DNA from: Calditrichales bacterium MX18-03
Lineage (GTDB): Bacteria; Bacillota; Clostridia; Lutisporales; Lutisporaceae
Assembly: GCA_021083345.1 (NCBI GenBank)
Contig: JAJGRE010000003.1
Location: forward strand, 310,001 to 374,000
DNA length: 64,000 nt
Reading direction: 5' to 3'
Below are positions 1 to 64,000 of this stretch, one piece after another; positions within the stretch are counted from its first letter, which is position 1; each line of letters starts with the position of its first letter. The translations under genes and the position numbers were made by a program. Under the pieces are notes generated by a model. That model was not told the DNA's origin. It worked only from the letters and a program-made list of their open reading frames with translations, and searched no databases.

Positions 1-1068
1 ATGTGCGTTTACGATTTCTTTGGCAATAGCCAGTCCAAGCCCGGCACCGCCTGTATTGGTAGAACGGGATGTGTCCAGCCGAAAAAATTTCTCAAATATC
101 GTTTCCAGTTTTTCTCTTGGGATAGGATTACCTTGATTCGTAAAAGTTATAATCATATCTTTATCTTGCTGCTGAGCCGAAATATCAATGACGCTGTTTT
201 CATAACTGTAGGCTATCGCGTTTTTCAGGATGTTATTGAATACACGGGCCAGTTTGTCTGCGTCCCCCCACAATGTAAGGCCGTCTGGTACATTGACGGA
301 CATCTGCTTTCCTTGTGGAGTCAGCATTGGAAAAAATTCTTCCGCCATCTGCTGGAGCATGAAAAGTAAATTTATTTTTTCTTTATTCAAAACAATAGTT
401 TGAAGATTAAACCTTGTGATCTCAAAAAACTCATTTATAAGCTGTTCTAATCGATAAGCTTTTTCCAAGGTAACACCGACATATTTTGCCTTCTGTTCAG
501 GAGGCATATCAGGAGCTTCATCCAGAAGACTCAAGTATCCTATAACAGAGGTCAGAGGTGTCTTTATATCATGAGCCAAGTAAACTACCAATTCATTTTT
601 TCGCTGCTCGGCATCAAGCGCAGCTTTCTTTTGTTTTTCCAAGTTGTTTTTTATCTGATTAAGCTTATTTTCCATAAAATCCAATTCCGGTGATAATGTA
701 ATTTCATCATCGGATTCCTCAACAAGCTTATCCATTCCAGCAATGACTTCATCGAAATATCTAGTAAACCAGGAAATCGAAAATTTAAGCAAAATAACTA
801 AGAATATGAGAATTACAATAAGTGTAATGGCTTCTATATTATTAAGAAATAAAAGATGAGTAATCGTTACAGCTTCTCTGTTATGCATATGAAATGTTTT
901 CATTAAAAAGCGGACAATAGTATCTCCAAAACTAAAGCGTTCTTGAATTGTAAAACGCAGAAAGATAACAATTGCAGCAGTGGCAAAAATAGTAAGGAGC
1001 ATTCGAAAAAATACTTTCCTTATTAATTTCGAATAGTCATTCTTTCTTTTATCTCTCTTACTTTTCAA
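1..1068 (-). CDS. vanS: VanS-type sensor histidine kinase (partial, 3' end outside window)
   Basis: Membrane histidine kinase that would phosphorylate the VanR-type regulator encoded just upstream. Reading from a TTG at 1068, 356 codons are open down to base 1. The N-terminus carries two hydrophobic segments, then a linker, the H-box AHDIKTPLTSVIGY, an N-box (NNILKNA) and a G-box (GGAGLGLAIAKEIV). The last in-window residues are IVNAH, so about 30 residues are missing compared with VanS proteins of about 384 residues. H-box and G-box wording is very close to VanS of VanA-type operons. The TTG start overlaps the vanR stop by 11 bases, which suggests translational coupling. In classical operons vanHAX follows; that would lie left of base 1 and cannot be seen. 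The family call is strong; the link to glycopeptide resistance is inference. Confidence 0.88.
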   Translation of the reverse strand, partial: MKSKRDKRKNDYSKLIRKVFFRMLLTIFATAAIVIFLRFTIQERFSFGDTIVRFLMKTFHMHNREAVTITHLLFLNNIEAITLIVILIFLVILLKFSISWFTRYFDEVIAGMDKLVEESDDEITLSPELDFMENKLNQIKNNLEKQKKAALDAEQRKNELVVYLAHDIKTPLTSVIGYLSLLDEAPDMPPEQKAKYVGVTLEKAYRLEQLINEFFEITRFNLQTIVLNKEKINLLFMLQQMAEEFFPMLTPQGKQMSVNVPDGLTLWGDADKLARVFNNILKNAIAYSYENSVIDISAQQQDKDMIITFTNQGNPIPREKLETIFEKFFRLDTSRSTNTGGAGLGLAIAKEIVNAH

Positions 1069-1765
1069 TTTTGTAGCCTACCCCCCATACCGTTTTGATG
1101 TATTTAGGATGTTCCGCGCTGTCGTGCATTTTTTCTCTTAGATGTCGGATATGAACCATTACCGTATTATTGCTATTGGTGAAATACTTGTCTCCCCATA
1201 CCTCATGGAACAATTCTTCCGAACTTACCACCCGTCCGCGATTGGAGCAAAGGACCCAAAGAATGGAAAACTCTGTAGGTGTGAGGGCTAGCTTTTTCTC
1301 ATTCAGCGTACATTCATGGTTATCCATGTCCAATACCAGGCCGGAAAAGGCAATCAAGTGTTCTTCCTGATTTGACTCCGCAGAATTGTATTTGGTAAAT
1401 CTCCGGAGCTGCGCTTTTACACGGGCAATAAGTTCCAATGGACGGAACGGCTTGGTGATATAGTCGTCTGCACCTAATGTCAGCCCGGTAATCTTATCGA
1501 GTTCTTCTTCTTTGGCTGTCAGCATGATAACCGGAAAATTATATTTTTCTCGGATTTGCTGACAGATTGAAAAACCGTCAACATCGGGGAGCATGACATC
1601 CAAAATAGCGAGGTCTAGTTTTTCATTTTCTATACAGTTAAGGGCATCCTTGCCATTATAAAATTTAAAGATATTATAGTTCTCATTTTTCAGATAAACT
1701 TCAACCAAATCGGCAATAGCTTGTTCATCATCAACTATTAAAATATTTGCAGCCAAAAGCGTCAT
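1058..1765 (-). CDS. vanR: VanR-type response regulator
   Basis: OmpR-family response regulator of 235 residues: receiver domain at about 8-120 with phospho-acceptor Asp56 in the string LDLAILDVMLPD, and a winged-helix DNA-binding domain at about 135-235. Long stretches (GADDYITKPFRPLELIARVK, TPTEFSILWVL, KYIKTVWGVGYKIEK) match VanR of VanA-type resistance closely, beyond generic OmpR similarity. In known systems phospho-VanR activates its own promoter and that of vanHAX. The gene overlaps vanS by 11 bases and is transcribed towards the left edge. The ribosome site before the ATG at 1765 is weak (GAAAGAAG). It could serve another cell-wall stress response if vanHAX is absent. Confidence 0.9.
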   Translation of the reverse strand: MTLLAANILIVDDEQAIADLVEVYLKNENYNIFKFYNGKDALNCIENEKLDLAILDVMLPDVDGFSICQQIREKYNFPVIMLTAKEEELDKITGLTLGADDYITKPFRPLELIARVKAQLRRFTKYNSAESNQEEHLIAFSGLVLDMDNHECTLNEKKLALTPTEFSILWVLCSNRGRVVSSEELFHEVWGDKYFTNSNNTVMVHIRHLREKMHDSAEHPKYIKTVWGVGYKIEK

Positions 1766-1890
1766 CTTCTTTCTTTTAAGTATATATCGTCATAATTATT
1801 ATACCGCAAATCAATAATCCACTTTATAGCTTTTTACTTATTAAAATCTTAAGATTTTCTAAATAGCACGATACTGATAATCTTATACAC

Positions 1891-1931
1891 ATATAAATAT
1901 CAATTTGGCCAGGCCAAATTGATATTTATAT
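1891..1931. repeat. 41-bp perfect palindrome (20-bp arms, 1-base centre)
   Basis: Bases 1891-1910 are the exact reverse complement of 1912-1931, with a single A between. The outer part is AT-rich and the core is TTGGCC-A-GGCCAA. It lies between the end of the acetyltransferase gene and the start of vanR. There is no clear T-tract on either side, so it is not a textbook terminator. It could be an operator, a cruciform-forming site or the remnant of an element end. Confidence 0.8.
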
Positions 1932-1975
1932 TAAACCCTTACTATGCAATATCCTAAAGCAGTATTGAGTACACA

Positions 1976-2638
1976 TTAAAATTGATTATCGCTGCCTACC
2001 TTTTCTAAGAAACCTTTTGGTGCTTCAGTAATTTTCAATCTTTCGAAATCTTCTTTTGGCATAAATTTTTTCAGAATAGGTAAACATTCTTCCAAATCAT
2101 TTTTTCTACTACCAATGATTGGATCCGATATTAATTTGAATCCAAAATCAGAATATAATTTTATTGCTCTATAGCTGCCTGGCTGAGTATGAAGATATAC
2201 AGGATAATCTTCCTTTTTCAAGTCCTTCATAATTACAGATAGCAATGCTCTACCAATACCTTTGCCTTCATATTCTTTCACAACCTTAAGCCAATGTATA
2301 GTATTAAATTCATCATAAGCCTTCCATAAAAAACATGTTGCAATCGGTTTATCATCCACATCACAAACAAATAAACATCTTTGATAAAACAAATCACCTT
2401 TATTTGCATATACACTATTATAAAATTCCGTCATAAATTCTCGATATTCTTCTGCTTGCTTTGGGTCATCAAAAGGCATTGCTTTCCAAATATCCAGCTC
2501 ACCTTCTCTGCAGTACCTTGTATGATATTGGATAGACAGTTCGCTAAGTGCATTCTTATTTAGCCTTTCGCATATCATAAATATGCTTTTATCTGGTATT
2601 TCTTCTTCAGTATTATCTAGCTTGTTTATATCACTCAT
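1976..2638 (-). CDS. GNAT-family N-acetyltransferase
   Basis: A 220-residue protein with one GNAT fold. The acetyl-CoA binding segment is visible around residues 120-145 (VVKEYEGKGIGRALLSVIMK, the Q/RxxGxG/A-type loop), followed by a C-terminal strand with YSDFGFKL typical of the family. Substrate is unknown. The neighbours are an ABC-F resistance protein and VanRS, so drug modification is possible, but nothing in the sequence proves it. Codons for residues 45-103 are repeated almost exactly at 6653-6829, showing that the locus was partly duplicated. The start at 2638 follows an AT-rich leader with a poor ribosome site. Confidence 0.75.
   Translation of the reverse strand: MSDINKLDNTEEEIPDKSIFMICERLNKNALSELSIQYHTRYCREGELDIWKAMPFDDPKQAEEYREFMTEFYNSVYANKGDLFYQRCLFVCDVDDKPIATCFLWKAYDEFNTIHWLKVVKEYEGKGIGRALLSVIMKDLKKEDYPVYLHTQPGSYRAIKLYSDFGFKLISDPIIGSRKNDLEECLPILKKFMPKEDFERLKITEAPKGFLEKVGSDNQF
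2329..2505. repeat. 177-bp direct repeat, copy 1 (inside the GNAT gene)
   Basis: This internal part of the acetyltransferase gene recurs at 6653-6829 in the same orientation, with only a couple of mismatches by eye (for example CATGTTG against CATGCTG, and TTATTTGC against TTATATGC). The match starts in an A-run and ends at CTCACCTT in both copies. Confidence 0.85.
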
Positions 2639-2711
2639 ATTTACTACTCCAATAATTATTGTTTATCTCTGTAAATCCTACCTCTATACTCGCTCTATCA
2701 ACGCTAAGGCC

Positions 2712-3106
2712 TCATAATGGGTGGTGTATTCTTAGTTCCTCATTTGAAAGCGCATTAATTGCATCTCTTTTCTCACTACTTATATTGTCCATTGTTGTTG
2801 AAATATAGTTAATCACTTCTGCTTTTGTTGGTCTTTCCAATTCATCGTGTATTAAGTGTGCAAATCCGTGCTTTCTCATAAACTCTATAATTCTATCTTC
2901 AGTACATTCTGCTTTATATCAGAATCAGCATTTATATAGAATGGATCAACATTCAATGCCAATGCTAGTGCAATTACCATTCTGGCTGAAATCAATCCAG
3001 ATGTACTAGTCTTATTAAAAGACCTAGTATCACTGTACCCTCCAATTTCAACGGCCTTCTCTTTCTGTGTTTTCGTGGTAGAATTCCATATGGTGTCCAA
3101 TCTCAA
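2712..3106 (-). pseudogene. Small uncharacterised gene broken by a frameshift
   Basis: Two open segments in different frames join into one plausible protein. The 5' segment (from a TTG at 3106) reads to NVDPFYINADSDIK, then hits a stop near 2885. The 3' segment in another frame reads AECTEDRIIEFMRKHG and continues to RIHHPL and a TGA at 2712-2714. The switch falls in a short A-run (plus-strand TTT at 2913-2915), so loss of one A explains it. Upstream of 3106 a further frame reads MKPFKSLVPGTTFEIGHH, so the true 5' end may also be displaced. Function not recognised; the composition suggests a small regulatory protein. It could be real decay or a sequencing error. Confidence 0.5.
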
Positions 3107-3153
3107 ATGTCGTGCCTGGCACCAATGATTTGAAAGGCTTCATAATAAAATGA

Positions 3154-3182
3154 TTGAACTTAGTCGTAAAAAGTGTTATGCT
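3154..3182 (+). promoter_or_regulatory. Promoter of the ABC-F gene
   Basis: A -35 box TTGAAC (3154-3159) and a -10 box TATGCT (3177-3182) are separated by exactly 17 bases. Transcription would start near 3189, leaving a leader of about 110 bases before the ABC-F start, which contains the uORF and terminator below. Confidence 0.65.
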
Positions 3183-3226
3183 ACCAACGGTAAACTCAAA
3201 CGAGTGTCTTTACAAAATAATAATCA

Positions 3227-3295
3227 ATGGCATGGGAATATTATATATTGAGAGCTTATTCTGATAGGCTCTTTTTTAGAGATATAGAGGGGTAA
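3227..3295 (+). CDS. Putative leader peptide (22 codons) of the ABC-F gene
   Basis: An ATG at 3227 opens 22 codons (MAWEYYILRAYS then DRLFFRDIEG) and stops with TAA at 3293-3295, four bases before the ABC-F start codon. The frame runs through both arms of the terminator-like hairpin at 3251-3277 and over the downstream Shine-Dalgarno. That is the layout of antibiotic-sensing attenuators, in which a stalled ribosome changes leader folding. No strong ribosome site precedes the ATG, so translation of this uORF is uncertain. Confidence 0.4.
   Translation: MAWEYYILRAYSDRLFFRDIEG
3251..3277 (+). terminator. Attenuator-like terminator in the ABC-F leader
   Basis: AGAGCTTA (3251-3258) pairs with TAGGCTCT (3265-3272), including one G-T pair, with a 6-base loop and then a run of six T. 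It lies downstream of the promoter and 23 bases before the ABC-F start codon, so it would stop transcription before the gene unless overridden. Confidence 0.6.
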
Positions 3296-3299
3296 TACT

Positions 3300-5039
3300 A
3301 TGATAAAAGTTGATAATTTGTCCTACTCATTTCCGCAGAAGGATCTATATGATAAGATTTCATTTACACTAGAAGATGGCCAACATTGTGCTTTTATAGG
3401 ATCAAGTGGCAGTGGAAAAAGTACTCTAGTAGATATTATTATGGATCCAGAAAGATATTTGTTCGATGGATTATTAAAGATCGACCCAAATTGTAGAATC
3501 GGATATGTAAGTCAGTTCCCACAGCTAGACAAAGCAAAAGAAACCACGGTTTTCGAATATATAGGAGAAGAATTTATTAAGCTGCAACATGAGATAGCGT
3601 CTATTTGTACTGAAATGGAAAACTCTTCGGATCTTGATGCTTTACTGCAAAAGTACCAACAAGTTTTAGACGCATTTGATGCGCTTGGTGGAAATGATTT
3701 CGAAAGCAATATTGATAAGAAACTATATCTCGCAGACCTAACCAAGCAGAAAAACCTAATGGTAACCGCGCTTAGCGGTGGGGAATTCAAACTTGTTCAG
3801 GTCATTAAGGAAATGCTTAAAAGTCCAGACTTAATTATTATGGATGAACCCGATGTGTTCTTAGACTTTGAAAACCTTAATTCACTTAAAAATCTAATTA
3901 ATTCACACAAAGGCACACTGCTAGTTATCACACACAATAGGTATCTATTGAATCATTGTTTTAATAAAATTATACACCTTGAAAATATGGCGCTCCAAGA
4001 GTTTGATGGAAGATATATTGATTATAACCTCTCATTACTTCAAAGTAAAATTGAGACACAAGAACTAGCCATAGCTGATGCTGATGAAATCGCGAGAAAT
4101 GAACTCTTAATCAAGAAACTAAGATTAATAGCAACTAATAATTCTGAAGCTGCTAGAGGGAAAACACTAAAAGCTAGAGTAAAAGCTCAGGAAAGACTAG
4201 AAGCCCGTAGGATTAAAGCACCATTTGTAGATATTAAACAACCAGAGATCCATTTTGTTATTGACCCTGAAATTGAAGAAACTACTGCTTTAAAGGTTAC
4301 TGATTACAGTGTTGGCTTTGATGATATACTTCTAGAAAATGTTAACTTTGAAATTAAATCTACTGATAAAGTAGCCCTTATAGGTTCAAATGGTACAGGA
4401 AAAACGACCTTGCTCCGAGATATCTTTAAAAACAATCATCCTTCTATCGAAGTGAATAAAGACGTTGATATGGCTTATTTATCTCAAATCCAAGGTGAAG
4501 TACTAAACGAGTCTCATACAATCCTTGAAGAGTTCTACGATGCAGGGTTGAAAACCTATAAAGAGATTAGCTCATATATTTCAAACTTTGGTTTTGGCGA
4601 AGAGATCATCAATCAAAAGATAGGCTTTTTATCTGGTGGAGAAAAAAATCTGCTCCAATTGGCTAAAGTTTCTGCTAAGAAAGCAAACATGCTGCTTCTT
4701 GATGAACCGACAAGTCATTTAGACACTTATTCACAAATAGCACTGGAAGAAGCCATAAAAGACTATAAGGGTGCGGTTCTACTGATTTCTCATGATTTCT
4801 ATTTAATAGTAAACTGTATGGATTATGTTTTAATCATTGAAGATAAAACGATTAGAAAAATGAGTATGCGTAAATTCAGAAAGATGATTTATGCTAAGCA
4901 TTTTGATAAAGACTATTTAGAAATTGAACAAAAGAAAAAATCCGTTGAAACGCAAATAGAATTGGCTTTACGAGATACTGATTTTGAGCTTGCAAAAGTC
5001 TTGTCTGAAAAGTTAGAAGAATTGGTTAAGTTACTTTAA
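3300..5039 (+). CDS. ABC-F family ribosomal protection ATPase
   Basis: A 579-residue protein with two ABC ATPase domains and no membrane segments, the ABC-F layout. Domain 1 has Walker A GSSGSGKST, signature LSGGEF and an unusual Walker B ending MDEPDVFLDF. Domain 2 has GSNGTGKTT, LSGGEKN and LLLDEPTSHLD. The charged linker between them (about residues 240-310) is the part that reaches into the ribosome in this family. The C-terminal tail (ALRDTDFELAKVLSEKLEEL) resembles a UVR-like helical pair. Resistance-type ABC-F proteins displace macrolides, lincosamides or pleuromutilins from the peptidyl-transferase centre. The drug range here cannot be read. The start at 3300 follows GAGGGG at good spacing. 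Leader attenuation is proposed above. Confidence 0.88.
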   Translation: MIKVDNLSYSFPQKDLYDKISFTLEDGQHCAFIGSSGSGKSTLVDIIMDPERYLFDGLLKIDPNCRIGYVSQFPQLDKAKETTVFEYIGEEFIKLQHEIASICTEMENSSDLDALLQKYQQVLDAFDALGGNDFESNIDKKLYLADLTKQKNLMVTALSGGEFKLVQVIKEMLKSPDLIIMDEPDVFLDFENLNSLKNLINSHKGTLLVITHNRYLLNHCFNKIIHLENMALQEFDGRYIDYNLSLLQSKIETQELAIADADEIARNELLIKKLRLIATNNSEAARGKTLKARVKAQERLEARRIKAPFVDIKQPEIHFVIDPEIEETTALKVTDYSVGFDDILLENVNFEIKSTDKVALIGSNGTGKTTLLRDIFKNNHPSIEVNKDVDMAYLSQIQGEVLNESHTILEEFYDAGLKTYKEISSYISNFGFGEEIINQKIGFLSGGEKNLLQLAKVSAKKANMLLLDEPTSHLDTYSQIALEEAIKDYKGAVLLISHDFYLIVNCMDYVLIIEDKTIRKMSMRKFRKMIYAKHFDKDYLEIEQKKKSVETQIELALRDTDFELAKVLSEKLEELVKLL

Positions 5040-5051
5040 ATTGAATGGCAA

Positions 5052-5090
5052 AAATCCCCCTTTGATTTATCTTCATTGGGGGATTTCTAA
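5052..5090 (+). terminator. Terminator after the ABC-F gene
   Basis: AAATCCCCC (5052-5060) pairs with GGGGGATTT (5078-5086) around a 17-base loop, followed by a T-rich stretch. It starts 12 bases after the ABC-F stop codon. Confidence 0.75.
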
Positions 5091-5229
5091 TTTCATACTA
5101 CTCCCTAACCACCAAGGTGACGCCTCACAATGCCTTGAGTAGATAAAATGATGTCTTCAGGACCTGGTTTTTCGTTGGCGGTATGGTATCTTTCAGAAAA
5201 ATCCAGCAACCGGTTCTTAACAAAATATA

Positions 5230-5277
5230 TTGACATTGCAAAACCTAATATGTATAATTACAGACAAATACAGTCTG
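5230..5277 (+). promoter_or_regulatory. Consensus promoter and possible Rrf2 operator
   Basis: A perfect TTGACA (5230-5235), a 17-base spacer and a perfect TATAAT (5253-5258) precede the Rrf2 gene. Directly downstream CAGAC (5261-5265) and GTCTG (5273-5277) form an inverted repeat over the likely start site. A related GTCTGTA word recurs at 5745-5751 before the methyltransferase gene. This suggests an autorepressor site shared by the two genes; the operator role is inference. Confidence 0.6.
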
Positions 5278-5301
5278 CATTATCTTTACGGAGGGACTAC
5301 T

Positions 5302-5682
5302 ATGAAGTATACGAAAGCAACGAATTATGCCTTGCATATAATGGCCTATTTTATGAAGCTAGAAGGCAAAGACAATTTAAGTCTTCAGCCTTTAGCTAGT
5401 CACATGAATATATCACCTACCTACCTGTCCAAGATACTAACACAATTAGTCAAGGCTGACCTTATTCAGTCTACACCTGGAGTAAATGGAGGTTACAGTC
5501 TTAGGAAACCTAAGACTGAAATAAGCTTTTATGATATCATTCAAGCCATTGAAGGCAGTGGAGCGCTTTTCACTTGTGAAATGGACGAGAATCGTGCTTG
5601 TCACATAGAAAAGGTTATGAGAGACGCCGAAGAGAAAATGGTGAACCACCTTAAAGAAAAACGTATTTACGACATTGTCTGA
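5302..5682 (+). CDS. Rrf2-family transcriptional regulator
   Basis: A 126-residue winged-helix protein of the Rrf2 family (IscR/NsrR/CymR relatives). The N-terminal helix starts MKYTKATNYALHIM, and the recognition region reads NISPTYLSKILTQLVKADLI followed by the wing GVNGGYSLRKP. Only two cysteines are seen in the sensory loop (Cys92 and Cys100), where cluster-binding members carry three; a third ligand would have to come from another residue. ATG at 5302 is chosen because of ACGGAGGGA at good spacing; an upstream in-frame ATG at 5230 falls inside the promoter. It probably controls itself and the next methyltransferase gene. Confidence 0.85.
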   Translation: MKYTKATNYALHIMAYFMKLEGKDNLSLQPLASHMNISPTYLSKILTQLVKADLIQSTPGVNGGYSLRKPKTEISFYDIIQAIEGSGALFTCEMDENRACHIEKVMRDAEEKMVNHLKEKRIYDIV

Positions 5683-5699
5683 AAATAGCATAAACATTG

Positions 5700-5721
5700 G
5701 CAGTTTTGACTGCTCGTTTTT
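5700..5721 (+). terminator. Terminator after the Rrf2 gene
   Basis: GCAGT (5700-5704), loop TTTG, ACTGC (5709-5713), then TCGTTTTTT. It is short but has a good T-run, so the methyltransferase probably has its own promoter: TTGTAG at 5730-5735, 17 bases, TATATT at 5753-5758, with the GTCTGTA word in the spacer. Confidence 0.55.
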
Positions 5722-5775
5722 TGGCACAATTGTAGATATTTACGGTCTGTATTATATTTTATAGGAGGTCTAATT

Positions 5776-6378
5776 ATGAATCACATGGGTCATCACAACC
5801 AACTGGATCAAAAATTTTTAAGCAAAATTGCCTTTTTAGATAGCAGGCAAAGGGAGCATCTCATACCACCTGAAGCACTTATTAGCCAAATGCCCATTCA
5901 AAAAAATCATACTTTACTCGATGTTGGTGCCGGTTCAGGGTTTTTTACAATTTCTATGGCAGAAAGCACATCTAGCAAAGTGTACGCTATGGACCCTGAT
6001 AGACGCATGCTTAGCGTCATAGAAGATAAGGCTAAGGAAAAAGGACTTACTAATATTGAACTGATTCAAGATTATATTGAAAACTTAAGCATCCAAAATA
6101 ACAGTATTGATTTTGTTATGGCATCCTTAATACTCCACGAAGTGAGTTCACTGACAAAAGCACTCTCAAATATATTTAAGGTACTAAAATCAGGAGGGTA
6201 CTTGTTATGTCTGGAGTATGAAAAGGATGACTTGATAATCGAAGGACCTCCAATGTCCATTCGTATTGGATCAGAGGAACTCGAAGAAGTATTGTCATTA
6301 AATGGCTTTGAAATTGTGAAGAAGACTAAAATTAATGATGCTATATATACTATTTTAGCAGTTAAAAGGGAAAGGTAA
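5776..6378 (+). CDS. Class I SAM-dependent methyltransferase
   Basis: A 200-residue protein with the Rossmann-type methyltransferase fold. Motif I is LLDVGAGSGFF (about residues 49-59), the acidic SAM-ribose end of strand 2 is AMDPD, and a motif IV-like segment DFVMASLILHEV follows. The His-rich start (MNHMGHHNQ) is notable and might bind metal. Methyltransferases of this small UbiE/arsenite-methyltransferase-like group often sit with metal-responsive regulators, but there is no cysteine set typical of ArsM, so the substrate is unknown. AGGAGGTC lies 8 bases before the ATG. The preceding Rrf2 regulator is the likely controller. Confidence 0.75.
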   Translation: MNHMGHHNQLDQKFLSKIAFLDSRQREHLIPPEALISQMPIQKNHTLLDVGAGSGFFTISMAESTSSKVYAMDPDRRMLSVIEDKAKEKGLTNIELIQDYIENLSIQNNSIDFVMASLILHEVSSLTKALSNIFKVLKSGGYLLCLEYEKDDLIIEGPPMSIRIGSEELEEVLSLNGFEIVKKTKINDAIYTILAVKRER

Positions 6379-6411
6379 ATTATGGAATCAAATTAGGGTA
6401 TACACATTACC

Positions 6412-6510
6412 ATGCCCATCAGAAGACTTTTACTCAAATTTTCACTTCCCGCTATTGGTGATATGCTTCTTAAAAAGTGCAATCGAGGATCAATCCGGAT
6501 ATATAGCTAG
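6412..6510 (+). pseudogene. Possible N-terminal scrap of a MATE-type transporter
   Basis: A 32-codon frame reads MPIRRLLLKFSLPAIGDMLL and then loses resemblance before a TAG. The string LLLKFSLPAI followed by GML is how many MATE multidrug exporters begin, so this may be the stump of a lost gene. The match is short and could be chance. The whole stretch 6379-6828 holds no intact gene, only this scrap, a hairpin and the repeat copy. Confidence 0.25.
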
Positions 6511-6578
6511 TACCACCACCCAAACTCATTTCCAAGATTATTTCATTGCTCTGGTATATATCCATATAATGATTTAAA

Positions 6579-6630
6579 AAGAGGCTATGCTGTGTCATCA
6601 TAATCGTGACCAAACTAAGCCTCTTCTTTT
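6579..6630. terminator. Long-loop hairpin, possible terminator
   Basis: AAGAGGCT (6579-6586) pairs with AGCCTCTT (6618-6625) around a 31-base loop, followed by CTTTT. It could end the methyltransferase transcript 200 bases downstream of its stop, but the loop is long. Confidence 0.4.
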
Positions 6631-6652
6631 CAATTTTTTCTTGTTTCACCCT

Positions 6653-6829
6653 AAAAACATGCTGCAATCGGTTTATCATCCACATCACAAACAAATAAAC
6701 ATCTTTGATAAAACAAATCACCTTTATATGCATATACACTATTATAAAATTCCGTCATAAATTCTCGATATTCTTCTGCTTGCTTTGGGTCATCAAAAGG
6801 CATTGCTTTCCAAATATCCAGCTCACCTT
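6653..6829 (-). pseudogene. 177-bp duplicate fragment of the GNAT acetyltransferase gene (repeat copy 2)
   Basis: This is a near-exact direct copy of 2329-2505 and encodes only the interior of that acetyltransferase (from GELDIWKAMPFDD to KPIAACF). It has no start, active-site loop or C-terminus. The right end joins, without a gap, the last codon of the kinase fragment at 6829, so the junction marks a recombination point. Confidence 0.85.
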
Positions 6830-7153
6830 TATTGCTTTGATAATTTATAAATATCTGCAAACTCTATTTGTATTTTTTCTACGTTACTTTGCTGTTTGCT
6901 TTCTTCTTTTATCATAGTATTTTTTTCTGGAACTATTTTTACCGGTATCTCAATGAGAAACTCTGTCCCTTTACCGTATTCACTTTGAACAGAAATTTTA
7001 CCTTCATGCATTACAACTAGTGATTTAACTAGTGATAGTCCTATACCACTGCCTTCATGGCTTCTGGTGAGCGATTTATCTACTTGTCTGAAACGGTCAA
7101 AAATGATTTTTTGTTTATCATTTGGTATACCAATACCCGAGTCCTTTACGGAG
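6829..7153 (-). pseudogene. Histidine kinase ATPase-domain fragment cut by an IS element
   Basis: The frame encodes only the C-terminal half of a HATPase domain: DSGIGIP (N-terminal part of the lid), IFDRFRQVDKSLTRSHEGSG, then GIGLSLVKSLV and a short tail that ends at 6829. The PAS-type kinases with this FRQVDKS wording are usually several hundred residues longer. The reading breaks where the IS3-like inverted repeat begins at 7154, and no kinase sequence is seen beyond the other IS end at 8201. The 5' part has therefore been lost, not merely interrupted. Confidence 0.8.
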
Positions 7154-7226
7154 TGGAATGCCCTAAAAAAATTAGAGTCTCCTAGAAATAGTAAATAGTC
7201 ACTTGAATACAATTATATCAACACAC

Positions 7227-7840
7227 TTAAGCACTTGCAAATTTCTGCCAGTACTCGTGTGGGGTTTGATATCCTAGTGCAGAATGCACACGCTGCCTAT
7301 TATAAAAAACCTCGATATACTCAAATATTTGTTCTTAGCCTCATTCCTTGTTTTAAAGCGTTCTGAATATATTAGTTCCTTTTTTATTGTCGCATGGAAG
7401 CTCTCTGCCGTTGCGTTATCGTAGCAGTTACCCCTGCGACTCATGCTGCCTCTTATTTTAAATCTTCTCAGCAATTCTCGGTATTCTTCGCTGGCGTACT
7501 GTACACCCTGATCGGAATGGCAAATAAGACCTTCGCCTGGCTTTCGGTCTGTTACAGCTCTATTCAATGATTTAATAACTATGTCTCTCTTTACTTCCTT
7601 CGCTTACCTCTTTACCTTCCCGCGCCAGCGCTTCTTTTATACGCCTTGTGCCATAGCTCTCCCTTGATTTCTTGTGAATTCTTTTAATGTCTCTAAGAAG
7701 CTCGACTTCAGCTTTAGCCCTTGTGCTCTCGCCTCTGTCTCTCCATTTGTAAAATCCACTTTCGGACACCTTCAAAACTTGGCACATCTTCTTGATCCGA
7801 AAGATGCTCTTATGTTGTTCGATGAACTCATACTTCAGCT
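7227..7840 (-). pseudogene. IS3-family transposase orfB, deleted and frameshifted
   Basis: The N-terminal part (KMCQVLKVSESGFYKWRDRG to [16 protein letters not shown]) is followed at about 7590 by a frame break and the loss of roughly 80 residues, including the first catalytic Asp. The frame resumes as [20 protein letters not shown] with the second Asp ([10 protein letters not shown]) and the Glu ([15 protein letters not shown]). A second frameshift in an A-run near 7330 moves the end into another frame ([19 protein letters not shown]), stopping at 7227. It cannot be active. Confidence 0.85.
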
Positions 7841-8155
7841 GTTTTCTATTTTTGAGAAGATGTGCACCGCTTTTTTTAGTATCGCAATCTCTTCCTCCTT
7901 ATCCTTAAGAAGCTTCTCCAATTCACGGATTCTCAACTTATCTTCTTTATTGACTGCTGGTTTAGGAGAAGATAAGATCGGGATACCCCTCCTCTTTTTA
8001 TACTGGCTGATCCACTTATATACGCTGTTTTTGTTAATTCCCAGTTCGGCTGCAATCGGGTTGCCACTTTTCCCACCCTCGGTAGACATCCTTGCTATTT
8101 GCTCCTGTTGCTCCAAATCATATCTTTTGGCTGACATAAAAACAACCCCTTTCAA
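7835..8155 (-). CDS. IS3-family orfA (helix-turn-helix transposase subunit)
   Basis: A 106-residue protein with an N-terminal HTH (LEQQEQIARMSTEGGKSG, then ELGINKNSVYKWISQYKK) and a C-terminal leucine-zipper-like coiled coil (IRELEKLLKDKEEEIAILKK). In this family it binds the IS ends and is fused to orfB by programmed -1 frameshifting. The initiation context (AAAGGGGTTG before the start) looks normal. It appears intact although the partner orfB is broken, so on its own it could only bind DNA. Confidence 0.8.
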   Translation of the reverse strand: MKGVVFMSAKRYDLEQQEQIARMSTEGGKSGNPIAAELGINKNSVYKWISQYKKRRGIPILSSPKPAVNKEDKLRIRELEKLLKDKEEEIAILKKAVHIFSKIENS

Positions 8156-8223
8156 GTAGTATAGTTGCCATTTTTGACTCTACTTTTTCAGGGGTAGTCC
8201 AAAATATATTAAAACATAAAAAA

Positions 8224-8301
8224 TACAGTTTTCAAAATCAGTTTCGTGAACAAAGGCTTTATTCCTCACTGCTCAACGTTTTACCGATTATGAAAACTGT
8301 A
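8224..8301. repeat. Spaced inverted repeat between the IS and the rubrerythrin gene
   Basis: TACAGTTTTCA (8224-8234) is the exact reverse complement of 8291-8301. The match extends inward for about eight more bases with two mismatches. The arms are 56 bases apart. It may be the ends of a very small element remnant or a weak long-loop terminator for the gene at 8325. Confidence 0.55.
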
Positions 8302-8324
8302 CTCAAATGTATTGTTTTTTATTT

Positions 8325-8873
8325 TTATTTATCGAAATACCGCTTCAAAAGCCCTTCAAACATCTGGCCGTGTCTTGCTTCGTCCTTGCACATTTCATGT
8401 ACGGTGTCATGAATGGCATCATAATTCAGCTGTTTTGCCTTTGTTGCTATCATCTTCTTGCCTGCGCATGCGCCGAACTCTGCTTCAACCCGCAGTTCCA
8501 GGTTTTTACGGGTATCGGCATGAACAACTTCTCCAAGCAGCTCTGCAAATTTAGCAGCGTGCTCTGCTTCTTCCCACGCAGCTCTCTTATATGCTTCGGC
8601 GATCTCTGGGAAGCCTTCCCTGTCAGCCTGCCTGCTCATGGCCAGGTACATGCCGACCTCCGTGCATTCGCCCATGAAGTTTGCTTTCAAGCCTTCATAT
8701 ATTTCCATGTCGATATCCTTAGCCACACCAATCCGGTGCTCATCTGCCCACTGGCGTGCTCCTTCTACCTTCTCAGCAAACTTGGCCGCCGGAGCCCCGC
8801 ACTGCGGGCATTTCTCAGGTGCCTGATCCCCTTCATGGATGAAACCGCAAATTGCACAAACAAACTTATTCAT
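8325..8873 (-). CDS. Reverse rubrerythrin (NADH peroxidase-type)
   Basis: A 182-residue cytoplasmic protein with the domain order of reverse rubrerythrins: an N-terminal rubredoxin-like Fe(Cys)4 site (CAIC at 6-9 and CPQC at 22-25) followed by a four-helix ferritin-like diiron domain with the Glu/His ligands in [26 protein letters not shown] and CKDEARHG. Classical rubrerythrin has the reverse order. In clostridia such proteins take electrons from NADH via rubredoxin reductase and reduce H2O2 to water. AAGGAGGACG lies before the ATG. It is monocistronic: its promoter is at 8932-8960 and only decayed DNA lies downstream. Confidence 0.9.
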
Positions 8874-8931
8874 AAATCGTCCTCCTTGGTCGTTTTTATT
8901 ATTTATTAATAATTGTTATTCACATATTTAT

Positions 8932-8960
8932 ATATTAGCATAGGCCATTATTTTTGTCTA
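8932..8960 (-). promoter_or_regulatory. Promoter of the reverse rubrerythrin gene
   Basis: On the minus strand TAGACA (8955-8960), a 17-base spacer and TAATAT (8932-8937). The leader of about 50 bases after it is AT-rich with an ATTATTAATAAT stretch. Confidence 0.6.
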
Positions 8961-8993
8961 GTTGTTTTTAGAAAAATTTTCTTGTAATTGAAA

Positions 8994-9018
8994 AAGCCCT
9001 GTATCTGAAACAGAGCTT
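8994..9018 (-). terminator. Terminator of the PadR-DUF2812 operon
   Basis: On the minus strand AAGCTCTGT pairs with ACAGGGCTT (one G-T pair) around a 7-base loop and is followed by TTTTC. It starts 9 bases beyond the DUF2812 stop codon. Confidence 0.75.
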
Positions 9019-9027
9019 TATTCCATC

Positions 9028-9573
9028 TTACTTTTTCAGTTGTTTTTTGCGCTTCAATGCCTTATCAAATTGCAGGAACTTAATCAGCATATAGCCCTCA
9101 AATGCTATCAATGCCGCCATCGCGCCGTAACGGAAACGAATCAGGTCCGGCAGCCTGTGGCTGTCATTTACAGCAATCGTACTCATGATCAATTGCAGCG
9201 GAACAACGATACATAGCATGGAAATGATCCAGATAAACCGCTTGTTCCGCTCAATAAGAGAATCCACATCGCTGTATGCCTCCGGACGAGTGCCCTGGTA
9301 TTCCATACGCCAGATATACCAGCCGTTTTCCGAGTAGACTAGCTCCCAGCCTGCATCAAAGAATACGTTTTTATACTCCGGATCGATTTTAGGCTGATAA
9401 TCGGTGCAGTAACGCATCCGCCGCGATTTGCCTTTGGTAAAATGGAACCGTACGGCAATGCAATCCACGTGAAAAAGGTTCCAGCCCTGTGCTTCCATCT
9501 CTTCCAGCCAGTTTTCAATCCTATCGTGGGACCATGCCCACCACCACTTGAAGACCCTTTTTACGTCACTCAC
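9028..9573 (-). CDS. DUF2812-type membrane protein
   Basis: A 181-residue protein. The soluble N-terminal half (KWWWAWSHDRIENWLEEMEA to YSENGWYIWRMEY) fits the DUF2812 family. Two hydrophobic helices follow (about 118-138 and 150-168) and the tail is Lys-rich. The preferred start is GTG at 9573, eight bases after GGAGGGG, because its GTGA overlaps the TGA stop of the PadR gene; a longer ATG start at 9588 would sit on that ribosome site. DUF2812 proteins are usually paired with PadR regulators and are thought to act as membrane co-regulators, but the exact role is unknown. Confidence 0.7.
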   Translation of the reverse strand: MSDVKRVFKWWWAWSHDRIENWLEEMEAQGWNLFHVDCIAVRFHFTKGKSRRMRYCTDYQPKIDPEYKNVFFDAGWELVYSENGWYIWRMEYQGTRPEAYSDVDSLIERNKRFIWIISMLCIVVPLQLIMSTIAVNDSHRLPDLIRFRYGAMAALIAFEGYMLIKFLQFDKALKRKKQLKK

Positions 9574-9899
9574 GAAATCCCCTCCCATAACTTCATGCCG
9601 TTCTGATAAAGCTCTCCTAACCGCATGATTTCAATCTTCAGGATCTCCCTGCCGATTCCCGAAATTCGGTACAGCTTCCTCCTTTCTTCTTCCCCAGCCG
9701 CCTCAATGACACCATCCTTCTCCATCCGTGAAAGGCTGCCGTATAGTGTTCCGGCACCCAATCGGATCCGACCGCCCGTCAGGCCATCTACATACTGCAT
9801 GATGCCATAACCATGCCGTTCCTCTACCAAGGACAGCAAGATATAAAAAGCGGTTTCCGACATGGGTGTGTACTCCCTTCTTAGCTTTTCTATGTCCAT
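9570..9899 (-). CDS. PadR-family transcriptional regulator
   Basis: A 109-residue PadR regulator: winged helix over residues 10-85 (SETAFYILLSLVEERHGYGI, GAGTLYGSLSRMEKDGVI, RRKLYRISGIG) with a short C-terminal helix for dimerisation. AAGGAGGTTCAAA precedes the ATG. It is the first gene of a two-gene unit with the DUF2812 protein, joined by a GTGA overlap. The upstream DNA has repeated ATATC words and a perfect palindrome ATCACGTGAT (9961-9970), likely self-regulation sites. The inducer is unknown. Confidence 0.85.
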   Translation of the reverse strand: MDIEKLRREYTPMSETAFYILLSLVEERHGYGIMQYVDGLTGGRIRLGAGTLYGSLSRMEKDGVIEAAGEEERRKLYRISGIGREILKIEIMRLGELYQNGMKLWEGIS

Positions 9900-9909
9900 T
9901 TTGAACCTC

Positions 9910-9980
9910 CTTATATCTTGTCATGTTATATCGAGCTGCGCTATATCTTGAGATGATTATATCACGTGATGATATATCAT
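9910..9980. promoter_or_regulatory. PadR operator region with repeated ATATC words
   Basis: The region contains TTATATCTTG, TTATATCGAG, CTATATCTTG and the palindrome ATCACGTGAT (9961-9970) with ATAT on both sides. Such repeats just upstream of a padR gene are typical of autoregulation. The divergent topB gene begins 90 bases to the right, so it could be affected too. Confidence 0.45.
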
Positions 9981-10067
9981 TTCAAGAGGTATTATAAAAT
10001 AATTCGTGTCATGAAAAGCATAAAATGGTAAACTATAAAAGCGAGAAAAAATTCAAGGAGTATGATT

Positions 10068-12260
10068 ATGGGAAAAATATTGGTATTGGCTGAAAAGCCT
10101 TCGGTTGGCCGGGATCTGGCCAAGGTTCTGAACTGCAATCAAAACGGCAACGGCTGCCTGATGGGGCCGAAATATATCGTCACCTGGGCGCTGGGACATC
10201 TGGTCACTTTATCGGATCCCGAAGCTTATGACCAGAAGTACAAGTCATGGAACCTGGAGGATTTGCCGATGCTGCCCGACAAGATGGAACTGGCCGTCAT
10301 CAAGGAAACGGCAAAGCAGTATGGAATCGTCCGGAATCTTCTGAAGCAGCCGGATGTCGACGAACTGGTTATCGCCACCGATGCTGGAAGAGAAGGGGAG
10401 CTGGTAGCCCGATGGATCATTGAGAAGGCAGGTTTCCGGAAGCCGTTAAAGCGGTTATGGATTTCTTCCCAGACCGAGAAAGCCATACGGGACGGCTTCA
10501 ACCAGCTTAAGCCGGGCAAGGATTATGACAATCTTTTCAGGGCTGCCCAGTGCCGCGCTGAGGCAGACTGGCTTATCGGGCTGAACGTTACCCGGGCGCT
10601 GACCTGCAAGTACAATGCACAGCTATCTGCAGGAAGGGTGCAGACACCGACCCTGGCCTTGATCGTACAAAGGGAAAATGAGATAAAAAGCTTTGTTCCA
10701 AAGGATTATTGGACCATTGAAGTAAAAGTCAATGGCTTTACACTGCAATGGCGGGATAAAAACAGTGGAAATACACAGCTTTTTGATAAGGACCGTACAG
10801 AAGCCGTCACAGCCAAACTGACAGGACAGACAGGTGAAATAACGGATATAAAGAAGGAAGCAAAGAGCGAGCCGCATCCCCTGGCCTATGACCTTACTGA
10901 GCTGCAGCGGGATGCCAACAAGCGCTTCGGTTATTCTGCCAAGCAGACACTGTCAATCATGCAATCGCTGTATGAAAGACATAAGGTGCTGACTTACCCC
11001 AGAACAGACTCCCGGCACATTACCACCGATATCGTACCGACTTTGAGTGACAGGCTGAAGAGCATCGCTACAGGACCTTATGCTGCGGCGGCGCAAGCTT
11101 TGCTCCGCAACAGGCCTACCCCTACAAACCGGCTTGTGGACAACAACAAGGTCAGCGACCATCACGCCATTATCCCCACGGAGCAGCCGGTCATACTGTC
11201 TGCGCTGAATACCGAAGAGAGGAATATTTTCGATCTGGTTGCAAAGCGCTTTCTGGCCGTACTGAGCCCTGTCTTCCAGTATGAACAAACCACTGTCAAG
11301 GTGGAAGCAGCAGGCGAACAGCTGTATGCTCGTGGCAAGGTGGTAAAAGCAATGGGCTGGAAAGCTGTTTATGACGATAAAAATGCTTCGGAAGGTGATG
11401 GCGATGACGAAGACCGCGAGCAGGCACTACCTAACCTGCAGAAAGGTGATAAATTGAAGTTTTTGTCCGTCAGGTCTGTTAACCGCAAGACCAAGCCGCC
11501 GGCACGCTATACTGAAGCAACTTTGCTCTCCGCTATGGAACATCCGGGAAAATTCATTGAGGATGAAGCGCTGCGGGAGGCGCTGGATAGAACCAGCGGT
11601 CTCGGGACACCCGCTACCAGAGCGGATATTATCGAAAAGCTTTTCAGCACCTTCTATATTGAGAGAAGGGGCAAAGAAATATTCCCCACTGCCAAGGGCA
11701 TCCAGTTGATTGGCCTAGCCCCTCCCGAGCTCAGGTCCGCTGAGCTGACTGCCAAATGGGAGCAGCAGCTTTATGAAATCAGCAGGGGCAGAGCTAACGC
11801 AGGCGTTTTTATGAGCCAGATCAAGACACATGCTTCAAAGCTGGTTTCTGCCGTCGTTGCCAGCGGAGAAGCATACAAGCATGATAATATGACACGGGTC
11901 CGGTGTCCGGAGTGTCAGAAGTACTTGCTGGAGGTTAACGGTAAAAAGGGGAAAATGCTGATCTGTCCTGATCGTGAATGCGGCTACCGCAAAGGTGTTT
12001 CCCAAGTATCCAATGCCCGCTGCCCCCAATGCCACAAAAGAATGGAACTGAGGGGTGAAGGCGAGGGCAGGCTGTTTGTGTGCACCTGCGGCTACCGTGA
12101 AAAGCTGTCAAGCTTCAACAAGCGCATGGAAGAGAAAACGGACAGCAGTGACAAACGGTCGGTGGAACGGTTCATGAAGGAACAGAAAAATGAGGCGCCT
12201 GTCAACAATACCATGGCGGATGCGCTGGCAAAATGGAAAGAAATGCAGGAAAAGAAATGA
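10068..12260 (+). CDS. topB: DNA topoisomerase III
   Basis: A type IA topoisomerase of 730 residues that relaxes and decatenates DNA. It has the TOPRIM start (KILVLAEKPSVGRDLAKVL), the second acidic motif ATDAGREGELV, an RVQTPTLALIV segment, the catalytic tyrosine in LTYPRTDSRHI and the DRTSGLGTPATRADIIEKL stretch. The C-terminus carries paired zinc-ribbon-like Cys clusters (CPEC with CPDREC, and CPQC with CTC), then a charged tail. ATG at 10068 is preferred because it is 7 bases from AAGGAG; the ATG at 10062 is only one base away. It stands alone and ends at a strong bidirectional terminator. Confidence 0.95.
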   Translation: MGKILVLAEKPSVGRDLAKVLNCNQNGNGCLMGPKYIVTWALGHLVTLSDPEAYDQKYKSWNLEDLPMLPDKMELAVIKETAKQYGIVRNLLKQPDVDELVIATDAGREGELVARWIIEKAGFRKPLKRLWISSQTEKAIRDGFNQLKPGKDYDNLFRAAQCRAEADWLIGLNVTRALTCKYNAQLSAGRVQTPTLALIVQRENEIKSFVPKDYWTIEVKVNGFTLQWRDKNSGNTQLFDKDRTEAVTAKLTGQTGEITDIKKEAKSEPHPLAYDLTELQRDANKRFGYSAKQTLSIMQSLYERHKVLTYPRTDSRHITTDIVPTLSDRLKSIATGPYAAAAQALLRNRPTPTNRLVDNNKVSDHHAIIPTEQPVILSALNTEERNIFDLVAKRFLAVLSPVFQYEQTTVKVEAAGEQLYARGKVVKAMGWKAVYDDKNASEGDGDDEDREQALPNLQKGDKLKFLSVRSVNRKTKPPARYTEATLLSAMEHPGKFIEDEALREALDRTSGLGTPATRADIIEKLFSTFYIERRGKEIFPTAKGIQLIGLAPPELRSAELTAKWEQQLYEISRGRANAGVFMSQIKTHASKLVSAVVASGEAYKHDNMTRVRCPECQKYLLEVNGKKGKMLICPDRECGYRKGVSQVSNARCPQCHKRMELRGEGEGRLFVCTCGYREKLSSFNKRMEEKTDSSDKRSVERFMKEQKNEAPVNNTMADALAKWKEMQEKK

Positions 12261-12262
12261 AA

Positions 12263-12306
12263 GCATCATAAAAGCATGCGCAGTAAAGCGCATGCTTTTA
12301 TGATGC
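12263..12306. terminator. Bidirectional terminator between topB and a histidine kinase
   Basis: A perfect 19-bp stem (12263-12281 against 12288-12306) with loop AGTAAA and A/T-rich flanks lies between two convergent genes. The right arm contains the stop codon of the kinase gene (12298-12300), so that gene ends inside its own terminator. Confidence 0.9.
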
Positions 12307-13344
12307 CTGATAACTGAACCAGGCTGCAAACTCAAAGGTGCTGCCTTGGCCGGGCCGGCTCTCCACCCTGATTTTACCGCCCATTAATTCAACAATATTC
12401 TGGCTTATTGCCAAACCTAAGCCTGTTCCCCCGTATTTGCGCCGGTTGAAGCTGTCTACCTGGCTGAAGCTCTTAAAAAGCTTATCCAGATCCTGATCCG
12501 CAATCCCGATTCCCGTATCGCTGACTGAAAAACGCAGAAGAATCTTGTCTTCTTTCTTTTCGACAACCGATATATGAAGCCTTACAGCACCGGAATCGGT
12601 GAATTTGACAGCATTTCCGACGAGGTTCATTAATACCTGATTCAGTCGGTTAGAATCTCCCTGAAGCATATCCGGAATATCAGGGGCTTGCTCATAAACC
12701 AGGTTGATTTTTTTGTTCTCTACACCGACACGGAACAGACTGAAAATATTCCGAATCACCGTAGACAGACTGAAGCTATGGTTATCCAGCTGCATAGCCC
12801 CCAACTCGATCCTGGAAATATCCAGCATATCGTTTATAATATTCAGAAGCGATCTGGCCGAGTTTAATGCCAGTTCCATATATTCTTTCTGCTTATCGTC
12901 AATGTCTTCCGCCAGCATCAGCTGGATCATTCCCATAATCCCGTTCATTGGTGTTCTTATTTCATGGCTCATGTTTGCCAGGAATTTTGTTTTGGCGTTA
13001 TTGGCTTCCTCCAGTGATTTTTGTACTGCAACCAAGTCGGCCTCTATCCTTTTCCGCTCTTCTATTTCATTGACCAACCGGTTATTGACCTCTTCCAGGT
13101 TGTCGTTCCGCTTGATCAGAGCCTCCTGCAGCTGCTCCTTTTGCTTGTAGTCCTTCAAGATCAGTCCGTATATCAGAAGCGAGGTGGCCAATACAAACAG
13201 CCAGCCTTTGTAGGTCTGCATTCTGGTTACCAAATCCGGCTCATCAGCCAGCATCATGACTACACCATCAGACCAAATGATCCATATAACACTGAATACA
13301 AAGTATATCAGCGAGATTTTTATTGGCGGCTTCAGCTTTTCCAT
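12298..13344 (-). CDS. Membrane sensor histidine kinase
   Basis: A 348-residue kinase. Two membrane helices (about 9-28 and 48-66) with hardly any extracellular loop are followed by a coiled coil (about 68-118), a HisKA domain with phospho-His in FLANMSHEIRTPMNGIMGM, and a HATPase domain with N-box NLVGNAVKF, SDTGIGI, FSQVDSF and GTGLGLAIS. There is no receiver domain and no response regulator next to it, so it is an orphan kinase, possibly feeding a phosphorelay. The nearest upstream genes on this strand are a TPR protein and an exported peptide; in bacilli TPR Rap proteins act on phosphorelays, which makes the proximity suggestive only. The stop codon lies within the shared terminator. Confidence 0.85.
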   Translation of the reverse strand: MEKLKPPIKISLIYFVFSVIWIIWSDGVVMMLADEPDLVTRMQTYKGWLFVLATSLLIYGLILKDYKQKEQLQEALIKRNDNLEEVNNRLVNEIEERKRIEADLVAVQKSLEEANNAKTKFLANMSHEIRTPMNGIMGMIQLMLAEDIDDKQKEYMELALNSARSLLNIINDMLDISRIELGAMQLDNHSFSLSTVIRNIFSLFRVGVENKKINLVYEQAPDIPDMLQGDSNRLNQVLMNLVGNAVKFTDSGAVRLHISVVEKKEDKILLRFSVSDTGIGIADQDLDKLFKSFSQVDSFNRRKYGGTGLGLAISQNIVELMGGKIRVESRPGQGSTFEFAAWFSYQAS

Positions 13345-13428
13345 TGCTTTTACACCTCACAGGTTGCTTCATCTATGTCATATTTTAACAATAGCTCAGT
13401 TCCATTACAAATTCAATAGGTATCAAAA

Positions 13429-13475
13429 AGAAACATGCACCCCGGCCTCCTTGTGAGGCCATCGCGCATGTTTCT
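13429..13475 (-). terminator. Terminator after the exported-peptide gene
   Basis: On the minus strand AGAAACATGC pairs with GCATGTTTCT, enclosing a second stem GGCCTC/GAGGCC, and is followed by TTTTTG. It closes the TPR-peptide unit and separates it from the histidine kinase. Confidence 0.85.
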
Positions 13476-13499
13476 CCTGAGTACCGCCGCAATGTTATT

Positions 13500-13631
13500 T
13501 TATCTGCACTGAGAGGGCTTGGGTTCAATCACGATTCCCCGTGGATCGGTAATATCTGACGCGCCGGCTGAAATCAACCCGGTTCCCAGAACAGTTGCAA
13601 CAACCAGCATCAATATGAGTATCCTTTTCAT
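13500..13631 (-). CDS. Small exported peptide precursor (43 residues), candidate signal peptide gene
   Basis: ATG at 13629-13631 follows GGAGG at 8 bases and the frame ends at 13500. The product has a basic start (MKR), a hydrophobic core (ILILMLVVATVLGTGLIS), a likely signal-peptidase region (SAGAS) and a polar tail ending PRGIVIEPKPSQCR. This is the build of Phr/PapR-like precursors that are exported, cleaved and re-imported. It begins 18 bases after the stop of a TPR-repeat protein, the usual position of such peptides. No homologue is recognised by eye; it could also simply be a small secreted protein. Confidence 0.7.
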   Translation of the reverse strand: MKRILILMLVVATVLGTGLISAGASDITDPRGIVIEPKPSQCR

Positions 13632-13649
13632 GTTTTTTACCTCCTTCTA

Positions 13650-14744
13650 TCAATTTGTACTTAGAACACTCAAGGACAAACGGACTTCATCGAGACAAAT
13701 GTCCAGCTCTTGCCGGAACAGCTCGCTTGTCTCGCCTGCCGTCTGGAGCAAAAGCTTCAGCTCCTTCTCGAAATCAGTCAGCAGCTGCTTGTCCTTGTTG
13801 CATATTTTTTTGAAGATATAGAGTCCGTCAATGATATAGCTCTTGTATATGAAAAATTCCTTTACCTTACGCAAAAGGTCTAAGAGCTGGTAGATAATGT
13901 CGGTAGCTTCCCCCTGCAGGAGCTTGATTTCCGTATAGGTCTGAAAGCACATGAAAAAATATGCCATGTCTTTACATTCCAGATACTCAAAGGCCTTCAT
14001 GATATGCTTTATTGCCGCATCGTAATCGCCTTTAACCTTGTATAATTCCGCCATATTATTCAACGCACCGCACTTAAGGATCAGCTGAGTAGGCTCATAA
14101 AGGGATTCAGCCTTCTGATAACACGCAATGGCTTCTTCATAACGCTGAAGCCTCTTGTAATTGACACCCATGTTCAATACCGTACTCCCTTTGTCATGGG
14201 GGCTACGTGCCAGCTCCAGAGCTGTCTCCAGCATCTTCTGCGAAGCATCGTACTCCTTCAGATAACTTAGCAGAATGCCTGCACGGTAGTACAACAGAAA
14301 ATTGACGGGGTATCTGATGTTTCGGTTTAAGCGGTAGAGCCGCTGCGCTTCTTCAATATAATGCCGGGCTAATTGATACTGATAATCAAAAAAATGCAGA
14401 AGCCCCAAATCGGACAGGGAAGTGATCAGCATTTCGCCGGTTTTCCGCTTGCGGAAAAAATCAACGGCTTCGTTTATATACCGGTAAGCTTTGTCCTGCT
14501 GCTTATTGTAAAAATAATACATCCCCATATTGCGCTTCATCTTCGCCTGCTGGACCGGCAGTCCCTTTGCCTCACACCAATCCGTCACTTGCGTCAGAAG
14601 AATGATGTCTTCCGAGTTTTTATAGGCTTCGATATCCAATACAATATTGTCAACAAATGCAGCAAGAGTTCTTGCTGGAATCCTTTTAGGGTCGCGGACT
14701 GAAAAGACAAACGACCGCACCTTTTGCTTGCGCTGGACTTTCAC
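13650..14744 (-). CDS. TPR-repeat protein, candidate RRNPP/Rap-like peptide receptor
   Basis: A 364-residue helical protein with at least five tetratricopeptide-like repeats (for example KAYRYINEAVDFFRK, LARHYIEEAQRLYR, ASQKMLETALELAR, EAIACYQKAESLYE, AAIKHIMKAFEYLE). The N-terminal 70 residues are basic and helical, without an obvious HTH motif. Length and layout are like Rap phosphatases (about 375 residues). The start is taken as GTG at 14744, 8 bases after AGGAGG; longer readings run into a TATAAT at 14778-14783 that is better read as the -10 box. The exported peptide gene directly downstream supports a receptor-peptide pair. The target of the receptor is unknown. Confidence 0.7.
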   Translation of the reverse strand: MKVQRKQKVRSFVFSVRDPKRIPARTLAAFVDNIVLDIEAYKNSEDIILLTQVTDWCEAKGLPVQQAKMKRNMGMYYFYNKQQDKAYRYINEAVDFFRKRKTGEMLITSLSDLGLLHFFDYQYQLARHYIEEAQRLYRLNRNIRYPVNFLLYYRAGILLSYLKEYDASQKMLETALELARSPHDKGSTVLNMGVNYKRLQRYEEAIACYQKAESLYEPTQLILKCGALNNMAELYKVKGDYDAAIKHIMKAFEYLECKDMAYFFMCFQTYTEIKLLQGEATDIIYQLLDLLRKVKEFFIYKSYIIDGLYIFKKICNKDKQLLTDFEKELKLLLQTAGETSELFRQELDICLDEVRLSLSVLSTN

Positions 14745-14865
14745 ACTTTTTGCCTCCTGATGCCATCTCTTTAAGTCATTATATCGCACCAAACGCCATT
14801 TTTTACATTTTTTATATGAATTGTCGTTTTTTTGCTTTAAACGGCATCAGGCTCCCATTACAAGT

Positions 14866-14901
14866 AAAAAGCCGCCTGAATGCACGGTTCGATGCAAGGC
14901 G
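14866..14901 (-). terminator. Probable terminator after the nitroreductase gene
   Basis: On the minus strand CGCC and TGCA pair with TGCA and GGCG around an 8-base loop with a small bulge, followed by GCTTTTT. The remaining sequence between the TPR gene and the nitroreductase (14745-14963) shows only the TPR promoter and this hairpin. Confidence 0.5.
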
Positions 14902-14963
14902 AAAGATGCGCCTGCACAGAGTTTGCTCTCAGACAGCCATAGGATGTTACCAATTCCTTGCTG

Positions 14964-15485
14964 CTATTTGTAGATTTCGTAGAACACCATATCTGACAAG
15001 GGATTGCGGGCTGTAGCGTGCCGGTCCGGTGATTCCGCCTCGCCTGCAGCGTAGCCGATTCCCAGGATATTGACAGGCTCGATGTTGTCAGGCAGGTTGA
15101 ACTCCGCTCTGACAACAGCCGGATTGAAATGGCATACCCATAGGGTTCCCAGACCCAAATCCGTTGCCTGCAGCATCATGTGATCGGTGACGATGCTTGC
15201 ATCAATATCGGTTATATCCTTCTGGTCATAGGACCTTTTCCAGGCAGCGTCATGATTCCCGCATACAATTATGGCCAGAGGCGCTCCGAATAGGTTAGCC
15301 GCTTTCTTCAGCTTCCTGAGACCTTCCTCTTCCTGCACCACGATGAGCCTCTGAGGCTGCCGGTTTGCCCCTGTAGGTGCAATCCTGCCTGCTTCGAGGA
15401 TTTTCAGAAGTTTCTCCGCCTCTACCCTTTTGTTCTGATAGCTGCGGACCGAGTATCTCTTTTTTACCAGAGCCAAAAATTCCAT
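14964..15485 (-). CDS. Nitroreductase-family flavoprotein
   Basis: A 173-residue NAD(P)H:FMN oxidoreductase-like protein. The N-terminal FMN-phosphate motif is KRYSVRSYQNKRV, the GAPTGANRQPQ-type segment reads IAPTGANRQPQRLIV, the interior has the DHMMLQATDLGLGTLWVC helix and the C-terminus closes with LGIGYAAGE. It is shorter than classical NfsB-type enzymes (about 220) and belongs to the compact clostridial group. The physiological substrate is unknown. It lies 61 bases downstream of a DMT transporter gene, and the two are probably co-transcribed. Confidence 0.85.
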   Translation of the reverse strand: MEFLALVKKRYSVRSYQNKRVEAEKLLKILEAGRIAPTGANRQPQRLIVVQEEEGLRKLKKAANLFGAPLAIIVCGNHDAAWKRSYDQKDITDIDASIVTDHMMLQATDLGLGTLWVCHFNPAVVRAEFNLPDNIEPVNILGIGYAAGEAESPDRHATARNPLSDMVFYEIYK

Positions 15486-15546
15486 TTTTTATCCTCCTTT
15501 CGGTTATGGGTAGTATTCCCGCTTGAAATAAGCATATGAACAGTCC

Positions 15547-16446
15547 CTAAATAAATAAAAGTGCGACACCGGCTATGGAAATGAATGCCCCCAATATTTC
15601 CTTTGGCAGTACTTTTTCTTTGAAAATCAGGATGGAAGCCGGTATGATGAATATCGGTGTAACGGAAGTAATGGTGGATACGATACCTGTGGCGGTGTAT
15701 TGAACCGCCATCAATGAAAAGGATACCCCCAGAAAGGGACCGAAAAAAGCGCCCAGCGCAATTTGCTTCAGTGCTTTTTTGTTCTTCAGGGCTTCCAGCT
15801 GTCTGTTCCATCCCCGTGAAAAGGTTATGACACAGGCAAAGCCGATAAAGGCCGCTATCAACCGGATCTGTGTAGCCGCAAAAGGATTGTAGGTACCATC
15901 CATTCCCAGTTTGCTGAAAACCAGGCCAAATGTCTGTCCCAATGCACCGATAAACGCAAAGACCAACCCCTTCGCCGGATGTGTCAGGCGTATCCGCTTA
16001 TCGTCGTTGTTTTTGCCAAGAATGACCAGCGCTATGCCCCCCATGGTAATGAGCATGCCTGCAGCTCCCAATAAGGTTATTCGCTCGCCCATCAACAAGT
16101 AACCGGTTATTGCCGTGATAGGCGGTACTGCCGACATGATCAGCAGCGATATCCTGGAACCGATCTCCACATAAGCCTGAAAAAGAAACAAATCCCCCAC
16201 GACAAAGCCGATCAAGCCGGAAAGCAGCAGCCAGAACCATGCGCTTCCGTTGGCATCCATGGGTAAAGCCATACCCCTGGTAATATATGTATAGACGCCG
16301 AGAAATATAAAGGCAAAAAACAACCGGATAAAATTCACGGCCAGGGATCCCACTTTTTTCCCTGCGGACTCAAAGGAAACCGCCGTAATCGTCCAGCAAA
16401 ATGCCGTCAGAAGTGCTGCTGCCTCCCCCAGGTGTGATTGTATCAT
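15547..16446 (-). CDS. EamA/DMT-family transporter
   Basis: A 299-residue protein with ten predicted membrane helices in two EamA repeats. The first ends around GITLVILGK and the second contains the conserved MAVQYTATGIVSTITSVTPIF segment and a C-terminal GVALLFI helix. Such proteins export or import small metabolites; the cargo cannot be deduced. GGAGG precedes the ATG, and the nitroreductase gene follows closely. Confidence 0.85.
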   Translation of the reverse strand: MIQSHLGEAAALLTAFCWTITAVSFESAGKKVGSLAVNFIRLFFAFIFLGVYTYITRGMALPMDANGSAWFWLLLSGLIGFVVGDLFLFQAYVEIGSRISLLIMSAVPPITAITGYLLMGERITLLGAAGMLITMGGIALVILGKNNDDKRIRLTHPAKGLVFAFIGALGQTFGLVFSKLGMDGTYNPFAATQIRLIAAFIGFACVITFSRGWNRQLEALKNKKALKQIALGAFFGPFLGVSFSLMAVQYTATGIVSTITSVTPIFIIPASILIFKEKVLPKEILGAFISIAGVALLFI

Positions 16447-16577
16447 TTTATTCCTCCGTTCCCTTCAAATGCAAATTTATTATATCACAAACGAACCTGA
16501 CAGTTCGTAGAATTTTCCACTTCATAGCAAAATAATACACTGATTCCAACTCAAAAAAAACTTACGGCAGCTATGGC

Positions 16578-17429
16578 TTACATCACTTTTTCTTGCCATC
16601 CGCTGCCGCAGGTGTTCTTTTCTCCTGTTATCCTGATCCATTCAGGTCTTCTTTGATTGAATGTTGTAATGTAATTGAAGCCCGCCGCTCTTGCCAGCTC
16701 TACTGCTTCGAGGGCACCCTTGCCTACATCCGATGCATTGTGAGCATCAGAGCCGATGGTCAGAATCTCACCGCCGATCTCCCTGTAAAGCTTCAGCACA
16801 TCCAGTCCAGGCAATGTCTCTCTTGCTTCCTGCCTTAGGCCTGAGGTGTTGATCTCTATGCCCTTTCCGTTTTCAATGGCCAGCTTTAGCACTTCCTTCA
16901 GAAGCTCGTAGCGGCATGCCAGTGTGATATACCGGTTATAGCTTTTCATACTGTAACGCTTGATCAAGTCCAGATGCCCGATGCAGTCAAAATCATTCCA
17001 ACGGATCAGCGCTTCGATCTGCTTCAGGTACATGCCGCATACTGCTTCTGCATCTGCGCTGGCATAGTCAAGCTCGGATACATCCATTCCCTCCGGCAGC
17101 TTATGTGCCGAACCGATAACATAGTCATATGGAAAATCCTCCATCACTGCCTTGGTGGCCTCCGGAAACAAATGAGGCTGCCCCAGCTCCACACCCAGCT
17201 TAATATTGAGCTTTCCCCTGAAGGCATGCTTTGCCTTGATCATGTCTGCCCAATACCGCTTCTGGTCATAAAAAGGACAATTTTCATTTCCGATGCTGGG
17301 TTCAAAGTGGTCTGTTATCGCTATTTCGCTTATGCCGCTTTTGACAGCGCTTCTGCAGATTTCTGAGATGCTGCTGCTTCCATCCGATGAGTTCTTGGAA
17401 TGGATATGGTAGTCTATTAAATAACTCAT
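16578..17429 (-). CDS. PHP-domain histidinol-phosphatase-like hydrolase
   Basis: A 283-residue metal-dependent phosphoesterase of the PHP superfamily. The metal-ligand motifs are in order: DYHIHSKNSSDG, ITDHFEP, ELGQPH, IGSAHKLP, IGHLDLIKRY and TIGSDAHNASDVG. This matches HisK-type histidinol phosphatases (about 270 residues). No other histidine gene is nearby, so a different phosphate ester is possible. The start is ATG at 17429, preceded by AAAGGAGGTGAAATC; the ATG at 17447 lies in front of that site. Confidence 0.8.
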   Translation of the reverse strand: MSYLIDYHIHSKNSSDGSSSISEICRSAVKSGISEIAITDHFEPSIGNENCPFYDQKRYWADMIKAKHAFRGKLNIKLGVELGQPHLFPEATKAVMEDFPYDYVIGSAHKLPEGMDVSELDYASADAEAVCGMYLKQIEALIRWNDFDCIGHLDLIKRYSMKSYNRYITLACRYELLKEVLKLAIENGKGIEINTSGLRQEARETLPGLDVLKLYREIGGEILTIGSDAHNASDVGKGALEAVELARAAGFNYITTFNQRRPEWIRITGEKNTCGSGWQEKVM

Positions 17430-17515
17430 GATTTCACCTCCTTTCATATTACTATCATACCATATTATAACAGAAACGATATTAAGAATACGTTAATTTT
17501 GGATGACAAAATTGC

Positions 17516-17559
17516 AAAACAGCACAATTTCAGCAAGTTTGCCGTCACTGTGCTGTTTT
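17516..17559 (-). terminator. Terminator after the ammonium transporter gene
   Basis: AAAACAGCAC (17516-17525) is the reverse complement of GTGCTGTTTT (17550-17559). It starts 7 bases after the amt stop codon, with T-rich sequence on the minus strand. Confidence 0.8.
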
Positions 17560-17566
17560 ACTTGTT

Positions 17567-18892
17567 TTAATGTCTGACGTCCTGGACCTTCATGACAAAA
17601 TCCGCATAGGCCTGGGTTGCATGCTCGCCATGATCAAGACCCAGCTCTTCATCTTCATTGTCGACCCTTAACCCTATGACTGCCTGCACGATGCTGAATA
17701 GTACGATGGTGGCTGCGATAGTCCATAATGCTACTGCCCAAACACCAATTAACTGAGCCCACAGCAGATTGATTCCACCCCCGTAGAGGAGTCCTCCCTC
17801 CACCGCAAATATGCCCACCAGCAGCGTGCCGGTTGCGCCGCATAAGCCATGGACGCCGATGGCACCTACCGGATCATCGATTTTCAACTTTCTGTCGATA
17901 AACTCGATACCGAAAACGATAACAAAGCCTGCGATAATCCCTATGGCAATGGCTCCCCACATACTAACCGCTGCGCAACCAGCAGTGACTGCAACCAGCC
18001 CGCCCAGAGCGCCGTTCAGCGTCAGGCTGACATCCGGTTTGCCGTTCCGTACCCAGGTAATCATCATGACCGCACAGGCGCCTGCAGCTGCTGCTAAGTT
18101 GGTGGTCATGGCAATCCTGCCCAAAGCCCCTTCGGCTGCCAGTAGACTGCCAGGATTGAAACCGAACCATCCGAACCACAGGATGAATACTCCCAGTGCA
18201 CCTAGTACGATATTGTGCCCGGGGATGACATTAACTTTGCCGTCTTTTTCATATTTGCCAATTCTGGGTCCCAGCATATAAGCGCCTATAAGTGCAGCCC
18301 AGCCCCCTACGGAGTGGACCACAGTGGATCCGGCAAAGTCAACGAAGCCAAGCTGTGCCAGCCAGCCTCCGCCCCACACCCAATGGCCCACCACCGGATA
18401 GATGATCAGGCTGATAACGGCACTGTAGGCTATATAAGCGGCAAACCTTGTCCTTTCTGCCATGGCTCCGGATACAATGGTTGCAGCGGTAGCTGCAAAA
18501 ACCGTCTGAAAAATGATGAATACCTCCATGGGAATGTTAAGCCCCAGGTCCAGGTTGTTGGGGTTAAGGAATCCACTGGTGCCAATGAGACCATGCATAT
18601 CCTGGCCGAACATGATTCCGAATCCCACAGCAAAGAAGGCAATCGTGCCTATTGCAAAATCCATCATGTTCTTCATGATGATGTTGCTGGCATTCTTGGC
18701 CCTTGTAAACCCGGCTTCAACCATCGCAAAGCCTGCTTGCATAAAGAATACCAGAAAGGCTGCCAGAAGTACCCATACGGTATCCAGATTTGCCTGCAGC
18801 TGGTCAACGGCGGCCTCAGTCTCTGCAAATAAGCTCAGCGGCGTTCCAATAAGTACGAATAACATAAGAATAAGTACGGTTTTCTTTTTCAT
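17567..18892 (-). CDS. amt: Ammonium transporter
   Basis: A 441-residue Amt/MEP/Rh protein that conducts ammonium through the cell membrane. A signal-like first helix (LILMLFVLIGTPLSLFA) is followed by eleven membrane segments. Family hallmarks include AGFAMVEAGFTRAKNASNI, GGWAALIGAYMLGPRIGKY, the FGWFGFNPGS loop and GAIGVHGLCGATGTLL. The C-terminal tail EELGLDHGEHATQAYADF is the usual GlnK-contact region, although no glnK gene is in the window. ATG at 18892 is chosen because it is 7 bases from AAGGAGGG. It follows the ANTAR regulator gene and a hairpin leader that may control it. Confidence 0.95.
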   Translation of the reverse strand: MKKKTVLILMLFVLIGTPLSLFAETEAAVDQLQANLDTVWVLLAAFLVFFMQAGFAMVEAGFTRAKNASNIIMKNMMDFAIGTIAFFAVGFGIMFGQDMHGLIGTSGFLNPNNLDLGLNIPMEVFIIFQTVFAATAATIVSGAMAERTRFAAYIAYSAVISLIIYPVVGHWVWGGGWLAQLGFVDFAGSTVVHSVGGWAALIGAYMLGPRIGKYEKDGKVNVIPGHNIVLGALGVFILWFGWFGFNPGSLLAAEGALGRIAMTTNLAAAAGACAVMMITWVRNGKPDVSLTLNGALGGLVAVTAGCAAVSMWGAIAIGIIAGFVIVFGIEFIDRKLKIDDPVGAIGVHGLCGATGTLLVGIFAVEGGLLYGGGINLLWAQLIGVWAVALWTIAATIVLFSIVQAVIGLRVDNEDEELGLDHGEHATQAYADFVMKVQDVRH

Positions 18893-18944
18893 TTTCATTC
18901 CCTCCTTGAATCGATTACTAAAGTCCATGCAGCTATATATGAAA

Positions 18945-18972
18945 AGGGCGTCTGTATCCATACAGACGCCCT
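18945..18972 (-). terminator. Terminator hairpin in front of amt
   Basis: A perfect 12-bp stem (AGGGCGTCTGTA against TACAGACGCCCT) is followed on the minus strand by TTTTC. It lies between the ANTAR gene and amt. The apex can also be read as a hexaloop ATGGAT closed by CTGT/ACAG, which fits the A1/G4 loop rule for ANTAR targets. Confidence 0.75.
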
Positions 18973-18994
18973 AGTCCTTTTCCATCACTCTTTT

Positions 18995-19008
18995 GTTCCT
19001 CTTTGAAC
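18995..19008 (-). promoter_or_regulatory. Candidate ANTAR-binding hairpin upstream of amt
   Basis: On the minus strand GTTC-AAAGAG-GAAC forms a 4-bp stem with a hexaloop having A at position 1 and G at position 4. It lies 22 bases before the terminator hairpin. Two such hairpins followed by or overlapping a terminator are the known targets of ANTAR antiterminators. The short stem keeps confidence moderate. Confidence 0.45.
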
Positions 19009-19018
19009 CCCTATTCTT

Positions 19019-19591
19019 TTATTTCATGGTATCAATAATAATCCTGGCTACATCCTTCATGGGGACGCCGGTGTCCATGCTTTGCTTCTGGATCTTCCTG
19101 TACGCTTCCTGCTCCGGCAGCCCCAGTTTCTCCATCAGGACACTTTTTGCCGCATCCACCGTTTTCCTGGTTTCCAAGCTGTTTTTCATCTCATACAGCT
19201 CTTTTTCCAGTTTCCTGATTCTCCGCCTGCTTCTCATGACCAGCTCCACGGTATTAAGCAGCAGAGCCTTATTGATGGGCTTGTTGAGGCATACGATGTC
19301 CAGATCATATGCTTTGGCTTCCACATACCCACGTTGAGTCTCGTTGGTCAGCAGTATGACTGAACACAGATTGTTGCCGGAGACGATCTTCGACACCTCA
19401 AACCCTGTTGTATCGGGAAGCTCGTAGTTTGCAATCAGCAGCTCCGGCCGCAAGGCCCGTACCTTCCTCAGCGCCTCGTTTCCGGAAGCGCATAGGTCGG
19501 ATACGGCCAAACCGCTTTCCGCCAGTACCTGTCTGATTTTTTCCCCCAGCTCCCTGTTTCCAATTGCCAAAATAATCTCCGGCTGACTCAT
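19019..19591 (-). CDS. ANTAR-domain antitermination regulator (NitR/NasT-like)
   Basis: A 190-residue protein: a receiver-like domain at about 5-120 and a C-terminal ANTAR RNA-binding domain (TRKTVDAAKSVLMEKLGLPEQ and onwards). The receiver looks degenerate: where the phospho-Asp is expected (PELLIANYELP) there is Asn, so control may be by partner binding, as in AmiR. ANTAR proteins bind paired hexaloop hairpins and prevent leader termination. Clostridial glutamine synthetase genes are known to be followed by such a regulator (called nitR or glnR), matching the position 77 bases after glnA here. ATG at 19591 has GGGAG at 8 bases. Likely targets are the glnA, glnN and amt leaders. Confidence 0.85.
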   Translation of the reverse strand: MSQPEIILAIGNRELGEKIRQVLAESGLAVSDLCASGNEALRKVRALRPELLIANYELPDTTGFEVSKIVSGNNLCSVILLTNETQRGYVEAKAYDLDIVCLNKPINKALLLNTVELVMRSRRRIRKLEKELYEMKNSLETRKTVDAAKSVLMEKLGLPEQEAYRKIQKQSMDTGVPMKDVARIIIDTMK

Positions 19592-19667
19592 CCCCAACAC
19601 TCCCAACTTGATCTGCCCGGCCGCCGGACAAGCGCTGATGCACTAGAACAAATAGACAAGCTGTTCC

Positions 19668-20999
19668 TTAGTACCTGGTCAGGTACTGCTCAATCTCCCA
19701 CTGATGGACCATGGTCTTGTATTCCTCCCACTCAAGCAGCTTCGCTTCAATGTATCGGTCAAAAACATGCTCACCCAGGGTTCTTCGCATCAATTCGCTC
19801 CCCTGCAGTTCCTTTATTGCTTCATGCAAATCACCGGGCAAACTGTCTATCCCCAGCTTTGCTCTTGTCTCCGGATCCATCTTGTATATATTCGCTTCAA
19901 CGCTTTCGGCAGGCTGCAGCTTGTTTCTGATTCCATCCAGCCCGGCAGCCAGCATCGCGGCAAGCGCAAGATACGGATTGCATGCGGGATCTGGATTCCT
20001 CAGTTCTATTCTGGTGCCCACACCTCTGGTGGCGGGAATCCTGATCAATGGGCTGCGGTTCTTTGCCGACCAGGCAATATATACCGGCGCCTCATACCCT
20101 GAAACCAGGCGCTTGTAAGAATTCACCAGCGGGTTTGTCAAAGCCGTCATGGCCTTGATGTGCTTCATGATGCCTGCAATGTAGCTGTAGGCGATTCCGC
20201 TGAGTGCCAGCTTATCCTGCGGATCATAGAACGCATTCACCCCATTGCAGGACAACGACTGATTAGTATGCATGCCTGAACCGGCAATCCCTGCAATGGG
20301 CTTTGGCATGAAGCTGGCATGCAGGCCGTGCTGGTGTGCAATGGTCTTCACCGCCAGCTTGAAGGTCATGATGTTGTCGGCTGTTTCCAGTGCATCGGCA
20401 TATTTGAAATCGATCTCATGCTGTCCTCTTGCCACCTCGTGATGGGAAGCCTCAATTTCGAACCCCATTTCCTCCAGCATCAGGCACATATCCCTTCGGG
20501 CATTCTCTCCCAGATCTACTGGACCCAGGTCGAAATAGCCTGCATTGTCATGTGTGACAGTGGTGGGCTCTCCGTTGGTATCAACTTGAAAAAGGAAAAA
20601 CTCGCATTCAGGCCCCGCATTCAGGGTGTAGCCCATATCAGCCGCTTCCTTCAGCGTTTTCTTCAGAACATATCTGGGATCGCCCTCGAAGGGCGTCCCA
20701 TCCGGGTTATAGACATCACATATCATACGCGCCACCCGGTCGGACTGCGACCGCCAGGGGAAGACCGCAAAGGTATTGGGGTCCGGCCTGAGATACATGT
20801 CCGATTCCTCTATTCTGACAAAGCCTTCGATGGATGAACCGTCAAACATGCATTGATTGTTTAATGCCTTATCCAACTGGTCGGATGTGATCGATACATT
20901 TTTCAACGTACCAAAGATGTCTGTGAACTGAAGCCGTATGAACTTGACATCCTCTTCCCTCACTCTTCTTTTTACATCCTCCGGCGTATATTTTGCCAT
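19668..20999 (-). CDS. glnA: Glutamine synthetase type I
   Basis: A 443-residue GSI (alpha-type length). It has the beta-grasp start ([20 protein letters not shown]), the Asp latch [16 protein letters not shown], the metal-site segment [26 protein letters not shown], the ATP-site [17 protein letters not shown] and the [10 protein letters not shown] segment. No adenylylation-type Tyr site is obvious, as expected for Gram-positive enzymes. ATG at 20999 is 8 bases from GAGAGGAG. The leader holds a promoter, a terminator and an overlapping ANTAR-type hairpin. The regulator gene follows directly, so glnA-nitR-amt may be one nitrogen-controlled unit with internal terminators. Confidence 0.95.
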
Positions 21000-21035
21000 C
21001 TTCATAACTCCTCTCTTATAGTTAAGACACTCTAA

Positions 21036-21100
21036 AACAAAAACAATGACGCCCAAAACAAGAATACAAGCCCCTTGCATCAACTGAACGCCATTGTCCA
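21036..21100 (-). promoter_or_regulatory. glnA leader: terminator overlapped by ANTAR-type hairpin
   Basis: On the minus strand ACAATGGCG pairs with CGTCATTGT (one G-T pair) around a long loop and is followed by TTTTTG: a terminator at 21036-21097. Its 5' arm is also part of a competing hairpin, TGGAC-AATGGC-GTTCA (21085-21100), whose hexaloop has A1 and G4. The two folds exclude each other, as antitermination requires. The same layout occurs before glnN. Confidence 0.6.
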
Positions 21101-21126
21101 TTCATCCTTCCAGGTAATTATTAATT

Positions 21127-21154
21127 ATTATACACAATATTTGAAATAATGCAA
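21127..21154 (-). promoter_or_regulatory. glnA promoter
   Basis: TTGCAT (21149-21154), 16-base spacer, TATAAT (21127-21132) on the minus strand. The same boxes and spacing occur at the glnN promoter. Confidence 0.65.
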
Positions 21155-21236
21155 GTAGCAAAGGAACAACTAAATAATAAACTCCCATTTTAAAGCGGCT
21201 ATTTTTCGCCAATACTGCGTTGGAAATGCGTTGCCA

Positions 21237-23330
21237 CTATATGTCGAACAGCATGTCACCGTAGGTGGGAAGCGGCCAGAAAGCCTTGTCGACCACCGTC
21301 TCCAGCCTGTCGGCGCTTGCCCTCAGGACACCCATTTTCTCATATACATCAAACCTGTAGAAATAAGCAAGTGCATAGGTGTCTTCATGCATCCCGGCAG
21401 CTGTCTCCACAGCGTTTTCAAGGCTGGTAATATTCTTTTTCAGCAGGGCTGTCAAGTTCGAGACTTCAGTCAGGAGCTCTGCCTGAGCAGATATATCCAC
21501 GTCGAGGCCGGTTGCCTTAATCTTGTTGATGGACTCAGCCAGCTGTGTTGCAAAAGCAATCACGGCCGGAAGGATTTGCCGCTTCGCAATTTCAAGGGTT
21601 GTCAAGGTTTCTATATTGATGGTCTTGATGTAGTTTTCCAGTGCAATTTCATAATGGGACTGCATTTCCACCCTGCTCAGCACGCCGTGTTTTTCCATGA
21701 CTCTGAGGTTTTTTTCCTCCAGCAGAGCTTTTGTGGAATCAACGGTGGAACGGATATTGGGCAAACCCCTTTTTTCTGCTTCTTCAACCCATTCATCGGA
21801 ATAGCCGTTTCCATTGAATATGATCTTCTTGTGCTTCTTAGCAATATCTTTCAGAAGTGCCTGTACGGCAGAATCCAGGTCCTCGGCTTTTTCCAGCGTT
21901 GAGGCGACTTCATCCAGGACCTCTGCCACAATAGTATTCAGGACATAGTTGGCCGTCGCAATGGAAGCTGAAGACCCCACCATTCTGAACTCGAACTTGT
22001 TGCCGGTAAAGGCAAAGGGCGATGTCCTGTTCCTGTCAGTGGAATCCTTCGGCAGTCCTGGAAGCGTCGTGACGCCTATTTTGAGCTCGCCTCCCTGCCT
22101 GGAGCTGGTTGCGCCGCCGTTTTCAACCTGCGCCAGTATATCGGTAAGCTGGTCTCCAAGGAAAATGGAGATGATTGCCGGCGGCGCCTCATTTGCGCCC
22201 AGCCGGTGGTCATTTCCCGGAATGGCTGCTGCAAACCGGAGCAGGTCCGAATAATCATCCACAGCCTTGATGACCGCAAAAAGGAATACCAGGAACTGTG
22301 CGTTATCGTGGGGCGTGTATCCCGGGTCCAAAAGGTTCTGGCCGTCATTGGTGGACATGGACCAATTGTTATGCTTGCCGGAGCCGTTAACCCCGGCAAA
22401 GGGTTTTTCGTGCAGTAGGCAGACCAGGTCATGCCGCAGCGCAACCTTCCTCATGGTTTCCATTGTCAGCTGGTTGTGGTCGGTGGCAATGTTGGTTGTA
22501 GTAAAAATAGGAGCCAGCTCATGCTGCGCAGGGGCGACCTCATTGTGCTTGGTCTTGGCGGACACACCCAGCTTCCAGAGCTCTTCATCCAACTCCTTCA
22601 TGAATGCGGAAATCCGTTCCTTAAGTGAACCGAAGTAATGGTCTTCCAGTTCCTGACCCTTTGACGGCCTGGCGCCGAAAAGTGTCCTTCCGGTATAGAT
22701 CAGGTCCTTGCGCTGATGGTATTTTTGCTTGTCGATCAGGAAGTATTCCTGCTCAGGTCCTACTGTCGTGATCACCCGTGTGGCCGTTGCATTGCCGAAA
22801 ACCCTCAGTACACGCAGCGCTTGCTCAGACAGGGCTTGCATGGAGCGCAGCAGCGGTGTTTTTTTATCCAGTGCCTCGCCGGTATATGAGCAGAAAGCAG
22901 TGGGTATGCAGAGGGAACCGTCCTTGATGAACGCCGGCGAAGTGCAATCCCACGCGGTATAGCCTCTGGCCTCGAAGGTTGCACGAAGACCGCCTGAAGG
23001 GAAGGAGGAGGCATCCGGCTCCCCTTTGATCAATTCCTTTCCCGAGAACTCTAGAATTACCTTGCCGTCTGCCGTTGGTGAGATAAAGGCTTCGTGCTTC
23101 TCTGCCGTGATGCCGGTCAGCGGCTGAAACCAGTGTGTAAAATGTGTTGCACCTTTTTCAATAGCCCAGTCCTTCATAGCGCTGGCTACCACCTCTGCTA
23201 CCGCTGGATCCAGCGGCAGGCCTTCGTCAATGGTTTTTTTCAAAGCCTTATAGGTTGCTTTGGGGAGACGCTCCCGCATGACGGCATCATTGAATACCAT
23301 GGAACCAAAGAGATCGCTGTAGTTTGACAT
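21237..23330 (-). CDS. glnN: Glutamine synthetase type III
   Basis: A 697-residue GSIII, much longer than GSI. The N-terminus shows [20 protein letters not shown] and [20 protein letters not shown], both typical of GlnN, with [20 protein letters not shown]. The catalytic part contains [40 protein letters not shown] and the [20 protein letters not shown] end. It makes glutamine from glutamate and ammonia. Having both GSI and GSIII next to each other is uncommon and suggests different nitrogen regimes. The start at 23330 is supported by AAAGGGG. The leader carries the same regulatory layout as glnA. Confidence 0.95.
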
Positions 23331-23375
23331 TGAAATTCCCCTTTCATATTACGGATTATAATGATAGTGCAAAAA

Positions 23376-23435
23376 CAAAAACAATGGCGCCAAAGCAAGG
23401 GTACCATGCCCCTTCCTTGTGAACGCCATTGTTCA
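23376..23435 (-). promoter_or_regulatory. glnN leader: terminator overlapped by ANTAR-type hairpin
   Basis: On the minus strand ACAATGGCG and CGCCATTGT (plus-strand 23424-23432 and 23381-23389) form a perfect outer stem with an inner AAGGG/CCCTT stem and a following TTTTTG. The 5' arm overlaps TGAAC-AATGGC-GTTCA (23420-23435), a 5-bp hairpin whose hexaloop has A1 and G4. Compared with glnA, the stem change GGAC to GAAC keeps pairing while the loop is identical. Confidence 0.65.
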
Positions 23436-23458
23436 TTGCGTATTAATTAATATACTAC

Positions 23459-23486
23459 ATTATATATGATTATTAATGAAATGCAA
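23459..23486 (-). promoter_or_regulatory. glnN promoter
   Basis: TTGCAT (23481-23486), 16-base spacer, TATAAT (23459-23464) on the minus strand, giving a leader of about 120 bases that contains the terminator and hairpin. Confidence 0.65.
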
Positions 23487-23524
23487 GTAATTTTTTTGAA
23501 AGATTCAAATTTTATACCTGACCC

Positions 23525-24910
23525 TTACTCGATGACGATGACAGCGCTTTTCCCGATTTCAATCCAATCATATAGGAATTTTGCATGACTGGTATAGTTG
23601 CGTACACATTTGTGGGATCTGGGTGTGGAGCCGATGGTGGCAAGATACTCCCGCATCCCGGGATCCACCAATTTGCCGTTCTCCTTCTTATAATCCACGG
23701 GAACACCATGAATGAAGCCACCGCCCGAAAAGCGGATCGCATAAGGCGCATAACCCGCAATATTCGTTGTCCCGTCCTCCACATACTTGAAGCTTGGTTT
23801 TTTCTCTATAGCCATGAAATAACCTAACGGTGTCTCATATTTGTACTTAGCTTTGACCCCTGTGGTTGCGAAGGTATAGGAAATGAGACGCCAACGCCCT
23901 TCGGTATACTCGAACACCCCTTCATTCTGATTCCTTCTGTCCACAGCAATCACCTGAGAGAGGGCTTCAGGTACGTTTTTGAAAGAAACATACTTTTGGG
24001 GGATCCAGAATATCCCGTCAACCCCCGTAATACCGACCTCATAGAAGCCATTCTTTTCACCGGTGACGGAGACCAATGTGCCATCCGGAATATACCTGAA
24101 ATCCGAAGCGTCTGAAGGCTGCGCATAACCGGGTGCACTCTGATACCGCTCATTTCCAAACACATCCTGGTTTTTCCCGTTATAAGCAGGGGGAGAACCA
24201 TTTCTGTTTCTCTGATTGGACACGAAGCCCATCGTTCCATCTTCTATTTTCTGCTTCAATGTCTCAATAGATGCCAGCATCTTGTCGAACTGAAAACGGC
24301 GGGGCTCTCCCAGTCTATTGATCACATAGCCATATTGTACCTGATCATTCTCTTTCCAGAACACCCTATACCAGATATCACTTTTGGCACCTTCAATATA
24401 TTGGCCCTGTATTTCATGCAGCAGGCTTAGCTTTGTATAAGCCGGTACTGTCTTCAGAACCTTTGAATTTGTACCGGGCTTTTCCCTGACATTGACACCG
24501 TCACTCAAAATCAGCAGATAATCATAGGACACTAGATGGTACATCTCATACTTTAATGCTATGTCCATCGCTTCCGGCAGTACTGTCTTATACTCTTTCA
24601 CAATGGTTTGCTGCAGCTGCTCCAAACTCTCCCTGCATGCTTCAGCCGTACTCTGTTCAACCAGAAGCTGTTCTTCCGTACAGCTGCTTTTTTCCAGCTT
24701 TTCAGTGATTTCCAGGTCCTTTTCTACCGTTTCATCATTAATGTTATCCTCCAAAGCATCGGCAGGTGTCGTATCGTTGCTGCCGTCATTTTCCAAGTTC
24801 ACAGCAATCGGAAGGCTGCTGACTTCTGAATAAGCTTTCTTACTTGCAGTACAACCACCCAACAATAATACTGCGAATATAGCTATTGGGACAAGATATC
24901 TTCTCATCAT
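23525..24910 (-). CDS. L,D-transpeptidase lipoprotein with SH3-like domains
   Basis: A 461-residue exported protein. A lipobox (LLLGGC) lies at about 16-21, so Cys would be lipid-anchored outside the membrane. A Glu/Asp-rich coiled stretch follows, then an SH3b-like repeat (DGVNVREKPGTNSKVLKTVP), a second SH3-like part (IPDGTLVSVTGEKNGFYEVG) and a C-terminal YkuD domain with HGVPVDY and the catalytic Cys in RSHKCVRN. In most family members the residue before Cys is Gly (SHGC); here it is Lys. The enzyme would make 3-3 cross-links or attach proteins in the cell wall. ATG at 24910 is 7 bases from GAGAGG. It is divergent from the exonuclease gene. Confidence 0.85.
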   Translation of the reverse strand: MMRRYLVPIAIFAVLLLGGCTASKKAYSEVSSLPIAVNLENDGSNDTTPADALEDNINDETVEKDLEITEKLEKSSCTEEQLLVEQSTAEACRESLEQLQQTIVKEYKTVLPEAMDIALKYEMYHLVSYDYLLILSDGVNVREKPGTNSKVLKTVPAYTKLSLLHEIQGQYIEGAKSDIWYRVFWKENDQVQYGYVINRLGEPRRFQFDKMLASIETLKQKIEDGTMGFVSNQRNRNGSPPAYNGKNQDVFGNERYQSAPGYAQPSDASDFRYIPDGTLVSVTGEKNGFYEVGITGVDGIFWIPQKYVSFKNVPEALSQVIAVDRRNQNEGVFEYTEGRWRLISYTFATTGVKAKYKYETPLGYFMAIEKKPSFKYVEDGTTNIAGYAPYAIRFSGGGFIHGVPVDYKKENGKLVDPGMREYLATIGSTPRSHKCVRNYTSHAKFLYDWIEIGKSAVIVIE

Positions 24911-24993
24911 CTTCACACCTCTCCCATCTTTTCTGCACCTATCGACATTTTTTTCATGTTTTACCTAAGAGTATACCATAATCCTGTTTTAAT

Positions 24994-25022
24994 TTGAACA
25001 TTCCACTAGGAAAATGTATAAT
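24994..25022 (+). promoter_or_regulatory. Promoter of the exonuclease III gene
   Basis: TTGAAC (24994-24999), a 17-base spacer and a perfect TATAAT (25017-25022), 52 bases before the ATG at 25075. Confidence 0.7.
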
Positions 25023-25074
25023 ATAGACAACACACTGAATCATTGACATGTTTAATAAGCAAGGAGAGCGGAAA

Positions 25075-25830
25075 ATGACAAAGCTGATATCTTGGAATGT
25101 AAACGGCCTGCGGGCTTGTGTCGAGAAAGGGTTTCCGGATTTCTTCAAAAATGCGGATGCCGATGTGTTTTGCATACAGGAAAGCAAGCTGCAGGAAGGT
25201 CAGATCCAGCTGCTAACCGAGGGCTATCACCAATATTGGAATTATGCTCAGAAAAAGGGTTATTCCGGCACCGCCGTATTCACCAAAACAGAACCCCTGG
25301 CTGTCCGATATGGAATCGGCATGGAAGAACATGATACCGAAGGCAGGGTCATTACACTGGAATTTGAAGACTATTATCTGGTCACGGTTTATACCCCCAA
25401 TTCCCAGAAAGAATTGGCCAGGCTGAATTACCGGATGAAATGGGAGGATGATTTCAGAATGTACCTGCTGGGTTTGGATGCATCTAAGCCGGTGGTACTG
25501 TGCGGCGATCTGAATGTCGCCCATAAGGAGATCGACCTCAAGAATCCGGCTTCCAACCGTAAGAACGCCGGTTTCACCGACGAGGAGCGCAGCAAGTTTT
25601 CCACGCTGCTGGACGCAGGCTTCATTGATACCTACCGTTTTTTTTATCCGGACAAAAAAGATGCCTATACCTGGTGGTCCTATATGTTCAACGCTCGCGA
25701 GAAAAATGCCGGTTGGCGCATTGATTACTTCTGCACCTCTGCAAGGCTGGCGGACAGACTTGCAGATGCTGTCATCCACCCCGAGGTTTTCGGCTCCGAC
25801 CATTGCCCGGTTGAATTGATTCTGAAATAA
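25075..25830 (+). CDS. xth: Exodeoxyribonuclease III / AP endonuclease
   Basis: A 251-residue enzyme of the exonuclease III family that cuts at abasic sites and trims 3' ends in base-excision repair. Motifs in order: SWNVNGLRA (metal-site Asn), [11 protein letters not shown] (Glu), YTPNSQ (catalytic Tyr), [16 protein letters not shown] (Asp and Asn), YTWWSY, RIDYF and GSDHCPVEL (catalytic Asp-His). ATG at 25075 follows AAGGAG with 8-base spacing; an upstream ATG at 25048 lacks a site. It is monocistronic with its own promoter and a terminator. Confidence 0.93.
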
Positions 25831-25868
25831 TAAATCATTATGTCGAATGAAGTCTTAAGAATCATGAA

Positions 25869-25904
25869 TAAAGCCCTGCAGATCATTCCTGACTGCAAGG
25901 CTTT
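25869..25904. terminator. Terminator between xth and a chemoreceptor gene
   Basis: AAAGCCCTGCA pairs with TGCAAGGCTTT (one bulged or mismatched base) around a loop of about 13 bases. It serves two convergent genes. Confidence 0.7.
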
Positions 25905-25928
25905 CTCTATTTGAGCGTTGATCTGGTT

Positions 25929-27452
25929 CTATTTTTTGACAACTGCCAGGAGTTCTCCAGCTATCCGGTCTATGGACTGCACTGAAGCCGCTACCTGCTG
26001 CATCGCTGCCAGCTGCTCCTCCGATGCGGATGCAATATTCTTCAGGTCCTCAAGGCTATTGTGGTTGATATCCCGAATATCCACAACCGTGCTGGTAAGT
26101 TTATGTCCGTCTTCAGCTGCTGATGCGGTAATACTGCTGACAGTCTGTATCAAGCGGTCCAGCTCCTTCACTGCTTCAGATATCTTTCTGGAGGATTCAT
26201 CCGCTTCCTTCACTGTGACAAGTCCTTCACTCACCATAGCGGTACTGTTGTTCATCGAATCTACTGCCAGCCTGGTGCCTTCCAGAACTTCCACGATCAG
26301 CTTGGAGATTTCTTCCGCCGCCTTCTTGGACTGCTCAGCCAGCTTTCTGATTTCGCCAGCTACCACAGCAAAGCCTTTACCCAGCTCCCCTGCTCTGGCG
26401 GATTCTATCGCTGCGTTCAGCGCCAGTAGATTCGTCTGCTCAGAAATACCGGTGATCACCTCAACGATTCTGCCGATTTCATTTGACCGGTCACCCAGCT
26501 TGGTGATCAGCCTTTTGCTTTCCCCGGCAACCTGGTCGATATCCTGCATTTTTGCAGCTGCTATTTGTATGACGTGGCTGTTGCTGTCAGCCCATTTATT
26601 GATCTGTCCCGATACGCCGACTATCTCCCTGTTTTCGCCCGCTATGCGGTCCAGGTTGTGGGACATGCTGAGAACAACTTCTGCCATATTGTCCACATGG
26701 CGGATGGTAGTCTCTGATCCGGACGCAATCTGGCCTGCGTTTTGGGCGATATGCTGGCTGGCATTGGAGGTATTCCCCGTTAGCTCGGAAAGTTGCCTGA
26801 CCGAATCAGCAAGTACATTGGATACGCTCATGGATTTCTCAGTAATGGAAACCATTCGCCCCAGGATCTCTTTCTGTTCTTCCGCTCCCATGACATTCTC
26901 CAGCATATTCCTGGTCCTCTTGGCCAAAGCAATAAAAATCAAGGACAGTGCGAATAATTGTATGGCTCTGGGGGCAGCCCCGTGGACAATGGTATCATAA
27001 AGATTGGTCAGGTTCCTATCTTCAACACCCCCTGCATATAAAGCGGCAACCTGACTGGCCGATACCAGGACGACTGAAAAGATGACTGCAAACCAGCTGA
27101 GCTTTTTTGAGAAATATAAGCTTGAAATGGCTACTGCATAGATATAGAGCAATACGGCATGCTGGTTCAGGAACATGCTGATGGTGGAAACCATCAGAAC
27201 TGCTGAGGTTACTATCACATATTTGACCCATCTTCCCTCAAGCTTCATCACATTAACCAATAAGGCGGGAGTCAACAGAAAAATAGTTGCTATTGAAAGT
27301 GCAATGGTCATAGTCCGGATCGGCACGACAAAAATCCCTATGACATCCAGCAGGTAAACCAATACAACAAAGCTGACCGTCAGCAGCATGATTTTGGCTG
27401 CAAATCGGTTGGCTTCGTATTCATTCTGAACCAGTATGCTGTTTGTACCCAT
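25929..27452 (-). CDS. Methyl-accepting chemotaxis protein without extracellular sensor
   Basis: A 507-residue chemoreceptor. Residues 20-180 form about six membrane helices with only short loops, so there is no periplasmic ligand domain; sensing would be within the membrane or cytoplasm. No HAMP domain is obvious. The signalling hairpin tip reads [24 protein letters not shown], followed by [18 protein letters not shown]. It would pass signals to CheA/CheW, which are not in the window. ATG at 27452 is 8 bases from GAGGAG. It is convergent with xth. Confidence 0.88.
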
Positions 27453-27553
27453 CTGCATCGCTCCTCAAATGTTTTATATTCTGATTATACACCAAAACAT
27501 CTCAGAATCGATATAATTTTACAATTATTCTGACGGTACGACGCTTTTTGCTT

Positions 27554-28741
27554 TTATTCTGTCAGGATGATATGTTCCAACCGGTTCAGCATTCCTTCTA
27601 TCTCTGCTTGTGTAATAATCAACGCGGGATAGAATCTCAACAGATTGGCTGCCGGACTGAAGCCAACCAGAAAACCGCTTTCAAACAGCTTACGGTGCAT
27701 GGCAGCAAGCCGGTTGGCAGTACCATCCTCCCCAGCATTAAACTCCAAAGCCAGCATAAGCCCTCTTCCTCTTGCCTGCTTTATCTGCGGAAGCCTGTAT
27801 GCCAGCTGCTCCAGCTGGTTCTTGAATATCTCTCCCACTTCGCCGCTCCGTTCGATTAAGCCTTCTGTCTTAATTACATCGATGACTTTGGCGGCCACTG
27901 TGCAGCCCAAAGCGTCATTCTGATGGGACTGGGCGTAACGGAACCCGCTGTCTTCCAATCCTCCGGCCACTTCTCCCGTCATGGCCACTGCGCTTACCGG
28001 GCAACCATTGCCTATGGATTTCCCCATAGCAACAATATCCGGCTGATAATCATAATGCTGGAAGCCGAACCATTTTCCCGTACGCCCGATTCCTGTGGTT
28101 ATTTCATTGGCCATAATCAAGCCTTTTTGCTTTCTGACCATGCTTTCCAGCATTTTGATCAGCCGCTTGGGCGGCAGCCTGACCAGACCTGACGTATTGC
28201 CCGGCTCCAGGACCATTCCGCCGATACGATCCACAGGAACCGCCAGCAGGCTGGGACAGGCAGGGTCGCATTGCTCAGCGCATGTACAGGTTTCACACCC
28301 GCTCCAGTCAAATAAGTACCATTCCTCCGGACTCCTTTTTCCTGAGGAACCATAAGATGAAAGAAAAGAACCCTGCAGTGACAGCAGCAAAGGCTTGCCG
28401 GACAAGCGCCTTGCGATTTGAACACCGAATTCCACGGCTTCACTGCCTGAACAGAGGAAGATGCACTTCCCCTCCCCAAGTGTCGTAATATCAAGGATCT
28501 TCAATGCAGCTTCTTCTACTGCTGCATTTTTATAGCGATACCCAAGATGCATGATTTTTCCGATTTGTTCCACAATGGTTTCATTGATCTGCGGATGGCT
28601 ATGGCCCAGTGCTGTACACCAGACCCCCGCTTCAAAGTCTGTGTACCGACCGCCACGGTCGTCATAAAGGCAGCAGCCTTGCCCGCTGACGATGTAAGTA
28701 TCGTAAATATCATAACCCGTACATTTGAGTATGTGTTTCAA
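27554..28741 (-). CDS. Class III PLP-dependent aminotransferase with a Cys-rich insert
   Basis: A 395-residue fold-type I enzyme of the acetylornithine/GABA/ornithine transaminase class. It has YTDFEAGVWCTALGHSHPQI, the phosphate-binding LCSGSEAVEFGVQIAR, NEITTGIGRTGKWFGFQ and the PLP Lys (about residue 241) in DIVAMGKSIGNG. Unusual is a cluster of five Cys at about 149-162 (C-x2-C-x-C-x3-C-x3-C) that could bind a metal or cluster. The start is read as TTG at 28741: GGAGGG is 6 bases upstream, and TTGA overlaps the TGA stop of the upstream exporter. The amino donor is unknown. The pair is divergent from a MocR regulator. Confidence 0.8.
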   Translation of the reverse strand: MKHILKCTGYDIYDTYIVSGQGCCLYDDRGGRYTDFEAGVWCTALGHSHPQINETIVEQIGKIMHLGYRYKNAAVEEAALKILDITTLGEGKCIFLCSGSEAVEFGVQIARRLSGKPLLLSLQGSFLSSYGSSGKRSPEEWYLFDWSGCETCTCAEQCDPACPSLLAVPVDRIGGMVLEPGNTSGLVRLPPKRLIKMLESMVRKQKGLIMANEITTGIGRTGKWFGFQHYDYQPDIVAMGKSIGNGCPVSAVAMTGEVAGGLEDSGFRYAQSHQNDALGCTVAAKVIDVIKTEGLIERSGEVGEIFKNQLEQLAYRLPQIKQARGRGLMLALEFNAGEDGTANRLAAMHRKLFESGFLVGFSPAANLLRFYPALIITQAEIEGMLNRLEHIILTE

Positions 28742-29598
28742 GTTTTTCCCTCCTTCAATATAATCAGCGCACATCTTGCCGTGATCGCCGCAAGGACGAT
28801 CATCCCACCAGCCAAGGACAGTATGCCGGGTATTTCACCCAGCAGGATGAATACCCACACCGGGTTCAGAATCGGTTCTATGATGGGAATCAGAATGGCT
28901 TCCAAAGCCGTTGCCTGCTTGATGGCTTTGGCGTAAAGCATATATGGGATACCCACCTGGACAATGCCCAGAACGATTAAGCTTAACCAACCGGCAGCAT
29001 CAGGTGCCGACCCGTACAGAAAAGGAAGTCCGATAGCTGCTGTGATCATATTGCCTAGCAATACCGATTCTATGGGAGATCCATCCTTCTGCATGCGCAT
29101 AAACACCGTGAAAAGTGCGAAGCTGAGCCCGCTTGCTGCTGCAACCACATTGCCAAGGATTCCACTGGCACTGAGATTATCCAAAAAGAAAAGTACCATG
29201 CCGCCCATGACCAGGACCATTGCTGCCAGATCAAGGCGCTTCACCCTTTCCTTCAAGAGCCATACGCCTAATACCGCCACATAAACCGGTGCGGTAAACT
29301 GAAGCAAGATCGCATTGGCTGCTGTGGTCATCTTGTTTGCCGTTACAAACAAGATGCCGGTAGCCGATAAGGACAGCGCTGCACCGATTTGCGCAAAGGA
29401 CCAGGTAAACCGCGGTCTCTTCAGTACCGTTATGAATACAGCGGATGCAATTGCGCTTCTTGCGCCCGCAATGGCTAATGGATTGGCGTCTACGGATTTG
29501 ATGAACAAGCCTCCGATGCTCCACATCAACGCAGTCAGTGCCAGCAATAAGAGGGATCTGGTTCTGCCCTTCATCGTTACTGAATATGAATTTTCCAT
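28738..29598 (-). CDS. EamA/DMT-family exporter
   Basis: A 286-residue protein with ten membrane helices in two EamA repeats (LLLALTALMWSIGGLFIKSV at the start; AIKQATALEAILIPIIEPIL in the second repeat). The start is ATG at 29598, seven bases after GGAGGT. Its TGA stop overlaps the TTG start of the aminotransferase gene by four bases, so the two are translationally coupled. An exporter paired with an aminotransferase and facing a MocR regulator suggests handling of an amino acid or amine; the compound is not identifiable. Confidence 0.85.
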   Translation of the reverse strand: MENSYSVTMKGRTRSLLLLALTALMWSIGGLFIKSVDANPLAIAGARSAIASAVFITVLKRPRFTWSFAQIGAALSLSATGILFVTANKMTTAANAILLQFTAPVYVAVLGVWLLKERVKRLDLAAMVLVMGGMVLFFLDNLSASGILGNVVAAASGLSFALFTVFMRMQKDGSPIESVLLGNMITAAIGLPFLYGSAPDAAGWLSLIVLGIVQVGIPYMLYAKAIKQATALEAILIPIIEPILNPVWVFILLGEIPGILSLAGGMIVLAAITARCALIILKEGKT

Positions 29599-29611
29599 CC
29601 TTACAACCTCC

Positions 29612-29719
29612 AAGTATACCGTAGAGTCCATTGAAGTCCCTTGATATTTCTGGTACACTTACAATATATAAGCAAATTATGGGAAATTCAAGTCTAGTTA
29701 ATGCGAAGTGTACCGGTAC
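29612..29719. promoter_or_regulatory. Candidate MocR operator array
   Basis: Three copies of one half-site lie between the divergent genes: AAGTATACC (29612-29620), its inverted form GGTACACTT (29652-29660) and AAGTGTACC (29706-29714). The last merges with the palindrome GTACCGGTAC (29710-29719). MocR proteins are known to bind repeated half-sites in divergent spacers. Confidence 0.6.
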
Positions 29720-29736
29720 GGTTTGGAGGTAGAGTA

Positions 29737-31095
29737 ATGAAATACAGTACAATTGTCGATTACATCCTTCAGGAAATCTCTCTCGGCCATATGGCTTCAG
29801 GCACCAGAATCCCCTCTATCAGAGACTTGTGCAGCCGGTTCTCCTGTACGAAATCCACTGTACTGAGAGCCTATACAGCGCTTAAAGAGCACGGTGCCGT
29901 TTATGCGGTTCCCGGCAGCGGCTATTACGTCCTCCATCATTCCGGCAGTGAGGTGTCCGATAAAAAAATCATAGACTTCTCCGGTACTTCTTTGGATAGA
30001 AGTTCTCTCCCGTTAGGTGAATTTCAGCCCTGTGTCAATCAAGCCTTCAGCAAATATAAGGACAGCCTTTTTACCTATGCCGATCCACAAGGTCTGCCTG
30101 CGTTGCTGGAGGCTGTGCGCAAGCATTTGCAGGACCATCAGGTTTTCACAGGCAGCGAAAGGATTTTTATCACCACCGGTTCCCAGCAGACCCTTAGTCT
30201 TCTGTGTAAAATGCCTTTCCCGAATGGGAAAAGCATTGTTGTGGTTGAACAGCCCGCCTATCAGGGGATCCTTCAGAGCCTGAAGCTGAACGGTGTTACT
30301 GTACTGGGGGTGGCGCGGGGCTTTCAGGGCTTTGACTTTGAAGGTCTGGAAGCCATTCTGCGGAACGATGGCATCAAATTCATCTATACCGTTACACGGT
30401 TCAACAATCCATTAGGCTTAAGCTGCTCCAACGAAGACAAAAAAAGACTTCTGGAACTGGCGCAAAAGTACAATACCTATATTGTGGAAGATGATTATAT
30501 CGGCGATCTGGAGAGCGATGCAAAATCTACACCCATTTTCTCCTTTGATATGTCAGACCGGGTGGTATATGTCAAAACCTTTTCAAAGGTGATGATGCCG
30601 GGGCTGAGGATTGCCGTTGCCGTTCTGCCGAAATTGCTTGTAAATACCTTCAGGGAATACAAATACTGGTCGGATCTCAACACGCCTCTGATATCCCAGG
30701 GTGCCTTGGAGATTTACCTCTCCAGCGGTATGTTCAACCTGCATATCCAGAAGGTACGAAGCCTATATGGAAATCGAATAGCATGTCTTCGAAGGCTTGC
30801 AGAAAAATACGATTCTCCTGCAATCCGCTGGCATGTGCCGCTAAAGAACGGATTCTACACCGGTATGGAAATATTGAACGGAGGTTCGGGAAAGGCCGTA
30901 AGGGAGAGCTTGATAAAGAAAAGCATTTTGTTGTCCGATATGGAAAACTATTACCTGCAGGAATTCTATACTGACAAAATACTCCGGTTAAGCGTAGCAA
31001 ATGCCGAACTCCATGAAATGGAGTCCGGCATCTCAGCAATCATTGATGAAATGGAGAAGGGTTCCCCTAGCGGCAGGGTCAGCATCCGCTTGTAA
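29737..31095 (+). CDS. MocR-type GntR/aminotransferase transcriptional regulator
   Basis: A 452-residue fusion of an N-terminal GntR winged helix (residues 1-75; SGTRIPSIRDLCSRFSCTKS, AVPGSGYYV) and a class I aminotransferase-like domain that binds PLP. The Schiff-base Lys lies in YVKTFSKVMMPGLRIAV, and EDDYIGDLES supplies the PLP-pyridine contact region. Such proteins use PLP adducts of amino acids as signals. ATG at 29737 is chosen by TTGGAGGTAG. It is divergent from the exporter-aminotransferase pair, its probable target, with half-sites in between. Its stop codon directly abuts that of the convergent chemoreceptor gene, with no terminator. Confidence 0.88.
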   Translation: MKYSTIVDYILQEISLGHMASGTRIPSIRDLCSRFSCTKSTVLRAYTALKEHGAVYAVPGSGYYVLHHSGSEVSDKKIIDFSGTSLDRSSLPLGEFQPCVNQAFSKYKDSLFTYADPQGLPALLEAVRKHLQDHQVFTGSERIFITTGSQQTLSLLCKMPFPNGKSIVVVEQPAYQGILQSLKLNGVTVLGVARGFQGFDFEGLEAILRNDGIKFIYTVTRFNNPLGLSCSNEDKKRLLELAQKYNTYIVEDDYIGDLESDAKSTPIFSFDMSDRVVYVKTFSKVMMPGLRIAVAVLPKLLVNTFREYKYWSDLNTPLISQGALEIYLSSGMFNLHIQKVRSLYGNRIACLRRLAEKYDSPAIRWHVPLKNGFYTGMEILNGGSGKAVRESLIKKSILLSDMENYYLQEFYTDKILRLSVANAELHEMESGISAIIDEMEKGSPSGRVSIRL

Positions 31096-32841
31096 TTATA
31101 CCACGAATTTGGATACCATGCCGTTGAGCTTTTCCGCCCCTTCCTGAGTCGAACTGATTTTCTTTATGACATCGCTGGCTCTTGAAACCACAACCGTGGA
31201 CTTTTCCGCGATGGTGCTGGTGCCGCTGGCTCCTTCTGCCGTAGCATTGGTTACCTCGTTTATTGCATTGATAATGCTATGAATAGCGGACAACAGCTCC
31301 TTGGAGGTATGGCTGAAGTCACGGACCAATCCGTCAACATATTCTGCATCCATCTTGTACTGGTCCGTTGCGTGAAGCATGTTCTTATAGTCCCGCCCAA
31401 CGTTCTCCTCCATAAAAGAAAGCAGATTATAGGAATTGGCTGACAGGTTGCTCACCGAGTTGGTCACGACTTTAGTGATATCCTGGATTTCTGTGGCCAT
31501 TTTCTTGGAGTCCTCTGCCAGTTTCCTGATCTCATCTGCCACCACCGCGAACCCCCTGCCTGCATCACCAGCCCTTGCGGCTTCGATGGCCGCATTCAAC
31601 GCCAGAAGATTCGTTTGTGACGTTATCTGCAGAATCGCATCAGCCAATGCATTAATCTGCTCTACAGCTTTAGACTCCTCCAAAGCCCGCTGCAGCTTCA
31701 CCTTGACCTCATCGAAGACCTTCAGGGCGCTTTCCTGGGAGTTGAAGAAATTGGTTCTGAGCAGACCGGCCCTGTTCTTGATCTCATCAGCTGTTTGAGA
31801 GCCTTCTTGTGCCTTTTCCGAAATATTGCCGGCCGTCCTCTCGATCTCAATGGAAGTGGCATTCATTTCCTGGGTAGAGGCAGCCGTTTCCTGCATGCCT
31901 GCTGATAATTCCTCTGTAGTGGCAGAGATCTCCTCGATTTGCTCGCCAAGCTGTGACATGTTCATGTTAGCAGCCGCAATGGCATTTTTTACATTGGCTG
32001 TCTCCTGTATGACCTCACAGATGATTCTTTTGAACTCTTCCCTGGCGCCTGATTCAGCATGTATGATGATTCCGAATTCGTCCTTTTCCTTTAAGTAGCT
32101 GTCAAAGCTATTATCATATGCCAGATCGAAATCAGCTGTCTTATTGATCAGTTGGATGACTTTTTGGGTACGCTTGTTAATGTTTCTGATGATTAACGTG
32201 CCCAGTGTCAGCGAAAGCAGAATGGCAGCCAAGGCAGCAGCAATGATATAGCTTTGCGTCTTTTGTACCGACTTGCTGCTATGCGCAATGATGTCATTTC
32301 CATATACATCCAATATTTCTTCCATCTGGTTCATTCTGTCTCTTGCTGAGTCAAAGGCACTGATATATCCTGCCTTGTCCTTCATGGTGTTGCTTTCTGG
32401 ATCAAAAATGCCATACCAACGAGCATAATCCTTATCAAATTCTGAAAACAATTCGAACATATTCAAATTAGAATCGGGGTGCTTATAGGGTTCAAAGGAC
32501 GCCCTGTTTTTACTGATTATTTCAAATGCTGCATGTACCCGGTCAACCGTTTGCTTGGCATTTTCGTAATAAGCGTCTCTCAGGCCTTTGAGCTTTTCTG
32601 CATCAGCGGTCTGCTCCATCAGCATCTGAGCCTCCAGAGCCTGATAATAATCTCTGTCTGCATTAAGGATCCAATAAAAACTCTGGTGCGTTTCATTATA
32701 AAGATTATCAATCAGGTCACTGGACTGACCTTTAATCTCTAGAACAGATACGGCAGAAGTTGCCATCAGAGCCAGTATCGGAATCATGAGGAGTAACAGC
32801 ATCTTATTTCCGAGCTTAACATTATTCAAGTTTAACATCAT
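31096..32841 (-). CDS. Methyl-accepting chemotaxis protein with extracellular four-helix sensor
   Basis: A 581-residue chemoreceptor: first membrane helix at 13-33 ([20 protein letters not shown]), an extracellular all-helical domain at about 35-198 rich in Tyr and Asp/Glu, second helix at 200-222, then a linker with weak HAMP character. The cytoplasmic hairpin follows, with tip [21 protein letters not shown] and [18 protein letters not shown]. The ligand is unknown. AGGA is 6 bases before the ATG. The gene ends exactly next to the MocR stop codon (31093-31095 against 31096-31098), so the two convergent transcripts must overlap. Confidence 0.9.
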
Positions 32842-33010
32842 ACCACTTCCTTTCTTATGCTATTCATTGGAATTGAAGCAGTTTCAGAATACAAAACACC
32901 CCCATATGCCTCACCTCACGCCAAATTCGACATTATTTCCCAATATTTTTTATATTCTGACAATATACTATCATTTTTGTGTTAAAAAAGAAAGTCCTTT
33001 GTGACATAAC

Positions 33011-33042
33011 AAAAAGCACCACATCTTGGATGCAGTGCTTTT
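33011..33042 (-). terminator. Terminator after the GGDEF-EAL gene
   Basis: AAAAGCACCACATC pairs with GATGCAGTGCTTTT (one mismatch) around TTG, four bases beyond the stop codon, with T-rich sequence following on the minus strand. Confidence 0.8.
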
Positions 33043-33045
33043 AAC

Positions 33046-35943
33046 CTAAAGCTCTAAATACTTTACTATCTCTTTTTCAGGCACCGGCCTGCTGACCAGG
33101 TACCCCTGAATGGCATTACAGCCGCAAGCTGCCAGGTAGTCCTGCTGCTCCTTTAATTCCACCCCTTCTGCGATGACATTGAACCCAATCTCGTGGGCTA
33201 GGGACACAATGGTCCTGACAATCCGCCTTTCCACCCCATCTCTTATGATATCATCGATAAAGGACTTGTCTATCTTCAAAGCATCGATGGGCAAGCTTTT
33301 CAAATAGTTCAGCGACGAATAGCCTGTTCCAAAATCGTCAAGATAAATCAGTATGCCATGCTCTCTCAGTCTGGACAGCTTTGCTGAAACCTCTACAAAG
33401 GACTCAACCAGGGAGGACTCGGTAATTTCCAGCGCGACACTGCCTTCCTTCAGTCCATAGCGCTCATAGGATGCAATGACATCCTCTACAAAGCTGCTGT
33501 CGTTGAGTTGTACCGAGGAGACATTGCAAGAGACGCATATCCCCTTTTGCATCAGTTTTTTTGCGAATGAGAAGCTGCGTTCTATGACCCATTTTCCAAT
33601 CTCATTGATCAAGCCCATTTCCTCGGCCAGATCAATGAATTTCCCGGGAAAAACAAGCCCGTATACAGAGCTTTCCCAGCGGATGAGGGCTTCTATCCCC
33701 GTAATCTGCCCGTTCGCTGCCGCTACCTGCGGCTGGTAGTACAGGATGAACTCATTGTTGTGATAGGCATCCCTCAGGTGCTTTTCCAGCTCGGTTCTTT
33801 CCGAAAGCTCTGCCACCATGCTGTTGTCATAGAAAGCATAGTTATTCTTTCCTTTGCTCTTTGCCTTGTACATCGCCAGATCCGCATGTTTCAGGATCTC
33901 CTCGACACTCATGCCGTCGTTGGGGTAGAGGGCGATGCCGATGCTGCAAGTGATATGGAAGCTTATATCGTCAATGTACACAGCGCCTTTGAACAATTCA
34001 AGCACAGTATCCGCAAGCTGTGAGATTTTGGACTGGTCCGCCGGATTGGAAATGACGATTAAAAACTCGTCCCCACCAATCCGCGAAATCGTCACATCAT
34101 CCGATGTCAGCACGGTCAGCTTCTTGGCAATCTCAATAAGCATCCTGTCTCCGAAGGTATGACCGTGTGTATCGTTAACGATCTTGAAATTGTCAATATC
34201 AATGAAGAATACCGAGCCGAAGCCGCCTTCCCGGCTGCATTTGTCAAGCTTCTCCTGCAATTCGTTCATGATGAAAACCCTGTTGGGCAGCTCTGTGAGG
34301 CTATCATAATAGGCCAGATACCTGATTTTCTCCATATAGCGTTTCCGGTCGGAAATATCTGTTATGGAGCCGGCGCTCCTAATGACTTTACCTTCTTGAT
34401 TTACCATCGCTTTTCCCCTGGACATGAACCATTTATAGACATTTTCCCTTGTCTTCAAGCGGTATTCGGAAACGAAGAACTCGGTTTCACCCTGCAAATG
34501 GGCTTTATAATCCGTGCGGAAGCTTTCTTTGTCGTCGGGATGCATGATGCAAAGAAGTGTCTCATATGCGATGTCCATCTCCCCCTCAGGATAGCCCAGC
34601 AGTTCCTTCAGCCTGTCGGATATCCGGATCCGCTTTTCCTTATTATCCCAATACCAGATGACGTCGTTTGTCCCTTCGGAGATTGAGATATACCGGTCAG
34701 CAAGCTCCTTGATCTCCTCCTGTGATGACTGGATTTCTACAAACTGGTTCCGCAGCTCCTCTTCCGTTGCAGCCAGTTCCTCATAGATTGACGAAAGCTC
34801 ATCATGCTTCTCCTGAAGCTCCTCTTTTGTATCTTTCAGCTCCTGGTATTGGTTCTGAAGTTTCTCCAGGAACTGCTTCCTTTCGGTAATATCCCGCACG
34901 GCTGCTACATAGGCAGGCTTTCCGGACCAGGTCGTCTTTCGCAATGCCACTTCCACATCCAAAAGGGTGCCTTCCATAGGACGTCTGGCCTTCCATTCAA
35001 AAACCAATGAGCCCTGGTCTTCCAGAGTCTTATCCAAGGCTCTGATCTTCTGCCTGGCCAGAACCGGGTCTTCCGACAAGTCTTCAATGCTGTAATTGTA
35101 GACCTCCTCTCGACGCAGTCCGTACATAATACCCATTTGTTTGTTTGCCAACAGCACTTTTCCTGTCTCGTCATGAATCATGATGGTGTCATGTATTGTA
35201 TCGAAGATCGTTCTGATATTGTTTTCTGCATAGGTGCGCTCCTGGATCTCCTGCTGAAGACGTTGATTGCTCTTCAGAAGCATCCTGGCATAAATCAGAA
35301 GGGATATTAGAATAAATGCCGACACCCCTGTATAACCAAGCCTTTGCATCCTAATGATGCCCTCAAGCTTGCCGTAAGTGCTTTCCACATACATACCGGT
35401 ACCGATATAGGCTTCTATCTCGGGTATACCCATCACATAGGACAGCTTTTCCTCTGCAACCGTCCTGTTGGGCGGATAATAGTCATAGGTCACAAAGGAT
35501 CCTGACGGCATTGCTTTCGCAGCATTCGCCAGATCCTGAATGATGAGCCTTCCGTTTGCATCGCGCAGCGTCCATTGGTCAGTGCCTTCCTTTTGGGGTT
35601 CGAAAGGCTGAACCAGCATAATACCGTCATAGGTGCTCATGAAGATATAGTTGGAGCCGAACTCGTCTTCATAAGTCATTTCTCGAACGATGTCACTGAT
35701 CATAATCCTTGCTTCGGCACGATTGATCTCGCCGCTTCTCAACTTTTCCACTATAGGCTTTATGGAATTATAGGCCAAGTGAACCATCTTACTGATGGAA
35801 TTGCGCCGCTGCTGCTGCATGTGAAATTTGAAATCAGTCGATACACTCCGAGCAAACAAATAAGGGAATAACACCATAATCAGGGAATAGATGACCAAAA
35901 CGACTACCCACGCCTGTTTCTGCTTCCGAGACTTGTTTTCCAT
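33046..35943 (-). CDS. Cache-PAS-PAS-GGDEF-EAL cyclic-di-GMP signalling protein
   Basis: A 965-residue membrane protein. Helix 1 at about 10-32 and helix 2 at about 205-225 bracket an extracellular Cache-like domain (DEFGSNYIFMSTYDGIMLVQ, YDYYPPNRT, YVMGIPEIEAYIGTGMYV). Then come PAS1 (FDTIHDTIMIHDETGKVLLA), a coiled coil, PAS2 with PAC (WYWDNKEKRIRISDRLKELL), a GGDEF domain with an intact RIGGDEF, and an EAL domain with GIEALIRW, LEITESSL, LDDFGTGYSSL, KIDKSFI, AEGVE and QGYLVSRP all present. Both catalytic sites look competent, so it may make or break c-di-GMP depending on its ligand. ATG at 35943 is 8 bases from GGGGG. Confidence 0.92.
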   Translation of the reverse strand: MENKSRKQKQAWVVVLVIYSLIMVLFPYLFARSVSTDFKFHMQQQRRNSISKMVHLAYNSIKPIVEKLRSGEINRAEARIMISDIVREMTYEDEFGSNYIFMSTYDGIMLVQPFEPQKEGTDQWTLRDANGRLIIQDLANAAKAMPSGSFVTYDYYPPNRTVAEEKLSYVMGIPEIEAYIGTGMYVESTYGKLEGIIRMQRLGYTGVSAFILISLLIYARMLLKSNQRLQQEIQERTYAENNIRTIFDTIHDTIMIHDETGKVLLANKQMGIMYGLRREEVYNYSIEDLSEDPVLARQKIRALDKTLEDQGSLVFEWKARRPMEGTLLDVEVALRKTTWSGKPAYVAAVRDITERKQFLEKLQNQYQELKDTKEELQEKHDELSSIYEELAATEEELRNQFVEIQSSQEEIKELADRYISISEGTNDVIWYWDNKEKRIRISDRLKELLGYPEGEMDIAYETLLCIMHPDDKESFRTDYKAHLQGETEFFVSEYRLKTRENVYKWFMSRGKAMVNQEGKVIRSAGSITDISDRKRYMEKIRYLAYYDSLTELPNRVFIMNELQEKLDKCSREGGFGSVFFIDIDNFKIVNDTHGHTFGDRMLIEIAKKLTVLTSDDVTISRIGGDEFLIVISNPADQSKISQLADTVLELFKGAVYIDDISFHITCSIGIALYPNDGMSVEEILKHADLAMYKAKSKGKNNYAFYDNSMVAELSERTELEKHLRDAYHNNEFILYYQPQVAAANGQITGIEALIRWESSVYGLVFPGKFIDLAEEMGLINEIGKWVIERSFSFAKKLMQKGICVSCNVSSVQLNDSSFVEDVIASYERYGLKEGSVALEITESSLVESFVEVSAKLSRLREHGILIYLDDFGTGYSSLNYLKSLPIDALKIDKSFIDDIIRDGVERRIVRTIVSLAHEIGFNVIAEGVELKEQQDYLAACGCNAIQGYLVSRPVPEKEIVKYLEL

Positions 35944-36060
35944 TCTCATGACCCCCACTGTGTCAAAATCAACAAAATAATGATTATATGACCGTTATTC
36001 TATATTAATCTGCAAATTCCTCCATTATGATGGATAAAATTACAAAATATGATGGTAAAA

Positions 36061-36115
36061 AGCAGGAGCAGACCTAGAATTGAATGCCTGATTCAACTCA
36101 AGGACTGCCCCTGCT
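36061..36115 (-). terminator. Terminator after the LysM flavoprotein gene
   Basis: AGCAGGAGCAG pairs with CTGCCCCTGCT (one mismatch), with an inner TTGAAT/ATTCAA stem, and is followed by TTTTTACC on the minus strand. Confidence 0.8.
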
Positions 36116-36148
36116 ATTATCTGTTCTTACCCGATATGATGCGTTATC

Positions 36149-38131
36149 CTACTTTCCTGAAGCTGCGCTTTCACCTGCGATCTTGCCGAAGACCTGTGTA
36201 TCCGGCAGCGCATTGCCGCCCAAACGGTTGGAGCCGTGGATGCCGCCTGTGGTCTCGCCTGCAGCATACAAGCCCGGTATGATCTTTCCAGCCTTATCCA
36301 AGACCTGGGCACTTGTATTGATTTCAATACCGCCCATGGTGTGGTGAACTGTCGGTACGCGCGCACCTGCATAGAAAGGCGCTGTGTCGATCTTATCTGC
36401 AAATAAGGTTCTGCCGTAAGCATCCGGGCCACCTTTTTCCACTGCCGTGTTGAATTCCGCTACAGCCTTGACAAGATTTTCCGGGCTAACACCGATCTGC
36501 TTTGCCAGGTCTTCCAGCGTGTCGCCTTTGAAGGCTCTGCCCTCTGCGATGAGCTGGTCTATGGTCTCATTGAAGTTGTTCTTGGTTGAGCCGGTCGGGT
36601 AGGAGTGCTTATCAAGGATAACCCACATGAAGGAATCCTTTTGCTCAAACAATGCCTTCGTCATTACGTCTCTTCTTGCACCCTCATCCACAAAGCGGTT
36701 TCCATCCTTGTTGACGAAAATACGGTTTTCAACGCCCTGTTCGATGTTGCCGCTCAGGCTTCCGGTTACTGGGTCGCCCATGGGCAACAGCTGGATTTCT
36801 TCCAGCCCTATGAGGTTGGCACCGGCCTTTTCAGCCATGAACAGACCGTCGCCGGTTGCGCCCGGATGGTTGGTTGTTTTGATGGTGGTAAGTGCAGGCC
36901 ACTTTTTGTTATATTTATCTCTCATTTCAATGTTGGCACCGAAACCGCCTGTTGCCACGACCACGCCCTTGCTTGCCCTGGCTGTGACGCTTCCGTCTGC
37001 GCTTTCTGCCTTAACCCCAACAACCCTACCATCTTCAACGATCAGCTCGGTTGCCTTGGTGTTCAGCATGATTTCAATATCATTGCTGTGTGCCTTTATG
37101 TAGTTCATATGCGTGTTGATATAGCCTGTTCCCAGCGGCTCAACCGGTTTGTGGGTTCTTGGCCATAATGCACCCAGAACGGTAAAGATATCTGCCTTGA
37201 ACTTCATGCCCAGGCTTTCCAGCCATTCCAGCGTCGGATAGGCCTTTTCCACCAATGTTCTCACCATTTCAGGCTTGCCAAGCTTGTCGCCGCCTTCGAT
37301 GGTCTGGGTATAATGCTTTTCGATAGAGTCTTCTATTCCAAGGGGTACCTGTCTCTTAGGGTCAACTGCATTGAATGCTGCGCCGGAAATAATCGTATTT
37401 CCGCCAACCTTCGGCATCTTTTCCAGAACGAGGACCTTTGCGCCATTCTGGTGTGCCGAGACAGCAGCAGCTAGGCCTGCTCCGCCCCCACCGACAATGA
37501 CTACGTCAGCCTGCTTTTCTATCAATGTGCCTGCAGCAGCACTCTTTTGCGGCTTCTTCTGGTAGTCCGCCAGATTGACGCCTGCTTTTCCCAGCGCCTG
37601 CGTCACTGCTGCCAGAATGCCCTTACTGGAAATAGTTGCGCCTGCAACCGTATCAACAGCAACACTCTGATGCTTGATAATCTCATCGGATATCTGCTTG
37701 ATAGCGATGTCGCCGACTCCCGGTGTTTCATCCTGCCATAGGATCTGAATCCCTTTGATTGCTTTGCCTTCCATGGTTACGGCCACCTGGATATTACCGT
37801 GAACACCTTTGCCTTCGCCTGTTAAGTCGCCTCTTTTAAGTGAAGCGGCAGTTGCCGGTGCTTTAGGAGCTGCTTTGGTTGTTCCGCTTGCGGACGATAC
37901 TGCCTCAGCAGTTGTGCCATCAAGCTTCAATATCTGCCCGGGATAGATCAGATGCGGGCTCTTCAGCTGGTTTACCTCAGCAAGCTGCTGCCATGTCAGC
38001 TGATTTGCTTCTGCAATTTTCCATAATACGTCACCGGTTTTTACCGTGTACGTACTGTCTGCAAAAACTGCGGTGATATTTGCGAAAACCAATACCGCAA
38101 TCAGCAGCAGGCTCATTGCCTTTTTTCTCAT
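36149..38131 (-). CDS. Exported LysM - FMN-binding - FAD flavoprotein reductase
   Basis: A 660-residue exported enzyme. Signal peptide at 1-24 (ends AVFA), LysM wall-binding domain at 27-71 (YTVKTGDVLWKIAEANQL, YPGQILKL), a low-complexity Ala/Thr linker, an FMN-bind domain at about 105-185 with the flavinylation motif DTVAGATISS (Thr166 would carry FMN, placed by ApbE), and a fumarate-reductase-like FAD domain from 208 (VVIVGGGGAGLAAAVSAHQN to GGIHGSNRLGGNAL). Relatives reduce fumarate, urocanate or other enoates outside the cell. There are no haem-binding CxxCH motifs. It is divergent from a TetR regulator with large palindromes between. Confidence 0.88.
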   Translation of the reverse strand: MRKKAMSLLLIAVLVFANITAVFADSTYTVKTGDVLWKIAEANQLTWQQLAEVNQLKSPHLIYPGQILKLDGTTAEAVSSASGTTKAAPKAPATAASLKRGDLTGEGKGVHGNIQVAVTMEGKAIKGIQILWQDETPGVGDIAIKQISDEIIKHQSVAVDTVAGATISSKGILAAVTQALGKAGVNLADYQKKPQKSAAAGTLIEKQADVVIVGGGGAGLAAAVSAHQNGAKVLVLEKMPKVGGNTIISGAAFNAVDPKRQVPLGIEDSIEKHYTQTIEGGDKLGKPEMVRTLVEKAYPTLEWLESLGMKFKADIFTVLGALWPRTHKPVEPLGTGYINTHMNYIKAHSNDIEIMLNTKATELIVEDGRVVGVKAESADGSVTARASKGVVVATGGFGANIEMRDKYNKKWPALTTIKTTNHPGATGDGLFMAEKAGANLIGLEEIQLLPMGDPVTGSLSGNIEQGVENRIFVNKDGNRFVDEGARRDVMTKALFEQKDSFMWVILDKHSYPTGSTKNNFNETIDQLIAEGRAFKGDTLEDLAKQIGVSPENLVKAVAEFNTAVEKGGPDAYGRTLFADKIDTAPFYAGARVPTVHHTMGGIEINTSAQVLDKAGKIIPGLYAAGETTGGIHGSNRLGGNALPDTQVFGKIAGESAASGK

Positions 38132-38161
38132 GATTCACCCTCCTTAAATTGATTATTTAAA

Positions 38162-38180
38162 AATACGGGCATACCGTATT
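38162..38180. promoter_or_regulatory. Inverted repeat 1 between flavoprotein and TetR genes
   Basis: AATACGG-GCATA-CCGTATT: 7-bp arms with a 5-base spacer, 31 bases before the flavoprotein start codon, in a position fit for repression of that gene. Confidence 0.5.
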
Positions 38181-38207
38181 TTTTACCGAATAAGTTCACA
38201 TTTCGTC

Positions 38208-38243
38208 GAATATATTCAATGAATTTATTCATTGAATATATTC
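38208..38243. promoter_or_regulatory. Inverted repeat 2, probable TetR operator
   Basis: A perfect 16-bp inverted repeat (38208-38223 against 38228-38243) around TTTA. Each arm begins or ends with GAATATATTC, which is itself a palindrome, so the site could hold two dimers. It lies in the 256-base spacer between the divergent genes. Confidence 0.65.
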
Positions 38244-38387
38244 ATTTTATAACATTGTTAATTATTCGTCAATAGTTTTAGCAATATTTGGTTCAAATTT
38301 GACAAATCATTTTTGTCTTATATAATTAAGATGAGGATGAATTGAAACCAGATGACTGAATATAAAGATGATTTCAGGAGAGGGAAT

Positions 38388-38975
38388 ATGTCACAGAAAA
38401 GAATGACGAAAAGACAAATTCAGGCGCAGAATACCAAGGATAACATATACCGTACCGCCGTTGAATTGATGGAGAAAAAAGGACTTCAAAACATCACGGT
38501 AGAAGAGATTTGCAAAAAAGCCGGTGTGTCGGTAGGCTCCTTTTATAATTGCTTTAAATCCAAGAACGATATCCTTAACGAAGTATACAAGGTAGCAGAC
38601 GATTACTTCCTGAACGTGGTAGCGGACGCTCCCGATTTGAAAGAAGGAAATACCCGGGACAAGATCATCCGCTACTTTCATTACTATGCGGATTACAATA
38701 TTTGCCGGGGCATTGATTTTGTGATGCAATTGTATAATGTACAGAATACGCTGTTTATCATGAAAGGAAGGCACATGCAAACAATATTGCAGCGTATTGT
38801 AGAGGCCGGACAAAAAAACGGTGAGATTCGAACGGATATGACGGCTGAAGAAATCGTCAGATTCCTGTTTGTTTCTGTCAGAGGTGTCGTCTATGACTGG
38901 TGCCTTCATAACGGCCAGTATGATTTGGATGATGCAGTGGTGAGTCATGTAAAAAAACTGGTTATGGTCCTATGA
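38388..38975 (+). CDS. TetR-family transcriptional regulator
   Basis: A 195-residue TetR/AcrR regulator: N-terminal HTH at about 14-60 (IYRTAVELMEKKGLQNITVE, then KAGVSVGSFYNCFKSKNDIL) and a C-terminal ligand domain rich in aromatic residues (YFHYYADYNICRGIDFVMQL). ATG at 38388 has AGGAGAGGG before it; the ATG at 38352 has no ribosome site. It is divergent from the LysM flavoprotein gene, which it probably controls through the palindromes at 38162-38243. The ligand is unknown, perhaps the enoate substrate of the reductase. Confidence 0.85.
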   Translation: MSQKRMTKRQIQAQNTKDNIYRTAVELMEKKGLQNITVEEICKKAGVSVGSFYNCFKSKNDILNEVYKVADDYFLNVVADAPDLKEGNTRDKIIRYFHYYADYNICRGIDFVMQLYNVQNTLFIMKGRHMQTILQRIVEAGQKNGEIRTDMTAEEIVRFLFVSVRGVVYDWCLHNGQYDLDDAVVSHVKKLVMVL

Positions 38976-38978
38976 ATA

Positions 38979-39009
38979 AAGTGCCGGTCTGTCAGTCAGA
39001 CCGGCACTT
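38979..39009. terminator. Bidirectional terminator between the TetR gene and folD
   Basis: AAGTGCCGGTCTG pairs with CAGACCGGCACTT around a 5-base loop, in the short gap between convergent genes. It also ends the Wood-Ljungdahl gene block. Confidence 0.85.
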
Positions 39010-39012
39010 CCT

Positions 39013-39861
39013 CTATTTACTCCATTTCGCTGCCTGTATTACATGCTTGGCAAGGACCGATGTCGTTACCGTGCCTACCCCACCCGGGACAGGCGTAATT
39101 CCGGCGGTCTTCTGCTCAACCTTGTCAAAATCCACATCGCCGCAGAGATTTCCGTTTTCATCCAGATTGATGCCCACATCAATGACGATCTGCCCTTCAG
39201 AAACAAAGGCATCCGTCACCATCTTAGCCTTGCCTGCAGCTGCAATGATTATATCTGCTTCCCGGCAGGTTTCCTCGATGTGATGGGTTTTTGTATGGCA
39301 AATGGTAACCGTTGCGTGCTTTTTCAAAAGCAGCATGGCTAAAGGCTTTCCGACCACCAAGCTCCGGCCGACCACCGCCACTTTTTTCCCCTTTACGTCT
39401 ACGTTATAATGCGCCAGCATTTCCATGACCGCCTCCGGGGTACAAGGTGCAAATCCCGTTTCATCACCTTCAAACACTTTTGCCACGTTGACCGGGTTCA
39501 GGCAATCCACATCCTTCTCGGGACTGATGACATACTTGATGACGTTTTCATCGATTTGCCCCGGCAGCGGCCTGAACAAGAGGATGCCATGTATGGAACC
39601 GTCCCCATTCAGCTTTCTTATCTCACCAACAAGCGCCTCCTGCGTGAGTATCTCCGGGTATTCAAATACCCTGCACCGGATCCCCAAGCCCTCGCACCTC
39701 TTAATGGCACCCTTCTCGTATGCAAGATCATCAGGCCTTGCCCCCAGCCTCACAATGGCAAGTACTGGGGTTATGCCTCCGGCGTTTAAAGTCTCAACTT
39801 CCTTCAGAAGCCTATCCTTCATGGCGCTAACCACTTCTGCGCCCTTCATTAATACTGCCAT
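39013..39861 (-). CDS. folD: Bifunctional methylene-THF dehydrogenase / methenyl-THF cyclohydrolase
   Basis: A 282-residue FolD. It has the substrate-site YEKGAIKRCEGLGI (with the catalytic Lys), the DGSIHGILLFRPLPGQID segment, KDVDCLNPVNV, the cofactor-site GRSLVVGKPLAMLLLKKHAT and TPVPGGVGTVTTSVL. The YxxxK arrangement supports both activities, so no separate cyclohydrolase (fchA) is required, and none is seen. In the pathway it converts methenyl- to methylene-THF. It is the last gene of the minus-strand block, 18 bases after fhs, with GGGAGG before the ATG and a strong terminator behind. Confidence 0.95.
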   Translation of the reverse strand: MAVLMKGAEVVSAMKDRLLKEVETLNAGGITPVLAIVRLGARPDDLAYEKGAIKRCEGLGIRCRVFEYPEILTQEALVGEIRKLNGDGSIHGILLFRPLPGQIDENVIKYVISPEKDVDCLNPVNVAKVFEGDETGFAPCTPEAVMEMLAHYNVDVKGKKVAVVGRSLVVGKPLAMLLLKKHATVTICHTKTHHIEETCREADIIIAAAGKAKMVTDAFVSEGQIVIDVGINLDENGNLCGDVDFDKVEQKTAGITPVPGGVGTVTTSVLAKHVIQAAKWSK

Positions 39862-39879
39862 GCAACAACCTCCCTATGC

Positions 39880-41559
39880 TTAGAAAAGTCCGGAAATCCT
39901 GCCGGTGGAGTCCACGTCGATGCTCTCTGCCGATGGAACCTTTGGAAGTCCCGGCATGGTCATGATTTCACCTGTCAGTGCGACGATAAAGCCTGCTCCT
40001 GCAGATACCTTGACATTTCTTACCGCAACTCTGAAGCCTGCCGGACGCCCAAGCTTCTTTGGATCATCCGTCAGAGAGTACTGCGTCTTGGCCATGCAGA
40101 TGGGCAGATTGCCGAAGCCCAGTGCTTCCAACCGTTCTATTTCCTTCAATGCGGCCGGTGCAAAATCAACACCGTCGCCGCCATATATGCGGGATACGAT
40201 TGCTTCAATTTTCTCCTTGATGGATGCTTCTGCTTCATAAGAGAAGCTGAACTTGCTTCCGCCTTCTTCCACCAGCCTGACAACTTCTCTGGCCAGCCTT
40301 TCGCCGCCTTCTCCGCCCTTTGCCCACACCTCGGAAAGCGCCACATTGGCCCCGTATTCCTTGCACTTATCCTCAATCAGCTTCAGCTCGTTCTCGGTGT
40401 CTGTGGGGAAGCGGTTAATGGCAACGACTGCAGGCAGTCCGAACTTGGTAGTGATGTTCTCTATATGCTTCAGCAGGTTGGGAAGGCCTTTTTCCAGTAC
40501 TGTCAGGTTTTCCACACCCAGCTCTGCTTTGGCTGCACCACCGTGGTGCTTCAGCGCTCTGACGGTAGCAACGATAACCACAGCCGATGGCCTCAATCCG
40601 GCAATCCGGCACTTGATGTCGATGAATTTCTCTGCACCCAGATCCGCACCAAAACCGGCTTCCGTCACCACATAATCCGCCAGCTTAAGCGCCAGTCTTG
40701 TAGCCATGATGCTATTGCAGCCATGAGCTATATTGGCGAAGGGACCGCCATGGATAAAGGCAGGCGTATGCTCCAGGGTCTGAACCAGGTTGGGCTTCAG
40801 GGCGTCCTTCAAAAGTGCGGCCATAGCGCCTTCAGCCTTCAGCTGTCCTGCTGTGACTGGCTTGTCGTCGTATGTATAGCCTACTATGATATTTTTGAGC
40901 TTTTCCTTCAAATGATCCAGGTCCTTTGATAAGCATAGGATGGCCATCACTTCGGAGGCCACTGTGATGTCGAAGCCGTCTTCACGGGGTGTTCCATTGG
41001 CTTTGCCGCCCAAGCCGTCCGTTATAAACCGCAGCTGTCTGTCGTTCATATCCATGCATCTTTTCCAAGTGATCCTTCTGGGGTCAATACCCAGTTGATT
41101 GCCTTGATAGATGTGATTATCCAGCATGGCAGCCAGCAGGTTGTTTGCGGCACCGATTGCGTGCATATCGCCGGTAAAGTGAAGGTTGATGTCTTCCATG
41201 GGTACAACCTGGGCATAACCACCGCCTGCTGCACCGCCCTTAACACCGAATACCGGTCCCAGTGAGGGTTCCCTAAGTGCAATTATGGTATTTTTGCCGA
41301 TCTTCTGAAGCGCATCGCCCAAGCCCACTGTCGTGGTGGTCTTTCCTTCACCTGCGGGGGTTGGGTTGATGGCTGTTACAAGAATAAGTTTTCCGTCTTC
41401 CCTGTCTTTCATCGTATCCAACACGTTGTAATTGACCTTGGCTTTAAAATTCCCATAAAGCTCAAAATCCTTCTTTTCGATCCCCAGCTTCGCAGCCACC
41501 TCTTCAATAGGCATCATTTCAGAGCTCTGTGCAATTTCGATATCGCTTTTATACTGCAT
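39880..41559 (-). CDS. fhs: Formate--tetrahydrofolate ligase
   Basis: A 559-residue formyl-THF synthetase, which activates formate with ATP on tetrahydrofolate, the first folate step of acetogenesis. Features: N-terminal SDIEIAQ, the P-loop-like [36 protein letters not shown], the [18 protein letters not shown] segment, [20 protein letters not shown] and [16 protein letters not shown]. Length matches the family. GGAGGGG precedes the ATG. It sits between the Flx-like electron module and folD, in the same block as the methyl-branch genes. Confidence 0.96.
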
Positions 41560-41590
41560 ACTTCTTCCCCTCCATTAATTAATAGGTATT

Positions 41591-42424
41591 CTAATACTCC
41601 CCGGGCATTTGCGACAGCTGCGCCATACTAAACACCGGCCCATCGATGCACACATACTGATGGCCTATATTGCACTTTCCGCATTTGCCCACGCCGCAGG
41701 TCATCCGCATTTCCAGCGTCGTCAGGATTTTTTCCTTTGGTATCCCAAGCTCAACCAGCTTGCCGGACACAAACTTGATCATGATGGGTGGCCCGCAAAG
41801 CACGGCATAGGTATTGGCCGTATCGATATCCATTTCCGAAACCAGGACATGGGGAAAACCAACCCGCTCATCCCAGCCTTCCTCCGGCCTGTCGATGGTA
41901 CAGGTAACACTGGTCCTGTCAATCTTCCGCCATTCCTCAAATTCCCTGCGGTATATGAAGTCCCCGGAACCTCTGGCAGCCAGCAGCATCTGGATATCGC
42001 CATACTTACTCCGATTCTGCTCATCGAACATATAGAGGAGCAGCGGTCTGAGCGGGGCTAGCCCCAGGCCTCCTGCGATGACGAGAATCTTGCTTCCCTC
42101 CATCTCCTTTACCGGAAAGGTGTTCCCGAAGGGTCCACGGATCCACACCTTGGACCCGGCCTTCAGGCTGTGAAGTGCCTCTGTCACAAGTCCGACCCGT
42201 TTGATGCTCAATTCGATGTATTCCTTGTTCAATGGCGAGGATGCAAAGCCAAAGGGTGCCTCTCCCACGCCGGGAATGGACAGCTCAACAAATTGCCCCG
42301 GCATGAAATCCATTTTCCCGCCGTCGGTAAACTTAAGCCGGTACGTCTTGATATCCAGGTCTGATGAGGTTTCCTGTATGACCTCCACCAGTTCGGCTTT
42401 CTGCGGCAAATACGGATTGCTCAC
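41591..42424 (-). CDS. FlxA/AsrB-like FAD/NAD(P)-binding oxidoreductase with 2Fe-2S site
   Basis: A 277-residue ferredoxin-reductase-type protein. The FAD domain contains MPGQFVELSIPG and the KRVGLVTEALHSL region, the NAD(P) domain GGLGLAPLRPLLLYM and CGPPIMIKF, and the C-terminus four Cys (TCGVGKCGKCNIG, then VCIDGPVF) as in PyrK/AsrB 2Fe-2S sites. The start is GTG at 42424: GTGA overlaps the TGA stop of the previous gene and GGAGGGG lies 6 bases upstream. By position it matches FlxA of FlxABCD-HdrABC complexes, the subunit that takes hydride from NADH. The NADH preference is inferred from the family. Confidence 0.8.
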   Translation of the reverse strand: MSNPYLPQKAELVEVIQETSSDLDIKTYRLKFTDGGKMDFMPGQFVELSIPGVGEAPFGFASSPLNKEYIELSIKRVGLVTEALHSLKAGSKVWIRGPFGNTFPVKEMEGSKILVIAGGLGLAPLRPLLLYMFDEQNRSKYGDIQMLLAARGSGDFIYRREFEEWRKIDRTSVTCTIDRPEEGWDERVGFPHVLVSEMDIDTANTYAVLCGPPIMIKFVSGKLVELGIPKEKILTTLEMRMTCGVGKCGKCNIGHQYVCIDGPVFSMAQLSQMPGEY

Positions 42425-43398
42425 TTTAACCCCTCCATTATTTCTGTCACGACAGATTTGATATTCATTCCCACAGGGCAGCTCCTGATGCAGCGTCCGC
42501 AGCCGGTACAAGCCGTATATCCGAAATTCTGCTTGACATACAGGTACTTGTGCAGGATCCGCTGCCGATACCTTTCCTTTTTGGAAGCCCTCGGGTTGTG
42601 ACCGGATGCATGCATGGTAAACTTGGGATACATGCAGCTGTCCCAGCATTTATACCGGATAGCTTCGCCCTTTTCCACCACATCCTTGAATACGAAGCAG
42701 TGGCAGGTGGGGCAAATATAGGTGCAGGTTCCGCAGCCCATGCATTTTTCTGAGATTCTGCCCCAGTCCACGTTGTTGAACAGTGTACTCTCATCGCTGT
42801 TGATTTCCAGCAGAGCCTGGCCTCCTGATTCGCACGAGACTGCTTTCTGGGAATCTATCTGCGCAAAGCCTCCAAAAAGCAGTTCACCCTTTTCGGTTAT
42901 GATTTGTACGATATACTGATCTCCATTATCCGTCAGAAATGCATCGCATGCTTCTGAATACCCCTTGTTCAAGCCCCTGTCTCCACAGAAGCAGCCCTTT
43001 TTCTCAGATTGGCAGCCAAAGCCTATCAGAACCGTGTTTTTTAATTTTTTCTCAAAATAGGTATCGATAAATTTGCCTTGAGTGAACACGGCCGTCATGA
43101 TTTTCAGCGCTTCCAGATCGCAGGACCTTACACCGAAAAGAATGGTTTTGGTGTCGTCTTCAGTTATCCTGATATCCCCATCCTTGCTGAAGACCATCAT
43201 CTGCTCCGTCTGAGGAAACAGGAACTCCTTGGGCGACTTATAGGCAGCCTCATCATTGAGTATAACCTCATCCACCTGGTTCACGGCTTTATAAACCAAT
43301 GTCTGACCTTCCCTGACCGGTGCAACGATCTTGTAATCCGTCATCAGGCTTTCCAGCAAGTCTTTGATGCTGTCCTTAGGAACCACAACATGCTTCAT
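42421..43398 (-). CDS. FlxB/AsrA-like protein with two 4Fe-4S clusters
   Basis: A 325-residue iron-sulfur protein of the AsrA/hydrogenase-beta type. The N-terminal half has GVRSCDLEALKIMTAVF and the C-terminal half a two-cluster ferredoxin arrangement (CMGCGTCTYICPTCHC, then CTGCGRCIRSCPVG). An extra Cys group, FGCQSEKKGCFCGDRG, lies in the middle. In Flx complexes such a subunit relays electrons between the flavin protein and the Hdr part. ATG at 43398 is 7 bases from GGAGGTGA. The gene overlaps the previous one by 23 bases and the next by 4, so the three are tightly coupled. Confidence 0.78.
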   Translation of the reverse strand: MKHVVVPKDSIKDLLESLMTDYKIVAPVREGQTLVYKAVNQVDEVILNDEAAYKSPKEFLFPQTEQMMVFSKDGDIRITEDDTKTILFGVRSCDLEALKIMTAVFTQGKFIDTYFEKKLKNTVLIGFGCQSEKKGCFCGDRGLNKGYSEACDAFLTDNGDQYIVQIITEKGELLFGGFAQIDSQKAVSCESGGQALLEINSDESTLFNNVDWGRISEKCMGCGTCTYICPTCHCFVFKDVVEKGEAIRYKCWDSCMYPKFTMHASGHNPRASKKERYRQRILHKYLYVKQNFGYTACTGCGRCIRSCPVGMNIKSVVTEIMEGLK

Positions 43399-44254
43399 TG
43401 TGCTCACCTCCTATGAAACCTACTTCCTTGTCGTTCATATCAAAAGTTGTCATAGCAGGTACTTCCTCCGGATTAACACCGGGCTGGTATCCGTAAAGCG
43501 CTTCACAGAATTCTGCCAGATCCTTCACCAGATACCGTATATTCACACCGGAAGGACACACCCTTTCACAGGCACCGCATTCTACGCACCTTCCAGCCAG
43601 GTGCATTGCCCTGCCGAGGTGAAAGACCATTTTTGCCCCGGTATCCAGCTCCTTCGGAAGCCAATTGGGTATTTCCCTGTCGATGAAGCAGCTCTCGCAA
43701 TAACACCCGTAACAGGCCTGCCTGCATGAAAAGCACAAAATGCACTTCTCCATTTCCTTCTGGAACCTGGTTAGCTTGCCGGACAACTCAGCTTCCATCG
43801 TATCGGCAGCCTTTTGAACCGCTTCAGCTTCCAATCCGTCTCCATACCCAACCAGAATATCATATACCGGCGGTATTCTCAATTTGCAATCCTCACAACC
43901 GGGAGCGGCCAACCCGTCCTTGCCCTTCATACCGGCGCATTCTACACCGATAATGGTCAGCTTATCCCGCTCAATCTGGTTCTCGGCCAGATACATGACA
44001 ATGGCTCTTGCATCGCAGGGCTTTGCGATAATTGCTGCGCCTTCCTTTTTCTCCAGTAAATACTTGGCAAGGGTCATGGAACAGGCATCATCCCACTTCA
44101 TTTCATCCGTTTCTTCCGGAGTCCTGATGAAGAAGGGCGAAGCGCTCATTTCTGCCTGGCCTTCTGCAAAGCCCAGTACCAGGTTGACTTTCCCCTCCTT
44201 CAGAAGGTTCTTGCATGTATCTATTAACTCTATTCTTTGCTTTTCAAAACTCAT
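43376..44254 (-). CDS. FlxC-like iron-sulfur protein
   Basis: A 292-residue protein. The N-terminal half carries AIIAKPCDARAIVMYLAENQ and IIGVECAGMKGKDG, wording shared with F420-dehydrogenase-beta/FrhB-like and Flx-type proteins. The centre is Cys-dense (CILCFSCRQACYGCYCESC), and a classic ferredoxin motif CVECGACERVCPSG follows near residue 240. The tail ends EACCGS. ATG at 44254 is 8 bases from AAGGAG; it overlaps mvhD by 11 bases and the FlxB-like gene by 23. It is probably a relay subunit between the NADH module and MvhD/HdrA. Exact naming is by position and motif only. Confidence 0.72.
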   Translation of the reverse strand: MSFEKQRIELIDTCKNLLKEGKVNLVLGFAEGQAEMSASPFFIRTPEETDEMKWDDACSMTLAKYLLEKKEGAAIIAKPCDARAIVMYLAENQIERDKLTIIGVECAGMKGKDGLAAPGCEDCKLRIPPVYDILVGYGDGLEAEAVQKAADTMEAELSGKLTRFQKEMEKCILCFSCRQACYGCYCESCFIDREIPNWLPKELDTGAKMVFHLGRAMHLAGRCVECGACERVCPSGVNIRYLVKDLAEFCEALYGYQPGVNPEEVPAMTTFDMNDKEVGFIGGEHNEACCGS

Positions 44255-44723
44255 GAACATCGCTCCTTCGCTCGGATCCTTCCCTAATCCTGTTGGGGCC
44301 AAGCGCCTTGACCTTGACCACGACTTCCTCCACCACAGAAGCAAAACGGTTGCCCTCGGATGCCGAGACCCAGGTGAAATGCACTCTTCCAGGCTCTATC
44401 CCTGCAGTCGTCAGCAGTCTTTTGAGCATCGTAAAGCGTCTTCTGGCATATAGATTGCCTGTAAGATAGTGGCAATCACCGGGATGACAGCCTGAAACCA
44501 TAATACCGTCAGCTCCGTCGACCAAAGCCTTGATGATGTATAGCGGATTTATCCTGCCGGAACACGGCAGCCTGACAATCCTGATGTTGGGCGGATACTG
44601 CAGTCTGCTGGTTCCTGCCAGGTCAGCACCTGCATAGCTGCACCAGTTGCAGAGAAAAGCCACGATCTTCGGCTCCCATCCTGCACCTGCTTCCCTTTTT
44701 TCAACCATCATTTCTTCCTTCAT
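44244..44723 (-). CDS. mvhD: MvhD/FlxD-type iron-sulfur coupling subunit
   Basis: A 159-residue protein of the MvhD family, which holds a 2Fe-2S cluster and links an electron-input module to HdrA. It shows the family string FLCNWCSYAGADLAG near residue 24, then LPCSGRINPLYIIKALVDGA, SGCHPGDCHYLTGN and YARRRF. AAGGAG is 8 bases before the ATG. It lies 12 bases after the hdrA fusion gene and overlaps the FlxC-like gene, as expected for a linker between the Flx and Hdr modules. Confidence 0.9.
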   Translation of the reverse strand: MKEEMMVEKREAGAGWEPKIVAFLCNWCSYAGADLAGTSRLQYPPNIRIVRLPCSGRINPLYIIKALVDGADGIMVSGCHPGDCHYLTGNLYARRRFTMLKRLLTTAGIEPGRVHFTWVSASEGNRFASVVEEVVVKVKALGPNRIREGSERRSDVHEF

Positions 44724-44735
44724 GACTGCAACTCC

Positions 44736-47700
44736 TTAACCTCTTAATAGATATTCCAGTTCGCTGACGACCTGCCTGTCAGCAAAGCCGTTTACGTCTA
44801 CTGCGCCGCATCTGCAGGTAGCGGAACAAGTTCCACAGCCCTTGCAAAGCACTGCGTTAATGACTGCCTTCTTCACGACCGCATCCCGCTTCTTGATTTC
44901 CTGTACGCTTACGGCTTTGTAGGCACAAACCTTCTCACATGCGCCGCAGCCTGCACATAAACCCTCATTCACCTGGGCAATGGTGCCTTCCGTCTCCAGC
45001 ATATCCTTTGAGATGACCGTTGCTGCCCTTGCTGCTGCTGCTTTGCCCTGCGTCATGCTCTCTCTCAGGTTTTTGGGTGCATGGGCCAATCCGCAGAGGT
45101 ACACGCCTTCCGTTGCAAAGTCAACAGGTCTGAGCTTGGCATGGGCCTCCAGGAAGAAGCCTTCCTGATTCAGCGGTACCTTGAGCATCTGGGCAATGAC
45201 CTTGTTGGCCTCGATTTCCGGCTCAATGGCGCTGCTCAGAACCAGCAGGTCAGCATCCAGATCGATTTCCTGATCCAATATGGGTTCATAAGCCTTGATC
45301 AGGAGCCTTCCGTTTTCCTCCAAAACCTGCGGCTTGCACTCCGGTGCGTAATGCACGAACTGCACGCCGGCTTTTCTGGCTTTTTGGTAATTCAACTCAT
45401 TTAAGCCATACGACCGGATATCCCTGTAAAAGATGTATACGTTCGCATCCTTGTTCCGCTCCTTCAGCTCCAAGGCGTTCTTGATGGCTTGATTGCAGCA
45501 TACTCTGCTGCAATAAGGCCTTTGCTGATCTCTTGAACCGACGCACTGGATCATGACGACATTCTTGACTGCTGCATCCGGCTTCCCTGACTTCAACAGC
45601 TCTTCAAGCTCCAGCTGTGTGATGACCGCCTTATGGGAGCCGTATTGGTATTCTTTGGGCTCATGGGCTTTTGCACCCGTTGCTACAACGACAACGCCAT
45701 GCTTGATTTCATTTTCCTCATCCCCTGTCCTGAGCACCGTTGCATACTTTCCGACATAACCGTCAATATGCTTCACTTCGGTATTCAGGTAGACATCTAT
45801 CAAAGGATTATTGGCTACCTCTTCGATATATTTCCGTATATAGTGATCATACGCTCTTCCGGTTGGCGAAGCATTCAGCTTCAGTGCATTTCCGCCCAAC
45901 CGCTCCGTCTTCTCTACCAAGTATGCCTTGAAGCCCATTCCGGCAATTTCCAATGCTGCAGAAATTCCCGCCATACCGCCGCCCAGGACCAAGGCTGCTT
46001 TTGTCACTTCAATCTTCTGCTTGGTCAGCTGACGGGCAAAGGTCACCTTTCCTACCGCCATCTTGACCAGGTCTTTGGCCTTTGCCGTGGCATCCTCATA
46101 GCGGTCCATATGGACCCAGGAGCACTGGTCCCTGATATTAGCCATGGCGAATAGGTAGGGGTTCAGGCCGGCTTTCACCAGCACCGACTGGAAAAGCGGT
46201 TCGTGGGTCCTGGGTGTACAGGAAGCCACCACAACCCGGTTCAACTGATGCTCCTTGATCTTCTCTGCGATAATCTTTTGGGCATCTACCGAGCAGGTAT
46301 AGAGGTTTTCCGTCGCATATTCCACAAATGGCAGTGTCCTGGCATATTCCACAACAGAGCTGACGCCCAGGTACCCGCCGATGTTGACACCGCAATGGCA
46401 CACAAACACACCGATCCTGATGGGCTCCTTGGAAACGTCCCGCATCTCTACCGCTTCGTTTTCACTGAAGAATGCACTATAATCCTTCAGTCTTACTTCT
46501 TCTGCATAGGCAATTTTGGATGCCTCCGATGCCGCAGCGCTGGCTTCAACCACTGTCTCGGGTATATCCTTGGGTCCCGCAGAAACACCGCAGGCTGCTA
46601 CGCCATCCCTTGAGGTTTTTGGCGGCGCCATTTCATTCACCCAGCAGAAGCCGTACCGGTCGGTCTTAATGCCTGTTTTGTCAAACAGCCTGCGGATTTC
46701 AAGCTTGGGGCTCAATCCCACAGACAGCACCACCATGTCATATTCACTTGTAGCGACCTTTCCGTCTTCCGCGCAGTGTTTTACCACCAGCATGCCGTTT
46801 TCCGGATTCTCAGCCACATCTGCGACACGGCTTTTAATAAAGCCGATATGGTATTTGTTCTTTGCAGAGTCGATATATTTGTCAAAGTCTTTGCCGTAAG
46901 CCCGCATATCCATATAGAAAATATCGATATCCTTGACCGTGGGCAAATGCTCCTTGGTAATCATAGCTTCCTTGACTGCATACATGCAGCAGACTGCAGA
47001 GCAGTATTCACTGTCGCATTTGGTATCCCTGGAGCCTACACACTGAATGAAGGCGATCCGCTTAGGCTCTTTGCCGTCGGAGGGTCTTTGGACATGTCCC
47101 TTGTATGGACCGGAGGCCGATAGGATCCGCTCGTATTCCATACTGGTAACGACATTTTTGAATCTGCCGTAGCCCAACTCCTGGGGAATATCCCTTGAGG
47201 TATCGTAGCCGTTGGCCATGATAACTGAGGAAACAGGGATCTCAACGATTTCATCCAGCTGCTCATGGCGAATGGCTTTGGACTGGCAGGTATGCTCGCA
47301 GGCTTTGCACTCGGAGCAGATGGAGCAATCCACACACCGCAGCGCTTCTGATTTTGCTTGTTCCTCTGTCAGACCCAGCTCGACCTCTTCAAAGCTGCCG
47401 GTCCGTTTATCCATTTCAATCAGGGGCATATTTGCCCTTGGCAGACGTACCAGACCTTCGAAGCTGATTTCTTCTATTGGTGTTTCGGGCAACAGGAAAG
47501 GTTCTACCGGCAGGTCGGTTCCTTCCAGATAGTTGCGGATACTTTTTGCAGCCTTATTCCCTGCGGCTATTGCGTCGATCATAGTGGCAGGTCCGCTGAC
47601 AGCATCGCCGCCTGCGAATATACCGGCTGCACCTGTCATCAGCTTTGTTCCGTCACATACAATGGTACCGTTCTTTTCAAAGGACAGGCCTTCTATTCCG

Positions 47701-49187
47701 CCAAACAGGCAATTGTCAACACGCTGTCCGATTGCCGGAATAATGGTGTCAGCTTCCATAACAAACGCTGAGCCGGGAATCTCTACAGGACTCCTGCGCC
47801 CACGCGCATCAGCAGGACCAAGGCTGTTCCTTACACATTTCAGCCCTGTAAGCTTGCCATTCTGAGACTGGATCTCAGCCGGTGCGGTCAGGTACTCAAA
47901 TCTGACGCCTTCTTCCATGGCGTGTTCAATTTCCCATGGGCTGGCGGGCATTTCCTGCTCCGATCTTCTATAGACGATGGTAACATCACAGCCAAGCCGG
48001 ACTGCAGACCTTGCTACGTCCATGGCTACGTTTCCGCCGCCTACCACCAGCACCTTCTTTCCGACAGCCGGCTTCCCGCCCAGATTCAGCTCCCGCAGGA
48101 ATTCAACACCAGGTACGACACCTGCGGCATCCTCCCCTGGAATGCCCAGTTTCATATCCTTATGAGTGCCTATGCCGAGGAAGAATGCATGATAGCCTTG
48201 TTCTCTAATATCTTCTATCGTCAAATCCCTGCCGATTTTTGTATTGCAGCGGATCTCAACGCCGAGGTCCTTCAAGATCTGGATCTCTCTGTCCAATATC
48301 GCCTTATCCAGCCGATAGCTGGGAATACCGACCCGCAGCATGCCGCCAGGCTCGGGAAGCGCTTCGAACACCGTCACAGGATATCCTGCAACCGCCAGCT
48401 GGTACGCACAATTGATCCCTGCCGGTCCCGAGCCCACAACGGCTACCTTATGCGGTTTGGGCTCCGCAGCGGTCTTGATCTCCGGTGCTTTTCCCTGTTG
48501 AATCTCATAGTCTGCTATAAAACGCTTCAATGATGCAATGGAGATTGAAGAATCCACATATTGCCTGCTGCATTTGGATTCACAAGGATGAAAGCATACT
48601 CTGCCCAGAACACCTGCAAAAGGTGTTACTTCCCTGACCAATGCCAAAGCTTCCTCATACCTGCCCTGGCCTGTCAAAGCAACATAACCATGTGCATTGA
48701 TATGAGCCGGGCATTTGTATTTGCAAGGTGATGTTCCCTTTTTATCGATGGTGACCTTGTTGGGAACCGCTTGCGCAAAGGGTTTATAAACCGCACTCCG
48801 CTTTCCGATTCCCATGTCGAACTCGCTTTGGACTTTGATTGGGCAGTTCAAGGTACAGTCGCTGCAGCCCTTGCACAGCTCTTCATCCACATAACGGGCT
48901 TTCTTTTTTACGACTGCCGTAAAATTCGGAGCGTCTCCTTTTAATTCGAGCAGCTCGCTCCAGGTCAGTGTCTTAATTAACGGATGGTTATAGCATGCCG
49001 TTACTTTCGGCGCCAGGATGCAGGCTGAGCAGTCATTGGTAGGAAAGGTCTTGTCAAGCTGTGCCATACGGCCGCCGATGCTTGGCGAGCTTTCAACAAT
49101 GAAAACCGGAATCCCCATTTCGGCCAGATCCAGTGAAGCCTGTATGCCGGCAATGCCGCCACCCAATACTAGTACAGGTTTTTTCAT
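44736..49187 (-). CDS. hdrA: HdrA-GltD-HdrA fusion (1483 residues), predicted multi-flavin bifurcation hub
   Basis: One frame joins three FAD modules. HdrA-1 starts at 1-120: VLGGGIAGIQASLDLAEMG, the HdrA-type CSACILAPKVTAC and a ferredoxin CKGCSDCTLNCP. A GltD-like block (about 150-560) is nested within it: Cys region CKYKCPAHIN and CFHPCESKC, then VAVVGSGPAGINC and VLVVGGGNVAMDVARSA. HdrA-1 resumes at about 615 (CSICSECKACEHTC, IAFIQCVGSRD, CDSEYCSAVCC, CHCGVNIGG). HdrA-2 begins near 1020 (ALVLGGGMAGISAALEIAG, IQCVGSRDQQRPYCSRVCC) and ends in two ferredoxin motifs from 1411. Ordinary HdrA is about 650 residues. GGAGG precedes the ATG. By context it accepts electrons from MvhD/Flx and serves HdrC and MetVF. 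Confidence 0.88.
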   Translation of the reverse strand: MKKPVLVLGGGIAGIQASLDLAEMGIPVFIVESSPSIGGRMAQLDKTFPTNDCSACILAPKVTACYNHPLIKTLTWSELLELKGDAPNFTAVVKKKARYVDEELCKGCSDCTLNCPIKVQSEFDMGIGKRSAVYKPFAQAVPNKVTIDKKGTSPCKYKCPAHINAHGYVALTGQGRYEEALALVREVTPFAGVLGRVCFHPCESKCSRQYVDSSISIASLKRFIADYEIQQGKAPEIKTAAEPKPHKVAVVGSGPAGINCAYQLAVAGYPVTVFEALPEPGGMLRVGIPSYRLDKAILDREIQILKDLGVEIRCNTKIGRDLTIEDIREQGYHAFFLGIGTHKDMKLGIPGEDAAGVVPGVEFLRELNLGGKPAVGKKVLVVGGGNVAMDVARSAVRLGCDVTIVYRRSEQEMPASPWEIEHAMEEGVRFEYLTAPAEIQSQNGKLTGLKCVRNSLGPADARGRRSPVEIPGSAFVMEADTIIPAIGQRVDNCLFGGIEGLSFEKNGTIVCDGTKLMTGAAGIFAGGDAVSGPATMIDAIAAGNKAAKSIRNYLEGTDLPVEPFLLPETPIEEISFEGLVRLPRANMPLIEMDKRTGSFEEVELGLTEEQAKSEALRCVDCSICSECKACEHTCQSKAIRHEQLDEIVEIPVSSVIMANGYDTSRDIPQELGYGRFKNVVTSMEYERILSASGPYKGHVQRPSDGKEPKRIAFIQCVGSRDTKCDSEYCSAVCCMYAVKEAMITKEHLPTVKDIDIFYMDMRAYGKDFDKYIDSAKNKYHIGFIKSRVADVAENPENGMLVVKHCAEDGKVATSEYDMVVLSVGLSPKLEIRRLFDKTGIKTDRYGFCWVNEMAPPKTSRDGVAACGVSAGPKDIPETVVEASAAASEASKIAYAEEVRLKDYSAFFSENEAVEMRDVSKEPIRIGVFVCHCGVNIGGYLGVSSVVEYARTLPFVEYATENLYTCSVDAQKIIAEKIKEHQLNRVVVASCTPRTHEPLFQSVLVKAGLNPYLFAMANIRDQCSWVHMDRYEDATAKAKDLVKMAVGKVTFARQLTKQKIEVTKAALVLGGGMAGISAALEIAGMGFKAYLVEKTERLGGNALKLNASPTGRAYDHYIRKYIEEVANNPLIDVYLNTEVKHIDGYVGKYATVLRTGDEENEIKHGVVVVATGAKAHEPKEYQYGSHKAVITQLELEELLKSGKPDAAVKNVVMIQCVGSRDQQRPYCSRVCCNQAIKNALELKERNKDANVYIFYRDIRSYGLNELNYQKARKAGVQFVHYAPECKPQVLEENGRLLIKAYEPILDQEIDLDADLLVLSSAIEPEIEANKVIAQMLKVPLNQEGFFLEAHAKLRPVDFATEGVYLCGLAHAPKNLRESMTQGKAAAARAATVISKDMLETEGTIAQVNEGLCAGCGACEKVCAYKAVSVQEIKKRDAVVKKAVINAVLCKGCGTCSATCRCGAVDVNGFADRQVVSELEYLLRG

Positions 49188-49210
49188 ATCTATCCTCCAA
49201 ACACTACCGC

Positions 49211-49615
49211 TTACCGCTTAGTAAGATTCTTGATCCTTTCGATCCGCTGCTGCCTTGTTTCAATGTCTATTTTTCCGACTTCTACCGCCAGTTCCTTTGT
49301 GACATAGCCCTCTTCCTCCGCCAATTGCCGCAGTACGCGCATGACATCTGCAAAACGTACATTCTGAGGGCAATGTGCTACACAGGTATGACACTGGTTG
49401 CACTGCCACAGTTCCGGAGAAGCCAGCACTTCTTCCTTCATGCCTAGAAGCACCATCCGCATGATCCGCCTGGGGTTGTAATCGGCGTTCAAGCTGCTGA
49501 CCGGACAGCCTGCGGTACAGGTTCCGCACATAAAGCAGTTTTTGACCTTTTCTCCGCCGGGTATTGACGCAACCTGGTTCTTGAAATCCAAATCCATCGT
49601 TTTCTTTTCACCCAT
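49211..49615 (-). CDS. hdrC: HdrC-type two-cluster ferredoxin subunit
   Basis: A 134-residue soluble protein with two 4Fe-4S motifs (CFMCGTCTAGCP at about 27-38 and CNQCHTCVAHCP at about 71-82), the layout and length of HdrC. The PRRIMRMVLLGMKEEVL stretch between them is typical. In Hdr complexes HdrC carries electrons from HdrA to HdrB. No HdrB (CCG-domain protein) is encoded in this window, so the acceptor here is probably MetVF, whose genes directly precede. It lies 24 bases ahead of the hdrA fusion gene. Confidence 0.9.
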   Translation of the reverse strand: MGEKKTMDLDFKNQVASIPGGEKVKNCFMCGTCTAGCPVSSLNADYNPRRIMRMVLLGMKEEVLASPELWQCNQCHTCVAHCPQNVRFADVMRVLRQLAEEEGYVTKELAVEVGKIDIETRQQRIERIKNLTKR

Positions 49616-49638
49616 CTTAACAACTCCATTTCTATCGT

Positions 49639-50571
49639 TTAGACAACTACCTCATTCAGCTTGGGCCTGGGCAGGAATCCCGCTTTTTCCACGATGCTGG
49701 GCACGATGCTTTCCCAGCCCACAGCCATGATATGGATCCCGCTTACGCCTTCGATTTTTTTTATTTTTTCTATCAGTTCCAGAGCGATACTGACCCCTTC
49801 CTCCTCATAGGAGGCTGCCTTCCTCATCCGCTCCACCAGGTAGTCCGGCACCTGCATTCCTGCGACCTTTTTCGTCATTTCCAGAGATTTCAGCGATTTA
49901 TTCACCAATACCCCGGCCAGGAAATATGCCTTTTTATGTAGTCCGGCTGCCCTGACTTTCTCCATCCACCGGGCAAACTGTTCCACATCATAGATTGCCT
50001 GGGTCTGAATGAACTGGGCGCCTGCTTCGATTTTCTTATGCAGTCTGATCAATTGCAGCTCTTCAGGATGTGCAAAGGGATTTGCCGTAGCGCCGAGGAA
50101 GAATTCAGCAGGCAGCTTGCTAGGCTTGCCGCTCATGAAGACCTTGTCTTCCTTCATCTTCCTTAACCCTTGCAAAAGCTGTATGGAGTCGATATCATAA
50201 ACGTTTTTTGATTCCGGATGGTTTCCAAAGGTCTGATGATCCCCTGAGAGGCACAGAAGGTTTCGGATTCCCAGCGCATAAGCACCGAGAAGATCGCTCT
50301 GTATGGCGATACGGTTCCTGTCGCGGCAGGTCATCTGAAGAACCGGCTCAACACCTTCCTGGCTTGCCAGATAGCAAGCGGCAACACTGGACATCCTGAC
50401 GATGGCTGTCTGGTTGTCGGTAACATTGGCAGCATCAATATGGTCAAGCAGCTCCCGGGCGCTTTTCTTGACGATTTCGGCGTTGGCACTCATGGGAGGG
50501 CCGATTTCAGCGGTTACCGTAAAAAGCCCGGCTTCCAGCATTGTTTGCAATTTACTTTTTTCTATCGTCAT
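49639..50571 (-). CDS. metF: Methylenetetrahydrofolate reductase, catalytic subunit
   Basis: A 310-residue TIM-barrel flavoprotein that reduces methylene-THF to methyl-THF, the last methyl-branch step before transfer to the corrinoid protein. It shows TVTAEIGPPMSANAEIV, the DHIDAANVTDNQTAIVRMSS segment, MTCRDRNRIAIQSDLLGAYA, the substrate-site LCLSGDHQTFG and AQFIQTQAIYDVEQF. ATG at 50571 has GAGGT at 7 bases; an ATG at 50610 lies inside a palindrome and is not favoured. In acetogens of the Moorella/Eubacterium type MetF works with MetV and extra electron modules, as here. Confidence 0.93.
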   Translation of the reverse strand: MTIEKSKLQTMLEAGLFTVTAEIGPPMSANAEIVKKSARELLDHIDAANVTDNQTAIVRMSSVAACYLASQEGVEPVLQMTCRDRNRIAIQSDLLGAYALGIRNLLCLSGDHQTFGNHPESKNVYDIDSIQLLQGLRKMKEDKVFMSGKPSKLPAEFFLGATANPFAHPEELQLIRLHKKIEAGAQFIQTQAIYDVEQFARWMEKVRAAGLHKKAYFLAGVLVNKSLKSLEMTKKVAGMQVPDYLVERMRKAASYEEEGVSIALELIEKIKKIEGVSGIHIMAVGWESIVPSIVEKAGFLPRPKLNEVVV

Positions 50572-50600
50572 CGCTTTTACCTCTACTTCTTTCTTAAGGT

Positions 50601-50619
50601 GGATAACCATTGGTTATCC
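50601..50619. repeat. Palindrome between metV and metF
   Basis: GGATAACCA-T-TGGTTATCC, perfect 9-bp arms around one base, 29 bases before the metF start in a 101-base gap. In RNA the one-base loop would open to a small hairpin; as DNA it would fit a dimeric regulator. Role unknown. Confidence 0.7.
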
Positions 50620-50672
50620 TGAATATCTTAGAGACTGTTGACCCAGTGAAATACTTTTGAGTTTACAGTGTC

Positions 50673-51353
50673 TTAGATATCTGTATCCAAACGCATTTCC
50701 TTCTTTTCAACGCTTCTGGGTCCGCCATCCCTGCTGCTTCTCCAATCCTTGGGCTCTACGATTTCATAAAGCTTTTCCACCCGGTCCAGCTCTTTCAGCC
50801 TATCATAGATCAGCTGCCAGCCGCAGTCAACATTCGGGTCGATTTCGCATTTCCCATCCATTGACCCGCCGCAGGGACCGTTGAAATTGCTCTTGGAGCA
50901 CCTCGCTACCGGACAAACGCCGCCTGTCTTTTCAAGGATACAGGCACCGCAGCCCTGGCACATTTCAGTCCACACACCGATTTCGCGGGCAACACCGATA
51001 AACTTTGTGTTGATTCCCGGAAGCACCAGTTTCCCCCGGAACCGCTCCGCCATAAATTGGACACCGGCGCCGCAGCCCATGGAGAGGATAACATCTGCCC
51101 CGCCAAATTCCTCCGCCATATCATCCAGAAACTCCACATCACACTGCCGCTTGGGTGTTACAACCTTGACCTTTACCGGCACTGCCTGCTCTGCCCGGTT
51201 CAGTTCCAGGACCGATGCCAGTTTCAGTGCTTCTTTTTCACCGCCTGCCATACATACCGTCACACAAGTCCCGCAGGCTGCTATGACAATATTCTCAAAG
51301 CCTTCCAGAGATTTCGAGATCTCTTCCAATGGTTTTTGCTCAGCAACAATCAA
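50673..51353 (-). CDS. metV: MetV, methylene-THF reductase zinc/iron-sulfur partner subunit
   Basis: A 226-residue protein of the MetV (MTHFR C-terminal) family: AACGTCVTVCMAGGEKEA near the start, a central segment LSMGCGAGVQFMAERF, and a Cys-rich end with CQGCGACILEKTGGVCP, CSKSNFNGPCGG and the tail KCEIDPNVDCGWQLIYDRL. It forms the MetVF complex and gives MetF access to electron carriers. The start is a TTG at 51353 after GGGGGG. It is followed by metF after a 101-base gap that contains a palindrome. Confidence 0.92.
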   Translation of the reverse strand: MIVAEQKPLEEISKSLEGFENIVIAACGTCVTVCMAGGEKEALKLASVLELNRAEQAVPVKVKVVTPKRQCDVEFLDDMAEEFGGADVILSMGCGAGVQFMAERFRGKLVLPGINTKFIGVAREIGVWTEMCQGCGACILEKTGGVCPVARCSKSNFNGPCGGSMDGKCEIDPNVDCGWQLIYDRLKELDRVEKLYEIVEPKDWRSSRDGGPRSVEKKEMRLDTDI

Positions 51354-51366
51354 TGTGCTACCCCCC

Positions 51367-52734
51367 TTATCCCATCATTTCCAATATTTGATCCCTGAGT
51401 GCCATAGGCATGGCATGGGACAGCTTCATGCATTCCACCCGTTTTTCATCCAATCCCGATGCTGCAAGCAGCGCCTTTGTCTTTTCCACAAACCGCGCAG
51501 CCCTTTTGTTCCCTTCAAAATGCTTGCAGGCATCATCCATACAGGTAAGCACCAGGACTTTTCCATAGTGCTTCAGATCTGCTGTAATCGTCTCGACGCT
51601 TATTTCACCGCCGCATGACACCGGAACCGTCTCTATCCTTTCAAACAAGCCTGCCAGCTCATGCTTCAGCATCTGAGCCGCCGCTTTGCCGGAATTCTCA
51701 CAGCACAATATCTTTAAAGCATTGGGCGCCTTCACCCCGTCCACCGGCTTTTCAGCCTTCATTTTCACGGCATCTGCCGGGCAGACGGATACGCAGATTC
51801 CGCAAGTCTGACATCCATTCCCGAGGTTCTTCATAACGGAATTCTCATAATCGGGTGCCATCGCAGAATGGGGACAGGCTCTAAAGCAGGTATAGCAAAA
51901 TGCGCATTTCCCTGCATCTATTTCAATGCCTTTTGCCTCTTTTCCAGCTGCTGCATCAGCCAATCCATGTCCCGTTCGTTCCTTCATTTCCGAAATCGTA
52001 AAAGCTATCCTGTCCTGCAGCTCTGTCTCAGCCGTTATGGTACTTGAATGAATAAAATAGATACCGTTCCGGCTGGTCAAGGTGGGGAACAAAAAGCTTC
52101 TGTCATCATTGACTGAACTGTCTTCATTGCATTTTAGCCGCAAGAGCCTGGCTATTCTATCCATTTTCTCTGATGCCGTACTGCTTTCCGGCTTTATAAC
52201 TGCTGTGGACTCCAGTTTGAGGGCATCATAACCGTCATCCGCCATGATGCGGTATAGGCCTGTTTCTGTATCGCACGCTATTTCCAGGCTCAAGTATTTG
52301 ATAAAGGTTACGCCTGCATTTCTGGCTTCCTTATAAAGATTTTCCGTTTGATAGCCTGCCGTTCTCATAAACCTTGAGAGGTAGAACACCTGCTTTCTGC
52401 GTCTTGCCAGCTTGATGGCATTTTCCAGCGCATCCACCGTATAGTGAGCCGGGGATTCAGAAGGATAATCCAAAATAAATACAACCGGTTCATTGCCCAC
52501 CGTCACACGATAATGATTGCTGAAAGGCTTTTCACATACCGGCTCTTCCGTTACAATCACATGGCCCACCTTCACGGTTTGACCTGTTGTACGCACGATA
52601 TAATCCAGCCGTTCACCGCTGAAGCCGGTGATATCCTCCAGGCATTCGACCCGACAGGGCGTGAAGCCCTCCTCAGACAGCTTTTTTTCCAGGAGATCGT
52701 TCACCTGACTTTTCCCTAAAATTGCAACATTCAT
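51367..52734 (-). CDS. Ferredoxin - MvhD-like fusion protein (455 residues)
   Basis: The N-terminal half (1-260) has no clear catalytic motif but resembles the C-terminal part of HdrA-like proteins (RKQVFYLSRFMRTAGYQTEN, YKEARNAGVTFIKYLSLEIA). Two 4Fe-4S motifs follow near 275-325 (CAFCYTCFRACPHSAM, CQTCGICVSVCPADAV), then an MvhD-like domain (LKILCCENSGKAAAQML, PVSCGGEISVETI, LTCMDDACKHFEGNKRA). With the short HdrA-like protein before it, it looks like an HdrA split in two and joined to MvhD. GGGAGG precedes the ATG at 52734, 11 bases after the previous stop. Function unknown; a second electron branch for this pathway is my inference. Confidence 0.7.
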   Translation of the reverse strand: MNVAILGKSQVNDLLEKKLSEEGFTPCRVECLEDITGFSGERLDYIVRTTGQTVKVGHVIVTEEPVCEKPFSNHYRVTVGNEPVVFILDYPSESPAHYTVDALENAIKLARRRKQVFYLSRFMRTAGYQTENLYKEARNAGVTFIKYLSLEIACDTETGLYRIMADDGYDALKLESTAVIKPESSTASEKMDRIARLLRLKCNEDSSVNDDRSFLFPTLTSRNGIYFIHSSTITAETELQDRIAFTISEMKERTGHGLADAAAGKEAKGIEIDAGKCAFCYTCFRACPHSAMAPDYENSVMKNLGNGCQTCGICVSVCPADAVKMKAEKPVDGVKAPNALKILCCENSGKAAAQMLKHELAGLFERIETVPVSCGGEISVETITADLKHYGKVLVLTCMDDACKHFEGNKRAARFVEKTKALLAASGLDEKRVECMKLSHAMPMALRDQILEMMG

Positions 52735-52745
52735 AAGAACCCTCC

Positions 52746-53744
52746 CTAAATTTCAGCCAGCAACTGCCGGGCCGTGGTAAGCGCCTCTGCCCGCACCTCT
52801 TCGATCCTTTTGGGTCCGGAAGCGCAGCCAGCGAGATAAATGCCTGCTGTTTTGCCATCCTTTACAGGCTTTAGGAATCCGTTTTCGTCAATGCCGAGCA
52901 TGCATAGCTCTGCAAGCCTGTCATTATCGGCTGCCGGATGGATTCCCTCCGATAGGACGATCAAGTCAAAAGCCCGCTCGGTGACCCCTCCTGCTCCCGG
53001 TTTTTCAAAGGCTACCTTTGCCGGTTTGCCCGGAATGATCTTCACCGGTCTGCACCGAACGAATTCGATATTGTCTTTTTGAAGCGTGTCAAAATAGCTG
53101 CCTGCTTCCACCCGCTGCAAATCCATATAAAAGAAGGTGATGTCCGCTGACGGATAGTACTGCCTCAATACCTTTGCCGCTCGGGTCGAATAACCGCAGC
53201 AGACCCTGGAACAGTATGGCGCCTTTTCGTGGATATCCCGCGAACCATGGCATTGAATGAATGCAATGCTGGATGGTGCCTCAGGCAGTATTCCCGCTTT
53301 GTCTCTTCCTGCAAGAAGCTCTTCCAACCGGTATCCGCTGATGATTCCCGCTTGTACCGGATGCTCGACGCTGCCCGAAGATACCGATGAAAATGTATCA
53401 AATCCGGTGGTTACGATAATAGATTCGAAGCCTGCCAAAGTCGACCTGCCGACCTGACCGTCCACTAACACCCGGAAATTCCCTTTGGCTCCCATTACAT
53501 CCTTTAATGTGGAGCCGGTCATTATGCTGATCCCAGGATGTTGTTCCACTTTATCCCACAGACCTGCAGCAAGGCATACGCCGCAGTTGTTGCAGCGGTC
53601 TGTTGCTTTGCAGCCATAGGCTCTGACCTTACCGCCGATCCGTTCCGAGCTTTCCAGAAGCGTGACCTGCACACCGCTGTTTGCGAGCTCCATTGCGGCC
53701 GTACAGCCGGCAACACCACCGCCGATGATTAAAATATGACTCAT
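52746..53744 (-). CDS. Short HdrA-like FAD protein
   Basis: A 332-residue flavoprotein that keeps the FAD-binding start (ILIIGGGVAGCTAAMELANS), an HdrA-type Cys segment altered to CKATDRCNNCGVC, and the second HdrA motif IAFIQCHGSRD with APYCSRVCCGYSTRAA and YMDLQRVEAGSYF. The end (IYLAGCASGPKRIEEVRAEA) matches the FAD-closing segment. It lacks the ferredoxin domains, which appear in the next gene. AGGTGAT lies before the ATG. The 160 bases upstream contain a palindrome and break the tight gene spacing of the block, so a new transcript may start here. Confidence 0.75.
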   Translation of the reverse strand: MSHILIIGGGVAGCTAAMELANSGVQVTLLESSERIGGKVRAYGCKATDRCNNCGVCLAAGLWDKVEQHPGISIMTGSTLKDVMGAKGNFRVLVDGQVGRSTLAGFESIIVTTGFDTFSSVSSGSVEHPVQAGIISGYRLEELLAGRDKAGILPEAPSSIAFIQCHGSRDIHEKAPYCSRVCCGYSTRAAKVLRQYYPSADITFFYMDLQRVEAGSYFDTLQKDNIEFVRCRPVKIIPGKPAKVAFEKPGAGGVTERAFDLIVLSEGIHPAADNDRLAELCMLGIDENGFLKPVKDGKTAGIYLAGCASGPKRIEEVRAEALTTARQLLAEI

Positions 53745-53812
53745 CCTTTTATCACCTGCTTTAATATTAATTGGAAAAAACCATGAATTGCCATCATGAT
53801 GTGATATGTATC

Positions 53813-53833
53813 ATGTTACGACCATCGTAACAT
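53813..53833. promoter_or_regulatory. Palindromic site in the gap upstream of the short hdrA-like gene
   Basis: ATGTTACGA-CCA-TCGTAACAT, perfect 9-bp arms. It lies 69 bases before the ATG at 53744, next to TGTGATATGTATCATG, which loosely resembles a Crp/Fnr-type site. It is the largest gap inside the minus-strand block after the VWA gene, so it is a candidate internal operator/promoter region. Confidence 0.5.
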
Positions 53834-53904
53834 CCAGCCGCTTTCTAAATCTTCGACTATTTTATGAATTTTTGTAATATTTTTTGATAGCAATTGTTAT
53901 TTTT

Positions 53905-55227
53905 TTATCCCAACGGCAGCGCAGCACAGGCTTTACTGAGCCTTTCGATGGTACTGCAGTCCATCATCAGACAATGCTCCCTGAAGTTTTCCGTACCTGT
54001 GATTCCCTGCCATTCGGCCTCAGGAACGGGATTCAGCCAAATGATCCGCTTCACTCTGGCAGCAAGCAGCTTCAAACTCTGGGCTGCTTTATCGCTGTTC
54101 AAGGTTTTGGCATCGCTGACCATGATGACAACAGTAGAAGCATTCAAAACTGTGCGACTTTCATACAGCAGATGCTCCACAGCTTTGCATATATCCGTTC
54201 CCCTCCGCCAGACCTTGCTCTGTTTCACTGTTCGTTCAAATTCCATTGCATTGACGAAGCCCTGCATGTTGAGGTGTTCGACGGCTTCAGAAAATAGGTA
54301 GCTTTCTGCCGCAGCCGTATTCTGGTGCATTCCCGTGGTGAATTGAAGCACAAAGCCGGAAAAGCGGTACATGGACGCCGACACGTCGCAAAGTACGAGC
54401 AGTTTCTGCCTATGCCGCGGTTTTTGCCTGTACTTGAGCCTGAACTGGATCCCTCCTGTTGTCAGATTAGACCTCAGCGTCTTCTTGAAATCTAGACGAG
54501 CCTTCTTTTTTGATGTCTTGTACCGCCGCAGCATATTTTTCCTTAAAGTTTCGGCAAACTGTTTTATAAGCCTTATGACATTAGGCAGGTCTTCACTCCT
54601 GAGGTCGCCTATGTTTTTATACATGAGGTCATTTTCCTGCTGTCTTACTTCTGCCACTTCCCTTGCAATCAATCCGGCTTCGGATAAAACGGTTTCCATC
54701 ATACCCTGCTTTGCTGCCGCAGACCCGGCAAACGTGGTTTTGAGCTTGCTCAGCCTGCTGTGCACCATGGCTTCCGCAATGGACTTAAAAGCCGGCCCCA
54801 CATTCTTCCCGGCTGAGGTTTTCGCCAAAAAGCTCAGGATACTCTGCTTCAGATCCTCAGGCAGTGCAGTATAGATCTCTTTCAGATCGTCCCGGATTTC
54901 CAGCTGCATTTCTTGAAACCGAAGTTCAGCGGCGTTTTCCGCGATTTCATGCTTTTTCTGCGCCAGCTGCTCCCGTTTTGATGCTGCCCAATGGGATCTT
55001 TCTTCTGGGTCAATAAAGAACCGATCGAAGACTGTCTGAAACAGCTTTCTTTCTTCATCACTCTTTGCCAGGCACGCCGACAATGCCGCTCTGACCTCTG
55101 CCCTGCTCAAGACATTGATATGCTGAAGCGCCTTTACGGCATCCATGGATTCCGAAAGGCTTGCCCTGACCCCCGCAAGCCTCAGGACCTCAATAAACTC
55201 AACGATGTTTTTCAGAAAAGAATTCAT
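53905..55227 (-). CDS. CoxE-like VWA-domain protein
   Basis: A 440-residue protein. The N-terminal 270 residues are helical and charged (EVRAALSACLAKSDEERKLF; RRYKTSKKKARLDFKKTLRS). The C-terminal von Willebrand A domain has the MIDAS start LLVLCDVSASMYRF and VVIMVSDAKTLNSD with the metal-site residues. This is the CoxE family, the partner of CoxD-type MoxR ATPases that mature metal sites (for example in Mo-CO dehydrogenases). The start is uncertain: ATG at 55227, or an ATG at 55239 that directly abuts AAAGG. Either way it overlaps the ATPase gene by about 30 bases or more, so the two are coupled. Confidence 0.82.
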   Translation of the reverse strand: MNSFLKNIVEFIEVLRLAGVRASLSESMDAVKALQHINVLSRAEVRAALSACLAKSDEERKLFQTVFDRFFIDPEERSHWAASKREQLAQKKHEIAENAAELRFQEMQLEIRDDLKEIYTALPEDLKQSILSFLAKTSAGKNVGPAFKSIAEAMVHSRLSKLKTTFAGSAAAKQGMMETVLSEAGLIAREVAEVRQQENDLMYKNIGDLRSEDLPNVIRLIKQFAETLRKNMLRRYKTSKKKARLDFKKTLRSNLTTGGIQFRLKYRQKPRHRQKLLVLCDVSASMYRFSGFVLQFTTGMHQNTAAAESYLFSEAVEHLNMQGFVNAMEFERTVKQSKVWRRGTDICKAVEHLLYESRTVLNASTVVIMVSDAKTLNSDKAAQSLKLLAARVKRIIWLNPVPEAEWQGITGTENFREHCLMMDCSTIERLSKACAALPLG

Positions 55228-56086
55228 TGAATCCGCCATCCTTTCGGAATGCCTGCATATCTTCCCGGTTTTTCAGTATGAAGCCCAATGTCTTATCCGC
55301 ACCGTCCTCATCCAGCCTGTTCTTGCCGACTGCCATGAGTGCAGCCACCCAATCCAGGGTTTCTGCAATGGACGGCTTCTTATAAATACTCCCGTTTCGC
55401 CTCAGAAAAGAGACTGCAGCAGCCGCATCTCTGACGAGTCGTTCCGGTACACCTTTGATCCGGGCATTGATGATTCTCATTTCCTTTTCCAGATCAGGGT
55501 AGTCGATAAACAGGTAAGCACACCTTCTTTTCAGCGCATCGGAAAGCTGCCTGGTATTATTGCTGGTCAATATCACAATCGGTTTTACCTTCGCTTTAAC
55601 AGTGCCCAGCTCAGGTATGGAAACCTGAAAATCTGACAGCAGCTCCAGGAGGAAGGCTTCGAACTCCTCATCGGTTTTGTCGATTTCATCCACAAGCAGC
55701 ACCTCTGTCTTATCGCTGCTGATGGCTTTCAAGAGCGGCCTTTCCAGGAGGAAATCCTGGCTGAACAGGCTCTCGATTTGCATTCTGCAGGCATTCCTAT
55801 TTTCACTGCCGGCTGAGCCCAATTGTATGGAAAGCAGCTGCTTCTGATAGTTCCATTCATACAATGCTTTTGCCTCATCCAGTCCTTCATAGCACTGGAG
55901 CCGTATCAGTTCGACTCCATATGCTGCCGCCAATGCCTTTGCAACCTCCGTTTTCCCGACACCGGCCGCTCCCTCAACGAGAAGGGGTTTGCCCAGCTGC
56001 AGGGCGACATATACCGTTACCAGGAAATCTTCATCGAATATGTAGTTTTCTGCTTCCAAAGCACTTCGCAAACTGATTAAGTCCAT
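55199..56086 (-). CDS. MoxR/CoxD-type AAA+ ATPase
   Basis: A 295-residue AAA+ protein: Walker A VEGAAGVGKTEVAKAL, the CoxD-like segment LQCYEGLDEAKALYEWNYQK, Walker B VLLVDEIDKTDEEFEAFLLE, sensor 1 PIVILTSNNTRQLSDALKRR with the Arg finger, and a C-terminal lid. MoxR/VWA pairs act as chaperones that load or activate metal cofactors. Here the pair follows acsE in a Wood-Ljungdahl block, so CODH/ACS or corrinoid-protein maturation is a reasonable inference, in addition to CooC. AGAGGAGAG precedes the ATG. A hairpin separates it from acsE. Confidence 0.85.
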   Translation of the reverse strand: MDLISLRSALEAENYIFDEDFLVTVYVALQLGKPLLVEGAAGVGKTEVAKALAAAYGVELIRLQCYEGLDEAKALYEWNYQKQLLSIQLGSAGSENRNACRMQIESLFSQDFLLERPLLKAISSDKTEVLLVDEIDKTDEEFEAFLLELLSDFQVSIPELGTVKAKVKPIVILTSNNTRQLSDALKRRCAYLFIDYPDLEKEMRIINARIKGVPERLVRDAAAAVSFLRRNGSIYKKPSIAETLDWVAALMAVGKNRLDEDGADKTLGFILKNREDMQAFRKDGGFNEFFSEKHR

Positions 56087-56106
56087 GATACTCTCCTCTA
56101 AAATAC

Positions 56107-56138
56107 GAATAAGAAGTGTATGTCAACACTTCTTATTC
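56107..56138. terminator. Hairpin between acsE and the MoxR gene
   Basis: GAATAAGAAGTGT (56107-56119) is the perfect reverse complement of 56126-56138, with a 6-base loop. On the minus strand only a weak T-rich stretch follows (GTATTTTAG), so it is likely a partial terminator or mRNA-processing hairpin that lowers expression of the genes after acsE. Confidence 0.6.
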
Positions 56139-56153
56139 ATATTCGTTTTTATA

Positions 56154-56957
<804 letters not shown>

Positions 56958-56981
56958 CTATCTCCCTTGCTAATTTTTCTA

Positions 56982-57956
56982 TTAGAGGCTGTTTGGCACC
57001 ATCAAGTCACCGATATTTTTCCTGACCAGCTTGACCGCTTCGGGATGCCGCATGACAAGAATATCCAGGCCCGACTGCAGCAATGCGGAAGCAGTCACTG
57101 CTTCCCAAAGGATGCCGCGCTCTGCTTGCTCTCCCCATCCCGGGAACTCATCGATGCCGACATTGGCTTCCTTTGCTTTCCACGCTTCAAAGCCGATAGT
57201 ACCAAGTGTCGGCAGAGCCAGCATTTTGTCCCCCTGCAATGTACCGATCCTACCTCTTTCACCGATGGAATAAGCATATTCGATACCATAGCCCAGACCG
57301 CCGATGCTGGGATCGATGATGATCTTGTCCAGCGGCAGGCCCATTTCGCTGATCAATATGTTCAATTGCTTGCAAATATTGATATCCAATGGAGATTGTG
57401 CAATGACGGTATGCTTGTGCACCATGCAGGCCGCTACGATGGTGTTGTAGTTTTCCTGTGTCGCAAAGCCCAGCAGCAGGTTTTCCCCAGCACAGGCCTC
57501 AGCCACCGCAGCAATGACCTTGTTATCCACTTCGTCGATTCCGCAGCCTACCACCGCCAGCGGAACGCCGACTGCTGCAAGCACGCTCTTGACAGTTTCA
57601 ATGCATTTTTCAGGCGAGCTGTTCCCCAGCTCGGGATCAGCACTTTGAAGTTTCAGGAATATCATATCCGCCCCAAATTCTTCCACGCTTTTCTTTGCCC
57701 AGGCAGCAGGGCTATCCATGACACCTTCAAAAGCCGCTTTCAGTTCCTCATTCCATTCCTCCGGCACTCTGTCGACAACTTCCATCGCAATGACCGGCTT
57801 ATTGGGCATTTCCCCTTCAAAGTGAAGGAAGGGCAGGCTGGCCTCTCCTCCAACGGTAATGGTGCCAGTTCTGGTTCCGCCCTGTTCTTTTGTGGCACCC
57901 AATGTGATACTGGTTACTTTGCTGGAATTTCTTTCCTTCAAAACCTGTACAGGCAT
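56982..57956 (-). CDS. acsD: Corrinoid iron-sulfur protein small subunit
   Basis: A 324-residue TIM-barrel subunit that partners AcsC in carrying the methyl-cobamide. Typical segments: [93 protein letters not shown] and [20 protein letters not shown]. Length agrees with the family (about 320). It lies between cooC and acsE. Confidence 0.95.
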
Positions 57957-58023
57957 TTTCTCGACCCCTTTCCATTCATCTATCTATTAGAGTCTCTATT
58001 CGTGAAGACATTTCGGTATAAGG

Positions 58024-58779
58024 CTATATATTCAGACTGTCCAGAATTTCATTGACGGCCTTGACTGCGGATGAATCACCGGGAAGCTCGAAAAGCGGCC
58101 GGCTCTTTACATCATATTCCGTTATCCCAGGGTCATTGGGAATGATCCCTGCAAGCTTCAAGCCGGTTTTTTCGATTTCTTCCTTCAAACTCTCCACATC
58201 CTCAGGCGTCGCCTTGGTTAGAATAAGGTAGACATTCTTCACCTTGGTATTGATCTGCTTCAGCAGCGCATTGACACGTCCGGCAGACCGCACCGATCTG
58301 GCAGAATTGTCGCTGATGACAAACAGGTAATCCACATCCTGGGTGGTCCTCCGGCTGATATGCTCCAAGCCGGCTTCATTATCCATCACAATGTACGGAT
58401 AGCCCTTTGTCAGCTTATCCAGATATTTCCTGAGTATATTGTTGGGGAAGCAGAAGCAGCCAGGGCCTTCAGGTCCGCCCATGACAAGAAGATCGACGTT
58501 CTTTCCTTCGGAAAGTGCTGCATTTAGCTTATACTCAATATAGACCTCCTGGGACATCCCTTCAGGAATGCCGCGTATCTCCTTGGTTTTGGCAATCAGC
58601 TCCGAGACCGTCTCATTCTCGATTTTCAGGCCCAATGCCTCATTCAGATTGGCATTTGCGTCTGCATCAACGGCCAATACCGGTGTTTTCTTCTTTTCAA
58701 TCAGATAACGAATCAGCAAAGCGCAAAAAGAAGTTTTGCCTGTTCCGCCTTTTCCTGCTACTGCTATATTTACAGTCAT
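58024..58779 (-). CDS. cooC: CooC/AcsF-type nickel-insertion ATPase
   Basis: A 251-residue MinD/NifH-type P-loop ATPase. The deviant Walker A is AVAGKGGTGKTS (about 7-18), DADANANLNEALGL follows as switch, and the CxC motif in EGPGCFCFPN is the metal-binding signature of CooC dimers. MDNEAGLEHISRRTTQDVD is also typical. It matures the Ni sites of CODH/ACS. ATG at 58779 is 8 bases from AGGAG; an ATG at 58812 lies in a structured spacer and is not favoured. It lies between acsV and acsD. Confidence 0.92.
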   Translation of the reverse strand: MTVNIAVAGKGGTGKTSFCALLIRYLIEKKKTPVLAVDADANANLNEALGLKIENETVSELIAKTKEIRGIPEGMSQEVYIEYKLNAALSEGKNVDLLVMGGPEGPGCFCFPNNILRKYLDKLTKGYPYIVMDNEAGLEHISRRTTQDVDYLFVISDNSARSVRSAGRVNALLKQINTKVKNVYLILTKATPEDVESLKEEIEKTGLKLAGIIPNDPGITEYDVKSRPLFELPGDSSAVKAVNEILDSLNI

Positions 58780-58802
58780 TTCTATTTCTCCTTCTCCAAT
58801 GT

Positions 58803-58860
58803 AAAGGGACACACCTTTCTGAACAGGAAGTATTCCTTTGGTGTTAAGGAATGTCCCTTT
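58803..58860 (-). ncRNA. Structured RNA element between acsV and cooC
   Basis: AAAGGGACA (58803-58811) and TGTCCCTTT (58852-58860) form a 9-bp outer stem. Inside, ATTCCTT (58832-58838) pairs with AAGGAAT (58846-58852), sharing the junction base. The inner loop (AACACC on the minus strand) is complementary to GGTGT in the 3' part, so a pseudoknot is possible. It may be a processing or translation-control element for cooC, or the base of a terminator. Confidence 0.5.
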
Positions 58861-58889
58861 TGATCAATTCTACGGTGTTGTTGCTTAGG

Positions 58890-60791
58890 CTATGCACTGT
58901 GAAGCGTCGGAAACAAGCTTAAGTCGGTGTGAGGGATAAACATGGCGGATATGAACTCATCCATAAACTGATTGCCTACGGACAGTTCCAGATAGGTCAT
59001 TCCGTCTGCCAGTTTTTCCGACTCCGCCAAAGCTTCCCTGCATAGGAGCACGATCATGGCGCCCTGAATGCAGCTGTTTCCAACGTATTCATACTTTTCT
59101 GCCGGCAAATCCGGCAGCAGCCCGATATTGACGGCATCGGCCAAATTGATATCGTTTCCGAAGCCGCCTGCTATATAGACCCGCTCTATGGCGCTAGTGT
59201 CCAGCTGCACCATCTGCAGCATGGTCCGTATGCCTGCAAAAATGGCACCCTTTGCTCGAAGAAGGTTCTTGATGTCGCCTTCCGTTATGACGATATCCTG
59301 TCCGGTGCCGCTTTCCTCCGCATAAATCAGGACATACTCGCGGCCTTCCGACGTTTTCCGGATCCGTCCGGAAGCCTTTCCTGTCAGGATCTTCCCGGCA
59401 CGGTCTATGATGCCGGCCTCCATCATCTCGGACAGTGAGTAAATCAGCCCAGAACCGCAGATACCCAACGGCTTAGTGTCACCGATCACTTTGCATTGTA
59501 CCTCCAGACTCTGGTGGTCTATCGCGATCCAGTCTATGGCGCCGTCCATGGCCCGCATGCCGCAGCTGATCCCGGAGCCTTCAAAGGCAGGTCCGGCGGA
59601 GCAGGAGCAGGTTACCATCCAGTCCTTGTTGCCAAGGACCAGTTCGCCATTGGTGCCGATATCGATAAAAAGGGTCAGGGCCTCGGAGCGCGCTATCATG
59701 GTTGCCAGCACACCGGCGGTTATATCGCCTCCCACATAGCTGGCTACCGAGGGGATGGTGATGACGGCTGCCTCCGGATTGATGTTAATATTCAGTTCCC
59801 TGGCCTTGACCACGGGAAACTTCACTGCCGACGGCACATAAGGCTCCAGCCTCAGGTAAGAGGCCGTCACACCCATGAACAAATGTGTCATGACCGTGTT
59901 GCCACCGCAAACCATTACCGGTATGTCCCCGGGCTCCAGTCCGTTCTTCCTGAGAATGCCGTCAATCAACTCATTGATGGTTTCCACCACTGCTTTCTGC
60001 AACAGTGCCAGGCCATCAGCATGCTCGTCTGTATAGATGATCCTGGATATGACGTCGGAGCCGTAAACGGCCTGCTTGTTATAAGAGCCTGCCTTATCCA
60101 GTATTTTTCCTTTTTCGGTATTGAGAAGGTTCACCACTACGGTAGTGGTTCCGATGTCCACCGCTATTCCGTAAGCCGGCTTCGTGGACCTGCCCGGTTC
60201 AACGGCAACGATTTCTGCAGCACTGCCGGTATCGGCCACTGTCACCGTCACTTCCCAGCCGCCCTGTCTAAGGGCTGACGGCAGTGTCTTCAGACAGCTC
60301 AGCGCTATGCGAACATCTGTCAGACCGTACTGTCTTGACAGCGCGTGCTTCAGACGGTCAAGATCATTCAGGCTGTCGGACAAATACGGTGCTTCCAGTT
60401 GTACCGCATATTTCCTGCAAATAGGATCCATCGGTTTTTTCCCGAAATAGTCATGCTCTTTGTTGAACTTGGTCCGCTTGCTGCCAAGTACGACTTTATG
60501 CCTGGTCAGCCTGGACAGGAAAGGCACCTCCACCGTCATATCATTCCGCACTTTAACCTGACAGGCAAGCGTATAGCCCATTTCCTTCAGTTCCTTTGGC
60601 AAATGCGAATCATCCTGCATATCGTAGGCGCCGTTCAGGATCTTTACAGCGCATTTGCCGCAGGTACCGTGACCGCCGCAGGGGCTTTCAATGTCTATTC
60701 CGGCTTTTTTCGCAGCCAGGAGAAGGTTGGTTCCCTTCATCACGGCCACTGTGACTTTGTCAGGCATAAACGTCACTTGATATTTATTCAT
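58890..60791 (-). CDS. acsV: AcsV, ATP-dependent corrinoid-protein reductive activator
   Basis: A 633-residue protein. An N-terminal plant-type 2Fe-2S ferredoxin (Cys38, 44, 47 and 77; SPCGGHGTCGKCAVKIL) is joined by a linker to an ASKHA/DUF4445 ATPase part (YGIAVDIGTTTVVVNLLN, VMVCGGNTVMTHLFMG, TLFIDIGTNGELVLGN, GSGISCGMRAMDGAID, YIAGGFGNDINLADAVNIG). This is the RACo architecture: it reduces inactive Co(II) corrinoid protein back to Co(I). The operon place between acsC and cooC is normal for acetogens. Confidence 0.94.
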   Translation of the reverse strand: MNKYQVTFMPDKVTVAVMKGTNLLLAAKKAGIDIESPCGGHGTCGKCAVKILNGAYDMQDDSHLPKELKEMGYTLACQVKVRNDMTVEVPFLSRLTRHKVVLGSKRTKFNKEHDYFGKKPMDPICRKYAVQLEAPYLSDSLNDLDRLKHALSRQYGLTDVRIALSCLKTLPSALRQGGWEVTVTVADTGSAAEIVAVEPGRSTKPAYGIAVDIGTTTVVVNLLNTEKGKILDKAGSYNKQAVYGSDVISRIIYTDEHADGLALLQKAVVETINELIDGILRKNGLEPGDIPVMVCGGNTVMTHLFMGVTASYLRLEPYVPSAVKFPVVKARELNININPEAAVITIPSVASYVGGDITAGVLATMIARSEALTLFIDIGTNGELVLGNKDWMVTCSCSAGPAFEGSGISCGMRAMDGAIDWIAIDHQSLEVQCKVIGDTKPLGICGSGLIYSLSEMMEAGIIDRAGKILTGKASGRIRKTSEGREYVLIYAEESGTGQDIVITEGDIKNLLRAKGAIFAGIRTMLQMVQLDTSAIERVYIAGGFGNDINLADAVNIGLLPDLPAEKYEYVGNSCIQGAMIVLLCREALAESEKLADGMTYLELSVGNQFMDEFISAMFIPHTDLSLFPTLHSA

Positions 60792-60806
60792 TACATACCA
60801 TCTTCC

Positions 60807-62141
60807 TTATGCAAAATGCGCCTTGGCAAATGCCGGCAGTCCAGATGCTTCAGCAGGACCTACCGTAACCTTCCAGCCGGACTTTTCTTCCAATGCGCCC
60901 TTGATGACCGCAACATAACCGGGGATAACAATATTCCTGTGGCTGACCATATCCTCAATGCCGCAGGCCTTAAGGAACTCGGCTATCTTTTCTCCGTTGA
61001 ACTTGCCTGCTGCCCAGGCTGTCAGGACAGAGGTACCGTCAGTGGGGCATGCAATGATATAGGAAGGGATCTTGCTGCCGGATATTTCTCCTTCAACGGT
61101 GTAATAAGTCAGTGAGAAGTTTGTCGTTACGTAAACCGGCGAATCCTTGGTCACTGCGCCGATCTGGTATACCTTGGGCTCAACCTGGCTGGGCTTCTGC
61201 GGGTCAGTGTAGATGTTCATCCGCAGCGCTGTCAGCGGCAGTATCTGCGACTTCTCGTCTGCCTTCATGACGACAACACTGGCATATTTTGTTATATAAA
61301 CACTGGCTTCCATGATCTCATCTCTGGGATTGTCGGAGGCCGTGAAGGCTATCACGGGATAACCCAAAGGTCTGAAACGCTTCTTGATAGCCAGTCTGCG
61401 GATCTGTGTCATTTCAGCCAAAGCTTGTGAAAGGTTCCTGGTGCCGATATCGATGACCAGTTCCTTATAGGAAGCAGCCACTTTTTCCACCAAAGCAGCA
61501 GTGGCATCCAAACCTTCTCCTTTTACAGCCAGCGGGCAATCATATTTCTTCGCCAGCTCCACTATTTTTTCATAATTGGCTTCCGTTGCGGCATAGATAA
61601 GGGGCTTCGAGCTGCCAATGACGGCAAGCCCTTTTTCCATAGCAGCCGGATCTTCGCTGATCAGAACGGTAGCGAAGCAGGTCTTGTCAGCAACAGCTTT
61701 TACAGCATTTGCAAATGTGTCGGGGTTTCCGGAATCGTTCCGGACTGCGATCATGTCAATGGATACTGTCTGCCCGACCCTTTCAAAGGCAAGGGCGTTT
61801 ACCTTCTCCACCTTGGCTTCCAGCTCAGTGCCTGACAGCATGTCGGATATCTCAATGGCTATACAGGTGGGGTGAAAAAATGCCTTATCATGCCTGAACA
61901 ATACCACTTCATCGCCCAGTTCGCGCTCATAACCTGATTTGCCTACTTTTACAAGCTTTATAGGTGGTGCTGAAGCGCCTCCTAGAGTCTCCTTGGCCTG
62001 CTCGGAAACATGAGGACACTTGTCAAGAGAGGTCTTCGATGCTGCCAAAGCCATTGCAAACGCAAGGCAGGTAGGATTCCCGCATTCCTTGCAGTTAGTT
62101 TTGGGCAGCAGTTTGTAAATGTCTAAACCTGTCAACGCCAT
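60807..62141 (-). CDS. acsC: Corrinoid iron-sulfur protein large subunit
   Basis: A 444-residue subunit that carries the cobamide and one 4Fe-4S cluster. The N-terminal cluster ligands are Cys17, 20, 25 and 42 (NCKECGNPTC and DKCP). A TIM-barrel region follows, then a C-terminal cobamide-binding domain (SKIPSYIIACPTDGTSVLTA, VSHRNIVIPGYVAVIKGALE). Length fits the family (about 446). It lies 15 bases before acsV and 37 bases after a 53-codon orphan gene. Confidence 0.95.
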   Translation of the reverse strand: MALTGLDIYKLLPKTNCKECGNPTCLAFAMALAASKTSLDKCPHVSEQAKETLGGASAPPIKLVKVGKSGYERELGDEVVLFRHDKAFFHPTCIAIEISDMLSGTELEAKVEKVNALAFERVGQTVSIDMIAVRNDSGNPDTFANAVKAVADKTCFATVLISEDPAAMEKGLAVIGSSKPLIYAATEANYEKIVELAKKYDCPLAVKGEGLDATAALVEKVAASYKELVIDIGTRNLSQALAEMTQIRRLAIKKRFRPLGYPVIAFTASDNPRDEIMEASVYITKYASVVVMKADEKSQILPLTALRMNIYTDPQKPSQVEPKVYQIGAVTKDSPVYVTTNFSLTYYTVEGEISGSKIPSYIIACPTDGTSVLTAWAAGKFNGEKIAEFLKACGIEDMVSHRNIVIPGYVAVIKGALEEKSGWKVTVGPAEASGLPAFAKAHFA

Positions 62142-62178
62142 ACATCACAACTCCTTCTTATAGTTTAACGGTCCATGC

Positions 62179-62340
62179 CTATGCATGCCCGTGCTCAACG
62201 ATTTCATGATACAACGCCTTGTAAAGCTCACACACAGCTTTGACCTTTTCCTCAGTCGTCATGTTCTCAAAGAACTTTTCATTCCGGACGACATTAACTA
62301 CAATCTCTGTAACAATATTAGCATTGTTTACACCGCACAT
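62179..62340 (-). CDS. Small orphan protein (53 residues) between acsB and acsC
   Basis: ATG at 62338-62340 follows AGGAGGG, and the frame closes with TAG at 62179-62181. The product is acidic and helical: MCGVNNANIVTEIVVNVV, NEKFFENMTTEEKVKAVCEL, then YKALYHEIVEHGHA. It has two Cys (2 and about 37) and a His-rich end. There is no signal peptide or membrane segment. The strong ribosome site, fit between two acs genes and clean codon use argue that it is real. Function unknown; an assembly or metal-delivery role for the complex is only a guess. Confidence 0.75.
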   Translation of the reverse strand: MCGVNNANIVTEIVVNVVRNEKFFENMTTEEKVKAVCELYKALYHEIVEHGHA

Positions 62341-62367
62341 AGGAACCCTCCTCTCCAAGCGCCGATT

Positions 62368-62402
62368 CCACCTGCTCCTCTTAAAAAACAGGGAACAGGT
62401 GG
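62368..62402 (-). terminator. Hairpin between acsB and the small orphan gene
   Basis: On the minus strand CCACCTGTTCC pairs with GGAGCAGGTGG (11 bp, one G-T pair) around a 13-base loop that contains six T. No T-run follows the stem, so it is more likely an mRNA-stability or processing hairpin than a terminator. It lies 24 bases after the acsB stop. Confidence 0.5.
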
Positions 62403-62426
62403 CCGGCAGACTGATTTATGAATTTT

Positions 62427-64000
62427 TTAGAATAACGGATCCATCGTCAGCGCCGGGTGACCTTTTTCTTCCAGGAAGGACAGGATTTGCTCCGTATCCG
62501 TCCCGACGCTTTCATCAGCAACCTTGTCGATAAAATCTTCGCCCAGGCCTTCTTCGACGCTTCTCTTAATGAAATCCTCCCTGAGGAAATCCTTCAGATC
62601 CTTTGGCATCCAGATGATTCTTCCCAGACCTCCGTCAGCCTTGATGAACTTCTTGCTGACGATATAGCGCTTGCCGATGCCCATGAAACCAGGAGACTGG
62701 ACACCGCCGCCTACGGAACCGGCCAAAGTAGAGAAGGTCATGCCGCATGGAGTCATGCCGGAATGCTCTCTGGTGGTGATCATAAGGCCGTTGGCTTCGG
62801 GGACCATGGCCATAATGGCTTCAAAGCAGCCGCAGGAGGTCATGGGCAGTTCCATCAGGGTGTAAAGTGCAACTTCTTCCAGCGTCCGGTTGGAGCTGTT
62901 ATAAACAAATTCATTGACACTCCTCCAGATTCCCTTGTTCTCGTCGATCGTTCCCTCTTTCTTAATGGGCTGGTTGGGCCCTGTGGGTGTGATCTCAAAG
63001 GAAGCCTTGGCATCCAGCCAGCTGACTGCACCGCAAAGGCCTACACGCTCCGGCGCAACCACGCAGACATGATTGGGTGCGAAGGATTGACATAACGTAC
63101 AAGAGTAGAACACATCCACTGATTCGTCTGTCAGGCCCCTCAGCCTTTCATCTCTCTGATGGTAGGCAGCGCGCGCTTCCTTGATCCTTTCCTCCACCTG
63201 CTCCTTGTCGGTATAGATGATGACCTCCACACGGTCAACAATAGCAGGGAACTCCGACTTGTACTTGGCAATGAGGATCTCTCCAAAATGCCTGAATTTG
63301 AAGCCCTTTGCGTGAGCATCCTTATTGATCCTCACCCAGGCGATATCCCTCTGTGCCACATGCCACAAACCTTCACCGTAGTTGACGAAGTAGTGCACCC
63401 TTCTTTCAAGAACGCCTTCAAAATCCGGCTGCATCTTTCTTCCATAGATCTTGACGTATATGCCTAAAGGCAGCTTTGATCCTTCCTCAATATCATCTAT
63501 TTCAGGACCGACCACGGTAATCTTCCCGTCCTCGATTTCGTCCGGGCCAACCATCTTGACCAGCTCAAAGGCTGTAGTCCTTCCGCCGCCGAACTCAACA
63601 TAAGCATCGGCACCTCTGACGGTCTCACCTTCGAAAGCGGGACCGATGGTGATCGGTACATTGATATCCACTATCTTCAGCTTGATGCCCCTTAGTTCAA
63701 GGGAGTAGGGTACAATCTTTTCGTAGTCGGGCTGGTAGACGTACCAATCCGGCACTTCTTCCGCTATAGGCTGGTCGGTGATGACCGGGAAGCCCAGCAT
63801 GATGGCACCGAACTCCGCTGCTATCCTGACCTCGTCCTGCTCACCCAATGCCAATACAAATGCTCTGACTCGGTTCCTCTGGTATTCCAGCTGGGCAGCC
63901 TTGTTGCCGGGTGTTATGCCGCCGAATGCCAGACCGCCTCTCAATGCGAAATTGACGGCATGTATGGCCTGTGTGAAGTTCCCAAGCGGGAATGCGATGT
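62427..64000 (-). CDS. acsB: Acetyl-CoA synthase (CODH/ACS alpha), partial at window edge
   Basis: About 524 C-terminal codons of ACS (full length about 710-730) are open up to base 64000, where the frame continues upstream (for example HAVNFALRGGLAFGGITPG). The enzyme joins CO, the methyl group from the corrinoid protein and CoA into acetyl-CoA at the Ni-Ni-4Fe-4S A-cluster. The A-cluster ligands are visible: CTLCQSFAPNHVC, the ERVGLCGAVSWLDAKAS segment and the CGC of MTSCGCFEAIM. GGLGRIIWMPKDLK near the end is typical. acsA (CODH) would be expected upstream, outside the window. Confidence 0.96.
   Translation of the reverse strand, partial: IAFPLGNFTQAIHAVNFALRGGLAFGGITPGNKAAQLEYQRNRVRAFVLALGEQDEVRIAAEFGAIMLGFPVITDQPIAEEVPDWYVYQPDYEKIVPYSLELRGIKLKIVDINVPITIGPAFEGETVRGADAYVEFGGGRTTAFELVKMVGPDEIEDGKITVVGPEIDDIEEGSKLPLGIYVKIYGRKMQPDFEGVLERRVHYFVNYGEGLWHVAQRDIAWVRINKDAHAKGFKFRHFGEILIAKYKSEFPAIVDRVEVIIYTDKEQVEERIKEARAAYHQRDERLRGLTDESVDVFYSCTLCQSFAPNHVCVVAPERVGLCGAVSWLDAKASFEITPTGPNQPIKKEGTIDENKGIWRSVNEFVYNSSNRTLEEVALYTLMELPMTSCGCFEAIMAMVPEANGLMITTREHSGMTPCGMTFSTLAGSVGGGVQSPGFMGIGKRYIVSKKFIKADGGLGRIIWMPKDLKDFLREDFIKRSVEEGLGEDFIDKVADESVGTDTEQILSFLEEKGHPALTMDPLF

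Follow-up and report, generated by a model that had tools for sequence, protein, structure and literature searches.

A candidate RRNPP-type peptide-signalling cassette with a TPR-only receptor in a clostridial genome

Described systems and layout of the locus

In RRNPP signalling, a peptide is exported, processed, re-imported via an oligopeptide permease, and bound in the groove of a TPR receptor. Published criteria for RRNPP(A) systems include an adjacent open reading frame (ORF) of 10–100 aa at −60 to 400 nt with a Shine-Dalgarno (SD) sequence, and RRNPP_detector yielded 34 clusters from complete genomes (PMC10075063). Residue N227 of RapF has been reported as strictly conserved across the RNPP superfamily and as indispensable for binding of the peptide (PMC3601957). 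The Qsp peptides have Leu, Pro, and Trp in common at their C-termini (PMC7376267), and RRNPPA subfamily 17 of Anoxybacter fermentans, in the nine-TPR clan B, is reported to be a second lineage besides Rap that has lost its HTH domain (PMC12700828).

We analysed a 64,000-nt stretch of contig JAJGRE010000003.1 (positions 310,001–374,000; hereafter the window) of Calditrichales bacterium MX18-03, a spore-forming member of the Clostridia. The window carries a two-gene unit on its minus strand. The receptor gene (13653..14744, stop codon 13650–13652) was assigned from its ORF, ribosome-binding site, Pfam TPR models, and a family alignment (A1). It starts with a GTG at 14744 downstream of an AGGAGG and runs to 13650, and its product of 364 aa falls inside the 250–500 aa range of RRNPP(A) receptors. 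Several Pfam TPR models matched the protein (TPR_12, E 6e-19), and no HTH model of Pfam or NCBIfam did. An HTH profile built from the paralogues was blank upstream of the gene in every frame, on which basis a frameshifted HTH was rejected; the predicted absence of an HTH was thus borne out. RapH_N (PF18801) was not found in the receptor even at E 10 and had no match anywhere in the window's genome, with a positive B. subtilis control, and Rap membership was rejected accordingly. A promoter scan performed no better than shuffles.

Exactly 18 nt after the receptor stop codon (13649–13632) lies an ORF of 43 aa (13500..13631, minus strand; ATG at 13631, stop at 13500), preceded by AGAAGGAGGTAAAAAAC with the SD sequence AAGGAGG. 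Its product, the putative pheromone precursor MKRILILMLVVATVLGTGLISAGA / SDITDPRGIVIEPKPSQCR (the slash marking the inferred cleavage site), has a basic start, a hydrophobic core (mean hydropathy 3.3), and an A-x-A-like site, and carries the motif D-x-x-D-P-x-G as SDITDPRGIVIEP directly after the predicted cleavage site. The assignment draws on its own SD sequence, the spacing, homologous ORFs, and this motif. Because the window peptide itself has no close relatives, it is by homology that the ORF appears to be coding. Judged from an alignment of 35 propeptides, the conserved stretch of the mature region is D-I-T-D-P-R-G-I-V-I-E-P, encoded by codons 13521..13556 (minus strand), which likely hold the pheromone. 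The original prediction drew the tail too short, as IVIEPKPSQCR, since the conserved mature part starts at DITDPRG.

The two-gene unit ends in an intrinsic terminator (13420..13482, minus strand), a hairpin followed by TTTTT with a stability of −34.8 kcal/mol (z −7.1; equally stable shuffles 0/200). The ORFs, SD sequence, and hairpin confirmed the predicted order of TPR gene, 18 bases, 43-residue gene, and terminator. A separate near-perfect hairpin with a 20-bp stem (12261–12308) lies where the topoisomerase and histidine kinase genes of the window converge and is likely a terminator common to both.

An AlphaFold model of the window receptor, built on a two-sequence alignment (window and L036), contained 18 helices that fit nine helix pairs, at a moderate pLDDT of 70. 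A fold search with this model returned RapI (Z 18.3), RapF (17.1), and NprR (16.6) among many TPR matches; as unrelated TPR proteins such as LGN matched equally well, the search does not distinguish Rap and NprR from TPR proteins in general and was not counted as evidence of membership. A receptor-family profile matched Rap structures (6t3h, E 5.5e-11; RapF, about 8e-10), though synthetic and eukaryotic TPR proteins scored equally or better. In the alignment, N191 of the window receptor corresponds to N226 of Rap3T (phage phi3T), the equivalent of RapF N227. An asparagine occupies this position in 37 of the 39 family receptors, and the window receptor also retains the other near-invariant positions of the family.

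Distribution of the family and its propeptides

The genome of the window (G000, 4.7 Mb) encodes two further receptors, G000:C7 and G000:C8, which are longer (about 425 aa) through an N-terminal extension and share 27–32% identity with the window receptor. Homologues were found in 6 of 22 related genomes at E 1e-15 and in 5 of 22 at 1e-30, all from the same bacterial family. In a class-wide sample, in which up to four candidates per genome were scored, 5 of 391 genomes had a homologue at 1e-30, none outside this family. A scan of genome contigs gave one true relative, in an uncultured Clostridia MAG and with the same receptor as G004:C72, and two generic TPR proteins. Single-protein scans of viral contigs and tblastn searches of phage records found no relative of the cassette, and a plasmid search gave weak generic TPR matches only, from cyanobacteria; there was therefore no sign of a phage- or plasmid-borne cassette. 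On sequence grounds, the receptor–peptide family is a clade-restricted subfamily of the RRNPP type. The largest repertoire was that of G004, a 4.7 Mb MAG, with 34 receptor matches that represent about 33 loci, one gene being broken in two, and at least 23 loci with a propeptide (e.g. L057–L077). This exceeds the 1–13 pairs per record in a published benchmark set and makes the MAG a good data set for decoding receptor–peptide specificity.

Propeptides were sought in the sequence after each receptor stop codon with a fixed test (30–80 aa, SD sequence, basic start, hydrophobic core, polar tail). Such an ORF followed 29 of the 36 receptors with enough downstream sequence, at a spacing of −17 to +55 nt (G000 2/3, G002 2/2, G008 0/1, G009 2/2, G004 23/28); one further receptor, cut by a contig end, was left out. 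As a control, the region from −60 to +60 nt was compared between receptor genes and other genes at the loci of the window and six relatives, where 6/7 receptor genes and 0/112 other genes passed, so that a small ORF after the receptor is more than chance.

The aligned propeptides (n = 35) had a conserved FA context at the cleavage site and then the motif D-x-x-D-P-x-G, flanked by variable residues; the proline was present in 33/35, the preceding aspartate in 29/35, the first aspartate in 24/35, and the glycine in 23/35. G002:C34 and G004:C210 have propeptides with an internal duplication of the motif, and tandem propeptide gene pairs occurred in six G004 cassettes. The second copies of these tandem genes varied in the motif (e.g. 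GDESDPWG, GNESDPWG). The pN/pS of closely related propeptide pairs, which are not independent of one another, was 0.37 (0.26 for the signal part, 0.44 for the tail), an indication that those ORFs are translated and under constraint. Receptor distance correlated with propeptide-tail distance (Mantel r 0.50; 0/5000 permutations), a correlation also expected from common ancestry that shows co-inheritance, not specificity. Within the window's own genome, the HTH-TPR receptor G000:C7 is followed by a 45-aa ORF that overlaps it by 4 nt and carries ...FA/GDHTDPHVIIVTP, a code shared with SDITDPRGIVIEP of the window; the predicted mature part of this peptide, GDHTDPHVIIVTPG, resembles SDITDPRGIVIEPK of the window.

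No recognisable signal-peptide ORF was found after G000:C8 or G008:C73, each with ample downstream sequence, and some family members may therefore be orphan receptors. A 39-aa, amphipathic-looking ORF with a good SD sequence, MIKRAAVILQKMIPWLGKAMGKMIEDIEPYDVLKYALHA (L002:1304–1423, minus strand), does lie 3′ of the HTH-bearing G000:C8, and it is absent at the orthologous G008 locus.

Probable loss of the HTH domain

Most members of the family bear an N-terminal HTH, and four of the 39 receptors lack it. In a maximum-likelihood tree of the 39 receptors, the HTH-less members fell into two groups: the window receptor with its closest relative G002:C34 (support 100/96), and G002:C22 with G008:C73 (100/100), the sister of the latter group being the HTH-bearing G000:C8 (100/98). 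Residues 23–61 of G000:C8 gave weak matches to phage regulator families, which supports an HTH, and in a structure model of an HTH-bearing relative the N-terminus was too weak to confirm the fold. The distribution of the HTH on the tree requires at least two changes. Since every other full-length member carries the domain, losses are more plausible than gains, although the root of the tree is not fixed. The HTH thus appears to have been lost at least two times separately, with the window gene descending from one of these losses. Next to the propeptide gene of G002:C34, on its 3′ side, a gene with an FRG domain was observed (L039:6509–7387, minus strand); FRG domains are found in some phage-defence proteins.

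The second group permits a comparison at a single locus. G000:C8, G002:C22, and G008:C73 are positional orthologues, each being followed by a DUF1003 gene, and G000:C8 and G002:C22 both come after the same aminopeptidase-like gene. G002:C22 and G008:C73 retain KLtaDNItvmSEhQQI, the leader seen in the HTH proteins, fused straight onto the TPR core, and the junction looks as if the sequence from one QQI-like site to another had been deleted in frame. The propeptide of G002:C22 (L040:8335–8484, plus strand) lacks DxxDP and contains VDDVGL twice, on both sides of IIKAKDTVIVKPM, which suggests that its peptide code may have changed after the HTH loss. A single locus that has the HTH in G000:C8 and lacks it in G002:C22 and G008:C73, together with another, independent loss on the window's branch, forms a natural comparison, and the transition from an RRNPP transcription factor to a protein-binding, Rap-like regulator becomes directly testable outside Bacillus.

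Proposed mechanism and comparison with known systems

The layout, the homology, the motif, the selection acting on relatives' small ORFs, the conserved asparagine, and the HTH loss were all computed here. The conservation of the cassettes, their D-x-x-D-P motif, the signs of purifying selection, the co-divergence, and the asparagine lend good support to the predicted pairing of an RRNPP-like receptor with an exported peptide. We consider it probable, at roughly 0.85, that the two window genes constitute an RRNPP-type peptide-signalling cassette, with an exported peptide and an intracellular TPR receptor that acts on a protein.

For this cassette, we infer export, processing, import, binding, a partner, and a phenotype along the following lines. 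The 43-aa precursor would be exported through Sec and cleaved after ...SAGA, and the liberated SDITDPRGIVIEPKPSQCR, or a smaller fragment around DITDPRG..IEP, would build up outside the cell. Uptake would proceed through oligopeptide permeases; the genome encodes five SBP_bac_5 proteins as well as Spo0A. Inside the cell, the peptide would dock on the concave TPR face via N191 and neighbouring residues. The receptor would derive from an HTH-TPR transcription factor whose HTH has since been lost, and it also lacks the Rap N-terminal bundle. As neither HTH nor RapH_N is present, its output would most likely be binding to another protein, a contact that the peptide would switch. Candidate partners are a signalling protein that feeds Spo0A, or an HTH-bearing paralogue.

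Pairing with a paralogue leads to an alternative that we regard as possible, though on balance unlikely, in which the TPR-only receptor pairs with its HTH-bearing paralogues or competes with them for peptide, as a dominant-negative form or a pheromone sink, and no kinase or response regulator is involved. The receptor and its paralogues share a TPR core, related peptide codes, and one genome, and the lack of both HTH and RapH_N fits such a role, but the identity to the two paralogues is low, as given above, and heterodimers or cross-binding are hypothetical.

It is rather doubtful that the receptor instead controls the neighbouring orphan kinase (12298..13344, minus strand; HisKA and HATPase_c by Pfam), and thereby Spo0A, in a Rap-like manner. 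This kinase lies 155 nt past the peptide gene, has no adjacent response regulator, and shares its genome with Spo0A; G000:C7 likewise has a HisKA kinase in its vicinity, a 713-aa hybrid (L043:4321–6462, plus strand) about 2.4 kb away as measured from HisKA to the receptor. Against this, the window kinase forms a separate unit beyond the strong terminator, and no HisKA kinase was found near G002:C34 or near most other receptor copies, so that a conserved histidine-kinase neighbour was rejected. With 53 HisKA matches per 4.7 Mb, one kinase neighbour is unremarkable, and one close neighbour among three receptors is estimated to arise by chance about once in ten. The kinase may thus stand next to the window cassette by chance, and the suggested link to it was not supported.

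We consider it improbable that the TPR protein represents a transcription factor in decay and that its cassette is being lost or only makes a cue for other receptors. Its HTH is gone, and the receptors G000:C8 and G008:C73 persist without a recognisable peptide; however, the 364-aa frame is intact with a good ribosome-binding site and a terminator, N191 and the other near-invariant positions are retained, and the TPR-only lineage is common to two genera, represented by the window and G002:C34, both of which keep receptor and peptide. That the small ORF, defined as it is by sequence features, encodes some other exported or membrane peptide, such as a toxin or leader peptide, is highly improbable given its fixed position behind one receptor family, its conserved and internally duplicated polar mature motif with cleavage-site-like residues, and its co-divergence with the receptor.

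Returning to a signalling cassette whose receptor acts on a protein, we tentatively propose, at less than even odds, that the DxxDPxG-code subfamily has repeatedly made TPR-only receptors with a new protein contact (paralogue pairing or kinase gating), and that the roughly 33 loci in one relative would be parallel private channels.

Among described systems, the locus resembles the RRNPP(A) superfamily (PMC10075063, PMC9765709) in its TPR receptor of 250–500 aa, adjacent ORF of 10–100 aa, SD sequence, and putative Sec-like signal, as well as in the conserved peptide-binding asparagine and the tandem and internal propeptide duplications. The window belongs to the DxxDP clade by receptor homology (alignment A1) and by its DxxDPxG propeptide, and differs from other RRNPP(A) systems in forming its own clade with this code and in having a TPR-only receptor. 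The original prediction had named Rap-Phr, NprR-NprX, and clostridial pairs as sharing this layout; the RRNPP-type arrangement stands, and assignment to Rap-Phr or Qsr-Qsp does not. Like Rap-Phr of Bacillus and its phages, the window has a receptor with a TPR core and no HTH followed by a predicted exported peptide, but this receptor lacks RapH_N, its family lost the HTH separately according to the tree, and the peptide code is another one. The overall fold class is that of NprR-NprX and AimR/AloR, nine-TPR receptors with an HTH, and the HTH-bearing paralogues have the same architecture, whereas the window receptor lacks the HTH and sequence identity is low. Qsr-Qsp of C. acetobutylicum (PMC7376267) and QssR of C. 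saccharoperbutylacetonicum (PMC7206700) similarly combine a clostridial receptor with a following exported peptide of 39–50 aa in several copies per genome. In contrast to Qsr, which has an Xre-type HTH, the window receptor has none; DxxDPxG opens the mature part here, and the tail ...IEPKPSQCR contains no Trp and does not have the Leu-Pro-Trp peptide end. By its description, subfamily 17 of Anoxybacter fermentans shares the HTH loss with this family, with which it might coincide.

HTH loss and a DP-containing code both have precedent. The clade's family, a mature region that opens with DxxDPxG, the loss of the HTH at least twice inside one family, and a repertoire as large as that of G004 appear to be new, judged by published descriptions; the family may already be present, undescribed, among the RRNPP_detector clusters. 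With this locus, quorum sensing in poorly studied Clostridia gains a receptor family and a peptide code that are specific to one clade.

Follow-up and report, generated by a model that had tools for sequence, protein, structure and literature searches.

A fused HdrA-GltD-HdrA chain as the probable flavin hub of an HdrB-free, Flx-fed variant of type IV methylenetetrahydrofolate reductase

The gene content of the window (the whole stretch of 64,000 nucleotides that was analysed) suggests that it probably encodes, in a Wood-Ljungdahl cluster of the acetogen type, a variant of the type IV methylenetetrahydrofolate reductase (MTHFR) that operates without HdrB, is fed by a Flx-type module and is built on the fused HdrA of the Moorella type (HdrL), this chain being the flavin hub of the MetVF reductase. 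The fusion itself, which the sequence-only reading had taken for a possible novelty, is already on record: PMC9430772 describes it for the HdrA of Moorella thermoacetica, PMC2702500 for Desulfobacterium autotrophicum under the name HdrL, and PMC9012536 in the words 'two fused HdrA with complementary loss'. Full-length relatives were found in about ten phyla. A 'never-seen triple flavoprotein' is ruled out by this literature. Unlike the fusion, the operon, in which a MetVF reductase of carbon dioxide fixation has lost HdrB and gained a separate, presumably NADH-oxidising module, appears to be undescribed.

Architecture of the fused chain

The chain is encoded at 44736..49187 by an open reading frame of 1483 amino acids that runs from ATG to stop without interruption on the minus strand, as do all the features located below; the sequence-only reading had named no strand. 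Matches in Pfam, NCBIfam and the PDB bear out the domain order that had been read from the frame, namely a start of HdrA, a nested GltD, the rest of this first HdrA (HdrA-1) and then HdrA-2. HdrA-1 begins right at its TrxR domain, without the N-terminal cluster domain, and it also lacks the C-terminal ferredoxin. Its first TrxR/FAD part (Rossmann/TrxR start, residues 1-100; 48888..49187) includes Cys56, which corresponds by alignment to Cys197 of M. thermolithotrophicus HdrA. The inserted ferredoxin is itself split by GltD, with its first half at C105-C115 and its second half at C618-C634. Between them lies the GltD/NfnB-like module (GltD/Fer4_20, residues 149-557; 47517..48743), with two Fe-S motifs, an FAD Rossmann motif at 252, an NAD(P) Rossmann motif at 383 and a 'YRR' pocket. 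The second part of the ferredoxin, C618-C634, and the rest of HdrA-1, about 645-905, lie together at 46473..47336, with the pair E686/K739.

HdrA-2 (residues 922-1483) opens with an N-terminal Fe-S cluster domain (922-1055; 46023..46424), whose C930, C932, C965 and C990 are invariant in the 76 aligned sequences. It continues with a TrxR/FAD domain that carries E1195/K1236 (1060-1400; 44988..46010), and is closed by a C-terminal ferredoxin domain with two [4Fe-4S] motifs (1405-1460; 44808..44975). There is not a single cysteine between residues 1022 and 1215, and HdrA-2 therefore has neither an inserted ferredoxin nor an equivalent of Cys197; of the 'second complete HdrA' with two terminal ferredoxins that had been proposed, the two C-terminal motifs stand and completeness does not. 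The loss is complementary, HdrA-1 having the Cys197 equivalent and no N-terminal domain, and HdrA-2 the opposite. Because neither half is complete, the whole chain is, as judged from its domain content, a single intramolecular HdrA pseudo-dimer. Two coupled bifurcation events, as the sequence-only reading had suggested, are conceivable, but this complementarity points to one pseudo-dimer that would share its exits rather than to two independent bifurcators.

A sequencing or assembly artefact, with a frameshift or a join merging two genes, would be suggested by the unusual length alone. It is refuted by 75 independent open reading frames of the same architecture (1340-1660 amino acids) that align along the chain, and by AlphaFold2, which folds the GltD-containing half well (residues 1-905, pLDDT 86, pTM 0.79), so that this explanation, which the sequence-only reading had named as a possible refutation, is vanishingly improbable. 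Submitted to Foldseek, the same model recovers an HdrA fold, the insertion being left as a gap (8rwn, TM 0.94 over a 428-residue target), and the NfnB/GltD fold (5jca_L, TM 0.80). The Glu/Lys pair, taken in the literature as a signature of bifurcation, is present in both HdrA flavin sites. That of HdrA-1 is conserved in nearly all the aligned sequences (E686 in 76/76, K739 in 75/76), as are the cysteines of the inserted ferredoxin and of the GltD clusters, which are almost invariant; that of HdrA-2 is less well kept (K in 62/76, E in 61/76), some members having lost or changed it. Within the family of the organism the fusion was found in one of the 22 genomes searched, that of the window itself, and this distribution would therefore reflect horizontal gain, or loss elsewhere, rather than simple descent within that family.

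The resemblance to Moorella HdrA extends to the fused chain, the place of GltD within HdrA-1, the want of an inserted ferredoxin in HdrA-2, the twofold E/K pair and the adjoining metV, metF and mvhD. Two Moorella-type reference loci (L150 and L151) have open reading frames of exactly 1487 amino acids with E696, K750, E1204 and K1246, in agreement with the publication, and the window chain is 44% identical to that of L151 over its full length. In D. autotrophicum, HdrL3 is a selenoprotein, and so is HdrL1, which adjoins dsrABC (PMC2702500); the window chain has Cys56 at the place where Desulfobacterales-type relatives have an in-frame TGA. In methane-metabolising archaea, type II HdrA is a tandem, while in type III the ferredoxin domain houses a GltD (PMC12054007); HdrA3/4 and HdrA9-11 (PMC9012536) belong to the same comparison. 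In archaea these are separate classes, whereas the window chain, like that of Moorella, unites both features.

The gene cluster and the missing HdrB

The genes are arranged in the order miniHdrA, HdrA-tail/MvhD, metV, metF, hdrC, hdrA, mvhD/flxD, flxC, flxB, flxA, fhs and folD, with metV and metF upstream of hdrA, mvhD-flxCBA directly downstream, and gaps that are short or overlapping. The mini-HdrA (332 amino acids; 52746..53744) consists of a TrxR/FAD domain in which the equivalent of K409 is Arg. It is followed by AcD (51367..52734), made of a degenerate HdrA C-terminal half, a two-[4Fe-4S] ferredoxin and an MvhD/FlpD domain; its low-confidence structure model (pLDDT 68, pTM 0.36) supports a predicted degenerate HdrA fold plus the MvhD domain and nothing further. 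Then come MetV (50673..51353; methylene-THF reductase C-terminal family DUF5981, PF12225, 2.3e-37), the methylenetetrahydrofolate reductase MetF (49639..50610; PF02219, 1.9e-42) and an HdrC-like protein of 134 amino acids (49211..49615) with a short tail, 52 amino acids past the second Fe-S motif. Beyond the fused chain lie MvhD/FlxD (44244..44723; FlpD domain, PF02662, 2.2e-54), a FlxC-like Fe-S protein akin to the Fe-S part of FdhB (43376..44260, listed open reading frame from 44344), a FlxB-like Fe-S protein of the sulfhydrogenase beta/AsrA family (42421..43407) and a FlxA-like FAD/NAD(P) reductase of the HydG/AsrB family (41591..42421, listed open reading frame from 42649). The formate-THF ligase Fhs (39880..41559) and the methylene-THF dehydrogenase/cyclohydrolase FolD (39013..39861) complete the set. 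Putative genes of the FlxA, B, C and D types adjoin hdrA, the kinds of protein being assigned by family resemblance to subunits of sulfhydrogenase, AsrAB and FdhB.

The CCG domain of HdrB (PF02754) had no match in the whole genome, in a search whose control was positive in 12 of 14 genomes, so that an HdrB hidden elsewhere in the genome is rejected at the level of domains; nor was this domain found in three relatives that carry the same gene cluster. In loci picked by similarity to the query, and in counts that ignore kinship, hdrB is missing from all 11 MetVF loci with Flx genes after the fusion and present in 38 of the 43 without Flx. The tail of HdrC is of 51-62 amino acids in the clade of the window and of 70-77 in a second HdrB-less group, against 99-114 in 30 loci with HdrB. 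Of the features of a type IV MTHFR, the window has metV and metF clustered with hdrA and mvhD, and HdrC with its short tail; HdrB is absent.

The name 'type IV' was given to the HdrABC-MvhD-MetVF complex of M. thermoacetica (PMC9430772, PMC8760232). In contrast to the Moorella-type operon (hdrC-hdrB-hdrA-mvhD-metV-metF, with a long HdrC tail, a 'CLE' pocket and no Flx genes), the window lacks HdrB, adds FlxCBA together with the mini-HdrA/AcD pair, and differs further in its short HdrC and its pocket of the 'YRR' kind. The FlxABCD-HdrABC system of Desulfovibrio vulgaris places a flavin/Fe-S NADH module and an MvhD-like FlxD beside hdrA. This classical arrangement has HdrB and no MetVF, whereas the window, without HdrB, sets its Flx genes with a GltD-bearing HdrA in a folate-reductase cluster. 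Another combination of HdrA and HdrC without HdrB is the hydB-hdrAC of the NPL-UPA2 metagenome-assembled genome Unc8, whose authors suggest HydB as a replacement (PMC6305446); the HydB family is here that of FlxB, but in Unc8 these genes are linked to etfAB and not to metVF, mvhD or flx.

Electron route and competing readings

The route that we infer for the electrons starts from what the sequence itself displays: a domain architecture with a Glu/Lys pair in each HdrA, a gene cluster without HdrB, and an HdrC with a shortened tail. NADH would be oxidised at FlxA, and electrons would pass through FlxB and FlxC to the [2Fe-2S] cluster of FlxD/MvhD, thence into HdrA-2, where they would reach first the C-terminal ferredoxin and then the FAD. 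The branch of higher potential would lead from HdrC straight to MetV/MetF, for the reduction of methylene-THF to methyl-THF without HdrB, while that of lower potential would run through HdrA-1 and the clusters of its ferredoxin and GltD, and end at ferredoxin or NADP(H). A further HdrA-like relay may be provided by the mini-HdrA and AcD. Rnf, found in the genome, could use reduced ferredoxin. Electron bifurcation by this complex is plausible.

It may also be absent altogether, since the second acceptor of the Moorella complex was never found and the Hdr-type MTHFR of S. ovata was not observed to co-reduce NAD(P)+ or ferredoxin. A non-bifurcating transfer, from NADH through Flx and HdrA to methylene-THF, with the Glu/Lys pairs as relics, would fit the exergonic character of that reaction, this result in S. 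ovata and the erosion of the HdrA-2 pair; the near-complete conservation of E686, K739 and the inserted-ferredoxin and GltD cysteines makes it rather doubtful. Another possibility is that the complex works as in Moorella, with NADH entering at the in-chain GltD and reaching HdrC and MetVF through the HdrA flavins, Flx serving some other purpose or partner. NADH oxidation by M. thermoacetica HdrA has been published (PMC9430772, PMC8760232), and the FAD and NAD(P) motifs of the window GltD are both intact. Yet its 'YRR' pocket is of the type seen in NfnB and in StnC, whose GltD-like domain binds NADPH, against 'CLE' in the Moorella-type references. The Flx genes belong to the same tight cluster, and a sister operon (L154), which keeps both this cluster and the Fe-S cysteines of GltD, has lost the NAD(P) subdomain of GltD by an in-frame deletion. 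We regard this reading as clearly unlikely. A strict rule equating the 'YRR' pocket with a Flx operon was rejected, several HdrB-containing operons carrying it too. The NAD(P)H site that the chain had been said to bring with it is there in its motifs, but NADH probably has its main entry elsewhere, given the Flx-type module encoded downstream and the sister operon that does without the subdomain.

It is also conceivable, if rather unlikely, that we are dealing with a separate HdrB-free type of MTHFR that has two sites for pyridine nucleotides, FlxA for NADH and GltD for NADP(H), and in which NADH-driven reduction of methylene-THF would be coupled to that of NADP+ or ferredoxin, HdrC feeding MetV directly. 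Were this true, the folate reductase would double as a transhydrogenase.

Natural losses and energy conservation

These findings bear on the way in which Hdr-type MTHFRs conserve energy, a question raised by the failure to find a second acceptor for the Moorella enzyme. One lineage has lost HdrB in the course of evolution and has come to have a shorter HdrC, and one of its operons has also lost the NAD(P) subdomain of GltD. Such losses are ready-made deletion experiments on the parts needed by the electron route, and they suggest which complexes would be suited to probing the coupling between NADH, NADP+ and ferredoxin.

The fused chain and its family

As the sequence-only reading had it, the HdrA-GltD-HdrA frame (44736-49187, minus strand) is uninterrupted, its 1483 aa being free of stops and frame breaks, and the domain order then proposed was matched by Pfam, NCBIfam and PDB searches of the translation: the start of a first HdrA (HdrA-1), a GltD/Fer4_20/Pyr_redox_2 module, the remainder of HdrA-1, then a second HdrA half (HdrA-2) with a terminal two-cluster ferredoxin. 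The GltD module splits the inserted ferredoxin domain of HdrA-1 between its first (C105-C115) and second (C618-C634) cysteine motifs. Modelled by AlphaFold2 (pLDDT 86.4, pTM 0.79), residues 1-905 match in Foldseek the solved HdrA 8rwn over its whole length, insert gapped (TM 0.94 on the 428-residue target), and also NfnB/StnC-type proteins.

Strittmatter et al. gave such fusions the name HdrL in 2009 (PMC2702500), and Kremp et al. described exactly the same order in the 162.8-kDa HdrA of Moorella thermoacetica, predicted to hold three sites for FAD and one for NAD(P)H (PMC9430772); among archaeal HdrAs, Lyu et al. recognize tandem (type II) and GltD-inserted (type III) forms (PMC12054007). The fusion is a further member of a known family, and the novelty first ascribed to it has to be given up. 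A genome-contig scan confirmed at least 586 relatives, most of the best 80 of which align over practically the full length of the query, in Bacillota, Spirochaetota, Synergistota, Thermodesulfobacteriota, Chloroflexota, Acidobacteriota, Latescibacterota, Verrucomicrobiota, Planctomycetota, Thermoplasmatota and others (names per records). Of 399 genomes sampled from the phylum, 68 gave a match at E<=1e-200, many of these matches being full length. Loci L150 and L151 (two genomes, one family) were chosen as Moorella-type references for their length, exactly 1487 aa, and for E696, K750, E1204 and K1246, the published Moorella positions.

Complementary halves and the GltD pocket

HdrA-2 had been read as a second complete HdrA; it has no cysteine between 1022 and 1215, and therefore neither the inserted ferredoxin nor the counterpart of Cys197 of M. 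thermolithotrophicus HdrA, a ligand of the partner's N-terminal cluster (PMC9012536). It is Cys56 of HdrA-1, the start of which is a TrxR Rossmann fold, that aligns with Cys197, while the N-terminal cluster domain is carried by HdrA-2 (C930, C932, C965 and C990, kept in 76/76 sequences). The chain is therefore an HdrA pseudo-dimer with covalently joined halves, as Chadwick et al. likewise stated of the Moorella protein (PMC9012536). The Glu/Lys pair regarded as a bifurcation signature occurs twice, E686/K739 in HdrA-1, almost invariant across the family, and E1195/K1236 in HdrA-2, each residue being retained in about 80%. In Desulfobacterales-type fused HdrAs (L053, L054, L055, L057, L058, L062, L067, L077, L034, L048, L051), an in-frame TGA at the Cys56 position is likely a selenocysteine codon, adding to the known seleno-HdrL.

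Comparison of GltD residues 383-408 with relatives separates two nucleotide-pocket types, YRR and CLE, whose sequences suggest NADP(H) and NAD(H) subtypes. The window has YRR, as do NfnB and NADPH-binding StnC, whereas the Moorella-type references have CLE and Moorella HdrA oxidises NADH (PMC8760232); on these grounds we would predict that the window's GltD prefers NADP(H). At another locus, L154 (6986-10960, plus strand), the window's HdrB-less cluster recurs, with a single open frame for an HdrA of 1325 aa from which the GltD NAD(P)-binding subdomain (window residues about 348-534) is deleted in frame, the Fe-S cysteines C155, C159, C198, C202 and C206 being retained. Genome G000 has ten FeFe-hydrogenase-type matches; at G000:C8:614768-617815 an FeFe hydrogenase adjoins a GltD-type match in a 1031-aa frame.

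A cluster without hdrB

On the minus strand throughout, the genes for a mini-HdrA and for a protein made up of a degenerate HdrA C-terminal half, a ferredoxin and an MvhD domain are followed by metV, metF, hdrC, hdrA, mvhD/flxD, flxC, flxB, flxA, fhs and folD, with short gaps or overlaps between neighbours; they are probably co-transcribed. The first two (52746-53744 and 51367-52734) stand before metVF in HdrB-less loci, and form a pair that we take to be reminiscent of QmoA/QmoB; the K409 position of the mini-HdrA is Arg. AAA/VWA and acs genes stand upstream, the VWA_CoxE and AAA ATPase pair (53905-56086), possibly a factor for metalloenzyme maturation or insertion, lying between an acsE-like gene and the cluster. 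Elsewhere, 36149-38131 encodes a secreted fumarate-reductase-like flavoprotein (LysM, FMN-binding, FAD_binding_2) adjoining a TetR-like gene (38352-38975).

No hdrB is present in the cluster, and PF02754, the CCG (HdrB) domain, matched nothing across all 4.69 Mb of the genome (control positive in 12/14 genomes) or in G022, G027 and G067, genomes with the same cluster; in other genomes of the group CCG proteins are present, but only away from the cluster. Among loci with full-length fusions, flanks of 3 kb or more on both sides and a MetF close by, hdrB is missing from 11/11 with FlxA/B directly downstream, the window counted, and present in 38/43 without Flx (Fisher p=5e-8, a raw value ignoring common descent and locus choice). 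In a quick tree the window clusters with L009, L010, L011, L012 and L019 with full support, and the Flx/MetVF label requires five changes. Beyond the second Fe-S motif, HdrC continues for 51-62 residues in the clade of the window and for 70-77 in the remaining loci that lack HdrB, against 99-114 in 30/30 HdrB-containing loci examined; judged from these sequences, the stretch absent from HdrB-less loci makes a good candidate contact site for HdrB.

A possible electron path

Architecture, gene content and absence of HdrB are established. In the model proposed, NADH would enter at FlxA; FlxB/C and then FlxD/MvhD would hand its electrons on to HdrA-2, at the C-terminal ferredoxin and FAD, and HdrC would carry them out to MetV/MetF. 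On the low-potential side, electrons would exit by way of HdrA-1 and the clusters of the ferredoxin and GltD domains, reaching ferredoxin or NADP+. Rnf, which could use reduced ferredoxin, is encoded in the genome. The ferredoxin exit would be favoured in L154, because the NAD(P) subdomain is lost there while the clusters stay. Electron bifurcation by the complex, Moorella's included, is unproven; in S. ovata co-reduction was sought and none was seen (PMC9430772).

One MAG had earlier been noted to carry an HdrB-less hydB-hdrAC (PMC6305446), and in T. phaeum the hdrBC genes lie apart from the metVF-hdrA cluster (PMC6895022). Within the literature searched, the MetVF cluster seen here, free of HdrB and presumably fed by Flx, represents an undescribed form of the type IV methylenetetrahydrofolate reductase (HdrABC-MvhD-MetVF) known from M. 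thermoacetica.

Follow-up and report, generated by a model that had tools for sequence, protein, structure and literature searches.

The MoxR-type AAA+ ATPase and the VWA protein encoded side by side in the window (the whole 64,000-nucleotide stretch of DNA analyzed here) probably help to build CODH/acetyl-CoA synthase (CODH/ACS) or to load its metal, since the pair is nearly always found together with ACS across several hundred genomes. Our preferred reading, to which we assign a probability of roughly 60%, is that they form a MoxR/VWA remodeling complex, similar to NorQD, that is dedicated to maturation of the Ni-containing CODH/ACS system. A chaperone for the Ni-Fe CODH/ACS had been suggested in a first-pass annotation of this DNA, and the suggestion is strongly supported by ACS co-occurrence in three samples together with recurrent linkage to acs, cooS, cooC, and cooT. 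In the open literature we found no report connecting MoxR-VWA pairs to ACS, the Wood-Ljungdahl pathway, or acetogens, and a 2026 genomic-context survey of CODH mentions no MoxR or VWA protein (PMC13056359).

Coordinates of the pair, its motifs, and its upstream neighbors are listed in Table 1. The minus-strand genes acsB, acsC, acsV, cooC, acsD, acsE, moxR, and vwa follow one another in this order, with hdr-like genes, metV, and metF after them, which bears out the Wood-Ljungdahl surroundings described in the first-pass annotation (acs genes and cooC upstream; hdr-like genes, metV, and metF downstream). Its account of the pair itself, as overlapping genes with an intact MIDAS placed directly after acsE, was confirmed by ORFs, Pfam, and alignments: the moxR and vwa reading frames share 41 nt (55199–55239), and acsE (330 bits to PRK07535, cut-off 259) ends at 56154, 67 nt upstream of moxR. 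The acsE and moxR genes likely belong to the same operon, but a hairpin found between them means that transcription may be attenuated there; the hairpin could serve either attenuation or processing of the transcript. Just upstream, beyond the window in the same genome, region L106 carries acsA, a second cooC, a DUF3786 gene, cooT, and a CbiM-type cobalt/nickel uptake gene. Within it, cooT (L106:6352–6537) and the DUF3786 gene (L106:5487–6137) lie upstream of acsA and the second cooC, and DUF3786 is recurrent in many acs clusters. No Rfam elements were found in the window, and the window MoxR was the sole match to itself in its own genome (search at E up to 0.001).

Table 1. Features of the moxR-vwa locus and the adjoining acs genes, in window coordinates.
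Feature	Position	Strand	Basis
VWA partner protein, CoxE-type (PF05762), 444 aa	53905..55239	-	ORF, Pfam, alignment, structure model
MIDAS DVSAS, VWA residues 285-289, completed by T348 and D376	54373..54387	-	Alignment
Predicted beta-stabilized extension before VWA core, about residues 246-276	54412..54504	-	Model
MoxR-type AAA+ ATPase, clade A, 295 aa	55199..56086	-	ORF, Pfam, tree, alignment
Walker B VLLVDE, MoxR residues 129-134	55685..55702	-	Alignment
Segment LQCYEGLDEAKALYEWNY, MoxR residues 63-80	55847..55900	-	Alignment; common to several MoxR subfamilies
Walker A GAAGVGKT, MoxR residues 39-46	55949..55972	-	Alignment
Hairpin between acsE and moxR	56107..56138	-	Scan core 13 bp; fold 19 bp, a few bases further on each side; z -4.45
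acsE, methyltetrahydrofolate:corrinoid/Fe-S protein methyltransferase	56154..56951	-	NCBIfam PRK07535
acsD, corrinoid protein small subunit	56982..57956	-	Named by gene order and matches in other acs clusters
cooC/AcsF-type ATPase	58024..58812	-	CbiA fold (family scan)
acsV (RACo), corrinoid reactivator	58890..60791	-	Family scans
acsC, corrinoid protein large subunit	60807..62141	-	Named by gene order and matches in other acs clusters
acsB, acetyl-CoA synthase, runs beyond window end	62427..63944	-	Whole in L106:428-2557

Both proteins scored above the Pfam cut-offs, MoxR for AAA_5 (1.5e-12) and the VWA protein for VWA_CoxE (PF05762; 1.7e-30, 107 bits). The window MoxR has an AAA+ domain with Walker A, Walker B, and sensor 1 (TSN), all of them invariant or nearly so among 24 homologues, with G39, G42, G44, K45, and T46 strictly invariant. 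The MIDAS residues of the VWA protein (D285-x-S287-x-S289, T348, and D376) are invariant across 37 homologues, and an adjacent VWA partner is a lasting feature, as the moxR-vwa pairing is kept at 78 of 83 loci (ORFs at loci beyond the window were called with codon scoring). A conflict or defense system was considered and rejected on the outcome of PADLOC, in which the VWA protein had no match and MoxR had weak ATPase-domain matches only.

The first-pass annotation had described the pair as CoxD/CoxE-like. Our comparison set comprised authentic CoxD and CoxE from plasmid pHCG3, cox-linked relatives from Deinococcus and Bradyrhizobium, a haloarchaeal relative beside Mo-hydroxylase genes, and a methanol-dehydrogenase-linked relative. 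Among 141 MoxR proteins placed in one tree, that of the window belongs to a clade of 115 members, hereafter clade A. Support for this clade is modest (88, SH-aLRT), and it has two subgroups, one from Clostridia and Synergistaceae (99) and the other from Desulfoscipio, Thermincola, and relatives (84). Clade A includes neither the CoxD proteins of Afipia and Bradyrhizobium, which pair with each other at 100, nor any of the cox-linked, haloarchaeal, or methanol-dehydrogenase-linked relatives. Shared with CoxD/CoxE, which mature Mo-Cu CO dehydrogenase, are the VWA_CoxE match, the moxR-vwa gene order, and 48% identity between the window MoxR and CoxD of Afipia carboxidovorans, whereas the separate MoxR clade, the low identity of the VWA protein to CoxE (25% over 203 residues), and a C-terminal cysteine pattern that is common in clade A and missing from CoxE set the two pairs apart. 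Orthology to CoxD/CoxE was rejected on the MoxR tree and the gene context: coxMSL, XdhC/CoxF, and CoxG were not found beside the pair in the window, where its neighbors are acs, hdr, and met genes. A cox gene context is present at three loci (L126, L247, and L248). The “CoxD-like” segment LQCYEGLDEAKALYEWNY is indeed present, but it is not specific to CoxD because several MoxR subfamilies have it with small variations, the mycobacterial methanol-dehydrogenase-linked one among them. The pair would work like CoxDE proper but is distinct from it. MadB and MadC (NCBIfam NF047784 and NF047783) are the best NCBIfam matches for the two window proteins, but this identity was rejected because both scores (277 and 100 bits) fall under the equivalog cut-offs (475 and 600); the plasmid relative beside an NDMA-dependent methanol dehydrogenase also lies outside clade A.

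Genomes carrying the best-scoring named relatives of the window MoxR contain ACS in 41 of 49 cases. Of the eight without it, several come from small or fragmented assemblies; in one (G397), the moxR contig also bears acsD and acsE. Across the window's class, ACS is present in 21 of 391 genomes (about 5%; 24 matches, of which three weak ones were excluded); a MoxR of at least 60% identity occurs in three genomes of the class, the window genome among them, and all three have ACS. Clade A carriers in an Oscillospiraceae-like family have ACS in 15 of 16 genomes vs. 25 of 114 others (p = 3e-8, nine weak ACS matches excluded), and those in the phylum of a Desulfoscipio genome (129 genomes, clade A membership assigned by match strength and tree-corrected for two genomes) in 34 of 38 vs. 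8 of 91 (p = 4e-19); in these and the following statistics, the genome counts are phylogenetically non-independent and carry no species-tree correction. CODH is found in three of the four phylum-sample carriers that lack ACS, which leaves CODH as a possible client.

Shared ancestry could in principle produce such numbers. A MoxR/VWA pair of the ordinary kind, acting on a housekeeping client or a Mo-hydroxylase, would co-occur with ACS if both simply belonged to the same anaerobe lineages; the genome counts are clustered by lineage, and bacillithiol and Crp-type genes are frequent neighbors of the pair in one phylum. Moreover, a paralogous MoxR subfamily (B) is itself associated with ACS in the unstratified phylum sample (p = 9e-9), so lineage might explain everything, and for this reason the sample was stratified. 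Among genomes without clade A, ACS is present in 1 of 10 with B and 7 of 80 without B (p = 0.63); among those with B, it is present in 24 of 24 with A and 1 of 10 without A. This stratification argues against a pure lineage effect. The association also holds in the separate Oscillospiraceae-like family and extends to a Synergistaceae acs operon, 20 genomes of the window's own family among the matches listed lack both ACS and a clade A MoxR, and the scanned window proteins included no Mo-hydroxylase. We therefore consider shared lineage a highly improbable explanation; with the paralogue control, clade A co-occurs with ACS beyond the lineage background, although the genome counts are clustered by lineage. 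Neither does CODH alone account for the pattern, since clade A still tracks ACS among the CODH-positive genomes of the phylum sample (61 of 129), with ACS in 34 of 37 carriers vs. 8 of 24 non-carriers (p = 2e-6).

The pair is missing from many genomes with ACS (25 of 40 in the Oscillospiraceae-like sample), so it is accessory and not generally required, possibly helping when nickel is scarce or with particular ACS variants. The phylum sample has the pair in 31 of 34 genomes whose ACS is at least 62% identical to that of the window, vs. 3 of 8 with a more distant ACS. ACS subtype was nevertheless rejected as the cause of the patchy presence, since in the Oscillospiraceae-like genomes the ACS sequences with and without the pair are interleaved in the ACS tree, a result from which the phylum sample differs. 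Two different acetyl-CoA synthase genes were observed in many of the Oscillospiraceae-like genomes. Patchiness would also suit conditional repair, with the pair acting as an activase that removes an inhibited or damaged state of CODH/ACS, as CbbQO does on rubisco. The rubisco activase CbbQO is itself a MoxR/VWA pair (PMC4660213; discussed in PMC9976466); however, linkage to the nickel delivery genes cooC and cooT (PMC6006190) points to assembly, and the corrinoid protein has its own reactivator, AcsV, so that we regard repair as improbable. The acs cluster of the window genome was likely acquired by transfer, because its ACS belongs to a deep clade shared with those of Desulfoscipio, Thermincola, and relatives, and the listed members of its family have none.

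Genomic linkage adds groups of loci in which the pair adjoins genes of the CODH/ACS system. A CODH, ACS, or coo gene lies near the pair at 14 of 114 clade A loci within 3 kb and at 16 within 10 kb; at the other 98, the 10-kb range contains neither acs nor coo genes. The linked loci form about five groups that are separated in the tree. One consists of the window and two loci, L027 and L029, with cooT (PF10133, 2.7e-23) between acsE and moxR; L027 reads acsE-cooT-moxR-vwa, and the contig of L029 ends inside moxR. The second, a Synergistaceae locus (L084), has acsB-acsD-acsC-acsE-moxR-vwa in one run with the pair last, and the third, from a gut Clostridiales clade, has a divergent cooS-cooC-acsB beside the pair. 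In the fourth (L083, L102, and L226), homologues (50–53%) of the window's cooC/AcsF-type ATPase follow vwa or lie by moxR; L226 and L083 share the order moxR-vwa-cooC, with overlapping ends in L226, where cooC runs over the end of vwa. At the fifth (L219), a full-length CODH gene (cooS) ends 67 nt before moxR, and vwa starts at the end of moxR. The neighborhood survey that the first-pass annotation had proposed as its own test thus found recurrence, with linkage to acs, cooS, cooC, and cooT in separate lineages. Linkage alone would not carry the case, because most loci are unlinked and, in one phylum, the pair has bacillithiol genes and a Crp-type regulator beside it just as often.

The same neighborhoods bear on which enzyme is the client. 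Should it be a different enzyme of this metabolism, the tie to ACS would be indirect, via the Wood-Ljungdahl pathway; the candidates are formate dehydrogenase, the Hdr/MetVF complex, an electron-bifurcating hydrogenase, and the corrinoid protein. Within the window, acsE flanks the pair on one side and hdr genes on the other; five other loci are within 10 kb of hdr-mvhD-type genes, five adjoin genes read as nuoE/nuoF/hydA-type, and at three (L036, L064, and L092) molybdenum-cofactor genes read as mobA/mobB are close by, accompanied in L036 by formate dehydrogenase genes and in L092 by a gene that reads as fdhD. Such formate dehydrogenase-type and hydrogenase-type linkages occur at few loci, with neighbor names read by eye, whereas the genes fused directly into an operon with the pair are cooS, cooC, cooT, or acs genes; an indirect tie of this kind appears unlikely, if less so than repair. 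The large Hdr flavoprotein, a client put forward in the first-pass annotation, fares poorly, as hdr-type genes are within 10 kb at only 5 of 114 homologous loci besides the window and within 3 kb at none. The corrinoid protein may also be a client, since its genes travel with acsE at the linked loci. By-eye reading also placed a Crp-type regulator and bacillithiol synthesis genes near the pair at L036, L064, and L092, and the same MoxR-VWA pair after a lactate/malate dehydrogenase-like gene at L003/L010, G048.

In a structure model of the VWA monomer (pLDDT 86.7), the N-terminal half is long and helical and a VWA domain follows. The first Foldseek match of this model is NorD in the NorQD complex (9qh8_G), which aligns over 214 residues (Z 15.4, rmsd 3.8) and covers VWA residues 218–444, while integrin-type VWA domains align over about 155 residues only and the VWA of MDN1/Rea1 over 195–197. 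MDN1/Rea1 is a ribosome-biogenesis AAA+ protein with a VWA domain that acts on its AAA+ ring. The NorD-like fold therefore includes a part beyond the integrin-type core, a likeness at the level of fold with no claim of orthology. Like NorQ/NorD, which serve iron insertion into nitric oxide reductase, the pair combines a MoxR ATPase and a VWA partner with an intact MIDAS; unlike them, it has other genomic partners, and its VWA protein is 9% identical to NorD where the two VWA parts align and has an N-terminal half with no NorD match. NorQD is indispensable for inserting metal into its target, and cryo-EM of the complex places the VWA finger in the ring pore and led to a proposed twisting mechanism of metal insertion (PMC13036017; PMC9976466). 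In our model, the predicted extension at residues 246–276 is a candidate for a finger entering the MoxR pore.

By analogy with NorQD, we infer that the pair would remodel apo-CODH/ACS and insert nickel, with ACS or CODH as the presumed direct client. MoxR would form an ATP-driven ring, plugged by the finger of the VWA protein, whose MIDAS and N-terminal helical domain may grip the apo-enzyme. ATP hydrolysis would then twist the client open for metal entry, and Ni, most likely from CooC and CooT, could be taken into the A-cluster (ACS) or the C-cluster (CODH). CooC and CooT are nickel delivery proteins, CooT being a nickel-binding CODH accessory protein (PMC6006190). The pair resembles CooC, CooT, and CooJ, which deliver nickel to CODH, in its linked cooC/cooT genes and presumably in the process served, but the proteins are unrelated to it. 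More tentatively, and with less confidence than in a dedicated maturation complex, we propose an ATP-driven MoxR/VWA nickel-insertion machine for ACS/CODH, so far unrecognized, that acts downstream of CooC/CooT, is spread across the Bacillota with ACS, and has traveled between phyla along with acs operons. To our knowledge, the way in which nickel reaches the A-cluster in ACS and the C-cluster in CODH has been worked out only in part. Having a named candidate pair, whose motor and adaptor are both evident, brings the question within reach of experiment. Poor maturation limits the heterologous use of CO2-fixing CODH/ACS. If correct, the proposal would extend MoxR/VWA metal insertion from molybdenum-copper and iron enzymes to nickel enzymes that belong to one of the most ancient routes of carbon fixation.

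Two smaller observations concern the proteins of the window. The C-terminal cysteine pattern of the VWA protein, CxMxxC at residues 423–428, occurs in 84 of 123 VWA proteins; it was considered as a metal site and set aside, since the first cysteine is not conserved throughout clade A. At 44736–49187, the window encodes a 1483-aa HdrA-type flavoprotein with an inserted module that, read by eye, resembles the small subunit of NADPH-dependent glutamate synthase.
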